The translations under genes and the position numbers were made by a program. From a virus: a DNA stretch of 50,809 bases. Every line of letters starts with the position of its first letter. Within the stretch, counting starts at the first letter, position 1. Shown piece after piece: positions 1 to 50,809 of the stretch. A model generated the notes under the pieces. That model saw nothing but the letters and a program-made list of their open reading frames with translations, ran no database searches and was not told the DNA's origin. Location: positions 1 to 50,809 of IMG/VR virus record IMGVR_UViG_3300017917_000139; one strand, 5' to 3'.

Positions 1-924
1 GGCACCAAGGCTACTACCAGCGTCACCAGGATTAGGCATAATCCATATACGATCAAAATACTCACCTAATATTCTGTTGGCTAAACAATTTAGCGCAACT
101 CCTCCCATATAAACTAAATTCTTACTGGCTCCTAGGTCTCGAGCTCTTAACATTATATTACCTATTAGATCTTCTGTCAACTCTTGCACATGATAAGCCA
201 TGTTCATATCATCATGCGGACGCACTACTTCTTCAGGAACGCCAAGATGAAAATTGTGTTGAAACGTAATGTCTTGCTCGCTGTCGATGACACTGCGTCT
301 TAGTCTAATATCAGCAATACTGTCATACTTGCCCCAACCACTCATACCCATTAAAATATATTCTTCGTCTAAGGGTTTGAGTCCTGCGTCTTTGGTAAAG
401 GCACTGTACATTAGGCCAATACTGTGCGGGTAACGCTGACTCCACAGTTTTTTGTATCGTACACCACCACCCTTTTCATCATAGTGTGCTGACCAAATGC
501 TAGCAGTGTCCCACTCGCCTATGGCATCGATAACCACCACAGTGGCATCAGTGAATGGACTAGTTTGAAATCCAGCTGCCGCATGACTTAGGTGATGATT
601 AAAGTATTTGATTGGTAAATTATGTAACCCAGCGTTGGGTGCAACTCTTTGTAACTGCCCTTTAAGATCGTGTGTCTTAAATACTTCTCCATACTGCCCA
701 GCATACAGCTGACGTGTACGTTTGAGCCAGGGTTTTTCATAGTAGGCTATGCAGTCAAACGACCCAGCATATTTGAGTGCATCCTTAATTAAATCTGGAT
801 GCAGCTCACTGTCGTGTTTAAGTTTGCTGTAGCGTTCGCTATGCCCAGCAAATACAATTTTTCCATTACTCACGGCTGTTACAGCCGCATCATGAAATCC
901 AGCTGAGATTCCTAGTATATTCAT
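1..924 (-). CDS. NodU/CmcH/TobZ-family carbamoyltransferase (3' end outside window)
   Basis: This family transfers a carbamoyl group from carbamoyl phosphate, through an enzyme-bound carbamoyl-adenylate, to a hydroxyl on a sugar or small molecule. The visible 308 residues are the N-terminal part of a protein usually about 550-600 residues long. Seen motifs: GFHDAA at 9-14 (H11, D12), NHHLSHAA at 109-116 (metal-ligand type histidines 110, 111, 114), IDAIGEWD at 132-139, and near the edge MPNPGDAGSSLGA, matching the family's GDAG block. The frame is open to base 1, so the stop lies beyond the window. The start ATG shares one base with the stop of the 33-residue gene upstream (TAATG), so translation is probably coupled. 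It ends the visible cassette of radical SAM and glycosyltransferase genes, which suggests a final tailoring step. Family confidence is high; the substrate is unknown. Confidence 0.9.
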   Translation of the reverse strand, partial: MNILGISAGFHDAAVTAVSNGKIVFAGHSERYSKLKHDSELHPDLIKDALKYAGSFDCIAYYEKPWLKRTRQLYAGQYGEVFKTHDLKGQLQRVAPNAGLHNLPIKYFNHHLSHAAAGFQTSPFTDATVVVIDAIGEWDTASIWSAHYDEKGGGVRYKKLWSQRYPHSIGLMYSAFTKDAGLKPLDEEYILMGMSGWGKYDSIADIRLRRSVIDSEQDITFQHNFHLGVPEEVVRPHDDMNMAYHVQELTEDLIGNIMLRARDLGASKNLVYMGGVALNCLANRILGEYFDRIWIMPNPGDAGSSLGA

Positions 925-1025
925 TATTTGTAGATAAACGGATCTCTTTTACGTAGTTCTTTTAATTTTTTTCGATAGTTAATTTCTAACTTAATTCTGT
1001 TTATAATATTGCGAAACCAATTCAC
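924..1025 (-). CDS. Small basic 33-residue protein (GTG start), conserved-looking phage peptide
   Basis: This short gene starts at GTG with a strong ribosome site, AAGGAG at 1033-1038, seven bases upstream. It ends with TAA overlapping the ATG of the carbamoyltransferase, and its first 35 bases overlap the end of the SGNH-like gene. The product begins MNWFRNII, has a Lys/Arg-rich helical middle and ends RKRDPFIYK. I recall, without being able to check, that small proteins with a similar DPFIYK tail occur in marine T4-like phages. No signal peptide or transmembrane segment is apparent; an amphipathic basic helix is likely. Function is unknown. It could be a regulatory or membrane-associated peptide, or a substrate for the nearby radical SAM enzymes, but there is no direct evidence for either. 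Confidence 0.75.
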   Translation of the reverse strand: MNWFRNIINRIKLEINYRKKLKELRKRDPFIYK

Positions 1026-1815
1026 TATAGTTCTCCTTGATATGCTTAAATGCGTCACTGTGCGCAAGTTCTAATGGGTGTGTTGTACCGAACGGATATT
1101 TTTCATCTCTTGCCCATGTATAAAAACCTCGATTACCTGGAAACCAAATCCAACGATCTAAATTTATCTGTGAATGTAAAATTTTTAGAGATTCGTCAGG
1201 GCAGTGTCTAAGATTGCCTAATAGGCATTCATCTACTGCGGTAAAGATATAGGGTATATTTTTTAAAGTAAGATATTGTTGTAATAATACAATCTCAGTA
1301 TAGCTACTCCACAACTGCCAAACTCCGCTGTTACCTATGTGTTTATAAAAAGACTTAGCGAAATCACTAGTTCCTGTTCGTTTGGCTCTTTCTAAATGAT
1401 CTATATGATTTTGCAAGATTATTTCATTATCTGTTTTAAAATCTTTTTTTAGATCTTCAACATTGTCAAGGATGCTCCATGGAGTTATGTTGTACCAATT
1501 GCGCCATTTTTCGCCAGTATCATAATCAAATCGAAATTCAAATCTACTAGGGAAACTCCAACACACAAAAACTAAATCAATGTCAGAATTTTTTTCGCAT
1601 GCGTTCATAACCGTGCGACGAATAGCGCCGTTGGCAAATCCTGGATAGGCCACGCACTCGTATTGCTGTCCTAATTCTCGAGCCAACAGTGCTGTAAATG
1701 TACTTTGACTAATTACTTGTCTTGCTGGCTCGTTGGTTATGTTGTTATAAGGAATCGCACAGTCAGCTAACTCGCTACCCCATATAAAACTATCACCCCC
1801 TACTACTATAGTCAT
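991..1815 (-). CDS. SGNH/GDSL-hydrolase-like protein
   Basis: A 274-residue protein. It opens with a beta strand followed by GGDSFIWG (residues 6-13), the block I GDS motif of SGNH hydrolases. A hydrophobic strand VFVCWSFPSRFEF follows, and near the C-terminus is GTTHPLELAHSDAF (about 243-256), which could supply the catalytic His. SGNH enzymes are esterases that often add or remove acetyl groups on glycans. The GDS serine is at residue 9; the block III Asn is not obvious, so activity is uncertain. The ATG lies within the end of the preceding gene (23-base overlap). Its place between a radical SAM gene and a carbamoyltransferase fits a role in modifying a sugar or surface molecule. Annotating it as an SGNH-like protein is safer than assigning an esterase. 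Confidence 0.65.
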   Translation of the reverse strand: MTIVVGGDSFIWGSELADCAIPYNNITNEPARQVISQSTFTALLARELGQQYECVAYPGFANGAIRRTVMNACEKNSDIDLVFVCWSFPSRFEFRFDYDTGEKWRNWYNITPWSILDNVEDLKKDFKTDNEIILQNHIDHLERAKRTGTSDFAKSFYKHIGNSGVWQLWSSYTEIVLLQQYLTLKNIPYIFTAVDECLLGNLRHCPDESLKILHSQINLDRWIWFPGNRGFYTWARDEKYPFGTTHPLELAHSDAFKHIKENYSELVSQYYKQN

Positions 1816-2881
1816 ATCCTGGCCTCATAATATCTATTTGTTGTTGTTCGTATGTTGAATCACTCCAACAATAATCATACGTGCAACTTATGTTGTTCAC
1901 TTCAATTTTATATATATCTAAATGAGAACTCAATTGATCCCATATATCTTGGTAATTTGTAGTACCAAAACTGCCCAGCAAATCAACTTGGCCAATTGGG
2001 AGATATCCTAAACTAAGTTTAGGGTCTTGGTAATCTCTGCCATTATCTGCTAGCCACTTTCTAAAATTTACTTGTTCAATGTTGTGCCATACCTGGCTAC
2101 CACCATATACTACATCGTTGCCCCATTCAACATCAAACTCTCCGCTGTAGTATTTTAATTCAGTTATGGCTTCACAAACTGTATCTGTTAATTCAGGCGC
2201 ACCTTCATCACGAAATACTTCGTACAAGGTTTTTCCTATTTGAGTCCAGTGCATGTATACCCCACCTAGTACGCGATCATATCCATTGGATAAAAACAAT
2301 TTTCTGTGTTCATCACGTAGTTCATATCTTGGACTGTTGAGGAACGTTGTGATTTGACTAGGGCGCACCCAATATGGCATAATCTCTAATTTTCTTTTGC
2401 TTAATATGAGATTTTCTAATTCGTGACAAAGATTATTTAATTGTCGAATAGCGTATTTGGTGTCGTAGTCTGCTCGTTTGTAATAACTGCTTAGTTCCCA
2501 AACTGTTCCTTGTAGTCTTTCAAAATGATTGTGTAGTACATTTAACACTTCGTGATTAGGGCCCATGTCAGAACCTACAACTGTGTCTTGGGAATAATAA
2601 TCAGATATATGATATTCTGCACCAAAAAAGTTATTAATTGTGGATGCGTGTCTGTTAAGTTCTTTGCAGAGATATTCTATGGTTCTTTGTGTTTTTGGGA
2701 AGCCTAAAAAACAAAAGTTTTTTTCTAATAGATTTTTTGATTGTAATAGATGCTCAAGACCTAAGATCCAATCTTTTGCTAGTTCGTTATCATGCACAAG
2801 AATATTATATTCAAGTTGATCTTTAAAATTTAAAGGATTACGTAGTACTACTTTAACAGTTGATTGATTGGTACCATTCAT
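1793..2881 (-). CDS. Conserved phage protein of unknown function (362 residues)
   Basis: No domain is recognised. The protein is mixed alpha/beta and rich in Tyr, Trp, Asn and His. It has a helical middle containing LCHELENLILSKRKLE and a C-terminal part with YLPIGQVDLLGSFGTTNYQD. No signal peptide or membrane segment is visible. The ATG at 2881 was chosen because it shortens the overlap with the upstream radical SAM gene (stop at 2853); an in-frame GTG at 2899 would add six residues, and neither start has a clear Shine-Dalgarno site. It sits between a radical SAM gene and an SGNH-like gene in the overlapping chain, so it is likely expressed with them and may act on the same substrate. Function cannot be inferred. 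Confidence 0.7.
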   Translation of the reverse strand: MNGTNQSTVKVVLRNPLNFKDQLEYNILVHDNELAKDWILGLEHLLQSKNLLEKNFCFLGFPKTQRTIEYLCKELNRHASTINNFFGAEYHISDYYSQDTVVGSDMGPNHEVLNVLHNHFERLQGTVWELSSYYKRADYDTKYAIRQLNNLCHELENLILSKRKLEIMPYWVRPSQITTFLNSPRYELRDEHRKLFLSNGYDRVLGGVYMHWTQIGKTLYEVFRDEGAPELTDTVCEAITELKYYSGEFDVEWGNDVVYGGSQVWHNIEQVNFRKWLADNGRDYQDPKLSLGYLPIGQVDLLGSFGTTNYQDIWDQLSSHLDIYKIEVNNISCTYDYCWSDSTYEQQQIDIMRPGYDYSSRG

Positions 2882-4166
2882 ACGCTTGAGGACGCTCACT
2901 TAATATATCTGCTAATGTGTACTTATCGTTACGTATTGACTCAAGTTGCAGAATACGATTTTTACCTCGCACAAGACCGGCTGCCCATTCGTTAGGCCAC
3001 TGCTCTTGAAATGTAGGGCGTGTCTTTAGTTTCTCTAACATGTCCCTCAACGGCCTTTTTTGCTCAACTACTGCGGGGCCAAGGTTACCCAATATTTCGT
3101 CTATCCAAGGATCTAATATATCCCGGGGTAGTGCCAGAGGTGACATGATTATGTCTGGTGAGAAACTAAAGACAACTTTAGCTAAGATGTCTACTCCCAG
3201 CTCTTCAGCAAGCTGGGCAATTCTTGTGACTTCAAACATTCCTGGGAGGGTGAGCGTGAAGTCAATGCGCATCTGACGTCGGTGACTTGCGATCTCAACT
3301 CCTTGACGGAAGTTTTCAAGCCACTGAGGATAATCAAGTCCTGTTCTAATATATTCACCAATTGCTCCTGTTCCATCGAGACTGGCGCAGATTTGCCAAT
3401 CACGTAGGTTACGTAGTATGTCGTAATAAAGATTGGTACCGCGATAGTTAACACGGCTAAGATTAGTGTTGTACCTTGCGCAGACATTTGGTCCATCTCC
3501 TAGTTCAACAATGCGCCGCATATAGCGCCAGTGTTGTTCGTACATTAGTGGCTCTCCGCCTACCCAATATACTTCTTCTACTTGATGGTTCTCGACTGCA
3601 CTTGCGAACTCTTGTTCAATTTGTGTTGATTGAAACTGTTCAATTTGTTGTTTGACTTCGGGGCGCATCCAATTATTCTTTGGATCATGCCAATTGATCA
3701 TGTTATGTTGACGCTGTTCTGATTCCCATGCGCTGGATAACATATCCCCGCACATGCGACATTTGAAATTACACAAGTTACTAAAGCGATAATCCCAGCT
3801 AATGGGTTTTACTGAAGTAGTGCCATCTGCTTCGGTATGCTCTAGCACATACTCATACTTATGTCCGAAGAGGCTATTAAAATAACTACGGTAAACGTCA
3901 GTGTTGAGCAATTTATCATTACAGACTTCACACTCAGGCAAGGTTTCTCCAGCCATCATACGTCTGCGCACACTCCGCATGTGCTCACTGTTCCAGTGTT
4001 CATCGAGTGTAATGGGTATGTACTTGCCTGTGCCAGATTCAGTATCGATATATTGTTTAAAGTTCTGCGCAGGCTCGCGTGATGCACAGCACATGCGGCG
4101 CTCAGTCTGAGGACTTAGGTACGTGTGTACCCAAGGTGCTAGGCAGAGTGTGCTTGGTCTATCCAT
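2853..4166 (-). CDS. Radical SAM protein with N-terminal twitch-like cysteine region
   Basis: 437 residues. The radical SAM cluster-binding motif CxxxCxxC is seen as CNFKCRMCG (C132, C136, C139), and the SAM-binding GGEP motif is at about 203-206 (VGGEPLMYE). Before the core, CLAPWVHTYLSP (C8), MCC (C26, C27) and CEVC (C79, C82) form the cysteine-rich N-terminal region that marks the 'twitch domain-containing' radical SAM proteins found in phages and bacteria; this region probably binds an extra iron-sulfur cluster. Such enzymes generate a 5'-deoxyadenosyl radical and often modify peptides or sugars. It overlaps the upstream glycosyltransferase-like gene by 28 bases. The fold is closely similar to each half of the tandem protein at 5211-7769, which suggests duplication. 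Substrate unknown. Confidence 0.9.
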   Translation of the reverse strand: MDRPSTLCLAPWVHTYLSPQTERRMCCASREPAQNFKQYIDTESGTGKYIPITLDEHWNSEHMRSVRRRMMAGETLPECEVCNDKLLNTDVYRSYFNSLFGHKYEYVLEHTEADGTTSVKPISWDYRFSNLCNFKCRMCGDMLSSAWESEQRQHNMINWHDPKNNWMRPEVKQQIEQFQSTQIEQEFASAVENHQVEEVYWVGGEPLMYEQHWRYMRRIVELGDGPNVCARYNTNLSRVNYRGTNLYYDILRNLRDWQICASLDGTGAIGEYIRTGLDYPQWLENFRQGVEIASHRRQMRIDFTLTLPGMFEVTRIAQLAEELGVDILAKVVFSFSPDIIMSPLALPRDILDPWIDEILGNLGPAVVEQKRPLRDMLEKLKTRPTFQEQWPNEWAAGLVRGKNRILQLESIRNDKYTLADILSERPQAYEWYQSINC

Positions 4167-5218
4167 TGTTTTATTTTTTCAAAATTTTCTAAATTAATTT
4201 TTTCGCAGTTCTTTTTAAACTGTTCTGATTTAATTATATTTAAATTATGTTCTGTGGCTGTTAAAATATTATTTTCTAGTTTAGTGATACTGCTGTTCTT
4301 GATAGTTTCTAATAGATTAAAAATTTTATTCATTCGATCAAAGTCGTCTATACAATCATCATGCGAAAGATCTATATCGTAGTCAAAATTTAATCCTAGG
4401 TTAGATAGATTTTTCAAAGTTCCAAATTGTCCTACAGGTATCAATGCTTGTCCTGCTAGCAAAGGTTTCCATGTTTTTTCTGTCAGATACGGAGTTGGCA
4501 TAGTAACTATTGTATTATTAACTGTGGTATGACTATTGAAAAAACTTTCATTGGTCAGATTAAACACACAATCAGTGTAGGCAGGATTTTGCCAGTTACC
4601 ATTCTTCATTGCGGAATTATCTTGTTCTGAGAAGGTATCAAACTTAATTGATTCTAACTTTATCACTGATTCTACATAGTGTTTAATATTATCTGGTAAC
4701 TGTATATTATATCCAAACTTTTGATTATGCCAACTTAATACCAATTGTTCCTTAGGAAAACTCTCATTTAAATATCCTGTAATAGTAGCTCGAGGCCACT
4801 CATTACGATAACTAAGGCTACTTAATTTTTTACTTTTTTTCTTATATGAATCAGCTATACCGTGGTGATCGATAGCATTGTTTAGTTGGTCTCCCCAAGT
4901 GATCCACTTTACATAGCGTACATTATCGGGCCAAAAATTTTCATTAAGATCCCCATCAGACAGTAACAAAAAATTCTTATGTTTATTTTTATTAAAAAAT
5001 TCTAGTAGAGAAGAAATATTAAAATTTTCTGTGTGAAAACTAATAATTATATCTTTGTAAGGCACTTCGGGTACTTGTTCAATATGTTGAACGTTAAGCA
5101 TGAAATAAATGTTGCCGCAATCTATCTGTTTAAAAACACGATAGCATCCATTCAACAGTCTTATAAATTTAATTTCTTCAAGTGGCCCAAATAAATCTGT
5201 AGTTAAATAATCATTCAT
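4139..5218 (-). CDS. Glycosyltransferase-like phage protein (fucosyltransferase-like C-terminal motif)
   Basis: 359 residues. The strongest clue is the motif PYLTEKTWKPLLAGQ followed by ALIPVGQ at about residues 240-262. It resembles the E-K-x-x-P-L-x-x-G-x-x-P-V donor-binding motif of GT10-type fucosyltransferases and related phage proteins. It is followed by LGLNFDYDIDLSHDDCIDDFDR, split here as LGLNFDYDI and a DDF segment, as in that family. The N-terminal part contains strands such as NFLLLSDGD. It is Lys/Asn-rich and more AT-rich than the flanking radical SAM genes, which hints at a separate origin. Its ATG overlaps the stop of the tandem radical SAM gene by eight bases. A role in adding a sugar during the pathway run by this cassette is inferred; the acceptor and donor are not known. 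Confidence 0.6.
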   Translation of the reverse strand: MNDYLTTDLFGPLEEIKFIRLLNGCYRVFKQIDCGNIYFMLNVQHIEQVPEVPYKDIIISFHTENFNISSLLEFFNKNKHKNFLLLSDGDLNENFWPDNVRYVKWITWGDQLNNAIDHHGIADSYKKKSKKLSSLSYRNEWPRATITGYLNESFPKEQLVLSWHNQKFGYNIQLPDNIKHYVESVIKLESIKFDTFSEQDNSAMKNGNWQNPAYTDCVFNLTNESFFNSHTTVNNTIVTMPTPYLTEKTWKPLLAGQALIPVGQFGTLKNLSNLGLNFDYDIDLSHDDCIDDFDRMNKIFNLLETIKNSSITKLENNILTATEHNLNIIKSEQFKKNCEKINLENFEKIKQWIDQAHSA

Positions 5219-7769
5219 ACCCCATGGCCTTGGCTATTTCTGGGTGAGTGTCTAGGAAACTTTGTTCACGATATTCGTCGGTCTGACGCATTTTACGCAG
5301 AAACTCTTGGCCGTCACTGCCCTGTCCGTTTTCAATGAACTGTATAATTTTATCTATTTCTACACGATGTTTGGTATTAAAATTATGTTCGGTCAGACGT
5401 TTGATTACTATTGTCTGTGCTTGACTAGTCATACGATTTATACACATAACATCAGGGTCGTGTAACATGTTAAAATAAACGTAGTCAAACTGTTGTGTTT
5501 CTAGCCAAGCACACAATTCAGGCAAATAGTAGACATTTTGAATGTTGATAGTCATACAAACTTGCGTAGTGATTTTACCATTTCTCAATTGATTAAATCG
5601 CTTGATATTTTCTTGCACTTCATTCCATACAGCACCATAACGTTCGTATTCAAAACGTTCTCCTACGTTGTCAATACTCACAGCGATTTCCACACGATTA
5701 AATTTGCGCCATAGGGCCACTTCTTCCTCGCTAGGATAAACTGTACCGTTGGTATTATAGTGTATGTCAATTCTATTACTATACTCTTGTTCTACAGCGT
5801 AGCGCAATAACTTAAAGTGTTCTTCTATTAGGAAAGGTTCTCCGCCTGTGAATTCAAAGTACTTGACATTTGGTAATAGTTCTTTTAAGTTGTCCCAGAA
5901 CAGATCATTGTTACGCGGCCAGCTACCATCTTGTAAGAACTTGTAGGCGGCGTGCTGTTTACGATCATATCCCATAATTTTAGCCACAGAAAATCTATTA
6001 GCTTCGTAGTCGATCTCTTCTTTGGCCCACTTGCTACTAGACCATGACCCACAAATACGACATTTAAGATTACAGATATTACCTAGTTTAAGATCAATAA
6101 ACCATAATTGATCAGGATTAGTGTTGTTCCAGTCAACTATAGGATAATAATTTTTCAGTCTAATACGACTATTGATACGTTTACTAGTGCGTCCAGCGGC
6201 TTCTTCGTCCCAACAACGATTACAGGTTGAAGGTTTTTCACCTTTAAGAAACTGCTGTCTTAGGTCCTGCATGTAAGGACTACGATAAATTTCTTCTAAG
6301 GTATTTTCTGTTAGACGATATGGTGTACCATCTGGCTTGGTAATTTCATCTTTAGCTAAACAACAAGGACGTGCTGTGCCCACCGGACTGGCTTCAATAC
6401 TAACCCAAGGTAGCATACAAATATTTTCGTGTGTTTTGTTTATGCCTAGATAGTCACGTAGCTCTTGATACTCTGGAAATACTGTTTCAAACTTTTCAGT
6501 TCTGGATTCATCTAGTATATCGTTTACTCGGAAGAATTCTCCCAGTAGGTGACTTTTATCATCCTGATACATAAAAGAAATAATACCTTGATAGCCCGCA
6601 GTGGCACGATTTAAATGGTCGTATGGTTTCAACCAGGCAATATGTTGTTCTATTTTTTCTCGTATACGATCTTTGTAGGCCAAGGGCAATACATCAATAC
6701 GATCACGATCAGGCCCTTGTAGAATATTAATATTCCAGTCTTGTGCTCTAAGTAAACCTTGCTCAACCCACTCGCGATGAAAGTCCATTACATGCCAGGC
6801 ATTATAGATGCTGACTGTACTACTGATATAAAAATCAACCTTAGGACATATTTCTAACATCCGGCGTCGATTATCTACAATCTCAGCCCAATCAGTTCCT
6901 TTACGTATATACTCACCGCGAGCATAGCTGTCATCTAAACTAGCACCTACGCTGACACTGTCAAATAGTTTCCAATACTCAAATACACTTTTGTCTTTAA
7001 GTCGTGTATGGCTAAAGTTAGTGTTGTAGACCAATCGCACATGGAACATTTTGCGTTTAACCAATTCTTCTAATATGCGATAGTGTTCTTCCATAATCAG
7101 AGGTTCACCGCCAGCAAAGTAGATCTGTTCAAGATAAGGAATGTGATCTTGCATTTGGGCCCACATGTCATCTTTATCTCGACCAGCATACATAAACTGC
7201 GGATGATTCAGCTTACCAAATAACTTAGACTCTTCTCCGTACCAACTACTCGAAAATAGACTACCGCAGGTTCGGCAACTAAAATTACATAGATTACTGA
7301 ATCTTATATCATAATAGCGAAGTTTAAAGTCCTCGTAGGTACCGTCTTCGTGTGTTTTATCTACTAACGCTATGTGTTGCCCAAAGTTTTTGTTAGCACT
7401 GTTACGCATACTAAAGAAACCATTAGCTTCTTGCTCGTAGCATTTTTTACACTCTTTACAGGGTTTGTCTTCCAACATGTTTTTACGCATACGTCGATAG
7501 GCTACACCATTCCATACTTCTCGCATGGTGTTTTCTCTGAGATTTCCTATAGGCAAGTGCATTTCTGCTAAACAGCAAGGATAAGCACGACCATCTGGAA
7601 ACCCGTGCAGGTGTATCCATGGTATCATACAAAAATTATCGCTTTCCATTAAACGATATGCTTGTTCTTCTGTAAGCTGATCTTTGTCTATGTAAACAGG
7701 AATTCTGTCGGTATAGTTATAAGACTTTTTGCCTCGAATTTTTTCTACTATTTTCTTTTTAATGCTCAT
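5211..7769 (-). CDS. Tandem radical SAM protein: two complete twitch-type radical SAM units in one chain
   Basis: 852 residues. Unit 1 (about 47-435) has CMIPWIHLHGF, PCC (C65, C66), CKECKKC (104-110), the cluster motif CNFSCRTCG (C161, C165, C168) and GGEP (220-223). Unit 2 (about 451-852) repeats the same order: CMLPWVSIEAS, PCC (C469, C470), CNRC (516-519), CNLKCRICG (C566, C570, C573) and GGEP (642-645). All expected cysteines are present in both, so each unit could bind its own [4Fe-4S] cluster and SAM. Typical proteins of this family contain one unit. The ATG at 7769 was chosen because it forms an ATGA overlap with the upstream stop; an in-frame ATG at 7784 is possible but less compact. 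It lies between a radical SAM gene and a glycosyltransferase-like gene. The substrate is unknown; two successive reactions or one active and one structural unit are both possible. Confidence 0.92.
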   Translation of the reverse strand: MSIKKKIVEKIRGKKSYNYTDRIPVYIDKDQLTEEQAYRLMESDNFCMIPWIHLHGFPDGRAYPCCLAEMHLPIGNLRENTMREVWNGVAYRRMRKNMLEDKPCKECKKCYEQEANGFFSMRNSANKNFGQHIALVDKTHEDGTYEDFKLRYYDIRFSNLCNFSCRTCGSLFSSSWYGEESKLFGKLNHPQFMYAGRDKDDMWAQMQDHIPYLEQIYFAGGEPLIMEEHYRILEELVKRKMFHVRLVYNTNFSHTRLKDKSVFEYWKLFDSVSVGASLDDSYARGEYIRKGTDWAEIVDNRRRMLEICPKVDFYISSTVSIYNAWHVMDFHREWVEQGLLRAQDWNINILQGPDRDRIDVLPLAYKDRIREKIEQHIAWLKPYDHLNRATAGYQGIISFMYQDDKSHLLGEFFRVNDILDESRTEKFETVFPEYQELRDYLGINKTHENICMLPWVSIEASPVGTARPCCLAKDEITKPDGTPYRLTENTLEEIYRSPYMQDLRQQFLKGEKPSTCNRCWDEEAAGRTSKRINSRIRLKNYYPIVDWNNTNPDQLWFIDLKLGNICNLKCRICGSWSSSKWAKEEIDYEANRFSVAKIMGYDRKQHAAYKFLQDGSWPRNNDLFWDNLKELLPNVKYFEFTGGEPFLIEEHFKLLRYAVEQEYSNRIDIHYNTNGTVYPSEEEVALWRKFNRVEIAVSIDNVGERFEYERYGAVWNEVQENIKRFNQLRNGKITTQVCMTINIQNVYYLPELCAWLETQQFDYVYFNMLHDPDVMCINRMTSQAQTIVIKRLTEHNFNTKHRVEIDKIIQFIENGQGSDGQEFLRKMRQTDEYREQSFLDTHPEIAKAMGYE

Positions 7770-9133
7770 AGGGTATCGTACCATTCTGCCAACTGCGGAA
7801 ATGTATATTTAAAGTCTTTGCCGCGGCGCTGATCGTATTGTTGATAAAAGTTCTTAAAGTCGCGTTGTAAGATTTCACGGCTTACTGCACCACTGTGGGG
7901 ACTGTCTACGTCTTTTAAATATGTTACTAATCTATTAATATGCTCGCGCTCAAACTCGTGTAGATAATCGTTGTACAATTCTTCGTTGTTTATGCCTAGT
8001 GTATTATTAAACAAGTGTACAAGTTTGCGACATGCTTCTTCTCTGAACTCAATTGGTAGTATTAGTGGACTTTGGAAACTTGGAAAGCGTAAGATGTTTA
8101 GAGTAAAGTTAATTGCATCTTTACCGTATTTCTTTTTAAGTTCAACAATGTCCCATAAGAACTCATCTAATGACTGTAGGCATAGGGCATTGATGGTACA
8201 CATAACATGTAGGCCTCGCAGTTTGCCGCTATCCAATAGATATAGTACATTCCCAAGCCATTGGCTCCAATCCAAGCCATCACGAATATACTCTGCGTGA
8301 CGACCTTGGCTCTCATTGCTGGTATAGATGTCAAGCTCAATGCCTTCACACGCTTCCAGAAGTCTTTCAAGTTTTTCACGTTCAAATCCTAGGTTACTGT
8401 TAATTGCTAATCGGGTCTTGCTCTTACCTTTATTATCTTTGAACCAATCAATAAGTCTCCATAAGTACGGACTCATTAACGGCTCACCACCTGTGATGCG
8501 TAGTTCCTTTAGGGTTCTGTGGAGGTCTGACTCCCACCACTTAAAGAACGCTTCAGCGTAAGGGTTAATTTGATCAGGAGTAAAAAGTTGACTACTATCG
8601 TGAGGGTGAGTAAAGTGATTGCGTCCGTCAGATACGAGATTCTCATAGGCTCCATTGCGCTTAATATCTCGTACCCAGGCAGTACTGAAAGCAGGGTTAC
8701 AATAGCTACAAGCAAACTGACAAGTTCTGTCGAATGCAATTTCAAGCGTTTGTAAATTAACATCATCTTGGTAATTAGTTTTGTAAGCAAGATCTAAATC
8801 CTCATCACTGTAAATAATTGTTTTGTAAATACGGTCACTTGATGCGCCCGCATCTTCTAGCTTCCAGCAATACTCGCAACCAGCTGGTCGTTCACCCGCT
8901 TGCATTTGTCTGCGTTGTTCTTTCTTTTCTTGTGTATTGTGTATAGCCTTAGGATTAAAAGTAATTTCCTGTGGATTAATAGCGTGAGGTAATGGATGAT
9001 GACAACTAGTAGTCTGTCCTGAGCCTAGCCAGATAGTAGCGTTATACCACTTGGCACCGCAGAAGCTGGCGCTCTTAGTGTCTATCACACGTTCTTTGTA
9101 TTCAATTAATGTTTCGTTAGGCTTTTTCGGCAT
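7766..9133 (-). CDS. Radical SAM protein, 'AKW' subtype, paralogue of the gene at 9117-10520
   Basis: 455 residues. The cluster motif is CQFACSYCN (C138, C142, C145) and the SAM-binding motif is TGGEPLM (214-220). The N-terminal region has FCGAKWYNATIWL (C25), SCHHPLPHAI (C44) and CEYCW (C86, C89). This region is shared position by position with the next gene upstream but differs from the PW/CC type of the other two radical SAM genes in the cassette. The core is followed by a long helical C-terminal part without an obvious SPASM-type cysteine cluster. The gene starts 17 bases inside the upstream gene and ends in an ATGA overlap. It is probably one of a pair of enzymes working on related substrates, or a heterodimer; that is inference. 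Confidence 0.9.
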   Translation of the reverse strand: MPKKPNETLIEYKERVIDTKSASFCGAKWYNATIWLGSGQTTSCHHPLPHAINPQEITFNPKAIHNTQEKKEQRRQMQAGERPAGCEYCWKLEDAGASSDRIYKTIIYSDEDLDLAYKTNYQDDVNLQTLEIAFDRTCQFACSYCNPAFSTAWVRDIKRNGAYENLVSDGRNHFTHPHDSSQLFTPDQINPYAEAFFKWWESDLHRTLKELRITGGEPLMSPYLWRLIDWFKDNKGKSKTRLAINSNLGFEREKLERLLEACEGIELDIYTSNESQGRHAEYIRDGLDWSQWLGNVLYLLDSGKLRGLHVMCTINALCLQSLDEFLWDIVELKKKYGKDAINFTLNILRFPSFQSPLILPIEFREEACRKLVHLFNNTLGINNEELYNDYLHEFEREHINRLVTYLKDVDSPHSGAVSREILQRDFKNFYQQYDQRRGKDFKYTFPQLAEWYDTL

Positions 9134-10520
9134 GCCACTTACACTCGTTCCAAAATTCTCGCATCTGCGGAAACGTTTCTAAAAATGTGCTGACACCATA
9201 TTGTAGTGTGGCGTTGCGTTTATCGTACTCGTTAAAGAAACGATAAAAGTCAGCACGTTGCTGTTCTATATATTTAGGTTCTAGTTCTTGCCCTTGGCGC
9301 ATCCATGCTAGGTTACGTTCCATACGCTGTATTTCGTAGTCTTTAAATCCTACAAAACTACCCTCAGGCATTGGGTTGTCCTTCATATATTGTACTACAT
9401 CTTCCAACACTGCGCAATAGCTAGCAGGTAATATCTGCAGGCTCTGCCATGTAGGTTGGCGTAGTAAGGGTGTATCAAACCAAACTCGTTGATAGTTATG
9501 ACTATGTAACTGTCTTAATTCTAAGATGTGTTCTAATAAACGTTTTAGACCCAAAATGTTTAAATTATTCATAGTAATAATATATGTCAAACTATTACGA
9601 TAAGGTACTTCGGTTAGATACCTATGTACGTAAGTGTTAACGCGGTGCAGTCCCATGCCTCTGCGGATATATGCAGCTTGATCAGGATCACCTGAATCCA
9701 AACTCACATACTGCATAAAATGTTCTATGCGCTCATCTGTACACAGTTCTTTTACTTTAGCTAGGTACTTGTTAAACAGTTCTGGTTCAACACTGAAGTT
9801 ACTGGTCACGTCAACGTGCAAGTCACTCTTAGGAAAATTTAGTATGTAGTCAAACACACGATGCGTATTTTTATCCATAAGTGGCTCACCGCCTGTCATA
9901 CGGAAGTGACGTAGGCTACCGTATAGTTCAGGCCACCACTGCCAAAATGCTTCAAGCCAGGGATTGTGTTCACGTGCAGGTATAGGACGGCGATGGCCTT
10001 CAAAGTAACTAGGATCATTATGATTGTTACTTGTAGGATACGCACCCCAACGTGCAATATCTTTGCCCCACTCTGTGCTGAACTGTGGACTACAGTATGA
10101 GCAGGCCAGATTACAAGCATGGTTAAAGTTTACTTCTACATAGCTAGGTGTAGCATCCATATCCCAAGGCGCATTAACTATCTCTTCATAATGTTCTGCG
10201 GCCCAAGGTTCACCACTACGATAATGTCTATCACTTAGTTGCCCGTTATCCTCAGCTGACCAGCAATAGCTACATTCACCAGGTCGTTGTCCCGCTAACA
10301 TCAACTTACGTTGCTCTTTCTTGTGTGCTGTATTATGTAAGGCGCTGGGATAAAACGTTAATGGTGCTACAGGTATTTCATGCAGAGGTGGATGGTAACA
10401 ACTGTTGGTCATGCCTGTGGTTAAGTGTAAGCTGACCTGTTGCCATTTAGCAAGGCACAGTGCAGGACCCAATTGGTCGCGCATCTGTTCGGCACTGTTC
10501 ATAAAATCACTTTTACTCAC
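9117..10520 (-). CDS. Radical SAM protein, 'AKW' subtype
   Basis: 467 residues. Motifs: CNLACSYCS (C136, C140, C143), TGGEPLMD downstream, and the N-terminal cysteine region LCLAKWQQVSLHL (C22), SCYHPPLHEI (C41) and CSYCW (C83, C86). It aligns along its length with the product of 7766-9133, including the HNTxxKKEQR segment, so the two arose by duplication. The start used is a GTG that overlaps the upstream stop in GTGAGTAA, with AGGA about ten bases upstream; ATG at 10502 is the alternative and would remove six residues. Radical SAM chemistry is secure; the reaction is not. Neighbours on the upstream side are glycosyltransferase-like genes, so a carbohydrate-linked substrate is plausible. Confidence 0.9.
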   Translation of the reverse strand: MSKSDFMNSAEQMRDQLGPALCLAKWQQVSLHLTTGMTNSCYHPPLHEIPVAPLTFYPSALHNTAHKKEQRKLMLAGQRPGECSYCWSAEDNGQLSDRHYRSGEPWAAEHYEEIVNAPWDMDATPSYVEVNFNHACNLACSYCSPQFSTEWGKDIARWGAYPTSNNHNDPSYFEGHRRPIPAREHNPWLEAFWQWWPELYGSLRHFRMTGGEPLMDKNTHRVFDYILNFPKSDLHVDVTSNFSVEPELFNKYLAKVKELCTDERIEHFMQYVSLDSGDPDQAAYIRRGMGLHRVNTYVHRYLTEVPYRNSLTYIITMNNLNILGLKRLLEHILELRQLHSHNYQRVWFDTPLLRQPTWQSLQILPASYCAVLEDVVQYMKDNPMPEGSFVGFKDYEIQRMERNLAWMRQGQELEPKYIEQQRADFYRFFNEYDKRNATLQYGVSTFLETFPQMREFWNECKWHAEKA

Positions 10521-11418
10521 GTACCATTGGTCCTAGATTTTTAAAGTTACTCTTATAGTGATGCTTAAAGAACTTGCTTTCTTCAGGATCCATGTCCACA
10601 ATAGGCAGGCCTAACCGTGTGCGTAGTACTTCGCCTAAACGCTGACAATGTTCCACTGGCTCGTTACTGTTTTCGTATTCTTTCCATAGTGCAGCCAGTG
10701 CATCAAAATCTTGTACTTGTTTATAATCCCACCAGTCATCTAACATAGTAATGTATGTACCAAGACGTGCACCATATATAGCCCAAAAGCCGTTTTCTAC
10801 ATCTGCGCCTACTGTGTGCCAAATGCACAAATGATCGTAGTTGCGACTGTGTACACGTTTGTTAAATTCTTCAACGCTAGGCTTCACTCCGCGGTCTAGG
10901 CACATTTTAACACCCTCACGGAAACCTGCTCTCCATGCTTGGAACGGCGTTTGATTTGGGTACGTAATTGAGTAACAGTCGTGCATGGCCCAGTAGTCTG
11001 GGTAAAAACAAAACTCTACATCGTTAGCCGCACTACCGTCTGATGCTTCATGTGTTCGCATGGTTTGGATAAATTCTTTAGTCCAGCAACTCATTCCTCC
11101 GTTGCCGTATTGGAGTCCGTTAATCTCGTTCCGCGCCTTCCAACGAAAAACTTTAGTACGGTTGCTGTCATCAAGATGAAGTTGAAGGTTAAAAAATTCA
11201 GGATTCGGCAGATTATCACCGTCAATAAGTATGAAACGTTCTGTGTCACTTGCGTCAGCCGCCGCTTTATGTGCTGCATCACTACCCTTTACTCCGTCTA
11301 CACGCTTGGCCCAAGGCACCATGTTTTGAATCTTAATCCAAAACTCTTCTTTCTTAGGTTCATCATAGCTTAGATATATGCAATCTAAGTCTGCTACATC
11401 AACTATTTCTACGCTCAT
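10513..11418 (-). CDS. Glycosyltransferase-like protein with DGDN motif
   Basis: 301 residues. FILIDGDNLPNPEFF (63-77) resembles the DxD region that binds metal and nucleotide-sugar in GT-A-fold enzymes, and NGGMSCWTKEFI further on resembles the acceptor-side Gly-Gly segment seen in these proteins. The start at 11418 is supported by GGAG four bases upstream; the longer in-frame ATG at 11430 would place that site inside the gene. It overlaps the small gene upstream by 20 bases and the radical SAM gene downstream by eight. No signal peptide or membrane segment is seen, so it is probably cytoplasmic. Fold assignment rests on motifs only; a nucleotide-binding protein without transferase activity cannot be excluded. 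Confidence 0.65.
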   Translation of the reverse strand: MSVEIVDVADLDCIYLSYDEPKKEEFWIKIQNMVPWAKRVDGVKGSDAAHKAAADASDTERFILIDGDNLPNPEFFNLQLHLDDSNRTKVFRWKARNEINGLQYGNGGMSCWTKEFIQTMRTHEASDGSAANDVEFCFYPDYWAMHDCYSITYPNQTPFQAWRAGFREGVKMCLDRGVKPSVEEFNKRVHSRNYDHLCIWHTVGADVENGFWAIYGARLGTYITMLDDWWDYKQVQDFDALAALWKEYENSNEPVEHCQRLGEVLRTRLGLPIVDMDPEESKFFKHHYKSNFKNLGPMVRE

Positions 11419-11767
11419 AATACTCCACATCGCTTGATTCTTCGTGAGGTTCTACCACGACACTAGCATGATATTTTACTACTTTAACACCTTTATCGCT
11501 AGGTGTCAATGGAAAATGTCGAGTGTACACTGGTTTACGTTTAACAATTTTTCCATCAATAACCCAAAGCCACTGCCAATCATGTGTGTCATATAAAGCT
11601 CTATCAATTGAAATCCAAAGATCTCCGCTGGGATAATCGCTAGCGGAAAATGTGTATACTTTGCCTTCACAGTCGTAGTAAGCACGTAGATCTTCCACAT
11701 ACTCAACTACTTCTATGTTTTCAAATGCTTTGAGAAATTCTTGTTCAGCCAAGGAAAGATTTTTCAT
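11399..11767 (-). CDS. Small protein of unknown function (122 residues)
   Basis: No domain recognised. The protein is acidic at the start (MKNLSLAEQEFLKAFEN), then Tyr/Trp-rich with DLWISIDRALYDTHDWQW, followed by a basic KIVKRKPVYTRHF segment and an acidic tail. No signal peptide or membrane helix is visible. The gene overlaps both neighbours (22 and 20 bases), which are glycosyltransferase-like, and is therefore almost certainly real and co-expressed. A compact beta-rich fold is likely from the alternating hydrophobic pattern. It could be a small partner of the adjacent transferases, but no evidence beyond position supports this. Confidence 0.65.
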   Translation of the reverse strand: MKNLSLAEQEFLKAFENIEVVEYVEDLRAYYDCEGKVYTFSASDYPSGDLWISIDRALYDTHDWQWLWVIDGKIVKRKPVYTRHFPLTPSDKGVKVVKYHASVVVEPHEESSDVEYYERRNS

Positions 11768-12557
11768 AATAGTGTACAGGTTGATATTGGTTTACATTGT
11801 TAATACGTAGCACATCGCTGTGTTCTACATTTACATAGTCAATCCACGGCTGACTGTCGTTCCATCCTTGTATTGCTGATTTCATATGTACAAAGTTAAA
11901 GAAATCTAGTGTAGGTATTGTATACCGTTCTTCCCCTAAAATTTTAACAGCCAGAGCAAACACCACATCAGTAGTAGGTTCACTATCGCACTGTACTAGT
12001 GTGTTTTTTACTGTGTCCCATTCGGAATATATCTGTTTGACCAATCTAAATAGATTTGTTGCAGTTTGCGTGTACCGCATATAGTACATGCCTGTGTATA
12101 TGTCAGGCAACTCGTTTTGTTTAAACAAGTTTCTATATGGTGTTTGGGTAACAACATTACCACGATAATCTCTGCAATGATAACTAAAACAAACATCATG
12201 TAATCTCAATGCCGGCAACCAATGTGATACATCTCGAGTAAACAGCAGGTCACTTTCAACTTTAATTGTTTCTTTGTAGGGAGTCAGTGCAAACACCTGA
12301 CTTTCATTTTTAAGTTTCCAGCTATCATCCTTAGACAAGTCCACTGGCAAAATAATAATATGATCAAATGTCTTTCTATGTCCTGTGGTTAGATGTTCAG
12401 CAGTGTGTTCATCTACAATCACGGTATAGCTGTTTAACTTCTGCGTGGCCTTGATATTTTTTGCCTGCTCATATGCCAAGTGCAGATAGTCTGTGTCGCT
12501 ATTTTGCGCAATAGTTACCCAACCAAATTGTTCTTTAAACTCACGCACCGATAACAT
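11745..12557 (-). CDS. GT8-like glycosyltransferase-family protein (DxD replaced by ESD)
   Basis: 270 residues. The layout matches the upstream paralogue: GWVTIAQNSDTDYLHLA near the N-terminus, then a central strand ending TIKVESDLLF (97-106), where nucleotide-sugar transferases carry DxD, then a C-terminal region with DVVFALAVKIL. Here the motif reads E101-S102-D103 rather than DSD, so metal binding may be altered. The ATG at 12557 was chosen because it places 11 residues before the conserved GWV strand, as in the paralogue; GTG at 12584 and ATG at 12581 are longer alternatives that increase overlap with the upstream gene. Neither has a clear ribosome site. Likely a cytoplasmic sugar transferase or a relative that has lost activity. 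Confidence 0.65.
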   Translation of the reverse strand: MLSVREFKEQFGWVTIAQNSDTDYLHLAYEQAKNIKATQKLNSYTVIVDEHTAEHLTTGHRKTFDHIIILPVDLSKDDSWKLKNESQVFALTPYKETIKVESDLLFTRDVSHWLPALRLHDVCFSYHCRDYRGNVVTQTPYRNLFKQNELPDIYTGMYYMRYTQTATNLFRLVKQIYSEWDTVKNTLVQCDSEPTTDVVFALAVKILGEERYTIPTLDFFNFVHMKSAIQGWNDSQPWIDYVNVEHSDVLRINNVNQYQPVHYYEKSFLG

Positions 12558-13323
12558 CCTTGACAAATTTAGCACAAGCATCACTGGTCAGCCAAGCCTT
12601 ACTCATAATGTGTAGATTCTGTTTAGGTACTACATAGGCTTTTCCACGGCTTTTTACATATATTTGATCGTTGTTTAGTTCCAAACTATCAATGGTATTT
12701 TGTATGCTTAACATAGGCCATGGAATATAATTTGATGTATCTTGGCTGTAGCCATTTAGCACAAGATCTGCAATAGTAAAGGCATAGTCGTTTCTAAAGT
12801 TTGCCGCATCAATATTATACAGTTGTTGATAGTAAGCGTAATTGCGCTCGATTCTGGCTACAAAATCAAATAGCATTTTACTTTTAGGAGTGCGATTAAA
12901 TGCAATCACGGTGGCCCACACATGTTCTAATCCGTATTTGCCCATAGGCTCAGTGATGTTACTGTCCAGATATTGATTGTGTCTGATGATATTATAATCT
13001 GTTACTGTTTGTAAAACTTTTAGCAGACTATCATCTAATATAAAATAGTCGCTGTCTATTAATATAGTTTGATCGTAAGGGCTTAACTCGTAGGCCATAT
13101 GACGTTTTTGATTGTGCCATGTTTCAAACTGGTCTGAATCTACGTTGTATCTTCTGTTTGTTAAATCACTTGGCTCAGTTGTGATAACTGTGACTGGTAA
13201 ACCTAGATACTTTTCTGCTAACCTAGCAGACTGCTTTGCAATAGATACGTAGTCAATTGTTTCTGTATTAGTAGCAAATATTACAACACCTTTAGATTTT
13301 TCTAATGCGTTTGAGTTCGTCAT
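12541..13323 (-). CDS. GT8-like glycosyltransferase-family protein with DSD motif
   Basis: 260 residues. After a short N-terminus comes GVVIFATNTETIDYV and then SIAKQSARLA, the nucleotide-binding strand and helix. TILIDSDYFI (86-95) contains D90-S91-D92, the metal/nucleotide-sugar DxD motif, and the C-terminal part has RNDYAFTIADLVL, where GT8-like enzymes carry acceptor-binding residues. It aligns with the next gene downstream over most of its length, which indicates duplication. It overlaps the small gene upstream by 32 bases and the paralogue downstream by 17. It would act in the cytoplasm on an activated sugar; donor and acceptor are unknown. Confidence 0.7.
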   Translation of the reverse strand: MTNSNALEKSKGVVIFATNTETIDYVSIAKQSARLAEKYLGLPVTVITTEPSDLTNRRYNVDSDQFETWHNQKRHMAYELSPYDQTILIDSDYFILDDSLLKVLQTVTDYNIIRHNQYLDSNITEPMGKYGLEHVWATVIAFNRTPKSKMLFDFVARIERNYAYYQQLYNIDAANFRNDYAFTIADLVLNGYSQDTSNYIPWPMLSIQNTIDSLELNNDQIYVKSRGKAYVVPKQNLHIMSKAWLTSDACAKFVKDVIGA

Positions 13324-13606
13324 GTTGTATATGCCATTGATTCATTACTAAGTGATATTGCTCTTTACATAGCGTGAGAAATTCTAATCTATTAATTTTA
13401 ATAGGGTTCTCGTATATGTCTGCTAAAAATATTTCACTATCTTCCCAAGAGTTTAAAAATGCAATTAACTCTGGCGTGATCTTAAACATACCACCGTTGT
13501 GAGCTATGTGTAAGTCTGTTAGTATTTTTTCTTTAAGAAGACGCTTGTTTATTTGATAATCTGTAGCTAATTTGATTTGTGCTACTAATTCATTTGCTGT
13601 TGACAT
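13292..13606 (-). CDS. Conserved phage protein of unknown function (104 residues), first gene of the cassette
   Basis: A small, mostly helical protein starting MSTANELVAQIKLATDYQ, with DLHIAHNGGMFKITPELIA in the middle and a basic end (DELKRIRKI). I recognise the general pattern from marine T4-like phages, where similar proteins are annotated as hypothetical; this is memory, not a search. It is the most upstream gene of the overlapping chain that runs to base 1. Only 32 bases separate its start from the terminator at 13639-13664. No clear promoter or strong ribosome site lies before it. It ends inside the GT8-like gene. Role unknown. Confidence 0.7.
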   Translation of the reverse strand: MSTANELVAQIKLATDYQINKRLLKEKILTDLHIAHNGGMFKITPELIAFLNSWEDSEIFLADIYENPIKINRLEFLTLCKEQYHLVMNQWHIQHDELKRIRKI

Positions 13607-13638
13607 AATAATAATTATCTCAAAAAGTTGTAGTCAAA

Positions 13639-13664
13639 ATAAAAGCACTCTAAGGTGCTTTTAT
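13639..13664 (-). terminator. Hairpin terminator after the tail-fibre genes
   Basis: A perfect 10-bp stem (ATAAAAGCAC / GTGCTTTTAT) with a six-base loop lies 28 bases after the stop of the last structural gene. On the minus strand the A/T-rich stem is followed by TTT. It would end leftward transcripts from the tail genes before the radical SAM cassette. The pairing in the sequence is exact; termination efficiency is inferred, and the short T-run suggests it may leak. Confidence 0.75.
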
Positions 13665-13691
13665 TGTAGCAAAAAAATGTGTTCAGGTCAA

Positions 13692-14630
13692 TTAGTTGAG
13701 TGTAGTTGCAGTGGTCACTACACCCCAAACGTTTGCTATATTTGTGACTTCTGGATAGGATACAATTACATTACATCCGATGGTCATATTGATAGCATCA
13801 TCAAAAGTATCAGTAGCATCGTCAACATAGTAAGATGTAAATGTCAAAATTGTACCTGTATCAGCATTACTACCTTGTACTCCGTTTGATCTAACTGCAA
13901 CGTTTACATAGTTAGTAGTATAATTTGCCTGCGTTTGCGTTAATCTGATTAGCAGCTGATCGCTGGTTGTTAAGTCATAATATCCAATAGCACTACCATC
14001 GGTGGTCAATGTACCACCCGAACCTGATCGTGTGCTGGTCAGCGCATCTAATGAAATTGTTGCTAGATTAGCTGTTAGTATATTTGTCCATGATTGCTCT
14101 TTAAAGTTATCTGTACCTGCAGATGCAGACCAAGATAGTGTGATTCTTCCGCCAGCATTGAAAAAGTATCGTGCAGCATCTGCACTGGCAAAGGTCACAG
14201 TTCTAATTTGTTGGAACAATGTAGGAGTAGCTTGGTTCCATACAGCAGTTAATGTATTTGTGGCGCTAGTACTGCGAGAAGTAAAATTTAAACGGTTATT
14301 AAATGCTGTAGTAATATTAGTTGACAGAGTACCTATAGCTGAAATGACATCTCCAGTTACCGGGCTAGTAATACCGCTGCCTGTTCCAGCTTGGTGTACT
14401 AAAATACTGTTTAATCGAGCAATTAATGTACTCCATTGAGTCGCTGTAACTGTATCTCCTACCGCAACTGCTGCTAAAGTAGTTCCCTGTCCGTACCCTC
14501 TGTCCCCGTTACCTACTCCCCATACTGAGTTAATATTTGCTACAGCGTGGTTTGCGGCACCAGTTGCACTACCAGTTGCAAAGGTATTATATTCATTTCT
14601 TAAAATCACATCACCAGTCTGGTATGCCAT
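13692..14630 (-). CDS. Virion structural protein, probable tail-fibre-associated
   Basis: 312 residues, low in charged residues and rich in Thr, Ser, Ala, Asn and Gly, as phage fibre proteins are. It starts MAYQTGDVILRNEYN, followed by a helical part with QWSTLIARLNSIL and a C-terminal beta-rich half (for example LTTSDQLLIRLTQTQANY). It is the last of a row of fibre-type genes and ends just before the hairpin terminator. AAGGATT lies about six bases before the ATG. Similar proteins in marine T4-like phages are listed as structural; no enzymatic motif is visible. It may form the tip or a collar of the fibre complex, but this is a guess from position. Confidence 0.7.
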   Translation of the reverse strand: MAYQTGDVILRNEYNTFATGSATGAANHAVANINSVWGVGNGDRGYGQGTTLAAVAVGDTVTATQWSTLIARLNSILVHQAGTGSGITSPVTGDVISAIGTLSTNITTAFNNRLNFTSRSTSATNTLTAVWNQATPTLFQQIRTVTFASADAARYFFNAGGRITLSWSASAGTDNFKEQSWTNILTANLATISLDALTSTRSGSGGTLTTDGSAIGYYDLTTSDQLLIRLTQTQANYTTNYVNVAVRSNGVQGSNADTGTILTFTSYYVDDATDTFDDAINMTIGCNVIVSYPEVTNIANVWGVVTTATTLN

Positions 14631-14641
14631 TGTTCTAATCC

Positions 14642-16219
14642 TTAACTATTTAACTTGACTATTGCTTCTACTAGACCTTCGCTGTCTGTAGTTTTATTTT
14701 CTAATGCACGACCTAAAACGTTAAATGCTGTAATTTCATTTCTTGTGGCCGCACGTGCTAGGCCATTGCCTGCACTGACCAGTCGATCACCTTTACGACA
14801 TTTACCGATTACACGCACTGGTACTCGCCCATTTACTGCTACCGGAGGATGTGTTTCATCTGATCCTGCTGAGCCGTTTAGTAAAAAGCCTGGCAATGTA
14901 CTTATCACACCAAATACTTCTTCTGATAATTCTCGAACTGCACGAGTGATTTCTTTTAATCCACCTAACTCAACTACAGTTCCCGGAGTCATTGGTTCGT
15001 CTGCGGCAAAACGTTCTGCCACGTCAGCGTATTGCGCTGATGTTGCACGAGCAAATAAAATATTAAATGGTTTTGCACTAGATCCAATATTACCTACACC
15101 GCCGGTACCGCCATTGGCAATAGCAATAGCGTTATTATCACTATTAACTGTTAACGTGCCGGGACTACTTATTGCCCCCCCAGTTGGACTGACTACGTTA
15201 CCATAAAATGTACCATAAAAGTTAGTGCCTGTAAATGATCTACTAAAAACGTTTGCGTATCTAGTACTACCACTACCAATTACACTTACGTTATCACTAG
15301 TAGGATTGATATTCACTGTAGTGATATTAGCATAGAATTGTGTACCTGCTGTGGTACCAATTATACGTTGAGCTATGGTTTGTGTGTTACCTCTGTTAAC
15401 GTAGATACCAATATCTTTAGCTGTACCTGGACTGTTACAATAAATTTGTGTGTCAGGTGGTGTAGGATCAATAAGCAGACTTGTACCGGCTTGTAGTCTT
15501 CCTACTGTTAATCTATTAGAACCGTTAGACGAATCTTGATCTGAACGTAAGAAGTTACTTAAACTTACACCGCTTACACTACCTGCACTGGTAGCATTAC
15601 CCCAGAACTGGCTACCCGGCAGTACTGAACTGCTGGCCAAATTCATTCCTGGATTGATAGTAGTGAAGCCAGGTATAGCTACTAGCGGAGTAAAGGCAGA
15701 ATCAGGACTGAAAATAGCAACCACTTGGTTAGCAACATATAGTTTTACAACATCGTGGTCTGATCCAGCAGCTGGGTATGTGCTATCATATATAGTTTCT
15801 TGTAAGGCGCCGCCAAGACCAGCCGTACTAGTGTATGCTGGTCCTACTATTACCCATCCAGCAGCTCCTCTTACATTCAGTTGTGAAGTAAGGGTGTTCC
15901 ACCACAGGTCACCAATAACTGGGCTAGTTGGTGCTGTTGAGCCTGCGGCACTGGTATGGATTGGTTTCCAATCGCTGCCTGTATAAAATTTTAGTAAGGA
16001 TGATGAGTTGTCATACCAAAGTTGACCTGTTAACGGTGCACTTGGTGGTGTACTGTTGTTAAAATTTTCTAGTAGGCCTATAAAATTTTCATTTAAAAAT
16101 ATACCATATCCAGCATAGTTCTTACCAACTAAAGTAAGACTAGTACTTAAGGTATTAACGGTATCATCTGCTATAGTTGTTAGCGTTGACCCTGATGTTG
16201 TGGTTATAATATATGGCAT
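14642..16219 (-). CDS. Tail-fibre protein with C-terminal Peptidase_G2/chaperone-like domain
   Basis: 525 residues. The N-terminal domain (about 1-130) contains TSLTLVGKNYAGYGIFLNE, NFIGLLENF and APLTGQLWYDN and is shared with the two next genes upstream; it probably anchors the fibre to the baseplate. The middle is Gly/Ser/Asn-rich beta structure. The last about 130 residues start SAQYADVAERFAADEPMTPG and continue with GRVPVRVIGKCRKGD and LGRALENKTTDSEG. This matches the C-terminal domain seen in many fibres, related to Peptidase_G2 intramolecular chaperones that help trimer folding and may self-cleave. Only this one of the three paralogues carries it. Self-cleavage is not established here because the catalytic pair cannot be assigned by eye. 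Confidence 0.8.
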   Translation of the reverse strand: MPYIITTTSGSTLTTIADDTVNTLSTSLTLVGKNYAGYGIFLNENFIGLLENFNNSTPPSAPLTGQLWYDNSSSLLKFYTGSDWKPIHTSAAGSTAPTSPVIGDLWWNTLTSQLNVRGAAGWVIVGPAYTSTAGLGGALQETIYDSTYPAAGSDHDVVKLYVANQVVAIFSPDSAFTPLVAIPGFTTINPGMNLASSSVLPGSQFWGNATSAGSVSGVSLSNFLRSDQDSSNGSNRLTVGRLQAGTSLLIDPTPPDTQIYCNSPGTAKDIGIYVNRGNTQTIAQRIIGTTAGTQFYANITTVNINPTSDNVSVIGSGSTRYANVFSRSFTGTNFYGTFYGNVVSPTGGAISSPGTLTVNSDNNAIAIANGGTGGVGNIGSSAKPFNILFARATSAQYADVAERFAADEPMTPGTVVELGGLKEITRAVRELSEEVFGVISTLPGFLLNGSAGSDETHPPVAVNGRVPVRVIGKCRKGDRLVSAGNGLARAATRNEITAFNVLGRALENKTTDSEGLVEAIVKLNS

Positions 16220-16234
16220 ACTATTTCGCTGTTA

Positions 16235-17578
16235 TTAATTTAATGCTACCCAACCACTTCCAGTGTATCCAAAGAAAGTAGTTCCTGAAGTTACAAATAC
16301 AATCATACCAGCAGTTGGGCTGGTTATAGATGAATCTCGTACTGTTGTGTTTGCATATACCGCTGTTTTAAGGAACGACGATGCGTTTACTGTTGAAGCA
16401 TTAACATTGGTTACATTAGCATGAGTACCGTGGTGTGTGGTTGCAGAAATATTTGCTAGACCATTCAAGTTTGTAACAGTTACGTTGCTGATTGTAGCAT
16501 TTCCTGCGGTAACAACATTGGCATAAACATTACCAAAATATCTATTAGGAGCACCAATACTGCTGCCACCGTTAGATCCTGGACGCAAGAAACCCGATAC
16601 TGTTAAGTTGCTTGAGAACGTACCGTCTCCGGCCACTGATACTGTTGTGTTGGCTGTTACTGCACCACCTACTACTAAAGCGTTTGAGAAATTTGCTTGT
16701 CTATTAGACCCGCTTATACTAAACGTCTTAGATACTGTACCTGCACTGTTAGCCCAAAATTCTATATCATTATCATTTTTACTGCTGGTTATAATTACGT
16801 TACTGGTTGTAGCTGCAATGCTTAACACATTACCTACACCAAAGCCACCTGTTATGCCTGTGCCTGTGGTAATTTTGTAATTAGTTGATGCATCTTGATC
16901 GCTACGTAAGAATTGACTTGATGTTAACCCGCTTAACAAGCTGGTATTATTAGCTAAACCACCTTCAAACTTAGCACTAGAGTGTACGTTTATACCGTAT
17001 TTGATACTAGAGAATCCGCTGATTGTAGTTTGCGGAGTAAATGGAGTAGTGTTACCGCTGACTATGCCTATAACACTTCCACCAACTAGTAATTTAATTA
17101 CAACCTGACTGTTACTATTACTGTCAAGAATTGTATCAACTACGGATCCTGTAGTACCGCCCACTGTACTAAATGCTGGGCCCACTGTGATCCACCCGTT
17201 AGTACTACCGCCGTAGACTTTAAGTTGAAGAGATGCTTGATCCCACCAAAGATCACCTTCAATAGGCGCAGGGCTAGTTGGAGTTGTTGTTGATTTTGTT
17301 AGGCTAGCTAATGGCTTCCAAAGATTGCTACTACCATCAGTGCTAATTTTAAGCAGACTGTTTGCAGTGTCGTACCATAGTTGTCCTGTTTGTGGTGCAC
17401 TAGGTGCAGTACCGTAGGCAAAATTTTCTAAAAGTTTAACTAAGTTTGAATTTAGAAAGTTGCCGTAACCTGCGTAGTTTTTACCTATCAACACAAGACT
17501 AGTAGAAGAACTATTAACGGTACCATCCGAAATAGTTCCAATCACTGTACTGTCTGTTTTAGTAATGTTATATGCCAT
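16235..17578 (-). CDS. Tail-fibre protein (paralogue 2 of 3)
   Basis: 447 residues with the shared N-terminal fibre domain (SLVLIGKNYAGYGNFLNSN, LVKLLENF, APQTGQLWYD). Next come a Gly/Ser/Thr-rich shaft with many short beta repeats containing NVT and NAS, and a compact end with TAGMIVFVTSGTTFFGYTG and SGWVALN. That last segment is a common fibre-tip motif in which short strands end with a Gly-Trp. No chaperone domain is present, so trimerisation may rely on the neighbouring protein or a separate chaperone. A GATAAATA box 21 bases upstream may be a late promoter. Start ATG with AGGT about eight bases upstream. Confidence 0.75.
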   Translation of the reverse strand: MAYNITKTDSTVIGTISDGTVNSSSTSLVLIGKNYAGYGNFLNSNLVKLLENFAYGTAPSAPQTGQLWYDTANSLLKISTDGSSNLWKPLASLTKSTTTPTSPAPIEGDLWWDQASLQLKVYGGSTNGWITVGPAFSTVGGTTGSVVDTILDSNSNSQVVIKLLVGGSVIGIVSGNTTPFTPQTTISGFSSIKYGINVHSSAKFEGGLANNTSLLSGLTSSQFLRSDQDASTNYKITTGTGITGGFGVGNVLSIAATTSNVIITSSKNDNDIEFWANSAGTVSKTFSISGSNRQANFSNALVVGGAVTANTTVSVAGDGTFSSNLTVSGFLRPGSNGGSSIGAPNRYFGNVYANVVTAGNATISNVTVTNLNGLANISATTHHGTHANVTNVNASTVNASSFLKTAVYANTTVRDSSITSPTAGMIVFVTSGTTFFGYTGSGWVALN

Positions 17579-17598
17579 GTTGCTTACCTATTATTAAA

Positions 17599-17606
17599 TA
17601 TTTATC
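17599..17606 (-). promoter_or_regulatory. Late-promoter-like box GATAAATA
   Basis: On the minus strand this reads GATAAATA, one base off the T4 late consensus TATAAATA. It stands 20 bases before the start of the fibre gene ending at 16235, which would give a leader of roughly 14 bases. T4 late promoters need only this -10-type box together with the gp55 sigma factor, which this phage encodes. AT-rich sequence makes chance matches likely. Confidence 0.4.
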
Positions 17607-17614
17607 TTACCATA

Positions 17615-19012
17615 TTATACGGTGTATTGGAACCAGAAATCGCCATCGTTGGATCCTATGTCGTTTACACCAACATTTGGTTCTTCTGTGCTAACAAATT
17701 TAGCACTACCGTCCCACCATTGTGTTGCGTTTTTAACAAATGCTGTGGTAGCTATTCTAGTGTTACCAACACCATTGTATGTATCAGGCTGGGTTACTGC
17801 TACCGCACCATTGCGTAGATTTACACCTGCAGAGCTAGCAGTCATTACACTTGCACCATCAATAGCAAGATTAGCTGACCCGGTACCTGTGTCAAGAATT
17901 TCCATGTAGCTATTGCCTTGGTAAATCTTGTTCTTTAAGAAACCTGAATTGTTAATAACAAACTCTGTGGTTGCTATCCATGTATTAGCTGTATCGACTG
18001 GTGCTGTTACTGCTGTAGATACTCCCCAAAGGTTAGCATCAATAAATCGATCGTCGACATAACCTTTAGTGGCAACGCCCAATGTAGTTGTAGGATTTGC
18101 TGCAACTTCTACCGTGCCATTGCTACCGTTGATGTTTATATATTTGCTTACTGTACCACCAACATTTGCATAAAGCTCAACATTACCACCGTTAGAATTG
18201 TTAGTGATACGACTGTGGATATTGCTCACGCTTAGTGTCAGGTCACCGCCAACTCCTAGGGTAATTCCGCTATCATTAACTAAGGTTAATGTTCCTGTAC
18301 CAGTATTGTTGATATTTGTACGGAAGTGATTAGCTGCAGGTTGTCCGCCTAGATAGCTAGCATTGTTAGCAGTACCGTATATAACGTAACTGCTATTCAT
18401 GTTGTAACCTAGCTGAATATTACCAAATCCAGAAATAGCTACGTTAGGCTGAAATGTAGAATCTTTGCTTACGATAGCAGTGCGAGTGCCATCTAAATAG
18501 ATACTAACTACATTATGTAATACCGCCGAAGTGTCTTCAATTTGTTCCCATATCGCAGTACTCTTACCGTTAACTACACTGTAGCCAGGGCCTACTAATA
18601 CCCAACCAGCTGCGCTGAATGGACTAGTACCATCATATACATAAAATTGTTTATTAACACTGTCTAACCAAAAATCACCAGCTACAGTGGTTGTCGGAGC
18701 AGTAGCAGAAACTGTGGCACTACCAATGTTGCGCCATACACCTGCACCAGGACTAGTGTCAGTTGAACTATTTGCCCATGCTTTTAATCTTTTCTCACCA
18801 GAATCCCACCATAGCTGTCCAATGATTGGATCATTAGGTGCTCCTGTACCTGAAAAGTTTTCTAATAATCTAATCAGATTGTCAAGCATTACCTGACCAT
18901 AGTTACTATAGTTGCGGCCTACTAGAGTTAAATCAGTAGTGGCCGTATCTACAGTACCATCTAGAATAGTGCCTAGCGTCTGTCCATCTCTTGTAGTTAT
19001 AATATATGGCAT
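17615..19012 (-). CDS. Tail-fibre protein (paralogue 1 of 3)
   Basis: 465 residues. The N-terminal domain has TDLTLVGRNYSNYGQVMLD, NLIRLLENF and IIGQLWWDSGEKRLKAW, the same design as its two neighbours. The centre contains VSIYLDGTRTAIVSKD and a beta-rich shaft. The C-terminal part has two copies of a short motif, TANTWIATTEFV and GNTRIATTAFVKN, of the kind 'T.ATT.FV' known from fibre repeats. It ends with DIGSNDGDFWFQYTV, another common fibre end. AGGATAAAG lies just before the ATG and may be the ribosome site. Function: part of the fibre set, probably receptor-contacting or a connector. Confidence 0.75.
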   Translation of the reverse strand: MPYIITTRDGQTLGTILDGTVDTATTDLTLVGRNYSNYGQVMLDNLIRLLENFSGTGAPNDPIIGQLWWDSGEKRLKAWANSSTDTSPGAGVWRNIGSATVSATAPTTTVAGDFWLDSVNKQFYVYDGTSPFSAAGWVLVGPGYSVVNGKSTAIWEQIEDTSAVLHNVVSIYLDGTRTAIVSKDSTFQPNVAISGFGNIQLGYNMNSSYVIYGTANNASYLGGQPAANHFRTNINNTGTGTLTLVNDSGITLGVGGDLTLSVSNIHSRITNNSNGGNVELYANVGGTVSKYININGSNGTVEVAANPTTTLGVATKGYVDDRFIDANLWGVSTAVTAPVDTANTWIATTEFVINNSGFLKNKIYQGNSYMEILDTGTGSANLAIDGASVMTASSAGVNLRNGAVAVTQPDTYNGVGNTRIATTAFVKNATQWWDGSAKFVSTEEPNVGVNDIGSNDGDFWFQYTV

Positions 19013-19024
19013 TTCTTTATCCTA

Positions 19025-19651
19025 TTATGCGTTAGTACTTAAATTAGTCAGTGTTTGTATGCGCACTGTGTAATCAATTTGAATTAATCTGTTCAACGAT
19101 TTTTGCACAGGACTAAAGATCACGTGTGTTAATAGTGGTCCTAGGCCATCGCCGTCGTCGCTGAATCCTTTTAATCCTAGTTCATCGAAAACGAATTCAC
19201 CGCTGAGGTCTTGACTGTTATCAAAGACTGCTTGCCCTGCTGGCTCGCCGTAGTCTAACAAACAACTTACAATTATGTCAGTGTAAATCAATCCGTCAGT
19301 GTGACTGATTTGAATTTTGTTTCTTGCTTTGTCGCCATTGGCGGCATTAGTATCATCAACAATTTTATAATATGTTGGATTATACAAGTCAGCATTAGAT
19401 ACATTAGTATTTGTTGGCAAGTATGTGATAACACCTGTAGTGTCAACCGTAGTACCACCGTTACCGAAGTGCATTTCACTAATGAATCCACCGTATCCTG
19501 GCAAACTATTTTTGTTAGCTAAACAGTTAGCTATAGCTTTACTCATGTTTTCGTAGTGGATGGCGTTTTTCTTATCCACAAAAATTTCTTTTGTGATAGG
19601 ATCGAAAATCTTTACCATTCCAATAACATCTAAATTCATTGTTAAACTCAT
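19025..19651 (-). CDS. Conserved virion-associated protein with IKIFDP-type N-terminal motif
   Basis: 208 residues. Near the N-terminus is MVKIFDPITKEIFVDKKNA followed by IHYENMSKAIANCLAN, a segment I associate with a conserved family next to tail genes in marine T4-like phages. The rest is beta-rich with GYGGFISEMHFGNGGT and a C-terminal stretch ending YTVRIQTLT. No enzyme motif is seen. The gene starts one base after the stop of the 54-residue gene, which contains the same IKIFDPxTxEVFV motif. Likely a structural or assembly protein of the tail fibre or baseplate periphery. Confidence 0.7.
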   Translation of the reverse strand: MSLTMNLDVIGMVKIFDPITKEIFVDKKNAIHYENMSKAIANCLANKNSLPGYGGFISEMHFGNGGTTVDTTGVITYLPTNTNVSNADLYNPTYYKIVDDTNAANGDKARNKIQISHTDGLIYTDIIVSCLLDYGEPAGQAVFDNSQDLSGEFVFDELGLKGFSDDGDGLGPLLTHVIFSPVQKSLNRLIQIDYTVRIQTLTNLSTNA

Positions 19652-19652
19652 A

Positions 19653-19817
19653 TTATGCTCGTCCGTTTACGAAAACTTCTTGTGTTTCTGGGTCAAATAT
19701 TTTTATATGGCCTTGCACATGAACCCCACCGCGCTCGTCAGGTTGACGTGCTGTAGGTTGAGGTTGTTTGACCGTTGCTTCATTTTTTTCTTCAATATTG
19801 TTATTTATCGTATTCAT
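19653..19817 (-). CDS. Small 54-residue protein sharing the IKIFDPxTxEVFV motif
   Basis: The reading frame runs from ATG at 19817 to TAA at 19653-19655. The start MNTINNNIEEKNEATVK is followed by a Pro/Gln/Arg-rich linker and the C-terminal GHIKIFDPETQEVFVNGRA. That end matches the start of the next gene (VKIFDPITKEIFVDKKN) closely, so the two share an ancestral module or contact the same partner. It lies 11 bases after the stop of the repeat protein gene and one base before the next ATG, which supports a real gene in a tight operon. A weak AGG-like site precedes it. Function unknown. Confidence 0.65.
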   Translation of the reverse strand: MNTINNNIEEKNEATVKQPQPTARQPDERGGVHVQGHIKIFDPETQEVFVNGRA

Positions 19818-19828
19818 AGCCTAGTGTT

Positions 19829-21229
19829 TTAAGGATTTTCAATGTTATAAATTCTTTGTGCTAGTTGATTTATAGCATCACTTAGCGTGAAAACGTTACT
19901 GGTCCAATGCGCTGTGTTAGACATTGTAAATGCAATATTTGAAGTGCCACTGGTTATACTAGTAACGTTGCTTTCTAAATTGCTAATATTGCCAAGAATA
20001 AACGCACCTTGAACTTCTACTATGTTCATTCTTGCAAACAAGTTGCCAACATCGGCGTCTAATAAAGCAATATTACCGCTAACTACACCTAAATTTGCGT
20101 ATATGTTTGCAACATTACCTTGTAATACATTAACGTTACCTTGTAGTACAGTAACATTAGATTCAGTGTTGGTTATTGTTGTAGCGATATCTGATGTAAA
20201 TGCCGTTGATTGCACTGTAAGATCTGGCCATAATAGTGATCCATCTTCTAAGTATTGCCATATGTGTACATTTGCAGGATCACTAGTATTTTGTACATTA
20301 ACTTGTACACTAACATTACTTACAATCACGCTTGACATTACACTTGCGTTTGTATCTAAAGCATTTAAACCTACGATGCCATCAACTGGACTATTTAATG
20401 CTAGCCCGTATACACCTGGTTGACCAATAACTGCGGTTTCTTCAATGAAGCTACCTTGGCTAAAAGTTATTTGTGTGTCAGCAACATTAAGTGTGGTTGC
20501 GGCAATATCTGCGGCAATAGGCACACTTGATTGAACAGCGCCATTGGCTACACTTAGTTGAGCTCCACCAATATAAATTGTACTACCGCTTAGGTATAAA
20601 TCTTTCCACTGTGCTGAAGGACTACCTAAACTATATGTAACGTTTGCGCTAGGAATAACATTGCCAAACGTAACTATACCTGTAGAAATGTTAGCAATTA
20701 GTCCTGCCTGTGCAGCGGCATTAGCAGTAAGTGTCGCAAGCTCGCCGGCCTGAACAGCGGCATTACTTGTTAATGTAGCAAGTAGTCCTGCTTGTACTGC
20801 AGCATTGCCAGTTAACGTAGATAGGTCACCGCTTTGTGCTCCGGCGTTAGCAGTTAAGGTAGCAAGTTCGCCAGCTTGTGCTGCCGCATTAGCAGTCAAG
20901 GTAGCTAGTTGTCCTGCTTGCGTTGCAGCATTGGCCTGTAGATCTGCTATCTCTCCAGACTTAATTGCTAGATTACTATAAATGTCTGCAATGGCTCCCG
21001 CCTGTACTGCGGCATTACTTGTAAGAGTAGCAATCTGCCCTGCTTGTGTTGCGGCATTGGCTACAATATTTGCGTAGTCTGCTCCTGATGCACCTAAAAT
21101 GTAATCAGTAAGCTGTCCTACATTACCTTTTACCGTAGTCAATGTTCCTGCGACATTGGCAACCATTGGTATCTGGACATTTGCCAGTACCGCGGTTAAA
21201 TTGCTTAGTTCGCTAATTTTTATTGTCAT
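19829..21229 (-). CDS. Structural protein with nine 14-residue repeats and fibre-like C-terminus
   Basis: 466 residues. Residues 1-57 hold the start [11 protein letters not shown] and a hydrophobic N-terminal part similar to fibre-attachment segments. Residues 58-183 are nine consecutive 14-residue repeats of the type NAAxQAGxLATLTA. A beta-rich part follows ([20 protein letters not shown], a frequent fibre motif), then a region with several NVxxLQGNV segments likely to form a coiled coil, and a C-terminus with [16 protein letters not shown]. The repeats may form a coiled coil or a solenoid rod. The ATG overlaps the stop of the giant gene (ATGA), so its translation is tied to it. Likely a fibre shaft or connector between the giant protein and the fibres. 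Confidence 0.75.
20681..21058 (-). repeat. Nine 42-bp (14-residue) tandem repeats inside the structural gene
   Basis: Translated units: [126 protein letters not shown]. Each is 42 bp. The copies are alike but not identical at DNA level, so they diverged after duplication and could still change number by recombination. Confidence 0.85.
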
Positions 21230-24200
21230 GCCTGATCTTCCTCAACAAGTATTTCACCATTTTCAGTTGTTATTGTATTTACCGCATCTTCAGTAGTGAT
21301 CATTTCAGATACGGTTGCAACTTGTACGTTTCCAGCAGTTGCGGCTTTTAGGAACAATGCAGCTGTGGTAGTCGAACCTTCAAGTCCTGTACCATCTGCT
21401 CCAACATTAGCTGTCCAGTTCAACCATACGTTTGCGTATGATGTTTCTAATATTGTTCCTGCTGCAAATGTTCTAGTATATGTATTTCCTACATTTGCTG
21501 TGTTAACTGTTACTGTAATATTGCTAGATAAAACATTAGCGTATCTAACATTAGCACCAGTAATGTATTGGTTCGCTCCAGAATCAATTACTCTTGCGCC
21601 TATACCATGTATCGGCAGAATTGCTGTACCGTGGGTGCCTCGACGTATTTTGCCTAAGGTGTTAGAATCAGCGTTTAATTCATAGTAGGTAATTCTTTCT
21701 GGTCCTATAAAGATAACACCTGGCATATTTGATGCTGGGAACGGAACAGACAGCACACTAGCGTCTGCTACATGTATTACTGTATCGGTTGGTAACAATG
21801 CCTGTGTTAGTGTAGTAGAATATGCATCAGCCACTCTTGAATATACCATGTCACCTAACATGTTGTTAAACACTCGATAGCCTAACACTTCTGTATTACC
21901 ATTTATCTTGGTATAAATTTGCATGTCTATAGAGTCAAACACACGACCAGGAATCAGTTCTTCAGGTGCGTGGCTCGAGTATGTGCTAACAAATCCCGAA
22001 CCATCTACAATAATATCTTCGGCACGTGTACCTAATAAAGTATCAGTGTACGAACTGCGAATCACAGTATCTAGTGAAGATTCACTTAGCAATGGAGTTC
22101 CGTCGCTGTCATAATCTATGTTGTCAAATACACTACCGTAAGGTGCACCAAATCCTGGGTTCTGCGCAAATTCTGCACCTTGTACCTGAACTCCAGGATA
22201 ATCTATGCTTGAGACCAATTGACCTAATCCGTGATATGTAGCTGTTAATACATTACCCTGTGCTTGATTTTGTTCTCTGTCTAATTGTATTGCTGTAACA
22301 TTAACTGCTACAGGATAAACAGAGGTACTGGTCACAGTCATGTTTCCTGGATTAGAGGTTAAGTTTACAATATTAACTGTGTTGCCTAAGGTAAACTCAT
22401 AATCAGTCAGGTAAGATCCAACTCTATATGCGTTAGTTATGTTTCCGTATAAAGAAGATAAATTAGCTAAGATTTCAACGTTAGCATATAAAGAAACATT
22501 AGCCCATTTTGAAGTAATAACATTACCAGTGTTTATGTAAGTATTAGAAACATGTGTTTGACTAATTTGATCGCCCACATTAGCTGTGATGTTTCCGCTT
22601 AGTAGTAATACCCCCGACACTACTTCAATGACAGAAGCAGCGTTTGCAAAACTACTGCTAACTGTCATATTTCTACGTAGTCCTGGTAATGATGTTACAT
22701 ACATCACATTACTGTTATTCACAGTCTGCGCTACAGTAATTTCTCTTGTGACAGTTTCTATAACCGGCATATCTATGCGAGGTTGGTAGAATCCTACTAT
22801 ACGATCATTTGCTGTAGCAAACACATTAGCTGTTAGTAAATTATAATCTGTAGGTACAAAGGTACTACCTGTTGTAATATTTGCTTTTACTGAATAAGCG
22901 TTTCTTATCAATTGATCGCCGTCTGATCTACTGTAGGCAATAACATCACCTGCTCTGTATGTTGTATTAGCTGCCCACTCTTTAACTTCACTGTGATATG
23001 TCACACGATCAAACTTCATGTGTGTTTCAAAGCTTCTTACATAATAATTCTTCATCAAAGCCACAGCTTCTGCTGGTGTTGAAGCACTGCCATTGATAAT
23101 TACTGTTGGTGTAGTTGTGTAACCTCCACCAGAATTTGTAACTGTAATACCAATTACCGCACCAGTGTTGCCGTCAATGGTAGCTATAGCTGTAGCGCCT
23201 TTACCACCGCCACCTGTAATTGTAACCAGAGGTGGTGTAGCATAATTAGCACCAGACTGGCTTATTGTTATGCTGTCCAGTGATAGCGCACGATTGTTAT
23301 ACCATTGATTATATGTTTCGGTCTGCCACAAAGCTTCGTCTTTTTCAATTTCTTCGCCGCTTGGACTACGGAACAATTCTAAAGTAGTGTCGTAGTATGC
23401 TGGCAAGTCAAAGTCTGTAATACTACCCAAGAATTCATCAGATCCTGTGTAGTCAATAGTATACTCTCTAACTTTAGATCTGTAAGGTTTAACTTCGTTA
23501 ATGTAATTTTGATAATATGTTTGATTATCACGAACGTAACTTGGGAACTGACTTAGAGTTCTTAGTTTATGTGTAACGCTTACAAAACTTGATTTGAATA
23601 ACCAATCAACATAATTTTGTTCTGTCAACAAGTAGTTAATCAAGGTAAAGAACAAATCACTGGATTTACCAGATAGGTTATTAATAAAGATTGTATCTTT
23701 AATTGCGGTAACAATACTGCGTATTTCAGTATTAGGACTTTGATCATAACGATTAGTATCAAATCCTTGATTTCCGTAACCGATCTCACGTTGACCAAAA
23801 TTACTTAAAGAGTCGCTTAATTGTATAGTACCGTTTTGTATACCTACAGAAGTAAATGATCTATCTGCACCTACTAAGAATAATCTCCATTCACCGTTGC
23901 CCATGTTAGTAACTTTAATAATGTCACCAACAGCATAAGGCAATTTCAGTGCATCTACATATGAATTAACGCTGTAAGTAGGTTTAGTAGTTGTGCTGTA
24001 GCCAGAAGCATACCAATCTATATAATTCCAATATAGACTGTTCTTGTAGCTTTGTATGCGACGAATATTCCAAGTTTTGTTACTGGTTAATTCGTATAGC
24101 ACCCAAAGTCCGTTTTGAGTTGCGTCACTTTCAACTAATACAACATGTCCTACATCTAGTGTTTCTGCATCAATATAGCCTAGTTCAATGTTAGTGGGCA

Positions 24201-27200
24201 CACTTTCGTGGTACTCACCTAATTTTTTGCTAGGTAAAGGCTCTTGATCGTTTAGTGCAGATAAGTCAAAATTGTCTGCTATAGGATTTTCAACAAATAC
24301 CTGATTAACAAATGATATCAATTGTGCCATAGCTGATAAACGATCAACAAACATACTTTGTCTAGGACGTATGCTGATACCATAGCGTTCTGCAGCACTC
24401 AACTGAGGATCAGGAACACTGTTGCCTGCACTATCTATTCCGCTTAAACTATCTATCATCTTGTTAACAATTTTAACAGGTAGGATAGCTTTAGGATTGT
24501 TTTCTTGTATTAACTCATACTCGCTGTGGATAATATTAGTGTTGATTGATTTTTGGAAATCAATATGTAGAACAGTATTATCTGCAGAAAGGTAAGGGCT
24601 AACGTTATATAATATAACAGCATCATTACGTATAACTGCACCATAGGCAATACCTTGTGATTTAGGATTCTGTATTAGATCCTGTACACTAGAAATAGGT
24701 ATGCGTCTGCGAGCGTTGTTTTTGTCTACTACAGTTTTACCTTTGACCCAGAAATAATATTTTGTTGAAATAATATTGCTTGTAGCGTCAACAAATATAT
24801 TTTCCACGTAAGCACTGTTGTCAGGATGTTTAGGAACGCCGTTACCGCCATTTTCAACGTACTGACTAGGCAATACCGAACTCTCTACCCATTCATATAT
24901 GTCAACAGATGATCCTGGGAATATATTCCCCCAATTAATACTTCTAAATGTCAATGAACCTTGTTCATAATCGATAAATCTAATTGTACTCAGATCCCAC
25001 CAAACTTGACCTACTTGTGCCTCGCCCCAATAGACCTTTTGATTCATTCCGGCTTGTACACTAGATGCACGATTGTACAGTGCAGGATCATATTCTGTTT
25101 TGTAGGTTATTTCTTGTTCAGCCTGACCTAATATTTTACCTTTAGCAGGATCAATGAATTGCAGATTGTTTACAATAGTATTGCTCATGCTGTCATACAA
25201 ATACATTCTCGACACACTGTCAATGTCAACTTGATTTTCTTGATAGTGTATTAAATTCCAACCTCTGGTCATTTTAGGGTTATTAAAGACAAACACACTA
25301 CCAGCATTTTCGCCGGCATCGTCATCACCAGGTGCACTGATGATAATATATGTACCTTCGATGTCTAGCGCATAGCCAAACTGATCACCTGGATCTAATT
25401 TATCAGTGTCTAACTGTTGACAGTACTGATAACGTCCTGGGTGTTCAACATCGTCGCGAGGGTCATCATATAATTCATAAATGTATACACTTCCACTTCC
25501 GTGAACGTCATCAAAGAATACCGTTGATTGGTTATCATAGGTTGTAGGTGCCGCAGTTAAGTTACTAGATTTATCTAATAGTCTTGCTTTTACAATTGAT
25601 TTACTGCTCCACGATTCTGTGTTAACATAAATCACACCGTCTACTGTAACGTAGGCTGTTGAGTTAGGGAATAACTTATCTTCGTGCGCATCAAATGTAG
25701 TAAAGGTTTTAGTAGTTCCGCGACCGCTACCAATTACCAACATGTATGCGTTAGCAGCAAGTTTAACCTTAGTACCAAAGTATTCACCCGGTGTATGGAA
25801 CGGATTAGTAATTAACTGCATCTGAGCAAACACTTCAAGACCTGCGTCAACATATACGTTGCCTGTTCCTGACAGCATACGTAAAAGATTTTTTGCCACA
25901 GTCTTGTCAGAATTTAATCTTAGGTAACCATCCTCATTAACTGCACTAACACCTAAAATGCCCGCATTGTTGATGTCAGCGACAAAACTATCTAATGTAG
26001 TTCCTGTAACAACAACTTCAAAGTTATCTAAACGAATACTTTCGCCAGGTGTGAATGTCGGATTTTTTACTGTACCAGTATTAGTGCCGTACAAACGACC
26101 TCTGTTGTGGAATTTGTAAACAGCACCAGTGTTATAAGATGTGCCTGCATCGTAGTACGGAGCACCTACATAAATCGCACAGTTGTTTGAACAAATTGTT
26201 AGGCTGGTACCTAATGCAGCATTAGCTTGAATGTATTGGTCATCACCTGTGATTTGTTCTAGCAAGTTAAACTGGTTAGTTTCGACAAATATAACTTTAC
26301 CAATTGGTGGTGGTGTTAAGAAGCGAACAGTGTTTGTGTATCCGCCAGAGTTAGCAACGATCCTGTAGTCATAGACTTCAACATCTTCAATGGTTACTCT
26401 GTATACATCGGCTATATTACTTTGAGTTTCGTAGTCGCTGGATCCGTCAGCTTTAAATGCTTCAATGATACGATCGTAAACCCAAACACTACCTGCACCA
26501 ATATTTTGTGCAATAGCTATACCGTTACCTGTTGTTGCTCCTGTAGCTACAAAGCTGGTACCTACCAGATTGTTTGCTGCTCCAACTGAAACAAAGTTAC
26601 TGGTTCCTGGACTGTTTATTATGTATGTTTTGCCTGGTTGTAGATTAGCTGCTGTGGTATGCACACCGACTAGGTCGTCTGGTGTGCCCACTGCTAGCTG
26701 AGCACCGTCAAAACTTGAACTTAGTGCATATCCATAACGTGTATTAGTGTTACCCAACGGATGTGTTAAAGGAACACCGTTATTTAACATTGTGTAATAT
26801 GGACCTTGTGACACTGACACATCTATATTAGCAGTAAAGGCTGATCTAAATGTAACAGTTTGCCCACTTACTGTATAATCAACAACCGGAATGTAAGTTC
26901 TGTCGTATGTTGTTATCAACAGGCTATTTGCATCTGTTGAGCTTACATTAGGGTCTCTAGTAAATGGAACTGTAAGGACATTTGCACCCGATGTCATCGA
27001 AACAACACCCGAGGCTTCTTTAACAAAACGTTTCAGACCATATAAGCTAACCTTACCGTTGTTGCCCACACCGCCTACGTATAACCAATCACCTGTTTGA
27101 TTAAAGGCCAAGCTAGAACCAAATTGGTCTTCACTTAGACTGACATTGCCTACTAAAACTTGTGCAGGACTAAATCCTGAAACGCTAGGGCCTTTCTTGT

Positions 27201-30200
27201 ATACGTATACAAAACCCACGTTAGCTCTGGTATTAACATCACTTAGTGGCGCACCTACTGCTAGGTATGTTGTGTGAGTAGTTTTGTTTTGTGACAAATC
27301 TACAACATAGCCAAAACTTTGTGTTTTTACATTAGCATTACCTGCATTAGGTTCTAATAAAAAGTTTTCGTTAAAGTTGCCTTTGCTGTCTCTTAAGAAC
27401 GTATTAACTACCCCAGTGTTGCCTTGGTATGGAGCTCCAGAAACAATGATCTGATTGTCTTCAGACATCTTGATGCTAGTACCAAACCCGTTAGCATTAC
27501 TAAAAGTATTATTAACAGTTCTTTCTAATTCTTGAGTAACTTTCCAAGGACGATTTTTCTCGTATACTTTCCATGTATTGTTTGGTGTAGCAACCGGTTG
27601 ACCTTGCACTAATGAAGTAGCAGCATCATCTTCAATCCAAATCTTTTCACCAACTTGCCAACCGTGTGGTGGGAAGTATTGGCGTGCATCTTCCATGTAT
27701 AGGAAGCGCAGACTGTCTAAAATAAACAATAACCCCGAACCTTCTAATGTAGTTAAGTCACCGAGGTCACCGGTATAACGAACCATTATTTCTTTGTTAG
27801 ATATAATTTTGTACACTTGATAAAAACCATCAAATGCTGCATCAAAACTTTTTACAACAAAGAGTTCGTCTTTGGATAATCTATGAGGATAACGAGTAGT
27901 AAAAGTGATATAATTATCTAAACTATTCTCTACTCTTAATACTTCATTTTCTGTTTCTGTTACACGGAATACATTCCAACGACGTTGAAAATCTTTAGCG
28001 CACCAAATTGTAAAGCCGCTACCTAGTTTATCTAAACCGCCGTCAGCTACAAGTTGTTGATAGTCATTTAAATCAAAAATAGTCATATCAACATCGTCTG
28101 GACTTACAAAGCCTGCGGTAGGAATATCATTGTCGTAGTTACTTGTGCTTGTACGAGTCAATGCAATATTGCCGTCAAACTCGCCTTCAAACTCTAATTT
28201 GTATAATTGGCTACTGTTAAATATAGAGATTCCATCACCGTCGTTATAACTAGCACCTTGAACAAACTGTGCAATAGCAGGATTAACTGAGAATGCGTTT
28301 TCGTCTAACGGAATTTCTACATACGGATTACTATGCAGTGCACCGTACTCACCTACTCGCATAGCCCACTCTTCGTAGAAACTAATGTCACTGTTTAAGT
28401 TGTTAAACACTGCTTTCAACATTTGATTAACGGCGTTAGCACTACCTTTTTGACGTATGTATCCTTTGTAGAATTCAATTTGTGTTGTGTCGGTTAGGCC
28501 AAGATCTGACAGATATTGTCTTGGTCTATAACCAATTAAACTGTGGCTTTGTTGAACTTGTCCTTTGTCTTTTAATACACCGTAGCTGTTATAGTAATCT
28601 GCAGCTTCAGACGCTAACATACTAAAGTTAGGTAGTAGGCCTCGTTTGATTTCGTTATTTTCTAAAATCTGCCAACGATCAAATTGGAAGTCAGTAGCCG
28701 CACTAATATTTTCTAATGCTGTGTAGTATTGATTTTTATACTCTACTAGATCACCTTTAAGATAATCTTTACCTTGATCCCAAGGATCTACTACACCGCT
28801 GTTGTATATGAATCCAGGTGCGTATAAACTACCATCCCATGCCGCAGTTTTTTGACCAATTAGTTTTAGTCGATATTGTCGACTACCTGATACCGGTTCG
28901 TAAATAACATCGTTGAATACTGTGTTGTTATCAAATACCAACACATGCTCATATTGCACTAGGTCAACTTCTGCATATCCGATTACTGTGGCCTCTTCTA
29001 ATAGAGTCAGTTTAAACTGATTAGCTGTTCTGAAAACGTCATAGTTGTTATTTTTAACTAATTTAAAATTAACGTCTAATACTTTACTACCAAATTGGCT
29101 ATCGTCAATACCATCTGTAATAGCATTTTGCGAAATAATTTCCAAGGTATTAATTATAGGACTTAAAACTAAAATGTTTCCTGCTTGCCATCCCTGTTGT
29201 GCCCAGTATAAGAATTCTTTAGCACTTAATACAAAGTTTTTAACTTGTCCTAGATTATCATCAATAGTTTGGAACTGTAGACCTAATCCAGTCAAGTATC
29301 TTTCGTAGCTAACTAGGAAATCCACTACCTGTTGTTGAGTGGCGAATTCATGTCCGTAAGGTACAGAGATTGTCACAGGTTGATAATCTTTGTAGATAGT
29401 AGCTCTACTGTTAAGCACTGTGATACTGTAAGCATTGTTATTGGCCTGGCTAGGTATAATTACAAAGAACGGGCTGTTCAAATCATAACCACGTACACTA
29501 TAACCAGAGGTAGTTTTTTCTACTATAACTGCACTGTATCTTAAAGTATTAATTGGTGTAGATTTGTATAAATGTACCTTGTAGTTTTCATTTGGGATAG
29601 CAATACTATCACTGAAACTGTTAGGGCTCACTTGTTCAGACAATACTTGTAAATATTTTTGATCTGTATACCCTGCTGTTTTATACGCCAACTTGACTTG
29701 ATAATTTTTTACCATGTCTATAATTTTAACAGACGGATTAATACCTTGGCTTGTGAGATAATCAGCTATCCAGTTGATATATCCCGAGCTTCTATAGATT
29801 TCGTTGTTAACTGTATTACCATTAAAGTTAACATCAAATTGTGTCAAGTGACGATTAGTTGATCTAGTTAAGAATTGGCCGATATCAGAATTGTAAGTGT
29901 AGTTATAAGCATCAGCAAATAATCCAAAATATCTTCCAGGTTTAGCCACAGCCAATGCCTGTTGAACAGCAAAAGGAAAATCACTGCTTAAACGCCAAGC
30001 GAACTCAACAGGGCCTTGTTCTCCAACTGCCCATGATCTATTGGCTTGATTTGATTTGTAACCTTTAGTTAATATTTGTGTTGGCGGTTTTAAGTTGCCG
30101 TTTTCGTCAACAGGTATAATATTAGATAGCCCTGGTCGTGCAAAAGATCTGTCAATACCTTGTCTACTACCTTGACGAATTCTACCCGCTTCTAAATCAT

Positions 30201-33200
30201 CCCATAGGTATTTGTTACCACCTGTATAAGGTGCTGGACCGTATTCATCTTCCCACCAACTTGGTTTTTCACTAAACCCTAGCATTTCCCATGGAGTTAA
30301 CTGTGGGCGTATAGTATCATAGAAATATTGATAACATGCACGCCAACTTCCTGGTAAGAATTCTTCGTCTATACGATCAACAAATGCGCTGTAGTTCCAT
30401 GTAAATGGATCGTTAGATTTAAATGTTGAATTTGTACTGAAATCTAATTTTGTACTGCCTACCCAGTTTAAGAAACTTCTGCTGATAATTTGATTCATTT
30501 CAGCAATACTATAATCGTTGTTTCTAAACTTTCCAGGTAAGATTGTGTAAATTTCTTCTAAGATATCTACATCCGGTCTTGTGATATTATTGTAGATACG
30601 TTTTTCTAATTCTAATAAGAAGTCATCGCGATAGTCGCCAAATGCAGGAGTAATACTACCATCATGGCCGCGAATAACATTTATAGGATCTCTATAAGTT
30701 TCATCCAGGAATAGTTCAGGCACAAACTTTGGCCACAAACCTAACTTAGTTGGAGTCTCTGGAATATAGTTACCGTCAGTGTTAGTATATTCAACAATAC
30801 TAATAATGTCGTCAACTTGAAGACCTGCCAGAGTCTCTCCTATAAATCTAACTGCTGGACGATCTTGCAAGAAAATGTAGTCTGTATTTTTTATTAATTG
30901 TTGACCGTTTAGGTACACCAATACCGCTTGATTGCTTAATTCTTGGTCATTGAATACGTTTGTAATTTCATAGTCGCTGTCTAACGGATTAAACACTGTG
31001 CGATTAATAGTATTCTTTAATGTACCGTATGGTACCATGTCACTGTAGTACCAAGGGAATGTTTGATTTTTAATTGCGTTAATGTTTGTTAAAATTAAAT
31101 CAACACTGCTTACTGGATCATTAGGGTCAATACCCTCAAGGGTAGTAGCCAGTCCTAAGAATTTATTTTTAAATTTATTGTATTCAAGAGAAGCGTATCT
31201 TACTGAGTCAATTAAGTTAGCATTATCATCTAACAAGAATAAACTGGCATAAGGCACAGGTGCACTATTTTGTAAAATGCTACCACCTTGTTGTTTAATT
31301 TCAATGTCTCGTAGATTACTGATAGCTAGAACATTGCCAATCACAGTTGTGCTGTTTTGAGCCTGTGCTAGCAAGTGGTTACGCATCTGTCCTAACGTAA
31401 CTGTTTCAATGTCTATATTTTGAGCATTTAATTCTAAATTAGTAGGTACTTGGAATAGACCAAAATCGCTTACAGTATCGCTGTAAACTAAAATATCAAT
31501 TTTATCATTTTCGGCTGGTACTTGTATAGTACGGAAATTTACTATCGCACCGCTAGGTGGCGCTGTAACAAATGTTATAACATTTCCTGCTATGCCAAAT
31601 TCACTAGGTGCTTGTAGCACACCGTCAAGACTTACAATAACACCGTTTATTGGAGAGTCTGCTAGTGTATATGATTTTGTAAGACCGTCGCCTGTGAATT
31701 CTTGTGTTTTTACTAAACGTACACTGTTGTCGATCAGCATCCACTGATCTGTTGTTTGATATACAAAGTTTTTATAAACTTTTAGATACGGTATACTCTG
31801 ACTAGCATTTGGTATTACATCTAATCTAAATAAACTAGCAACTCCGTTAGCTACGTAGCCAACAAGTTGATATTGTTTAGTATTTTCTACTACGGTTTTC
31901 CAAGTGTTGCGAGGTGCTAGAGTATCTCTATTAACTATCTTTCTTAGGAATCCAGATGATACTGGTAACGTCACTGGAGACAGAACATCTAAGTAGTCAA
32001 ACGTGTCTGTATTAAAGAACGTGTTAAACTCAAGCTCTCCTTGAGTTGATAAGTTACGATAACTTAATTGTATCTGTAATACTGGATCAACAACACCTGC
32101 TGACGATTCTAAATATCCAAATAACTTAGTACCAGCAAAACTTGTACGTTCGTATTCAGTAAAACTTTTACCAGTAATATCTGCTACGTCAAATAAAGGT
32201 GCTTGTTGTAATTGAGTTTTTTGTTGGCTTTTATTCCAATTAATACCATCATACCACCATTGGCTACCTTTGAACTGACCTTGTTTTACTACCACAGTGT
32301 CATAGGCTTCACTGACTCCGTCTTCGGCAACAACTAGGTTAATATGATAATCACCTGTTGGTTGTTGCAAGATTGAATCGTAACCATACTGCACAAGGTT
32401 TACAATATAAACTTTGTTTTTAACTAGTGGGTCTGCAGCACCAGCAAATAAAACTCGTAGACCATTGGTTAACGTTATACCAAATGCTTGACTAAAAGTT
32501 TTTCCTTGTAGTTCTGTAAATGGATCAATGGTATTAACATCTAAAATGTCAATAGCCTGTTTACCTATACGTCCTTCATTAATTAATAGCAAGTCTGATT
32601 CAAACTGTATGATTGGACGGCGGGCTCTCTGTGCTTGATTAAACACAGGAACTGTATTATTATATTCTGCTGTGGCTAAGATCACATCTCTATGGAACCA
32701 ACGATTGTTTCTAGACCAAGGATTTAGATCTTTGCTGGCTCTATTGATAGTGATGTATTCTGCATTGGCTGTGTTGTCGCCTATGCCTTCAGGATAGTTA
32801 AGTTCTACTTCTGCTCTGTATTCTTCTGGGGTTACTAAAAGATCTACCCATACTAAACGGATAGTATCTCCTACATTTTCCACATAGTATTGTTTGTTTT
32901 TGTAGCTAGCAGGAGTAACGTCTTCTGCAAATTCTATTTTTAATCCTGACGTGAATTCTACACCATTAGGACTAGTGTAATTTTGTTTACCTAAGATATC
33001 ATTTTCAACATCAATTTCCCAACTAGTGTAATTTACAATTTTTAGAGATTGATACATGCCTGCAGATACGCTGTCTTGTACCCACAAGGTATCCTGTAAA
33101 CTAGTCAATAAAGGTATTTGATAAAAGAAGCCGTCATAGTCTTTATAGAATTGTTTATTAGCATTCACTAGTCCAGATTTGACATATACTTTTTCATCTA

Positions 33201-34296
33201 TCTGTACATTTTGTATAGGAACTAATCTAACTAATTTCTCACTTACTCCTGGAACATTAATTAATCTAACCTGCCATACACCGTAACGGTTAGCTTCTGG
33301 CACTACATATCCTGCATCGTATCCAGGAATAGCAGCATTAGATACTGGGTCTAATACGGTAGGATTTATAAATGCTTCTTCACCCCAATTTTCAGTACCT
33401 GGTGGTATGATGAATATTAGATATTTTCCGTCTAGTGAACCTGTTATGCCAGCGTATCCAGGATACTTGGCTAAAAATTGACTGATAAATTTGTTTTGTA
33501 AATCAGCGTATGGTAACGGTGCCGCATAATCTACATTGTAGACATTGGGCATAGTTGTAAATCGTTCTTGTGCGTTGGCTTGAGGAACTCTGAATGTTAT
33601 GGTTCCTGAGTCAATACCATTATTTTCAACACCTTCTACATCTCTTGAGCTGATAGTTGGTGTTGCACTCACTACCCCGTCGGTTCCTAATTCACTTTGT
33701 ATCCAGAAAGGAAATCCTGGTTGGTTAACAATAAATTTATAAGTACCGCCTCTGGCTAAGGTAACACTATAATCTCTTTTGCCACCGGCAGTGAAAATAT
33801 ATTGATTGGTTGCGGAATCTCTTGTAACTATGTAAGTTTCCGTTAAATCAACTCCAGAGGTGTTAACTTGAACAGCGTCTGGCCCGTTAGGCAACCAATA
33901 GTACTGGCTAAAGTTAACTAATTTGTCGTAGCTGATCTGTGGATCAAAACTATAGTACTCGCTGTCAAATAGACGGCTATGATTGTTAATTTTACCGCCA
34001 TAGTATTTGATCTTGTTTAATAAATCAGGATAGCTACTAAAGAACGTTATCTCATTGGATTTGTTTGTTACAACTACACTAGGTTCAAGTTGATAGTTCT
34101 GACGTGGCCCTGTGGACTCAGTAACATAACTGTCACCAGTTTTAAAAGTAGGTGCAAATTTTCTGCCTATGTATCCGTATAGTTTAACTAGATTTGGTTC
34201 TTCTATTAACTGATCCATTGTTGCTGATAAAAACTTGGTGTTTGTATCAGATCTGAATATCGTTGGAAGAAAATTTATTGTCTTTTTAACAGCCAT
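21226..34296 (-). CDS. Giant 4356-residue virion protein at the gp7 position, with FG-GAP-like beta-propeller
   Basis: The order gp53-gp5-gp25-gp6-this gene matches T4, where gp7 (1032 residues) follows gp6. The N-terminus ([46 protein letters not shown]) fits the giant structural proteins of marine T4-like phages. From about residue 2260 to 3010, seven segments have FG-GAP character (for example [29 protein letters not shown] with [27 protein letters not shown]), suggesting a seven-bladed beta-propeller. An extra module ([30 protein letters not shown]; about 2549-2593) interrupts the fourth blade. At about 866-905 is a strand module with [15 protein letters not shown], and at about 3675-3737 a Gly-rich [14 protein letters not shown] repeat pair. 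No stop or frameshift was seen over 13 kb. It probably spans the outer baseplate and may bind host glycans or proteins. Confidence 0.85.
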
Positions 34297-34327
34297 TTAT
34301 TGTACCATTCTCAAGTGTATATACTAT

Positions 34328-37300
34328 TTAACCCAACGCAAGTTGGTTGATTTGCGCGGCAGTGATAGCACTGATAATCTGGACATTGTCCACAGTAGCA
34401 GCACTAACAATTATTTCATTTACATCAGCATTAATCTGCATCAAGCTACCAAACGGGCTAGAACTGCTAGCAGGAACTATCAAAATACTAGCAATATTTG
34501 GTGCTAGAGTTTGGTGTAGATATGCACTTAGTTCGCTGAAGTAAAACGTTTCACCAAAGTCCCAGTTAGCCACTGCAAAGAAATTGTTTATTGCAGAGAT
34601 AACTGAAGTTTGTACATCATAATCACTGATCACTACGTTAGGATTTTTAATAACCTTAAATGTAGCCTGTAGATTAGGTTCTGCTTTGGCGCCAAAAATA
34701 GGTTTAAATTTTGCAGGATTATAAATTATAGTATCCGAAATACTCTTATAATTTTCTAATGTGCTATAACTTAAACTTAGTTCCTCATTTGTAGGAGCAA
34801 CTGGTTCAGTTAAACTGTTGCTAGTATCCTGTATCCAAGCTAGGTAATCAGTGGCATATTGTTTTGTTAAAACATATAAGTCAACTATGTTATTAGGGCT
34901 TGGGTCAATTCGACGATAGTTAGGACTATTGTGTCGATATTGGAAATACAAATCTTGTCGACCTATTTTAGCTACATAGTTATTAACTTTATGTAATGTG
35001 TATGTTGCTCCGCTTATTGCTAGTTGATAAAATTCATCAGTACTAGGGAAATAAAACAGTTGTCCATTAGAATATAAAGTAGCAGCTACTTGTGCTTCTA
35101 ATAAAGTATTGTATATACTCAATACTGTGTTGTTATCCACTGGCGTTTCTACAACGAAATTGTCGTATCCTGCTTCTCTACGGAAGTAAACATACTTGCT
35201 GTTAGTGTCTATTTCAGGAGCCACAATCAATTCAAAAAGTTCTGGATTGTCAGGAACCCCATCATTGTCGCTGTCTGGGAATGTTACTAAAATTTTACTG
35301 CTGTTTTGATAGCCATCTACTTCAACAACACTCTTATAAACGTACCAAGTGTAGTCCAGTGCCAGAGGATTACTGTTATCTGGATTTGGATTTGTTTTAA
35401 GTATTTTTATTTGATCATAGACTGTTTGACCTGTGACAGGGTCAAATATTTTTACAGCTTCGTCAAAGTAAAAATCAGTTTCCAACACGCTTTGGAACAC
35501 ATAGTTTAATCCTCTGTAGTAAACAGTATATGTTTGTCCAACTGTTTGAAAGCGAATTAGCCAACTTGAATCCAGTCTGGTTCCGCTGGTATTTCCAGCA
35601 TAGGTCAAGTCAAAAGTACCCGTTGGATCTAAGTCCGCAGGTAAAACGATTTTCCACTCACTGGCGTCAACGTCATAGCGTATACCAAAATCCTCATAGG
35701 CTTGAATATACCCTACGGTGTCTGTAATTAGGCTCTCAGAAAATTCGGTGTTAAACACTGCAAAAACTTTATCAGCTATAGCACCTTCTGGCACTACCTG
35801 ATTAACAACAACTGGCCCTGTACCGTCATCTAGGTTACCTTGTCCACTGTTTGTTCCGTCACCTACTAGCTGTTCAATAGCAGCGTAAATATGGTATTTG
35901 TCACCTGCTCTACTAGGTGTACCTGTTTGTATTGTATTACGAGAATCAAAGTAATTGCCTGCACCAGGACTGAATCTTATGATAGCACCTCTTATCATAT
36001 ATTTGAAGTTACTACCTACAGTGGAACCTATCTGTAGAATTTTTCCTGTGCTGTCGTAAAAATACCCTGTACTTCCGTTAGCAATAGTACTGCTTCTATG
36101 CCATCTGATATCAGTTACTGGAATCTGAGGATAATTAGCATAGTAATATTGCAGAGTTTCTTTTTTACTGGTCAGCGGATTTACTTGATTATAAATTACT
36201 CTGTAAATGTCATTGGTAGTATTATAATCAAAATTGAATGTGTCAGAGAATTCGTCTCTGTACATCATACCGTCTTGTGCAAAAATATTAGTACTAGAGT
36301 ATTTGCCAGTTACGTCGATAACATCTAAGTAACGACTGATACCTGAGCTAGTACGGTTTACCGCTTTAATTTTCAGAATATCATTAAACAATGTGTAAGG
36401 TAAGATATTATAATCTTCACCTGTGACCATACGATTCTGTGTGTAGAATTGTTGTGGTGCTTTTTGTCTGATATCTTCTATAGTGTCACGGCTAGTAGCA
36501 TTTGCCACAGTGTATTGTAAACTAGCACGAATTGTGATAGTTTCAATGCGGCCAGCACGGCTTACATAGTTAATAGGTACGATAACACCTTGCATTTCGC
36601 TAGGAGTAATCTTGTAATCTAGTCCGTTGCTCACACGATAGTACACACGGAAGTTACCCTGAGGAATGTCGCTGAATGCGCCATCACCGAAAACAATATC
36701 TACTTGGTCTCCAGCACGAGTTACCACTTGATAAATTTTACGATCACTGCTTTGGTTATAGATAACATTGGTACTGTTTACTGATGGTACCGCAGTCCAT
36801 AATTCGCTAGGATTACCATTGGCATCTAATTTATAAACCCATACATCGCTGTTGTTAATGTTATCCACAGTTAAACTATAAACACGATTAGGTAACGCTT
36901 CTGTAAACGCCACATCTGCAGATTTTAAACTACCTTGTTTAAAGTATAAGAAGAAACCAGTATTGGCACTACTGTTACCTAAGTTATCATTTTTATACAA
37001 AACATTAAAAGGCAGATTTGGGCGAGGTGCTACTTCATACACATAGCTTTCGCCTGAACTTGTAGGACTTACCATTTCAAAGGTAGTCTCAGTACCGCCA
37101 ACACTAGCACTAAACGAATAGGTAGGAACTACACTAGGTACCAAACGAATTTGGTATTCATCATTTACAATGCTGTTGATCAGCTGACTGTTACTAGGTT
37201 TACCTATTACTTGATTTGAAATCAAGCTGGCATTGAGCACTGCGGTAAATTGTTCTAGCCAATTGTCATTGCCTGCGTCTGCCCAAGAAATAACCAATCC

Positions 37301-37714
37301 GCCAAGGTTGATTCCGTTACTGTCAAAAATTGATTCTGTTGTACTAACGCTGTCAAATTTTAAGAACCCGCTAGCAGGAATATTACGTTTAGGATTGTAT
37401 GAAATCAGACGTGCTAGTTTTAATATACTGTCACGACGTTGTGCGGTGTCAATAAAGTTTTCACGTGCGTTTAAATCGCCGCGGAAGGCCAGTGATTGTC
37501 CTAAGAAAGCAATCAAGTCGATTAGTGCAACAAACTCACTAGAATCAATGTAGTCATTGAAATCTTCAGGATAGTATAATCGCAAATAATTGATCATACT
37601 AGCACGTAGAGTTTCAAAGTCATAGCTTTGGAAATCTGCGTTGCGGAAAGTTTGATATAATCTAGTCCAGTCTTCTGCGACTAATAAACTAGTCTGTCTT
37701 GTAGTAGTTGCCAT
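34328..37714 (-). CDS. 6: Baseplate wedge protein gp6
   Basis: 1128 residues. The N-terminal region (SYDFETLRASMINYLRLYYP, DYIDSSEFVALIDLIAFLG, GDLNARENFIDTAQRR) is the well conserved gp6 signature of T4-like phages. In T4 two gp6 copies per wedge form the dimer that joins wedges into the inner baseplate ring. The protein is considerably longer than T4 gp6 (660 residues); the extra length is in the middle and C-terminal parts. It contains VYYRVSNGLDYKITPSEM, typical of baseplate J-like proteins. It sits directly downstream of gp25, its assembly partner. AATAGGAAA precedes the ATG and an AATAAATA late-like box lies 21 bases upstream. Confidence 0.9.
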   Translation of the reverse strand: MATTTRQTSLLVAEDWTRLYQTFRNADFQSYDFETLRASMINYLRLYYPEDFNDYIDSSEFVALIDLIAFLGQSLAFRGDLNARENFIDTAQRRDSILKLARLISYNPKRNIPASGFLKFDSVSTTESIFDSNGINLGGLVISWADAGNDNWLEQFTAVLNASLISNQVIGKPSNSQLINSIVNDEYQIRLVPSVVPTYSFSASVGGTETTFEMVSPTSSGESYVYEVAPRPNLPFNVLYKNDNLGNSSANTGFFLYFKQGSLKSADVAFTEALPNRVYSLTVDNINNSDVWVYKLDANGNPSELWTAVPSVNSTNVIYNQSSDRKIYQVVTRAGDQVDIVFGDGAFSDIPQGNFRVYYRVSNGLDYKITPSEMQGVIVPINYVSRAGRIETITIRASLQYTVANATSRDTIEDIRQKAPQQFYTQNRMVTGEDYNILPYTLFNDILKIKAVNRTSSGISRYLDVIDVTGKYSSTNIFAQDGMMYRDEFSDTFNFDYNTTNDIYRVIYNQVNPLTSKKETLQYYYANYPQIPVTDIRWHRSSTIANGSTGYFYDSTGKILQIGSTVGSNFKYMIRGAIIRFSPGAGNYFDSRNTIQTGTPSRAGDKYHIYAAIEQLVGDGTNSGQGNLDDGTGPVVVNQVVPEGAIADKVFAVFNTEFSESLITDTVGYIQAYEDFGIRYDVDASEWKIVLPADLDPTGTFDLTYAGNTSGTRLDSSWLIRFQTVGQTYTVYYRGLNYVFQSVLETDFYFDEAVKIFDPVTGQTVYDQIKILKTNPNPDNSNPLALDYTWYVYKSVVEVDGYQNSSKILVTFPDSDNDGVPDNPELFELIVAPEIDTNSKYVYFRREAGYDNFVVETPVDNNTVLSIYNTLLEAQVAATLYSNGQLFYFPSTDEFYQLAISGATYTLHKVNNYVAKIGRQDLYFQYRHNSPNYRRIDPSPNNIVDLYVLTKQYATDYLAWIQDTSNSLTEPVAPTNEELSLSYSTLENYKSISDTIIYNPAKFKPIFGAKAEPNLQATFKVIKNPNVVISDYDVQTSVISAINNFFAVANWDFGETFYFSELSAYLHQTLAPNIASILIVPASSSSPFGSLMQINADVNEIIVSAATVDNVQIISAITAAQINQLALG

Positions 37715-37734
37715 ACTTATTTCCTATTATAATG

Positions 37735-37742
37735 TATTTATT
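37735..37742 (-). promoter_or_regulatory. Late-promoter-like box AATAAATA upstream of gp6
   Basis: Minus-strand AATAAATA differs from TATAAATA only in the first base. It lies in the 51-base gap between gp25 and gp6, 20 bases before the gp6 start, and the ribosome site follows it. A late start site here is plausible but unproven. Confidence 0.35.
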
Positions 37743-37765
37743 TTAGGAATAAACAGCGTATTTTA

Positions 37766-38143
37766 TTAGCTGGCAAAAAGTTTTTTAGCTTGGTTGTCAA
37801 ACTGTAGACTCATGGTAGAGCTTTCGTTTGTTTGTAGATAGCGTAATTCCACTAGGATTTGAAGGCCGTTTTGATATTCTGTTACTATGATATTATCAAA
37901 ACTCACTCGAGGATCGTACTTGGCCACTGTCTTTACATCTTCTGTTATAACACTTTTAAGTTCTTCAGTTAAAGGCTCATGCAGTACGTTCCAGATAATA
38001 GTGCCAAAGTTAGGATTCATTAACTTTTCTCCCTTGCGGATATTGAAATGATTAATGATATCCTGTTTAATAAGTTGCATGTCTGTGAGACGAAACTTCT
38101 TATTAGGAACTAATGTACTAAAACCTTTGTAAAATGTAGCCAT
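37766..38143 (-). CDS. 25: Baseplate wedge protein gp25 (GPW/gp25 family)
   Basis: 125 residues, close to T4 gp25 (132). The family core is clear: FRLTDMQLIKQDIINHFNI, the loop GEKLMNPNFGT, then IIWNVLHEPLTEEL and the C-terminal strand LQILVELRYLQTNESST. In T4, gp25 binds gp6 in the wedge core and is thought to help start sheath assembly; it is the most conserved wedge protein, shared with type VI secretion (TssE). The gene lies between gp5 and gp6, as in T4. AGGATAAAT before the ATG may act as ribosome site and also looks like a late-promoter box. Confidence 0.93.
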   Translation of the reverse strand: MATFYKGFSTLVPNKKFRLTDMQLIKQDIINHFNIRKGEKLMNPNFGTIIWNVLHEPLTEELKSVITEDVKTVAKYDPRVSFDNIIVTEYQNGLQILVELRYLQTNESSTMSLQFDNQAKKLFAS

Positions 38144-38156
38144 AAAAATATTTATC

Positions 38157-40289
38157 CTATACAGTTTTAGGTTGATCTAACGTAGCGACTTTAGGCGCCA
38201 GGGCTGCCACAGCATATTTGCCGTTTTGGAAGTACTTGTCACCTGTAGTTCCGTAGGCATCTGCACCACCTTTACCGTTACGCCAGTTTTTGGCACCACC
38301 CGGTCCCAACAAGTGACTGACTGCTAATACACCTGCAACATCTTCGGGAGGCATGTTTTTATCTACTGCGCCTATTCTACATAGGGTATTGTAGTTACGT
38401 CGGGTGTATTCGCATATGGCTGTTTCTTGCTCTGCTTTGCCTGCAGCTGATTTTAAGAATGTATCTAGGCTATCCATACCATTTTTACCAGTCCACATGT
38501 TAGGATTATTCATCTGTGCATTACTGTTACAATTACTGGTTAAGTATCCTAGGTCTTTAAGCGCCATGTAGCCAAATTGATACTTGCCTACATAGCCAAT
38601 AGTATTGGTTACCTCATACTCGCTGGCAAATCGTTTCTTATCGTAACCCAATGGCCCGCCACTTTCAGTTTTGGCAATCTGCGCATAGTAAGCTGTCATT
38701 TGCTCTGGACCTAGTGGACCAATTTGACAAGATGAGCTAGGCTGTGCTCGTAGATCATTTTCATTTGCACCATTGGGTTTAGTACCTGAAGCATTTTTTG
38801 TATTGTCTACACCTTCTTTGTAAGCTGGTGCTGGTTGTATTCCGGCACTATCAGGTTCGGCAAAAGGAGTTTGTTGTCCTCTAGCATAAGGTTCATGTGT
38901 TGGAGCAACTTTAACTATAGAACTCAGCTGGCTAGTTGCTAACCATTGGCCCGCACTAGAACGTTCTGTATCTGTTAGTGTATTAACCTGTATAGGATTA
39001 GGTGCTTTGACTGCTCGAGTGCCGCCACTGTTTTGTAGAATATCTGTGCCTTCCATGGTAATCTTACCGCCTGCACGTAGAGATATAGGACCAGAGTCTA
39101 CGTCAAAGGTGCCGCCTGCTTTGAATCCTATCTTGCCGCCTGCGCCCACAGTGATAGTGGAATCACTTAAGACATTAATAAGACCTGCGTCAAGCTGGAA
39201 TCCTGCTACAGCCTTCATGTTAATTTTGCCGCCAGCGTGCATGTTGATGTCTCGATCAGCGTGTAAGTTCATACTGCCTTCGGTACGTACATTAAATCCG
39301 TTGTTGGTATAAACGTTAATTGCACCTGTATTAGTTAATTCAATCCAGCTAGTGCCGTCACCATGGCAAATGTACAAAGTATTCTCCGAGTCGTGCATCA
39401 TAATCTGATGACCTTGACCAGTACGGAAACGCATTAGTACGTCTTTGCCTACAATATTGCCATCATCTAGTACAATACTATGTCCGCCTGCACGTGTAGT
39501 ATAAGCATAGTCTGCTTCTGTGATAAGACCTTTGGCTACACGATCTGCAAATGTCTGCGGATCTCTTACACCCGGGTCAGGGAAAGGTCTGCCCGGAGTA
39601 CTAATACCAAACACACTACTAGGTGTTTCTCGTTGACTGCTACTGCTGATTGTTCCACGCACCGGATCGCTTTCTAACCCCTGATTTAGCAACGCTCTGT
39701 ACTGTGGTTCGTGAATAGGTTTTGGATTATTATAAAAATCTGCTTTTAGAAACGTATCAGGATTGTTTTCATTAAACTCTGCTACTGGCGCAGGAACTCC
39801 TGGACGATAGACTGCTTTGATATCTGCACTGGCATGTGTTAAATCTACGTTAGTACTGCTAGCTATACCCGGAGTCATTGACCCGCCTAGTCCATTATTC
39901 ACGCAGGCTATCCAGTAACCACGCAAAGGATCACCAGCAATAAACAGTACAACTACTTGCACACCGATGTCAGGGGGCACTGCCCAAAACCCGTAGGTGT
40001 TAGGAACATTAGTAAATTTATTATCTATGTTTTGACTACCTGCAGCCTTTTGTTGAATGTTAGTAGTGCCCATAAACGGACTAGCATATCCCACTGTACG
40101 CCAATTCTTACTGTCGTTTTCGTTGCCCCCTAGATCAGGTATCCATACTTGTAGTCTACCTGAACGTGTAGGGTCTAGATTGTTTTTCACTATACCTATG
40201 TAGGGATGGGGGTCAACACGAGTACCAGGCGCTTCTTCTCTGCGCTCTTGTCTGAGAACTTTGTTGCCTTGTCTATGATCGATTGCCAT
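38157..40289 (-). CDS. 5: Central spike protein gp5 with C-terminal peptidoglycan hydrolase domain
   Basis: 710 residues. The N-terminal OB-fold is marked by PYIGIVKNNLDPTRSGRLQV and WIPDLGG; the region around TWIEL-like TSWIELTNTGAINVY and the repeated NMHAGGKINMKA, GGKIGFKAGG and GGKITMEG segments form the intertwined beta-helix needle. After a low-complexity linker, residues about 525-700 form a hydrolase: IAKTESGG (E542 a candidate catalytic acid), then NTIGYVGKYQFGYMALKDLGY and a helical end. In T4 the lysozyme domain stands between the OB-fold and the needle; here it follows the needle. It would cut host peptidoglycan during injection, implying a Gram-negative-type envelope. AAGGAAGC precedes the ATG. 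Confidence 0.88.
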   Translation of the reverse strand: MAIDHRQGNKVLRQERREEAPGTRVDPHPYIGIVKNNLDPTRSGRLQVWIPDLGGNENDSKNWRTVGYASPFMGTTNIQQKAAGSQNIDNKFTNVPNTYGFWAVPPDIGVQVVVLFIAGDPLRGYWIACVNNGLGGSMTPGIASSTNVDLTHASADIKAVYRPGVPAPVAEFNENNPDTFLKADFYNNPKPIHEPQYRALLNQGLESDPVRGTISSSSQRETPSSVFGISTPGRPFPDPGVRDPQTFADRVAKGLITEADYAYTTRAGGHSIVLDDGNIVGKDVLMRFRTGQGHQIMMHDSENTLYICHGDGTSWIELTNTGAINVYTNNGFNVRTEGSMNLHADRDINMHAGGKINMKAVAGFQLDAGLINVLSDSTITVGAGGKIGFKAGGTFDVDSGPISLRAGGKITMEGTDILQNSGGTRAVKAPNPIQVNTLTDTERSSAGQWLATSQLSSIVKVAPTHEPYARGQQTPFAEPDSAGIQPAPAYKEGVDNTKNASGTKPNGANENDLRAQPSSSCQIGPLGPEQMTAYYAQIAKTESGGPLGYDKKRFASEYEVTNTIGYVGKYQFGYMALKDLGYLTSNCNSNAQMNNPNMWTGKNGMDSLDTFLKSAAGKAEQETAICEYTRRNYNTLCRIGAVDKNMPPEDVAGVLAVSHLLGPGGAKNWRNGKGGADAYGTTGDKYFQNGKYAVAALAPKVATLDQPKTV

Positions 40290-40301
40290 GTTGCTTCCTT
40301 A

Positions 40302-43172
40302 TTATTGAACTGCCGCCTGGCCCGGAACTTGATTGCCGCGCACGCTTACGGGTCTAAAATCTGGTGCCGGGAACAAATCAGGTTCCGTAGCATCTGTAAT
40401 AGGCTGAGTAGTTGATTGCTCAACTACTCGAGCTAAATCTTTTTGGTTAGACGATAGTAGTATCGGGGGTATTTCATCTACAGGTCTGTTACCCGGTGCC
40501 GCTTCGGGATTCATAGCCGGAGAAGTCTGTTTATTATTGTTGATTGTAGTTGGGTCTGCAGGAGTAATAGAAGACAAACCGTTAGGTTGATCTGTGTTAG
40601 ATCTTTGTGTGGTTTGATTATCTCTAGTGTAGTCTAAACTAGTTTGTCTCGGCAGTCTTACTATGTCTAACGTTTGTTCAAACTTTCCTCCGTTAAACTT
40701 ATTCTTTACAGTCAGTACACGATACATGCCGCTGAACATACTAGTCTGCTGGAACTCTGAGCTGAAATCAACAAGTCCAGTGGTTTCATTTACGTCTACA
40801 GGAGTTTTAAATGTTACTTCTATATAGACTTCTTTGTTGTCCATGTGTAGACTACCGTCAGCAATTAGTCTAGCATCTGATGTTTTAGGTTCTACTGCTG
40901 TTTTGCCCGACAAGCTGTCGATAACATTATAAGGAGGATAAAAAACATCATCTTGTTTGATAAATTGAGGATCGCCTATGATGTGTAAACTGCCTTGCAA
41001 CATGTCGCCACCGGCTGTTACATATAGACTTTGTTGTACGTCAACCGCAGTAGCACTAGTAGGAGTATAGTTACCGCCTGTTGCTCTGGCCTGCGAATCT
41101 AAAACCATTGGGTTTTCTTTCATTGGTTGTACCGCATTATTTGGATCTTCTATACCTATGTATTTGTCAGGGTTTAGTTCTCTGTCATCGTAATCTGTCA
41201 GCCCGTAAACAGAAGCCATATGCTTTTTGTATGCAGTAACCGCTGTGTAATACAGCGCATTAAATTCTATGTTGAAATCTAATACGTCAGTGTTTTTACC
41301 TGTATAGAAGTAATTGTATTTTTTAACTGGATACTTCCAAGTGCCTTGAGGAGCCGCGGCAATTTTTGTGTTCCATACTTCATAAGGAATCACATTATAA
41401 GTAATCTCTCGACCCCATACTTTTCTAACACTGTCATATTCTGTTAGTACTACCTGAGGAACAATCTTAAACCATTTTAGTGGTAGGTCTTTTGTGCTGT
41501 TTTTTCTTTCAAAGTATGCGTTTGAGTCAGAGCCGTAATCTGCCGCCACTGTTAACTGATTTTGAATGTAGTCACTGTTACGTATCACGTAGTTAATCAC
41601 TGCTTCAATACTAGTACCGCGATTGATACTGAAAATCGCAGTTTTGTAGTCTAAACCGGCATTGGCCGCATCAGTTTTACCTGCTCGAACAGATAATTCT
41701 GCACTGGCTTCTGTCATAGGCACATTTTGATAACTTAGACTTTTCTCTAACTTAAATTTAGCTTCAGCAAGTTCTGGTGCAAATTTAAAAAATATCTTAT
41801 CAGCAACTTTAATTTTTTTAGTGTTTAGTAAATCATTGTAATAGGCATTGTATGCACTACCATAGCTTTTAACTTTATATATTGGGTCAGCACTGATAAT
41901 ACTAGCAGTTCGTTGGTCCACTGCGGTCAATGGAATTACTTCGCCAGTACTGCCACGTGCGAGCCCGTCTGGCCCTACAGTTATACCTCGCTTTGACAGA
42001 TCTTCACGTTGGTTTTTAGCTTCTGCAATAAAAGATTCTGCTTCAGTGCTTTGAAAAAAGCTAGCCACTGATCCTGCAACAACTTCAAAGTGTGCCGGTG
42101 TTGCTAGTGTTGCAACATTGTACGCTGTGTGGTTGTACGGGCAGGCTTCAATTCTATATTCTGCACCTTTGTTGCTGGCTTTGATGTCCATTTTAAGTAA
42201 TTTAATAGGTATACGTTTTGTATGATTTGGCAACGCACCTACAATAATTCCTGCATCATTTATAGCAAAAAAATCTATTTGTAGTAGATAAGGTTGTTCA
42301 AGATAATTTCTTGCTTTGACTTCTTCGCTTGATGCTAGTTTAATAATTCTATCTACTAGACTCATGCCGTATGGTTCAATGATTGTAAAATTTAAATCAA
42401 TAGCATTAGTAGCACGACTGCGCTCGTTCAGACCTACTACTGTGGTCATTTCTAAATCATCAAAATAAAAGTCTTCAGAAAAATACTTTGCACGAACAAA
42501 CTGATTAGGATCATCTGCACTCTTGGCCGCAGTGTGTCTGCCGGCACTAGATATTAATACTCGTTTAGGCACATACTTTTGTTCTTTAACGATTTGATTA
42601 TATTCGTCTATAGTCAACATAGCTAAACTTAACCCGTAGGTGTAACTAGCATAACTGTGCAACGGATTCATTAAAGGAGTAGGATTTGGTGCAGACTTTG
42701 GAGACTGCGCATTACTAGGTGCTGTGCTAGGATCCCAACCACCGCCACTAGGTTCAGTTTGTTCACCGTAGTATCCGCCTCTGAAGTCAGGAGCAACAGG
42801 TCCTGCATAATCATTTCCAGCGGTTGCAACTTCAGATTTATTTGATACTTCGTTTGGATCCCAGCCACCACCGGTTCCCTCAATTTGATCACCATAGTAG
42901 CCACCTCGATAATCAGGCGCAACACGTCCTAGATCCTGCGGAGAAAATGCTGTAGAGGTTTCTCCTGTAGACAATAATTGATTGGATGCAGTGTCTTGGA
43001 TAGGAATTGGTTCTGGAGCGGGTTCTACTGTAGCACCCCATAGCTGAGCATTACTTTGTGCTTCGTCGGCAGCTAACAATAGTTGTTGATCGTTCTTAGA
43101 TAGTCTACCAAATTCTACTTGTCTTCCGGTATTAGGATCAACTACCAGAGTGTCAAATGCAAAAATTGCCAT
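40302..43172 (-). CDS. Baseplate/tail structural protein with GGYYG-type repeats (956 residues)
   Basis: The N-terminus MAIFAFDTLVVDPNTGRQ is shared with the gp48-like gene two places upstream. Residues about 80-155 contain two repeats, RGGYYGDQIEGTGGGWDP and RGGYYGEQTEPSGGGWDP. The main body has globular segments such as EPYGMSLVDRIIKLA, YLLQIDFFAINDAG and, near the C-terminus, MYRVLTVKNKFNGGKF with QTLDIVRLPRQ, which I associate with structural proteins of marine T4-like phages. A Pro/Gln/Thr-rich tail ends the protein. It sits between gp53 and gp5, so it probably belongs to the baseplate hub or its junction with the tail tube. Not equivalent to a named T4 protein by sequence; gp27-like function is possible but unsupported. 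Confidence 0.75.
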   Translation of the reverse strand: MAIFAFDTLVVDPNTGRQVEFGRLSKNDQQLLLAADEAQSNAQLWGATVEPAPEPIPIQDTASNQLLSTGETSTAFSPQDLGRVAPDYRGGYYGDQIEGTGGGWDPNEVSNKSEVATAGNDYAGPVAPDFRGGYYGEQTEPSGGGWDPSTAPSNAQSPKSAPNPTPLMNPLHSYASYTYGLSLAMLTIDEYNQIVKEQKYVPKRVLISSAGRHTAAKSADDPNQFVRAKYFSEDFYFDDLEMTTVVGLNERSRATNAIDLNFTIIEPYGMSLVDRIIKLASSEEVKARNYLEQPYLLQIDFFAINDAGIIVGALPNHTKRIPIKLLKMDIKASNKGAEYRIEACPYNHTAYNVATLATPAHFEVVAGSVASFFQSTEAESFIAEAKNQREDLSKRGITVGPDGLARGSTGEVIPLTAVDQRTASIISADPIYKVKSYGSAYNAYYNDLLNTKKIKVADKIFFKFAPELAEAKFKLEKSLSYQNVPMTEASAELSVRAGKTDAANAGLDYKTAIFSINRGTSIEAVINYVIRNSDYIQNQLTVAADYGSDSNAYFERKNSTKDLPLKWFKIVPQVVLTEYDSVRKVWGREITYNVIPYEVWNTKIAAAPQGTWKYPVKKYNYFYTGKNTDVLDFNIEFNALYYTAVTAYKKHMASVYGLTDYDDRELNPDKYIGIEDPNNAVQPMKENPMVLDSQARATGGNYTPTSATAVDVQQSLYVTAGGDMLQGSLHIIGDPQFIKQDDVFYPPYNVIDSLSGKTAVEPKTSDARLIADGSLHMDNKEVYIEVTFKTPVDVNETTGLVDFSSEFQQTSMFSGMYRVLTVKNKFNGGKFEQTLDIVRLPRQTSLDYTRDNQTTQRSNTDQPNGLSSITPADPTTINNNKQTSPAMNPEAAPGNRPVDEIPPILLSSNQKDLARVVEQSTTQPITDATEPDLFPAPDFRPVSVRGNQVPGQAAVQ
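42730..42925 (-). repeat. GGYYG-type repeats in the 956-residue structural protein
   Basis: Two copies about 130 bases apart encode APDxRGGYYGxQxExxGGGWDP. The same unit appears at least twice more in the gp48-like gene at 44332-44645. The copies are similar at DNA level, which could allow recombination between the two genes. Confidence 0.7.
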
Positions 43173-43175
43173 TGG

Positions 43176-43481
43176 TTAAATTCCCAAAGCCGCAGTTAGT
43201 GTAGCTTTTTTTGGTATGTAAATGCTAGCACCTGGTAAAAAGTCAAACACAGGATCTTTTAGTGTATTTGGATTTCTCACAGCAAACACCCACCAAAAGG
43301 TACTAGATCCGTATAAGTCATATGCTAGTAAGTCAGGACGATGTTTATAAATGGCATCTATCTGATATACTACGTCAGTTGAATCGTAAGGAATAGCTGG
43401 TAAACTAGCTACGTCTAAAAAAGTACCAAATAATTCAGTGTTAAAATATGGGCTATGTCTACTGTAATTTGTTTTAGCCAT
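43176..43481 (-). CDS. 53: Baseplate wedge protein gp53
   Basis: 101 residues. The conserved gp53 core is plain: YKHRPDLLAYDLYGSSTFWW followed by VFAVRNPNTLKDPVFDF and ending GASIYIPKK. T4 gp53 is 196 residues; this is the short form usual in marine relatives. In T4 it is the last wedge protein to join and lets wedges assemble around the hub. It contains a LysM-like fold. The ATG overlaps the stop of the gp48-like gene by one base (TAATG), with GGAGG nine bases upstream. Confidence 0.92.
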   Translation of the reverse strand: MAKTNYSRHSPYFNTELFGTFLDVASLPAIPYDSTDVVYQIDAIYKHRPDLLAYDLYGSSTFWWVFAVRNPNTLKDPVFDFLPGASIYIPKKATLTAALGI

Positions 43482-44917
43482 TATAGGAATCCTCCATATC
43501 CGCCAGTTTTATCACGCAGTAACTCTCCTGCGGCAAATTTAGTAAGATCAAATCTGTCATGAAGATTTCTACGACTGTACTGTGGTTTCAATGTAATACT
43601 TATAGAACTGGCTGTTGGCACTCTGGTTATTTCATTTATACTCTGCGACAATGCAGGTTGACGTGGCCCAGGCAATCTATCTTGTGTCTGCCAGTTTGTA
43701 TTATTCTGTGTAGTGGTCAGTGTTTTACTAGCCATTGGAATTTCTATGTAGTCAACATCAGGTGTAAGAGTGTGACTAAAGTTTGTAATTACACAAGGAA
43801 CATGTGGGAAGTAATGACTACCGTACCCATCTAAAAATACTATAGGAGGAGGGTTTCCTACTCCGTCACCTTGTCCGAAGAACATTTTTGTTGCGCTACG
43901 GAAAAAGTATATGGCTGCCATCAAGTACTTGCCTTCATCTATGTTCTGCACAGTAAAGTCGCCTGTGATAGTAATGTCACTTACATCACTGTTATTGTAA
44001 AAATTCTGCGAATAGTTGCTGTGTGTAGGGTTAGTTGAAGAATAATTCGCTATATGTGAAACTGTAATACTTGGGGTATAGGGAAATATTACACCGTTAG
44101 TTTTTTTAAGTGGTGCTAACAAAGCGTTGCCTTCTACAGCGTTGTAAAAAAATCTAGCTCTTTCAGAAAGACTAATTCGCACACGCCAGTCTTTTTCCAT
44201 GTCAGCATTACCAGTATCTGGTTCTGTACTAAATGACACGCTAGGCTCTTGTGCTGGTGCGCCAGCGTAACCGCCTGCATTAATACCTGCAACTGCTAAC
44301 CTAGCATTTTTAGGATCGTTTAATCCCTGCACGCTAGGATCGTACCCTCCGCCGCCTTCTTCAGTTTGTTCACCGTAGTATCCGCCAGCGTAGATATCTT
44401 TGCCACCCATGTATGTTTCTGTAATTGCTGCTTGACCGCCAATGCTGTTACCTGCACCTTGTACATAACCTGTTGTAGGATCATAACCACCTGCTTGTGC
44501 ATCAGGGTCATACCCGCCACCAGTCCATGTTGTGGTTGCATTAAAGTCCGGTGCTTGTGTATATGGTTCTATGTTTCTTGGATCATAGCCACCGCCACCG
44601 CGTTCAACTTGATCTCCGTAGTAGCCACCAGCAAAACTAGGTGCATCTCTGGTAACTGGAACATACCCTTGTTCTGTGCTGTAGCTACCGCCTGCGGAAT
44701 TAACAGGACCTGCAATATATCCGCTAGTAGCTATGTCATAATTTGTTGTGCCGGTTGTGGCTTTGTAGGCTTGAAAACTTGCACCCAATGATGCGTCAGA
44801 TGCAGACTCGTCAGCAGCTAAAATCTGTTGCTGTGACGCTGTGCTCAACGACCCAAATTCTACGTTTCGTCCTGTAGCAGGATCTTTAACTATAGTATCA
44901 AATGCAAAAATAGCCAT
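43481..44917 (-). CDS. 48: Baseplate tail-tube cap/initiator protein gp48-like
   Basis: 478 residues from the ATG at 44917. The C-terminal 250 residues carry the gp48-type pattern: NGVIFPYTPSITVSHIANY, NFYNNSDVSDITITGDFTV, YLMAAIYFFRSATKMFFG, HVPCVITNFSHTLTPDVDYI and a final ISITLKPQYSRRNLHDRF. In T4, gp48 sits on the hub and with gp54 starts tail-tube polymerisation. The N-terminal part (MAIFAFDTIVKDPATGRN, then GGYYG-type repeats) is an addition absent from T4 gp48 and shared with the 956-residue gene. The ATG at 44917 was chosen over an upstream in-frame start at 45004 because it matches the paralogue start, has AGAGG 11 bases upstream and lies after the late promoter; the longer form would read through that promoter. 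Confidence 0.85.
   Translation of the reverse strand: MAIFAFDTIVKDPATGRNVEFGSLSTASQQQILAADESASDASLGASFQAYKATTGTTNYDIATSGYIAGPVNSAGGSYSTEQGYVPVTRDAPSFAGGYYGDQVERGGGGYDPRNIEPYTQAPDFNATTTWTGGGYDPDAQAGGYDPTTGYVQGAGNSIGGQAAITETYMGGKDIYAGGYYGEQTEEGGGGYDPSVQGLNDPKNARLAVAGINAGGYAGAPAQEPSVSFSTEPDTGNADMEKDWRVRISLSERARFFYNAVEGNALLAPLKKTNGVIFPYTPSITVSHIANYSSTNPTHSNYSQNFYNNSDVSDITITGDFTVQNIDEGKYLMAAIYFFRSATKMFFGQGDGVGNPPPIVFLDGYGSHYFPHVPCVITNFSHTLTPDVDYIEIPMASKTLTTTQNNTNWQTQDRLPGPRQPALSQSINEITRVPTASSISITLKPQYSRRNLHDRFDLTKFAAGELLRDKTGGYGGFL
44332..44645 (-). repeat. GGYYG-type repeats in the gp48-like gene
   Basis: Two full copies (GGYYGEQTEEGGGGYDP and GGYYGDQVERGGGGYDP) and one partial copy (TWTGGGYDP) lie in the N-terminal half. 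They match the repeats in the 956-residue structural protein. Confidence 0.7.
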
Positions 44918-44932
44918 GTTACCAAATACCTC

Positions 44933-44961
44933 TTGTATAGTGTATTTATAGGCTATATAAT
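44933..44961 (+). promoter_or_regulatory. Sigma70-like promoter for the gp55 operon
   Basis: TTGTAT (44933-44938), a 17-base spacer and a perfect TATAAT (44956-44961) lie 29 bases before the gp55 start. The -35 box matches the consensus at three of six positions. The minus-strand late box is inside the spacer, so the two promoters overlap and should compete for binding. Confidence 0.6.
44943..44950 (-). promoter_or_regulatory. T4-type late promoter TATAAATA (perfect consensus)
   Basis: Reads TATAAATA on the minus strand, an exact match to the T4 late promoter box recognised by gp55-RNA polymerase. It lies 25 bases before the gp48-like ATG, giving a leader of about 19 bases that contains AGAGG. 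It heads the entire baseplate and fibre gene block. It is the only exact copy I noticed upstream of a gene. Confidence 0.8.
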
Positions 44962-44990
44962 GTATGTAGTTAAAAGGAATCTTACCCACT

Positions 44991-45872
44991 ATGCGAAAGG
45001 TCAACTACCTAAACAATAAAGATATACTTAAAGAAATACATAAAAGTAAATTAACTTATTGTAGTTTTATAGACACAAGTGTCACCAGTTATGATATAAT
45101 TGTAACTAGCGTAGACAAAATTAATAAAAAAACCGTCACCGAAGCTCGCAAAATGCGTGCTGAACGTTTAGCCAAGGAAGCGCAGGATGCTGAGTTAGCA
45201 TTAGGCAACAAACGCAAACTTGACGAGTTTTTAAAACCTGTCACAGAAATACCCGCAACAGACGTAGTTTTCCGTGTTATGACATGGGAACATATCCCCA
45301 TTGACGAGCATAAACAGAAAAAAGCCGATGCTAAACTACGCGAAGAAATGGAAGACGACGATTCATTTGAAACAGAATACGATGATCCTAGTCTAGCACC
45401 TAAAGCACCAGCCAAATATGTTAAAGTAAACTTTCCTCCGTTCCAACACTATCGTGTGTTAGAGGATTACAGTCCTTACTGTGTAGGCAAGAGCCACTGG
45501 ATTGATGGATTAGATCCTGGCCAGTTTAGCAAAGACCACGGACAAATGACTCCTAAACTAGCACACATGTTTATTAAGTTATGTGAACGTTATGCTACAC
45601 GCAGTAACTGGCGTGGTTACACATATAACGATGAAATGCGTAGCCAGGCATTATTACAGTTAAGTCAAATTGGTCTACAGTTTGACGAATCAAAATCACA
45701 AAACCCCTTCGCTTACTATACAGCGGCAATTACCAACAGCTTTACCCGTGTTCTAAATATTGAGAAGCGTAATCAAAACATTCGCGATGACATTTTAGAG
45801 CTAAACAACTACACACCTAGTTATACTCGTCAAGGCGAGTGGGGTGGCGGTGGTTGGGGTGCTGATGAGTAA
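44991..45872 (+). CDS. 55: Late-transcription sigma factor gp55, with long N-terminal extension
   Basis: 293 residues; T4 gp55 has 185. The C-terminal half carries the gp55 core: MTPKLAHMFIKLCERYATR, NWRGYTYNDEMRSQALLQL, then LQFDESKSQNPFAYYTAAI and TNSFTRVLNIEKRNQNIRDD, equivalent to sigma region 2 that reads the TATAAATA box. The first about 140 residues (YLNNKDILKEIHKSK, then a Lys/Arg-rich helix and an acidic stretch EEMEDDDSFETEYDD) are an extension, which I believe is shared with marine relatives. The C-terminus is short, with WGGGGWGADE; in T4 the end of gp55 contacts the sliding clamp. It is the first gene after the plus-strand promoter, with AAGGA 12 bases before the ATG, and overlaps the next gene by eight bases (ATGAGTAA). 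Confidence 0.9.
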   Translation: MRKVNYLNNKDILKEIHKSKLTYCSFIDTSVTSYDIIVTSVDKINKKTVTEARKMRAERLAKEAQDAELALGNKRKLDEFLKPVTEIPATDVVFRVMTWEHIPIDEHKQKKADAKLREEMEDDDSFETEYDDPSLAPKAPAKYVKVNFPPFQHYRVLEDYSPYCVGKSHWIDGLDPGQFSKDHGQMTPKLAHMFIKLCERYATRSNWRGYTYNDEMRSQALLQLSQIGLQFDESKSQNPFAYYTAAITNSFTRVLNIEKRNQNIRDDILELNNYTPSYTRQGEWGGGGWGADE

Positions 45873-47415
45873 ACCTCAGGTAATATTATTTGCAGGCACC
45901 GCACACGACATTTATTGGTATAATCGTACGTGCGGGCCTTACAAATTAGCAACCTACTTACAAGATCACGGATTTACTGTTCAAGTAATTCCTAATTGCA
46001 CTGCGCTGACTAAAAAAGGATACCAACAGGTATTTGATAAATTTGCCAGTGATCAGTTACTATGGATAGGTTTTACAACTAATTGGCTCAGCGGAGTCCG
46101 TGATGACAATTATTATCAACAGTGGCACTCTTCATCTGATTTACTAATTGATGCTCCGATACTAGGTTGGTTTTACACTGAACACGATCAGCGCAGCAAA
46201 GTCTATGGTTGCATCTATACTAAAGAAATGTTTGACAGCATATGGTCAGAGGCTAAAAAATATAACAATAATTGCCAACTGTTATTTGGTGGTAGTCAAC
46301 TTAATAGAAATGAATACTTTGTACCTACATTGTTACACCCTAACGCGGTGTATATAAAAAACAATGCAGAGAGTGCTGTTTTAGAAATTACAAAAAGATT
46401 TCATCAGAATAATTTTAGTTCAGATAACTTGCCTAGTAATGCACATTATGATTACAATGATTTTAAACATAGTTTTGTAAAATACTCAGAGTCTGATCAT
46501 GTAGATTCTAATGAATGGTTGCCTATTGAAATTGCCAGAGGGTGTGCATTTAAATGTGCATTTTGCAATTACGATATGAAAGGTGTAACTGATAACTATG
46601 TTGATGCTAATTTCTTACGAGAAGAATTAATCAAGCAATACGAACTATACGGCAATACTAAATTTGTAATAATGGACGACCTTTATAATGACAATTATGA
46701 CAAGGTTCGAGATTTACACGAAAACTGCTGGAGTAAACTACCGTTCAAACCTGAACTTGCTGGTTACCTAAGATTAGATTTACTATGGAATCATCCTGAG
46801 CAAGCAGAAATGTTGCTAGCAGATGGATGGCGTGCTTGTAGCGTAGGTATTGAAACACTCAGCGATCGTGCAGGCAAACGAGTAGGCAAAGGTCTAGGCA
46901 AAAAACGCATACTTGAAACATTAGAAATGCTTAAAACTATTTGGCAGGACGAGGTTTTAATTCATGCTTTTTTCATAGCCGGTCTACCTAATGAGACTCT
47001 AGAAAGTTTAGAAGAAACTTATCAATGGACTCAAACTACAGATCTTATTCATGCAGTTATATGGCATTGGTTAGAGTTAGAAAATATTCAATCTGTACCT
47101 AAAGAAGTAGATAAAATTAGTATTATTGGTCGAGACCATTCTAAGTATGGCTACACCTTTGTTAACGAATCAGATTGGGTCAATAATGCTGGAGTAACTT
47201 TAGAACAAGCCAAAGAGTTTAATCGCAAAGCCAATGCTGCCAAAGTTAATACATACTTTACATTGTATGCAGATATGAGATCTCTAGGCCTCAATCATAA
47301 AGAAATAATGGACATCAATAAAAAAGTTGATTTTATGGCTTATCTAACTTGGGAAAACACAGTAAAGCAACAGGCAAGTAAAACAAGGTTACTCAAAATC
47401 ATTGAACTTAATTAA
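45865..47415 (+). CDS. Radical SAM protein with B12-binding-like N-terminal domain
   Basis: 516 residues from ATG at 45865. The cluster motif is ARGCAFKCAFCNYD (C227, C231, C234), in the form used by B12-dependent and methylthiotransferase-type radical SAM enzymes. The N-terminal 180 residues begin VILFAGTAHDIYW with CGPYKLATYLQDHGF, a pattern like cobalamin-binding domains, but the usual DxHxxG cobalamin-ligand motif is not apparent, so cobalamin binding is doubtful. After the core come YLRLDLLWNHPEQ, GIETLSDRAGK and FFIAGLPNETLE, typical of this group. It is unlike the twitch-type enzymes in the left cassette. The start overlaps the gp55 stop. The gene lies between gp55 and gp47, which are usually nearly adjacent in T4-like relatives, so it is likely an acquired gene. 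Function unknown. Confidence 0.9.
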   Translation: MSKPQVILFAGTAHDIYWYNRTCGPYKLATYLQDHGFTVQVIPNCTALTKKGYQQVFDKFASDQLLWIGFTTNWLSGVRDDNYYQQWHSSSDLLIDAPILGWFYTEHDQRSKVYGCIYTKEMFDSIWSEAKKYNNNCQLLFGGSQLNRNEYFVPTLLHPNAVYIKNNAESAVLEITKRFHQNNFSSDNLPSNAHYDYNDFKHSFVKYSESDHVDSNEWLPIEIARGCAFKCAFCNYDMKGVTDNYVDANFLREELIKQYELYGNTKFVIMDDLYNDNYDKVRDLHENCWSKLPFKPELAGYLRLDLLWNHPEQAEMLLADGWRACSVGIETLSDRAGKRVGKGLGKKRILETLEMLKTIWQDEVLIHAFFIAGLPNETLESLEETYQWTQTTDLIHAVIWHWLELENIQSVPKEVDKISIIGRDHSKYGYTFVNESDWVNNAGVTLEQAKEFNRKANAAKVNTYFTLYADMRSLGLNHKEIMDINKKVDFMAYLTWENTVKQQASKTRLLKIIELN

Positions 47416-47431
47416 CAAAGGCTGTTATACT
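47402..47431 (+). promoter_or_regulatory. Possible sigma70-like promoter before gp47
   Basis: TTGAAC (47402-47407), an 18-base spacer and TATACT (47426-47431). The predicted start falls at or next to the gp47 ATG, so the transcript would have almost no leader. No clear Shine-Dalgarno site is seen before gp47. Weak evidence in an AT-rich region. Confidence 0.3.
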
Positions 47432-47438
47432 AATTACT

Positions 47439-48455
47439 ATGGCAAACTTATTTAAAAAAGCGGCTGTGTGTACTGACATACACTTTGGATTAAAATCAAA
47501 CAGCCAAACACACAACGACGATTGTTTAAACTTTATCAAGTGGTTTATTGTTAAAGCCAAAGAAGAAGGCTGTGAAACTTGCCTATTCCTAGGCGACTGG
47601 CATAACAACCGTGCGGCAATTAACATCGTTACCCTCAACTATAGTCTACGTGCTTTGGAGTTACTAAATGATGCCTTTGACTGTGTTTATTTCATTCCTG
47701 GGAATCATGACTTATATTATCGTGATAAGAGAGATATACAAAGTGTGGAATGGGCAAGACATCTTCCTAATGTACGAATCGTTAATGACTGGTTCTCAGA
47801 GGGCGATGTGGTTATTGCTCCCTGGCTTGTTGGTGACGATCACAAACGAATTAGCAAACTAAATGCCAAGTACATGTTTGGACATTTTGAACTGCCGCAC
47901 TTCTATATGAATGCTATGGTACAGATGCCAGATCACGGTGAACTTAAACGTGAGGACTTTGGTCATATTGATCATGTATTCAGCGGACATTTCCATAAAC
48001 GTCAAACACACAAGAACATTACCTACATTGGTAACTGTTTCCCACATAACTATGCTGATGCCGCAGATGATGAGCGTGGCATGATGGTTTTAGAGTGGGG
48101 TCAAGAACCCAAATATCATTCGTGGACAGAACAACCTAGATATCGTGTGTACAATCTAAGTGATGTACTACGCACTCCAGACACCTTGTTGTTAAAAGGT
48201 ATGCACACTCGTGTTAATATTGACATTGATATTACCTACGAAGAAGCAACATTTATCAAAGAAACTTTTGTAGGTCAGTACGATCTACGTGAATTAACTT
48301 TAATTCCTGCTAAGAAAACAGACATAGGACAGGATATTGTCCTAGGCAATGTACAGTTTGAAAGTATTGATACTATTGTAACAAATAATTTAACCAACAT
48401 TAACAGTGATCACTATGATCCTAAACTGCTATTAGATATCTATAGATACCTATGA
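47439..48455 (+). CDS. 47: Recombination endonuclease subunit gp47 (Mre11-like)
   Basis: 338 residues, matching T4 gp47 (339). Metallophosphoesterase motifs are in order: DIH (D13, H15), LGDWH (D53, H55), GNHD (88-91), then GHFE and SGHFHKRQTH further on. With gp46 it forms the Mre11-Rad50-type nuclease that resects DNA ends for recombination-dependent replication and helps degrade host DNA. The gene is followed by a small gene in ATGA overlap and then gp46. No Shine-Dalgarno site is clear before the ATG. Confidence 0.95.
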   Translation: MANLFKKAAVCTDIHFGLKSNSQTHNDDCLNFIKWFIVKAKEEGCETCLFLGDWHNNRAAINIVTLNYSLRALELLNDAFDCVYFIPGNHDLYYRDKRDIQSVEWARHLPNVRIVNDWFSEGDVVIAPWLVGDDHKRISKLNAKYMFGHFELPHFYMNAMVQMPDHGELKREDFGHIDHVFSGHFHKRQTHKNITYIGNCFPHNYADAADDERGMMVLEWGQEPKYHSWTEQPRYRVYNLSDVLRTPDTLLLKGMHTRVNIDIDITYEEATFIKETFVGQYDLRELTLIPAKKTDIGQDIVLGNVQFESIDTIVTNNLTNINSDHYDPKLLLDIYRYL

Positions 48456-48817
48456 TTGACCTTGTTTACAAAATTTACAAGAACAACAAAATTTTAAAAA
48501 TTATTGATTTGACTCTTATAACATCAGAAAAAGAGTTGTATGATTTGTTAAACCCGTTGTACAAAGAAAAATTTAATGACGATGAAAGAATTATTTGTTT
48601 TTGTCAGGCCCCTTTAATTAAAATGTTTGATGATTACCCGTCAGACATACTAATTTGGTTGCAAAAAATATTAGTTCAACTTGATATTGGAAATTTTTTT
48701 TGCGAAATCGTTTCATATGATAACATAGACGAAGATCTAAAAATAGTACAACAACAGTTTGCTTTAAAGGACAACCCTATTAGAAATTTTGTAATAACCA
48801 AGGACCTTAATGTTTAG
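48452..48817 (+). CDS. Small protein of unknown function between gp47 and gp46 (121 residues)
   Basis: No domain recognised. The protein is rich in Ile, Leu, Asp and Lys, begins MIDLVYKIYKNNKILKIID and contains DERIICFCQAPL, then WLQKILVQLDIGNFFCEIV. No signal peptide or membrane segment is convincing. It overlaps the end of gp47 by four bases (ATGA) and the start of gp46 by eight bases, so it is translated together with both. In T4 small genes also lie between 47 and 46, so this may be a local accessory gene. A role in the nuclease complex is only suggested by position. Confidence 0.65.
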   Translation: MIDLVYKIYKNNKILKIIDLTLITSEKELYDLLNPLYKEKFNDDERIICFCQAPLIKMFDDYPSDILIWLQKILVQLDIGNFFCEIVSYDNIDEDLKIVQQQFALKDNPIRNFVITKDLNV

Positions 48818-50582
48818 AATAAAACACCTAACAGTTAAAAACTTTATGAGTGTAGGTAATGCTACACAGGCAGTTAACTTTAATCGCCAAGACCTTACCT
48901 TGGTCTTAGGTGAAAATATTGACCTAGGTGGTGACGACAGTGGGGCACGTAATGGTACAGGTAAGACCACTATCATTAACGCACTGAGCTATGCCTTATA
49001 TGGTAACGCCTTAACTAATATTCGTAAAGATAACTTGATCAATAAAACTAACGCCAAGAACATGTTAGTTACTATTGAGTTTGAAGTCAATGGCATAGAC
49101 TACAAGATTGAGCGTGGTCGCAAGAGTAATGTATTAAAATTTTACATCGGTGATCAAGAACAAGAATCTAAAGATGACAACAGTCAAGGTGACAGTCGTG
49201 AAACACAGCAAGAAATAGAACGCTTGCTAGGCATGAGTCACGACATGTTCAAGCACATTGTAGCACTTAACACCTACACTGAACCATTCCTAAGTCTTAA
49301 GTCAGGTGACCAACGTGCTATTATTGAGCAGTTACTAGGTATTACTCTACTAAGTGAAAAAGCAGAAGCACTTAAAGAACAACAAAAAGCCACACGTGAC
49401 GCTATACAACAAGAAGAATTTAACATCAAAGCCATACAGGATGCTAACAAGCGTATTGAAGAGCAGATTGTCAGCCTAGAGCGTAGACAAAAAATGTGGC
49501 AGGATAAACATGCTGAAGATGTAGCCAAGTTAGAGTCTGCAATTGAACAACTAGCACATATAGACATTGACGCAGAAATACAAGCCCACAAGGATTTAAC
49601 TGCTTGGAATCAAAAACGCAAAGACATTGATGATATCAAAAAACTAATCTTACGCTGTGAGCAAGACATGGCCAAAGAAGAAAAACAAATTGCTAAACTT
49701 GAAGCAGAAGTTGCTGATCTTAAAGAACACAAGTGCTATGCTTGCGGGCAGACTATGCACGATAGTAAACATGAAGAGGTATTGTCTGCAAAAGAGTCTT
49801 CACTTAAAGAAGCTGCACTACAGTATCTGAGCACACAGACACAGTTAATAGAAAATAATGATGCACTGACAGAACTAGGTGAATTAGGTGCACAACCTAG
49901 AGTATTCTACGACAAAGAAGAAGATGCTATTCATCATCGTTCAACTGTAGCTAACTTACAAACTCAGTTAGAAGCTAAACGTGTTGAGCAAGATCCCTAC
50001 ACTGAGCAAATTGAAGAGATGCGTCACACTGCACTTGCAGAAATAGATTACACTACTATGAATGAATTATCTCGAGTGCGTGATCACCAAGAGTTCTTGT
50101 ATAAACTATTAACCAACAAAGATTCGTACATCCGTAAACGTATCATTGATCAAAACTTGAGTTACCTGAATGCTCGACTAAGCTATTACTTAGATAAGAT
50201 TGGCTTACCGCATGAAGTTAAATTCTTAAATGACCTAAATGTAGAAATTCAAGAACTGGGTCGTGAACTAGACTTTGACAATCTGAGTCGCGGTGAACGT
50301 AATCGTTTAATATTATCACTATCATGGGCATTCCGTGATGTATGGGAAAGTCTATATCAACCTATTAACTTATTGTTTATTGATGAGTTAGTAGATAGTG
50401 GTATGGACACTAGTGGTGTAGAGAACGCTCTAGCGATTCTTAAGAAAATGACCCGTGACAATAACAAGAGTGTGTGGCTAGTTTCACACAAAGATGAGTT
50501 AGCAGGACGAGTAAACAATATCCTTACAGTGGTTAAGGAAAATGGTTTTACCACATATAATACCGACGTTGATGTATCATAA
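48810..50582 (+). CDS. 46: Recombination endonuclease subunit gp46 (Rad50-like ATPase)
   Basis: 590 residues, close to T4 gp46 (560). Walker A is GARNGTGKTT (45-54). A long coiled coil (about 180-450) is interrupted by a zinc hook, KCYACGQ (C309, C312). The ABC signature LSRGE is at 492-496 and Walker B LLFIDE at 521-526, followed by SGMD. It is an SMC-like ATPase that opens and closes the gp47 nuclease. The ATG has AAGGA about five bases upstream and overlaps the preceding small gene. All catalytic motifs are intact. Confidence 0.95.
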   Translation: MFRIKHLTVKNFMSVGNATQAVNFNRQDLTLVLGENIDLGGDDSGARNGTGKTTIINALSYALYGNALTNIRKDNLINKTNAKNMLVTIEFEVNGIDYKIERGRKSNVLKFYIGDQEQESKDDNSQGDSRETQQEIERLLGMSHDMFKHIVALNTYTEPFLSLKSGDQRAIIEQLLGITLLSEKAEALKEQQKATRDAIQQEEFNIKAIQDANKRIEEQIVSLERRQKMWQDKHAEDVAKLESAIEQLAHIDIDAEIQAHKDLTAWNQKRKDIDDIKKLILRCEQDMAKEEKQIAKLEAEVADLKEHKCYACGQTMHDSKHEEVLSAKESSLKEAALQYLSTQTQLIENNDALTELGELGAQPRVFYDKEEDAIHHRSTVANLQTQLEAKRVEQDPYTEQIEEMRHTALAEIDYTTMNELSRVRDHQEFLYKLLTNKDSYIRKRIIDQNLSYLNARLSYYLDKIGLPHEVKFLNDLNVEIQELGRELDFDNLSRGERNRLILSLSWAFRDVWESLYQPINLLFIDELVDSGMDTSGVENALAILKKMTRDNNKSVWLVSHKDELAGRVNNILTVVKENGFTTYNTDVDVS

Positions 50583-50605
50583 TATATAAAGTATAGGAGA
50601 GAATT

Positions 50606-50776
50606 ATGGCAGTTAAAAAGGTAGCTAATCCAATGCAGACCCGTACAGGAAAACCTAGATTGGGTCCACTAAACGTTACTCAATTAGAAGCTTTGCTGGA
50701 AAAGACACAGCAAAAGAAAAACAAAGCAAAGATTCGCAACGAAATTGCTCGTAAAACAGCGATGTTATCAAACTAA
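50606..50776 (+). CDS. Small basic conserved phage protein (56 residues)
   Basis: It starts MAVKKVANPMQTRTGKPR, then LGPLNVTQLEALLEKTQ, a Lys-rich helix and ends KTAMLSN. AGGAGAGAATT stands just before the ATG and TAAGGAG follows, giving the next gene its ribosome site. The pattern GKxRLGPLNVxQLxxLLEK is familiar to me from small proteins near gp46 in marine T4-like phages, from memory only. It is basic and helical, so nucleic-acid or protein contact is possible. Function unknown. Confidence 0.75.
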   Translation: MAVKKVANPMQTRTGKPRLGPLNVTQLEALLEKTQQKKNKAKIRNEIARKTAMLSN

Positions 50777-50787
50777 GGAGAAGTAAA

Positions 50788-50809
50788 ATGGCAACAACAC
50801 ATGAACAAA
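50788..50809 (+). CDS. Start of a further gene, cut by the window edge
   Basis: ATG with AGGAG eight bases upstream begins MATTHEQ before the window ends. Only seven complete codons are visible, so no product can be named. The spacing after the 56-residue gene suggests the same operon. Confidence 0.5.

What the first reader, a model, noticed from the sequence alone, without database searches (positions are those of the whole stretch)
1..13606. A phage cassette combining five radical SAM units, glycosyltransferase-like genes, an SGNH-like protein and a carbamoyltransferase
Seen: four radical SAM proteins with five complete CxxxCxxC/GGEP units, three or four glycosyltransferase-like proteins, an SGNH-like protein, two unknowns, a 33-residue protein and a NodU-type carbamoyltransferase, in one overlapping chain behind the tail genes. 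Known: these families act in glycan, natural product or peptide modification. Inference: together they form a biosynthetic or modification pathway carried by a phage, perhaps altering virion surface glycans, host envelope sugars or a peptide. I know of no described phage system with this set.
Basis: partly seen in the sequence, partly recalled or inferred. Interest (0 to 1): 0.8.

Follow-up and report, generated by a model that had tools for sequence, protein, structure and literature searches.

The report
Phage sugar-building operon with radical enzymes
A large, still uncultured family of tailed phages carries, next to its tail-fibre genes, a fixed set of sugar-transferring, radical-chemistry and sugar-decorating enzymes, which very probably work together on a surface sugar and come with a tiny, nearly invariant protein that is the companion of the carbamoyltransferase.

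Summary
Minus strand 13,606-1 encodes five complete radical SAM units in four proteins (all NCBIfam NF033640, "twitch" radical SAM), three glycosyltransferase-like proteins, an SGNH protein, unknowns, a 33-residue protein and a contig-truncated NodU/TobZ-type carbamoyltransferase. It is not a chance collection: the same order recurs in about a hundred IMG/VR loci of uncultured large myoviruses. The fibre-like gene TF1 just upstream and the glycosyltransferase block always occur together (68/68 and 78/78 loci), and three cassette-free relatives lack TF1 as well. The cassette is modular: a TF1-linked glycosyltransferase core, a radical SAM block that tracks the phage backbone, exchangeable SGNH and other tailoring genes, and a carbamoyltransferase module. 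The 33-residue protein is real and nearly invariant, but it belongs to the carbamoyltransferase, not the radical SAM enzymes. The cassette has its own sigma-70-type promoter behind a terminator; the late-promoter motif lies only before the structural genes. Best reading: a cytoplasmic glycan-building and decorating pathway tied to fibre TF1, with TF1 or the host receptor glycan as acceptor. DNA hypermodification and a RiPP are less likely. Similar gene mixes are reported in marine T4-like phages, so this is a new, well-defined variant.

The parts
13692..14630 (-). TF1: Ser/Thr-rich (25.6%) fibre-like protein, last gene of the structural operon; always present with the cassette
   Evidence: no PHROG match for the window protein, no PDB or GenBank-phage match (101, 109, 110)
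13607..13691 (-). Terminator-like hairpin and sigma-70-type promoter (TTGACC-17-TACAAT) between TF1 and the cassette
13292..13606 (-). U4: conserved 104-aa protein, first gene of the cassette
   Evidence: no family match
12541..13323 (-). GT1: glycosyltransferase-like, invariant DxD (D90, D92)
11745..12584 (-). GT2: homologue of GT1, invariant ExD (E110, D112)
11399..11767 (-). U3: variable small protein
10513..11430 (-). GT3: most conserved GT-like protein (69-82% identity); GT-A/nucleotidyltransferase-like N-terminal half with DGD motif
   Evidence: chromosomal homologues beside GT4 genes
9117..10520 (-). RS1a: N_Twi radical SAM
7766..9133 (-). RS1b: N_Twi radical SAM
5211..7784 (-). RS2-RS3: two fused N_Twi radical SAM units (two separate genes in many relatives)
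4139..5218 (-). U2: accessory protein of a variable family (E247-K248 motif), GT-B/GT10-like only by eye
2853..4166 (-). RS4: N_Twi radical SAM
1793..2899 (-). U1: 368-aa protein, confident model (pLDDT 85), no significant PDB match, only uncharacterised phage relatives
991..1815 (-). SGNH-type hydrolase/acyltransferase-like protein
924..1025 (-). p33: 33-aa microprotein (GTG start) ending KRDPFIYK, companion of the carbamoyltransferase
1..924 (-). CT: NodU/TobZ-type O-carbamoyltransferase, truncated by the contig end (308 aa seen; about 495 aa in relatives)

Best explanation
A phage-encoded, cytoplasmic glycan assembly and tailoring pathway genetically tied to the fibre-like protein TF1. GT1, GT2 and GT3 transfer sugars to an acceptor; the N_Twi radical SAM enzymes remodel the sugars (as nucleotide sugars or on the growing glycan); the SGNH proteins add or remove acyl groups; the carbamoyltransferase, helped by the 33-residue protein, O-carbamoylates a sugar hydroxyl. 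The enzymes are made from the cassette's own sigma-70-type promoter, so by host polymerase and probably before the late virion proteins. The most likely acceptor is TF1 itself, so that the tail carries a decorated glycan; the host receptor glycan is the main alternative. Shown by computation: family membership of the radical SAM and carbamoyltransferase genes, co-inheritance, promoter class, near absence of membrane enzymes. Inferred: every catalytic step, the acceptor, and early expression.
For: Fixed gene order in about 100 loci. TF1-anchored loci: GT1/GT2 follow in 68/68, and GT3 and rSAM in 47/47 with room; GT2-anchored loci: TF1 precedes in 78/78. Cassette-free relatives L215/L216, L246 and L271 also lack TF1. 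Purifying selection: 321/321 distinct full-length radical SAM homologues keep CxxxCxxC; RS1a, RS1b and RS4 are as conserved as tail gene T5 (66-74% vs 69% mean identity), TF1 only 39%. Only 19 of 1284 cassette ORFs have any TM-like segment, mostly one radical SAM gene, and only one stray 146-aa ORF has two. Solved relatives of CT are O-carbamoyltransferases for sugars and natural products. Several of the nearest solved radical SAM relatives act on nucleotides or sugar nucleosides: viperin, cytosylglucuronate decarboxylase, MoaA. A chromosomal GT3 homologue lies among GT4-type glycosyltransferases in Ruegeria. DegT aminotransferase and NAD-epimerase-like genes lie just downstream in relatives.
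Against: TF1 and the cassette are adjacent, so co-inheritance may be linkage; TF1 distances correlate with GT1/GT2 (0.56-0.59) only slightly more than with tail gene T5 (0.46) or RS1a (0.50). A sigma-70-type promoter fits host modification at least as well as virion modification. GT1-3 have no Pfam match and GT1 no PDB sequence match, and the GT3 fold match is weak (Z 6-7.5). No substrate, product or expression data exist.
Confidence: 0.42

Rival explanations
1. Host-surface remodelling: early-made enzymes alter the infected cell's surface glycan that TF1 binds, so that progeny do not re-adsorb to debris and competitors cannot superinfect. TF1 and the enzymes travel together because receptor and fibre must match.
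For: Sigma-70-type promoter before the cassette: 30 of 72 gaps reach >=11/12 versus 0.4 in shuffles; no TATAAATA there. PMC7029224 proposes this role for pelagimyophage glycosyltransferases. Explains TF1 linkage too.
Against: No flippase, polymerase or membrane glycosyltransferase seen in the cassette; seroconverting phages known to me use such proteins (GtrA/B/C).
Confidence: 0.3
2. Peptide/RiPP pathway: the radical SAM enzymes modify a short precursor peptide (p33) or another peptide.
For: p33 is short, has an invariant C-terminus and is present in 37/37 loci with RS4, U1 and CT. The best PDB sequence match of the radical SAM profile is 8vpo, a structure used as a reference in a RiPP recognition element paper (PMC12710340).
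Against: Among p33-family loci, 76/89 have a carbamoyltransferase within 1.5 kb downstream, but only 9 of 33 with >=6 kb of upstream DNA have an N_Twi radical SAM upstream. No protease or exporter recognised in the cassette; the glycosyltransferases and SGNH proteins fit poorly.
Confidence: 0.1
3. DNA hypermodification: glycosyltransferases, radical SAM enzymes and carbamoyltransferase decorate a hydroxymethylated base.
For: Such enzyme classes occur in DNA hypermodification clusters (own knowledge, not checked here); a dCMP-deaminase-like gene lies downstream in relatives (by eye).
Against: 13 of 15 long relatives have exactly one PF00303 gene, scoring like true thymidylate synthase (339-369 bits), and two have none, so no second copy that could be a hydroxymethylase. 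No TET/JBP match, though that search had no positive control. The cassette sits beside tail fibres.
Confidence: 0.05

Closest known systems
Host recognition cluster of pelagimyophages (PMC7029224)
   Same: Large island beside tail fibres with glycosyltransferases and radical SAM cassettes; several marine contigs among L190-L201 carry the same TF1-U4-GT1-GT2-GT3 order at lower identity
   Different: Described there as non-syntenic and hypervariable; here a strictly ordered core with one uncharacterised radical SAM family in 5-7 units, plus SGNH, p33 and carbamoyltransferase
T4-like environmental genome TARA_ERS488813_N000010 with 12 radical SAM genes (PMC5332604)
   Same: Many radical SAM enzymes in one T4-like phage
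   Different: Read there as Fe-S metabolism; no glycan cassette described in the passage read
Mycobacteriophage virion glycosylation (Freeman et al. 2023, as cited in PMC12619734)
   Same: Glycans on capsid and tail tube subunits of a phage virion
   Different: No radical SAM, SGNH or carbamoyltransferase set in that description; I could not read the paper itself
SxtI-SxtJ-SxtK carbamoylation of saxitoxin (PMC2679770)
   Same: A NodU-type carbamoyltransferase proposed to work with small proteins of unknown function encoded beside it (sxtJ 405 nt, sxtK 165 nt)
   Different: p33-type proteins are mostly 33-51 aa and soluble, end in KRDPFIYK and match no Pfam family; not compared by sequence with SxtJ/SxtK
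Chlorovirus capsid glycosylation (own knowledge)
   Same: Virus-encoded soluble glycosyltransferases build a conserved core with variable decorations on a virion protein
   Different: Eukaryotic algal virus; no radical SAM block

Membership tests
NF033640 twitch-domain radical SAM (N_Twi) | Full-length score above the curated cut-off (170 bits) | tested here: met
   Five units, 269-401 bits
NF033640 twitch-domain radical SAM (N_Twi) | CxxxCxxC cluster, GGEP and N-terminal cysteines for an auxiliary cluster | tested here: met
   Invariant in A9; CxxxCxxC in 321/321 relatives
NodU/TobZ-type O-carbamoyltransferase | Carbam_trans_N domain above the gathering score; HHxxHA metal motif | tested here: met
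   119.9 bits vs 24; HHLSHA in the window sequence; motif in 48/50 relatives
NodU/TobZ-type O-carbamoyltransferase | C-terminal domain | tested here: inconclusive
   Gene cut by the contig end; relatives are about 495 aa
SGNH hydrolase superfamily | Ser, Gly, Asn, His in the conserved blocks | tested here: met
   S9, N62 and H246 invariant, G59 and H252 nearly invariant in A4; PDB GDSL esterases E 0.008-0.04
SGNH hydrolase superfamily | Pfam GDSL score above cut-off | tested here: not met
   No family for this protein; relative f7 below the GDSL cut-off
GT-A glycosyltransferase | GT-A fold and DxD motif | tested here: inconclusive
   Motifs invariant; GT3 model Z 6-7.5 against mixed GT-A and nucleotidyltransferase chains; GT1/GT2 not folded
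Radical SAM RiPP pathway | Precursor peptide that co-occurs with the radical SAM enzyme | tested here: not met
   The only candidate, p33, co-occurs with carbamoyltransferase instead
Phage DNA hypermodification cluster | Base hydroxymethylase (thymidylate-synthase-like second copy) or TET enzyme | tested here: inconclusive
   At most one PF00303 gene per contig; no PF12851 but no positive control; records are incomplete
T4-type late gene unit | TATAAATA promoter before the unit | tested here: not met
   0 of 74 gaps before U4; present before TF1 in 6/12 and before the structural operon in the window
Pelagimyophage host recognition cluster | Island of fibre and glycan genes beside tail-fibre genes | tested here: met
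   Window layout compared with PMC7029224; VrlC and gp14 flanks not tested

The most novel reading that the evidence does not exclude
The radical SAM enzymes and glycosyltransferases modify the fibre protein TF1 itself, making a radical-modified, glycosylated and carbamoylated phage adhesin, while the KRDPFIYK microprotein is an obligate activator or targeting subunit of a phage O-carbamoyltransferase family. Both would be new kinds of phage protein modification.
Probability: 0.15. Interest if true: 0.85.

Novelty: new variant of a known kind. Interest (0 to 1): 0.62.

Why it matters
Hundreds of uncultured phage contigs carry genes of this pathway, yet its core proteins have no match in 50,697 GenBank phage records. 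It gives a defined, testable gene set for a question usually left vague: whether the glycan genes beside phage tail fibres modify the phage or the host. It also puts a large uncharacterised radical SAM family in a clear glycan context and uncovers a conserved microprotein partner of NodU-type carbamoyltransferases.

Tried and rejected
RiPP reading with p33 as precursor: dropped after its neighbours were counted. Atu_ph07, suggested by a structure hit to U1, has no N_Twi or U1 match (the U1 search had no positive control). U2 as a GT10 fucosyltransferase: motif resemblance seen by eye only; no Pfam support in 19 relatives. Strict coevolution of TF1 with GT1/GT2 beyond linkage: correlations too similar to tell. 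Foldseek and VIA-align for U1/GT3: U1 has no significant PDB match, GT3 only broad GT-A/nucleotidyltransferase likeness, which does not exclude other folds. Bacterial contexts were read only from those GT3 loci; most marine MAG hits with the tail-fibre order are probably phage contigs binned with bacteria.
Full report
WHAT IS THERE. The window is an IMG/VR virus record of 50,809 bases. Its minus strand carries a T4-like structural operon (baseplate wedge, a 4,356-aa virion protein, several fibre-like proteins) and behind it, from 13,606 to the contig end, the cassette: U4, GT1, GT2, U3, GT3, RS1a, RS1b, RS2-RS3 (fused), U2, RS4, U1, SGNH, p33 and CT. All five radical SAM units belong to NCBIfam NF033640, above its cut-off, and keep the catalytic and N-terminal cysteines. 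CT is a NodU/TobZ-type carbamoyltransferase cut by the contig end. GT1 and GT2 are homologues. GT3 has a GT-A-like N-terminal half, with modest support (model pLDDT 74; Z 6-7.5). U1 has a confident model without a significant PDB match.

IT IS A UNIT, AND COMMON. Searches with RS2-RS3 and RS1a gave 24 and at least 80 loci (420 relatives in the second). The order TF1-U4-GT1-GT2-U3-GT3-[accessory]-RS1a-RS1b-RS2-RS3-[accessory]-RS4-U1-SGNH-p33-[second SGNH]-CT is kept throughout, with insertions and a few losses. In 36 distinct loci complete from GT1 to CT the stretch is 13-20 kb with 5 to 7 radical SAM units. An independent sample anchored on tail gene T5 shows the same. With profile searches, TF1 is followed by GT1/GT2 in 68/68 loci and GT2 preceded by TF1 in 78/78; all loci with room have GT3 and radical SAM (47/47, 58/58). 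These loci share contigs and ancestry, so they are not independent events. In L215/L216, L246 and L271 the fibre genes run into opposite-strand genes without a cassette, and TF1 is absent too. None of GT2, GT3, U1, U4 or TF1 finds a match in 50,697 GenBank phages.

IT IS MODULAR. Pairwise distances over 81 distinct cassettes: TF1, U4, GT1 and GT2 vary together (0.54-0.74) and U3 with them less strongly (0.45-0.58); RS1a, RS1b and RS4 follow the tail gene T5 (0.55-0.72); U1 and SGNH are nearly uncorrelated with anything. Mean identity is 66-74% for RS1a, RS1b and RS4, 69% for T5, 39% for TF1. L245 and L300 have another radical SAM type after GT3 (read by eye from CxxxCxxC); L531 and L508 carry the GT core with no N_Twi match in the DNA held. 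So the GT core is tied to TF1, and tailoring modules are added to it.

REGULATION. The gap between TF1 and U4 holds a hairpin with T tract in 47 of 71 relatives and a sigma-70-type promoter: at least 11 of 12 consensus bases in 30 of 72 gaps versus 0.4 expected in shuffles. Before fibre genes of the TF2-4 family the count is 0 of 48; before genes in mostly non-structural regions 19 of 70. TATAAATA, the T4 late promoter motif (own knowledge), is absent from all 74 gaps before U4 but present in 6 of 12 before TF1. In the window it occurs once (6.6 expected by chance), just upstream of the first structural gene and beside a late-sigma-factor gene. The cassette therefore belongs to the host-polymerase promoter class; early timing is inferred.

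THE 33-RESIDUE PROTEIN. It starts at GTG 1025 and overlaps the CT start codon by one base. Forty-nine distinct coding sequences keep Y17, R18, L21, L24, D28, P29, F30 and Y32 without exception while codons vary freely, so it is translated and under strong selection. All 37 distinct loci with RS4, U1 and CT have it. A pattern for its last residues found at least 120 viral stretches. Of 89 with enough downstream DNA, 76 have a carbamoyltransferase within 1.5 kb, 53 of them directly adjoining, but only 9 of 33 with at least 6 kb upstream have N_Twi radical SAM upstream. It is a carbamoyltransferase companion, without a Pfam family. PMC2679770 proposes that the saxitoxin carbamoyltransferase SxtI works with the unknown small proteins SxtJ and SxtK, which makes such a partner plausible.

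HOW IT PROBABLY WORKS. The enzymes look soluble: 19 of 1,284 cassette ORFs show any TM-like segment, and most of those are one radical SAM gene. Cytoplasmic glycan building followed by radical remodelling, acyl exchange and carbamoylation is the simplest pathway for this set. Supporting context: a GT3 homologue among GT4-type genes in Ruegeria, GT3 pairs with N_Twi-like radical SAM in Bdellovibrionota contigs, and sugar aminotransferase and epimerase-like genes downstream in relatives. The acceptor is the open point. Obligate TF1 linkage and the lack of membrane enzymes favour TF1; the promoter class is neutral or favours the host surface. I give about 0.42 to TF1 as acceptor and 0.30 to the host glycan. 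DNA hypermodification is unlikely: no second thymidylate-synthase-like gene and no TET (without positive control).

RELATION TO KNOWN SYSTEMS. PMC7029224 describes a host recognition cluster in pelagimyophages with fibres, glycosyltransferases and some radical SAM cassettes, as a non-syntenic hypervariable island, and suggests host O-chain modification. PMC5332604 reports a T4-like genome with 12 radical SAM genes. New here are the strict core order, the TF1 linkage, the promoter class, the modular split and the p33-CT pairing. I rate it a new variant of a known kind.

LIMITS. Everything is computed; functions of GT1-3, U1-U4 and the radical SAM enzymes are inferred. The contigs are fragments without named hosts. 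Similarity searches returned capped, best-first lists, so frequencies are not population estimates.

Noticed in passing
window 44943-44950 (-) and 44991-45872 (+): The only TATAAATA in the window (6.6 expected by chance) lies just upstream of the first structural gene, next to a late-sigma-factor gene (PHROG 12791): a single T4-type late promoter seems to drive the whole structural operon, and the motif looks depleted elsewhere.
   Followed up: partly
window 924-1025 (-); L464-L559: Microproteins of 33-72 aa ending in KRDPFIYK are paired with NodU-type carbamoyltransferases across many phages, also without radical SAM genes; two 51-aa versions have a hydrophobic N-terminal segment (L474, L499).
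   Followed up: yes
window 45844-47415 (+): A further radical SAM protein of a different type (523 aa, Pfam Radical_SAM, not N_Twi) stands right after the late sigma gene on the other strand.
   Followed up: no
window 21226-34296 (-): A 4,356-aa virion protein (PHROG 10938), a candidate for the VrlC-like protein that borders the pelagimyophage island.
   Followed up: no
window 14642-16219 (-): The fibre-like protein has a weak match to a Peptidase_G2 intramolecular chaperone domain near its C-terminus (E 9.5e-05, just below cut-off), suggesting self-cleavage during trimerisation.
   Followed up: no
L197, L204, L207 (Bdellovibrionota contigs): Bacterial contigs carry GT3, a second GT3-like gene and a radical SAM gene in a row or nearly so; L204 also has a U1 homologue next to a radical SAM gene and an asparagine-synthase-like gene.
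   Followed up: partly
L008, L010, L022, L218-L222: Downstream of the cassette lie an APS-kinase-like gene, a dCMP-deaminase-like gene, f17 (repeats resembling GT3), then DegT aminotransferase and epimerase-like genes on the opposite strand.
   Followed up: partly
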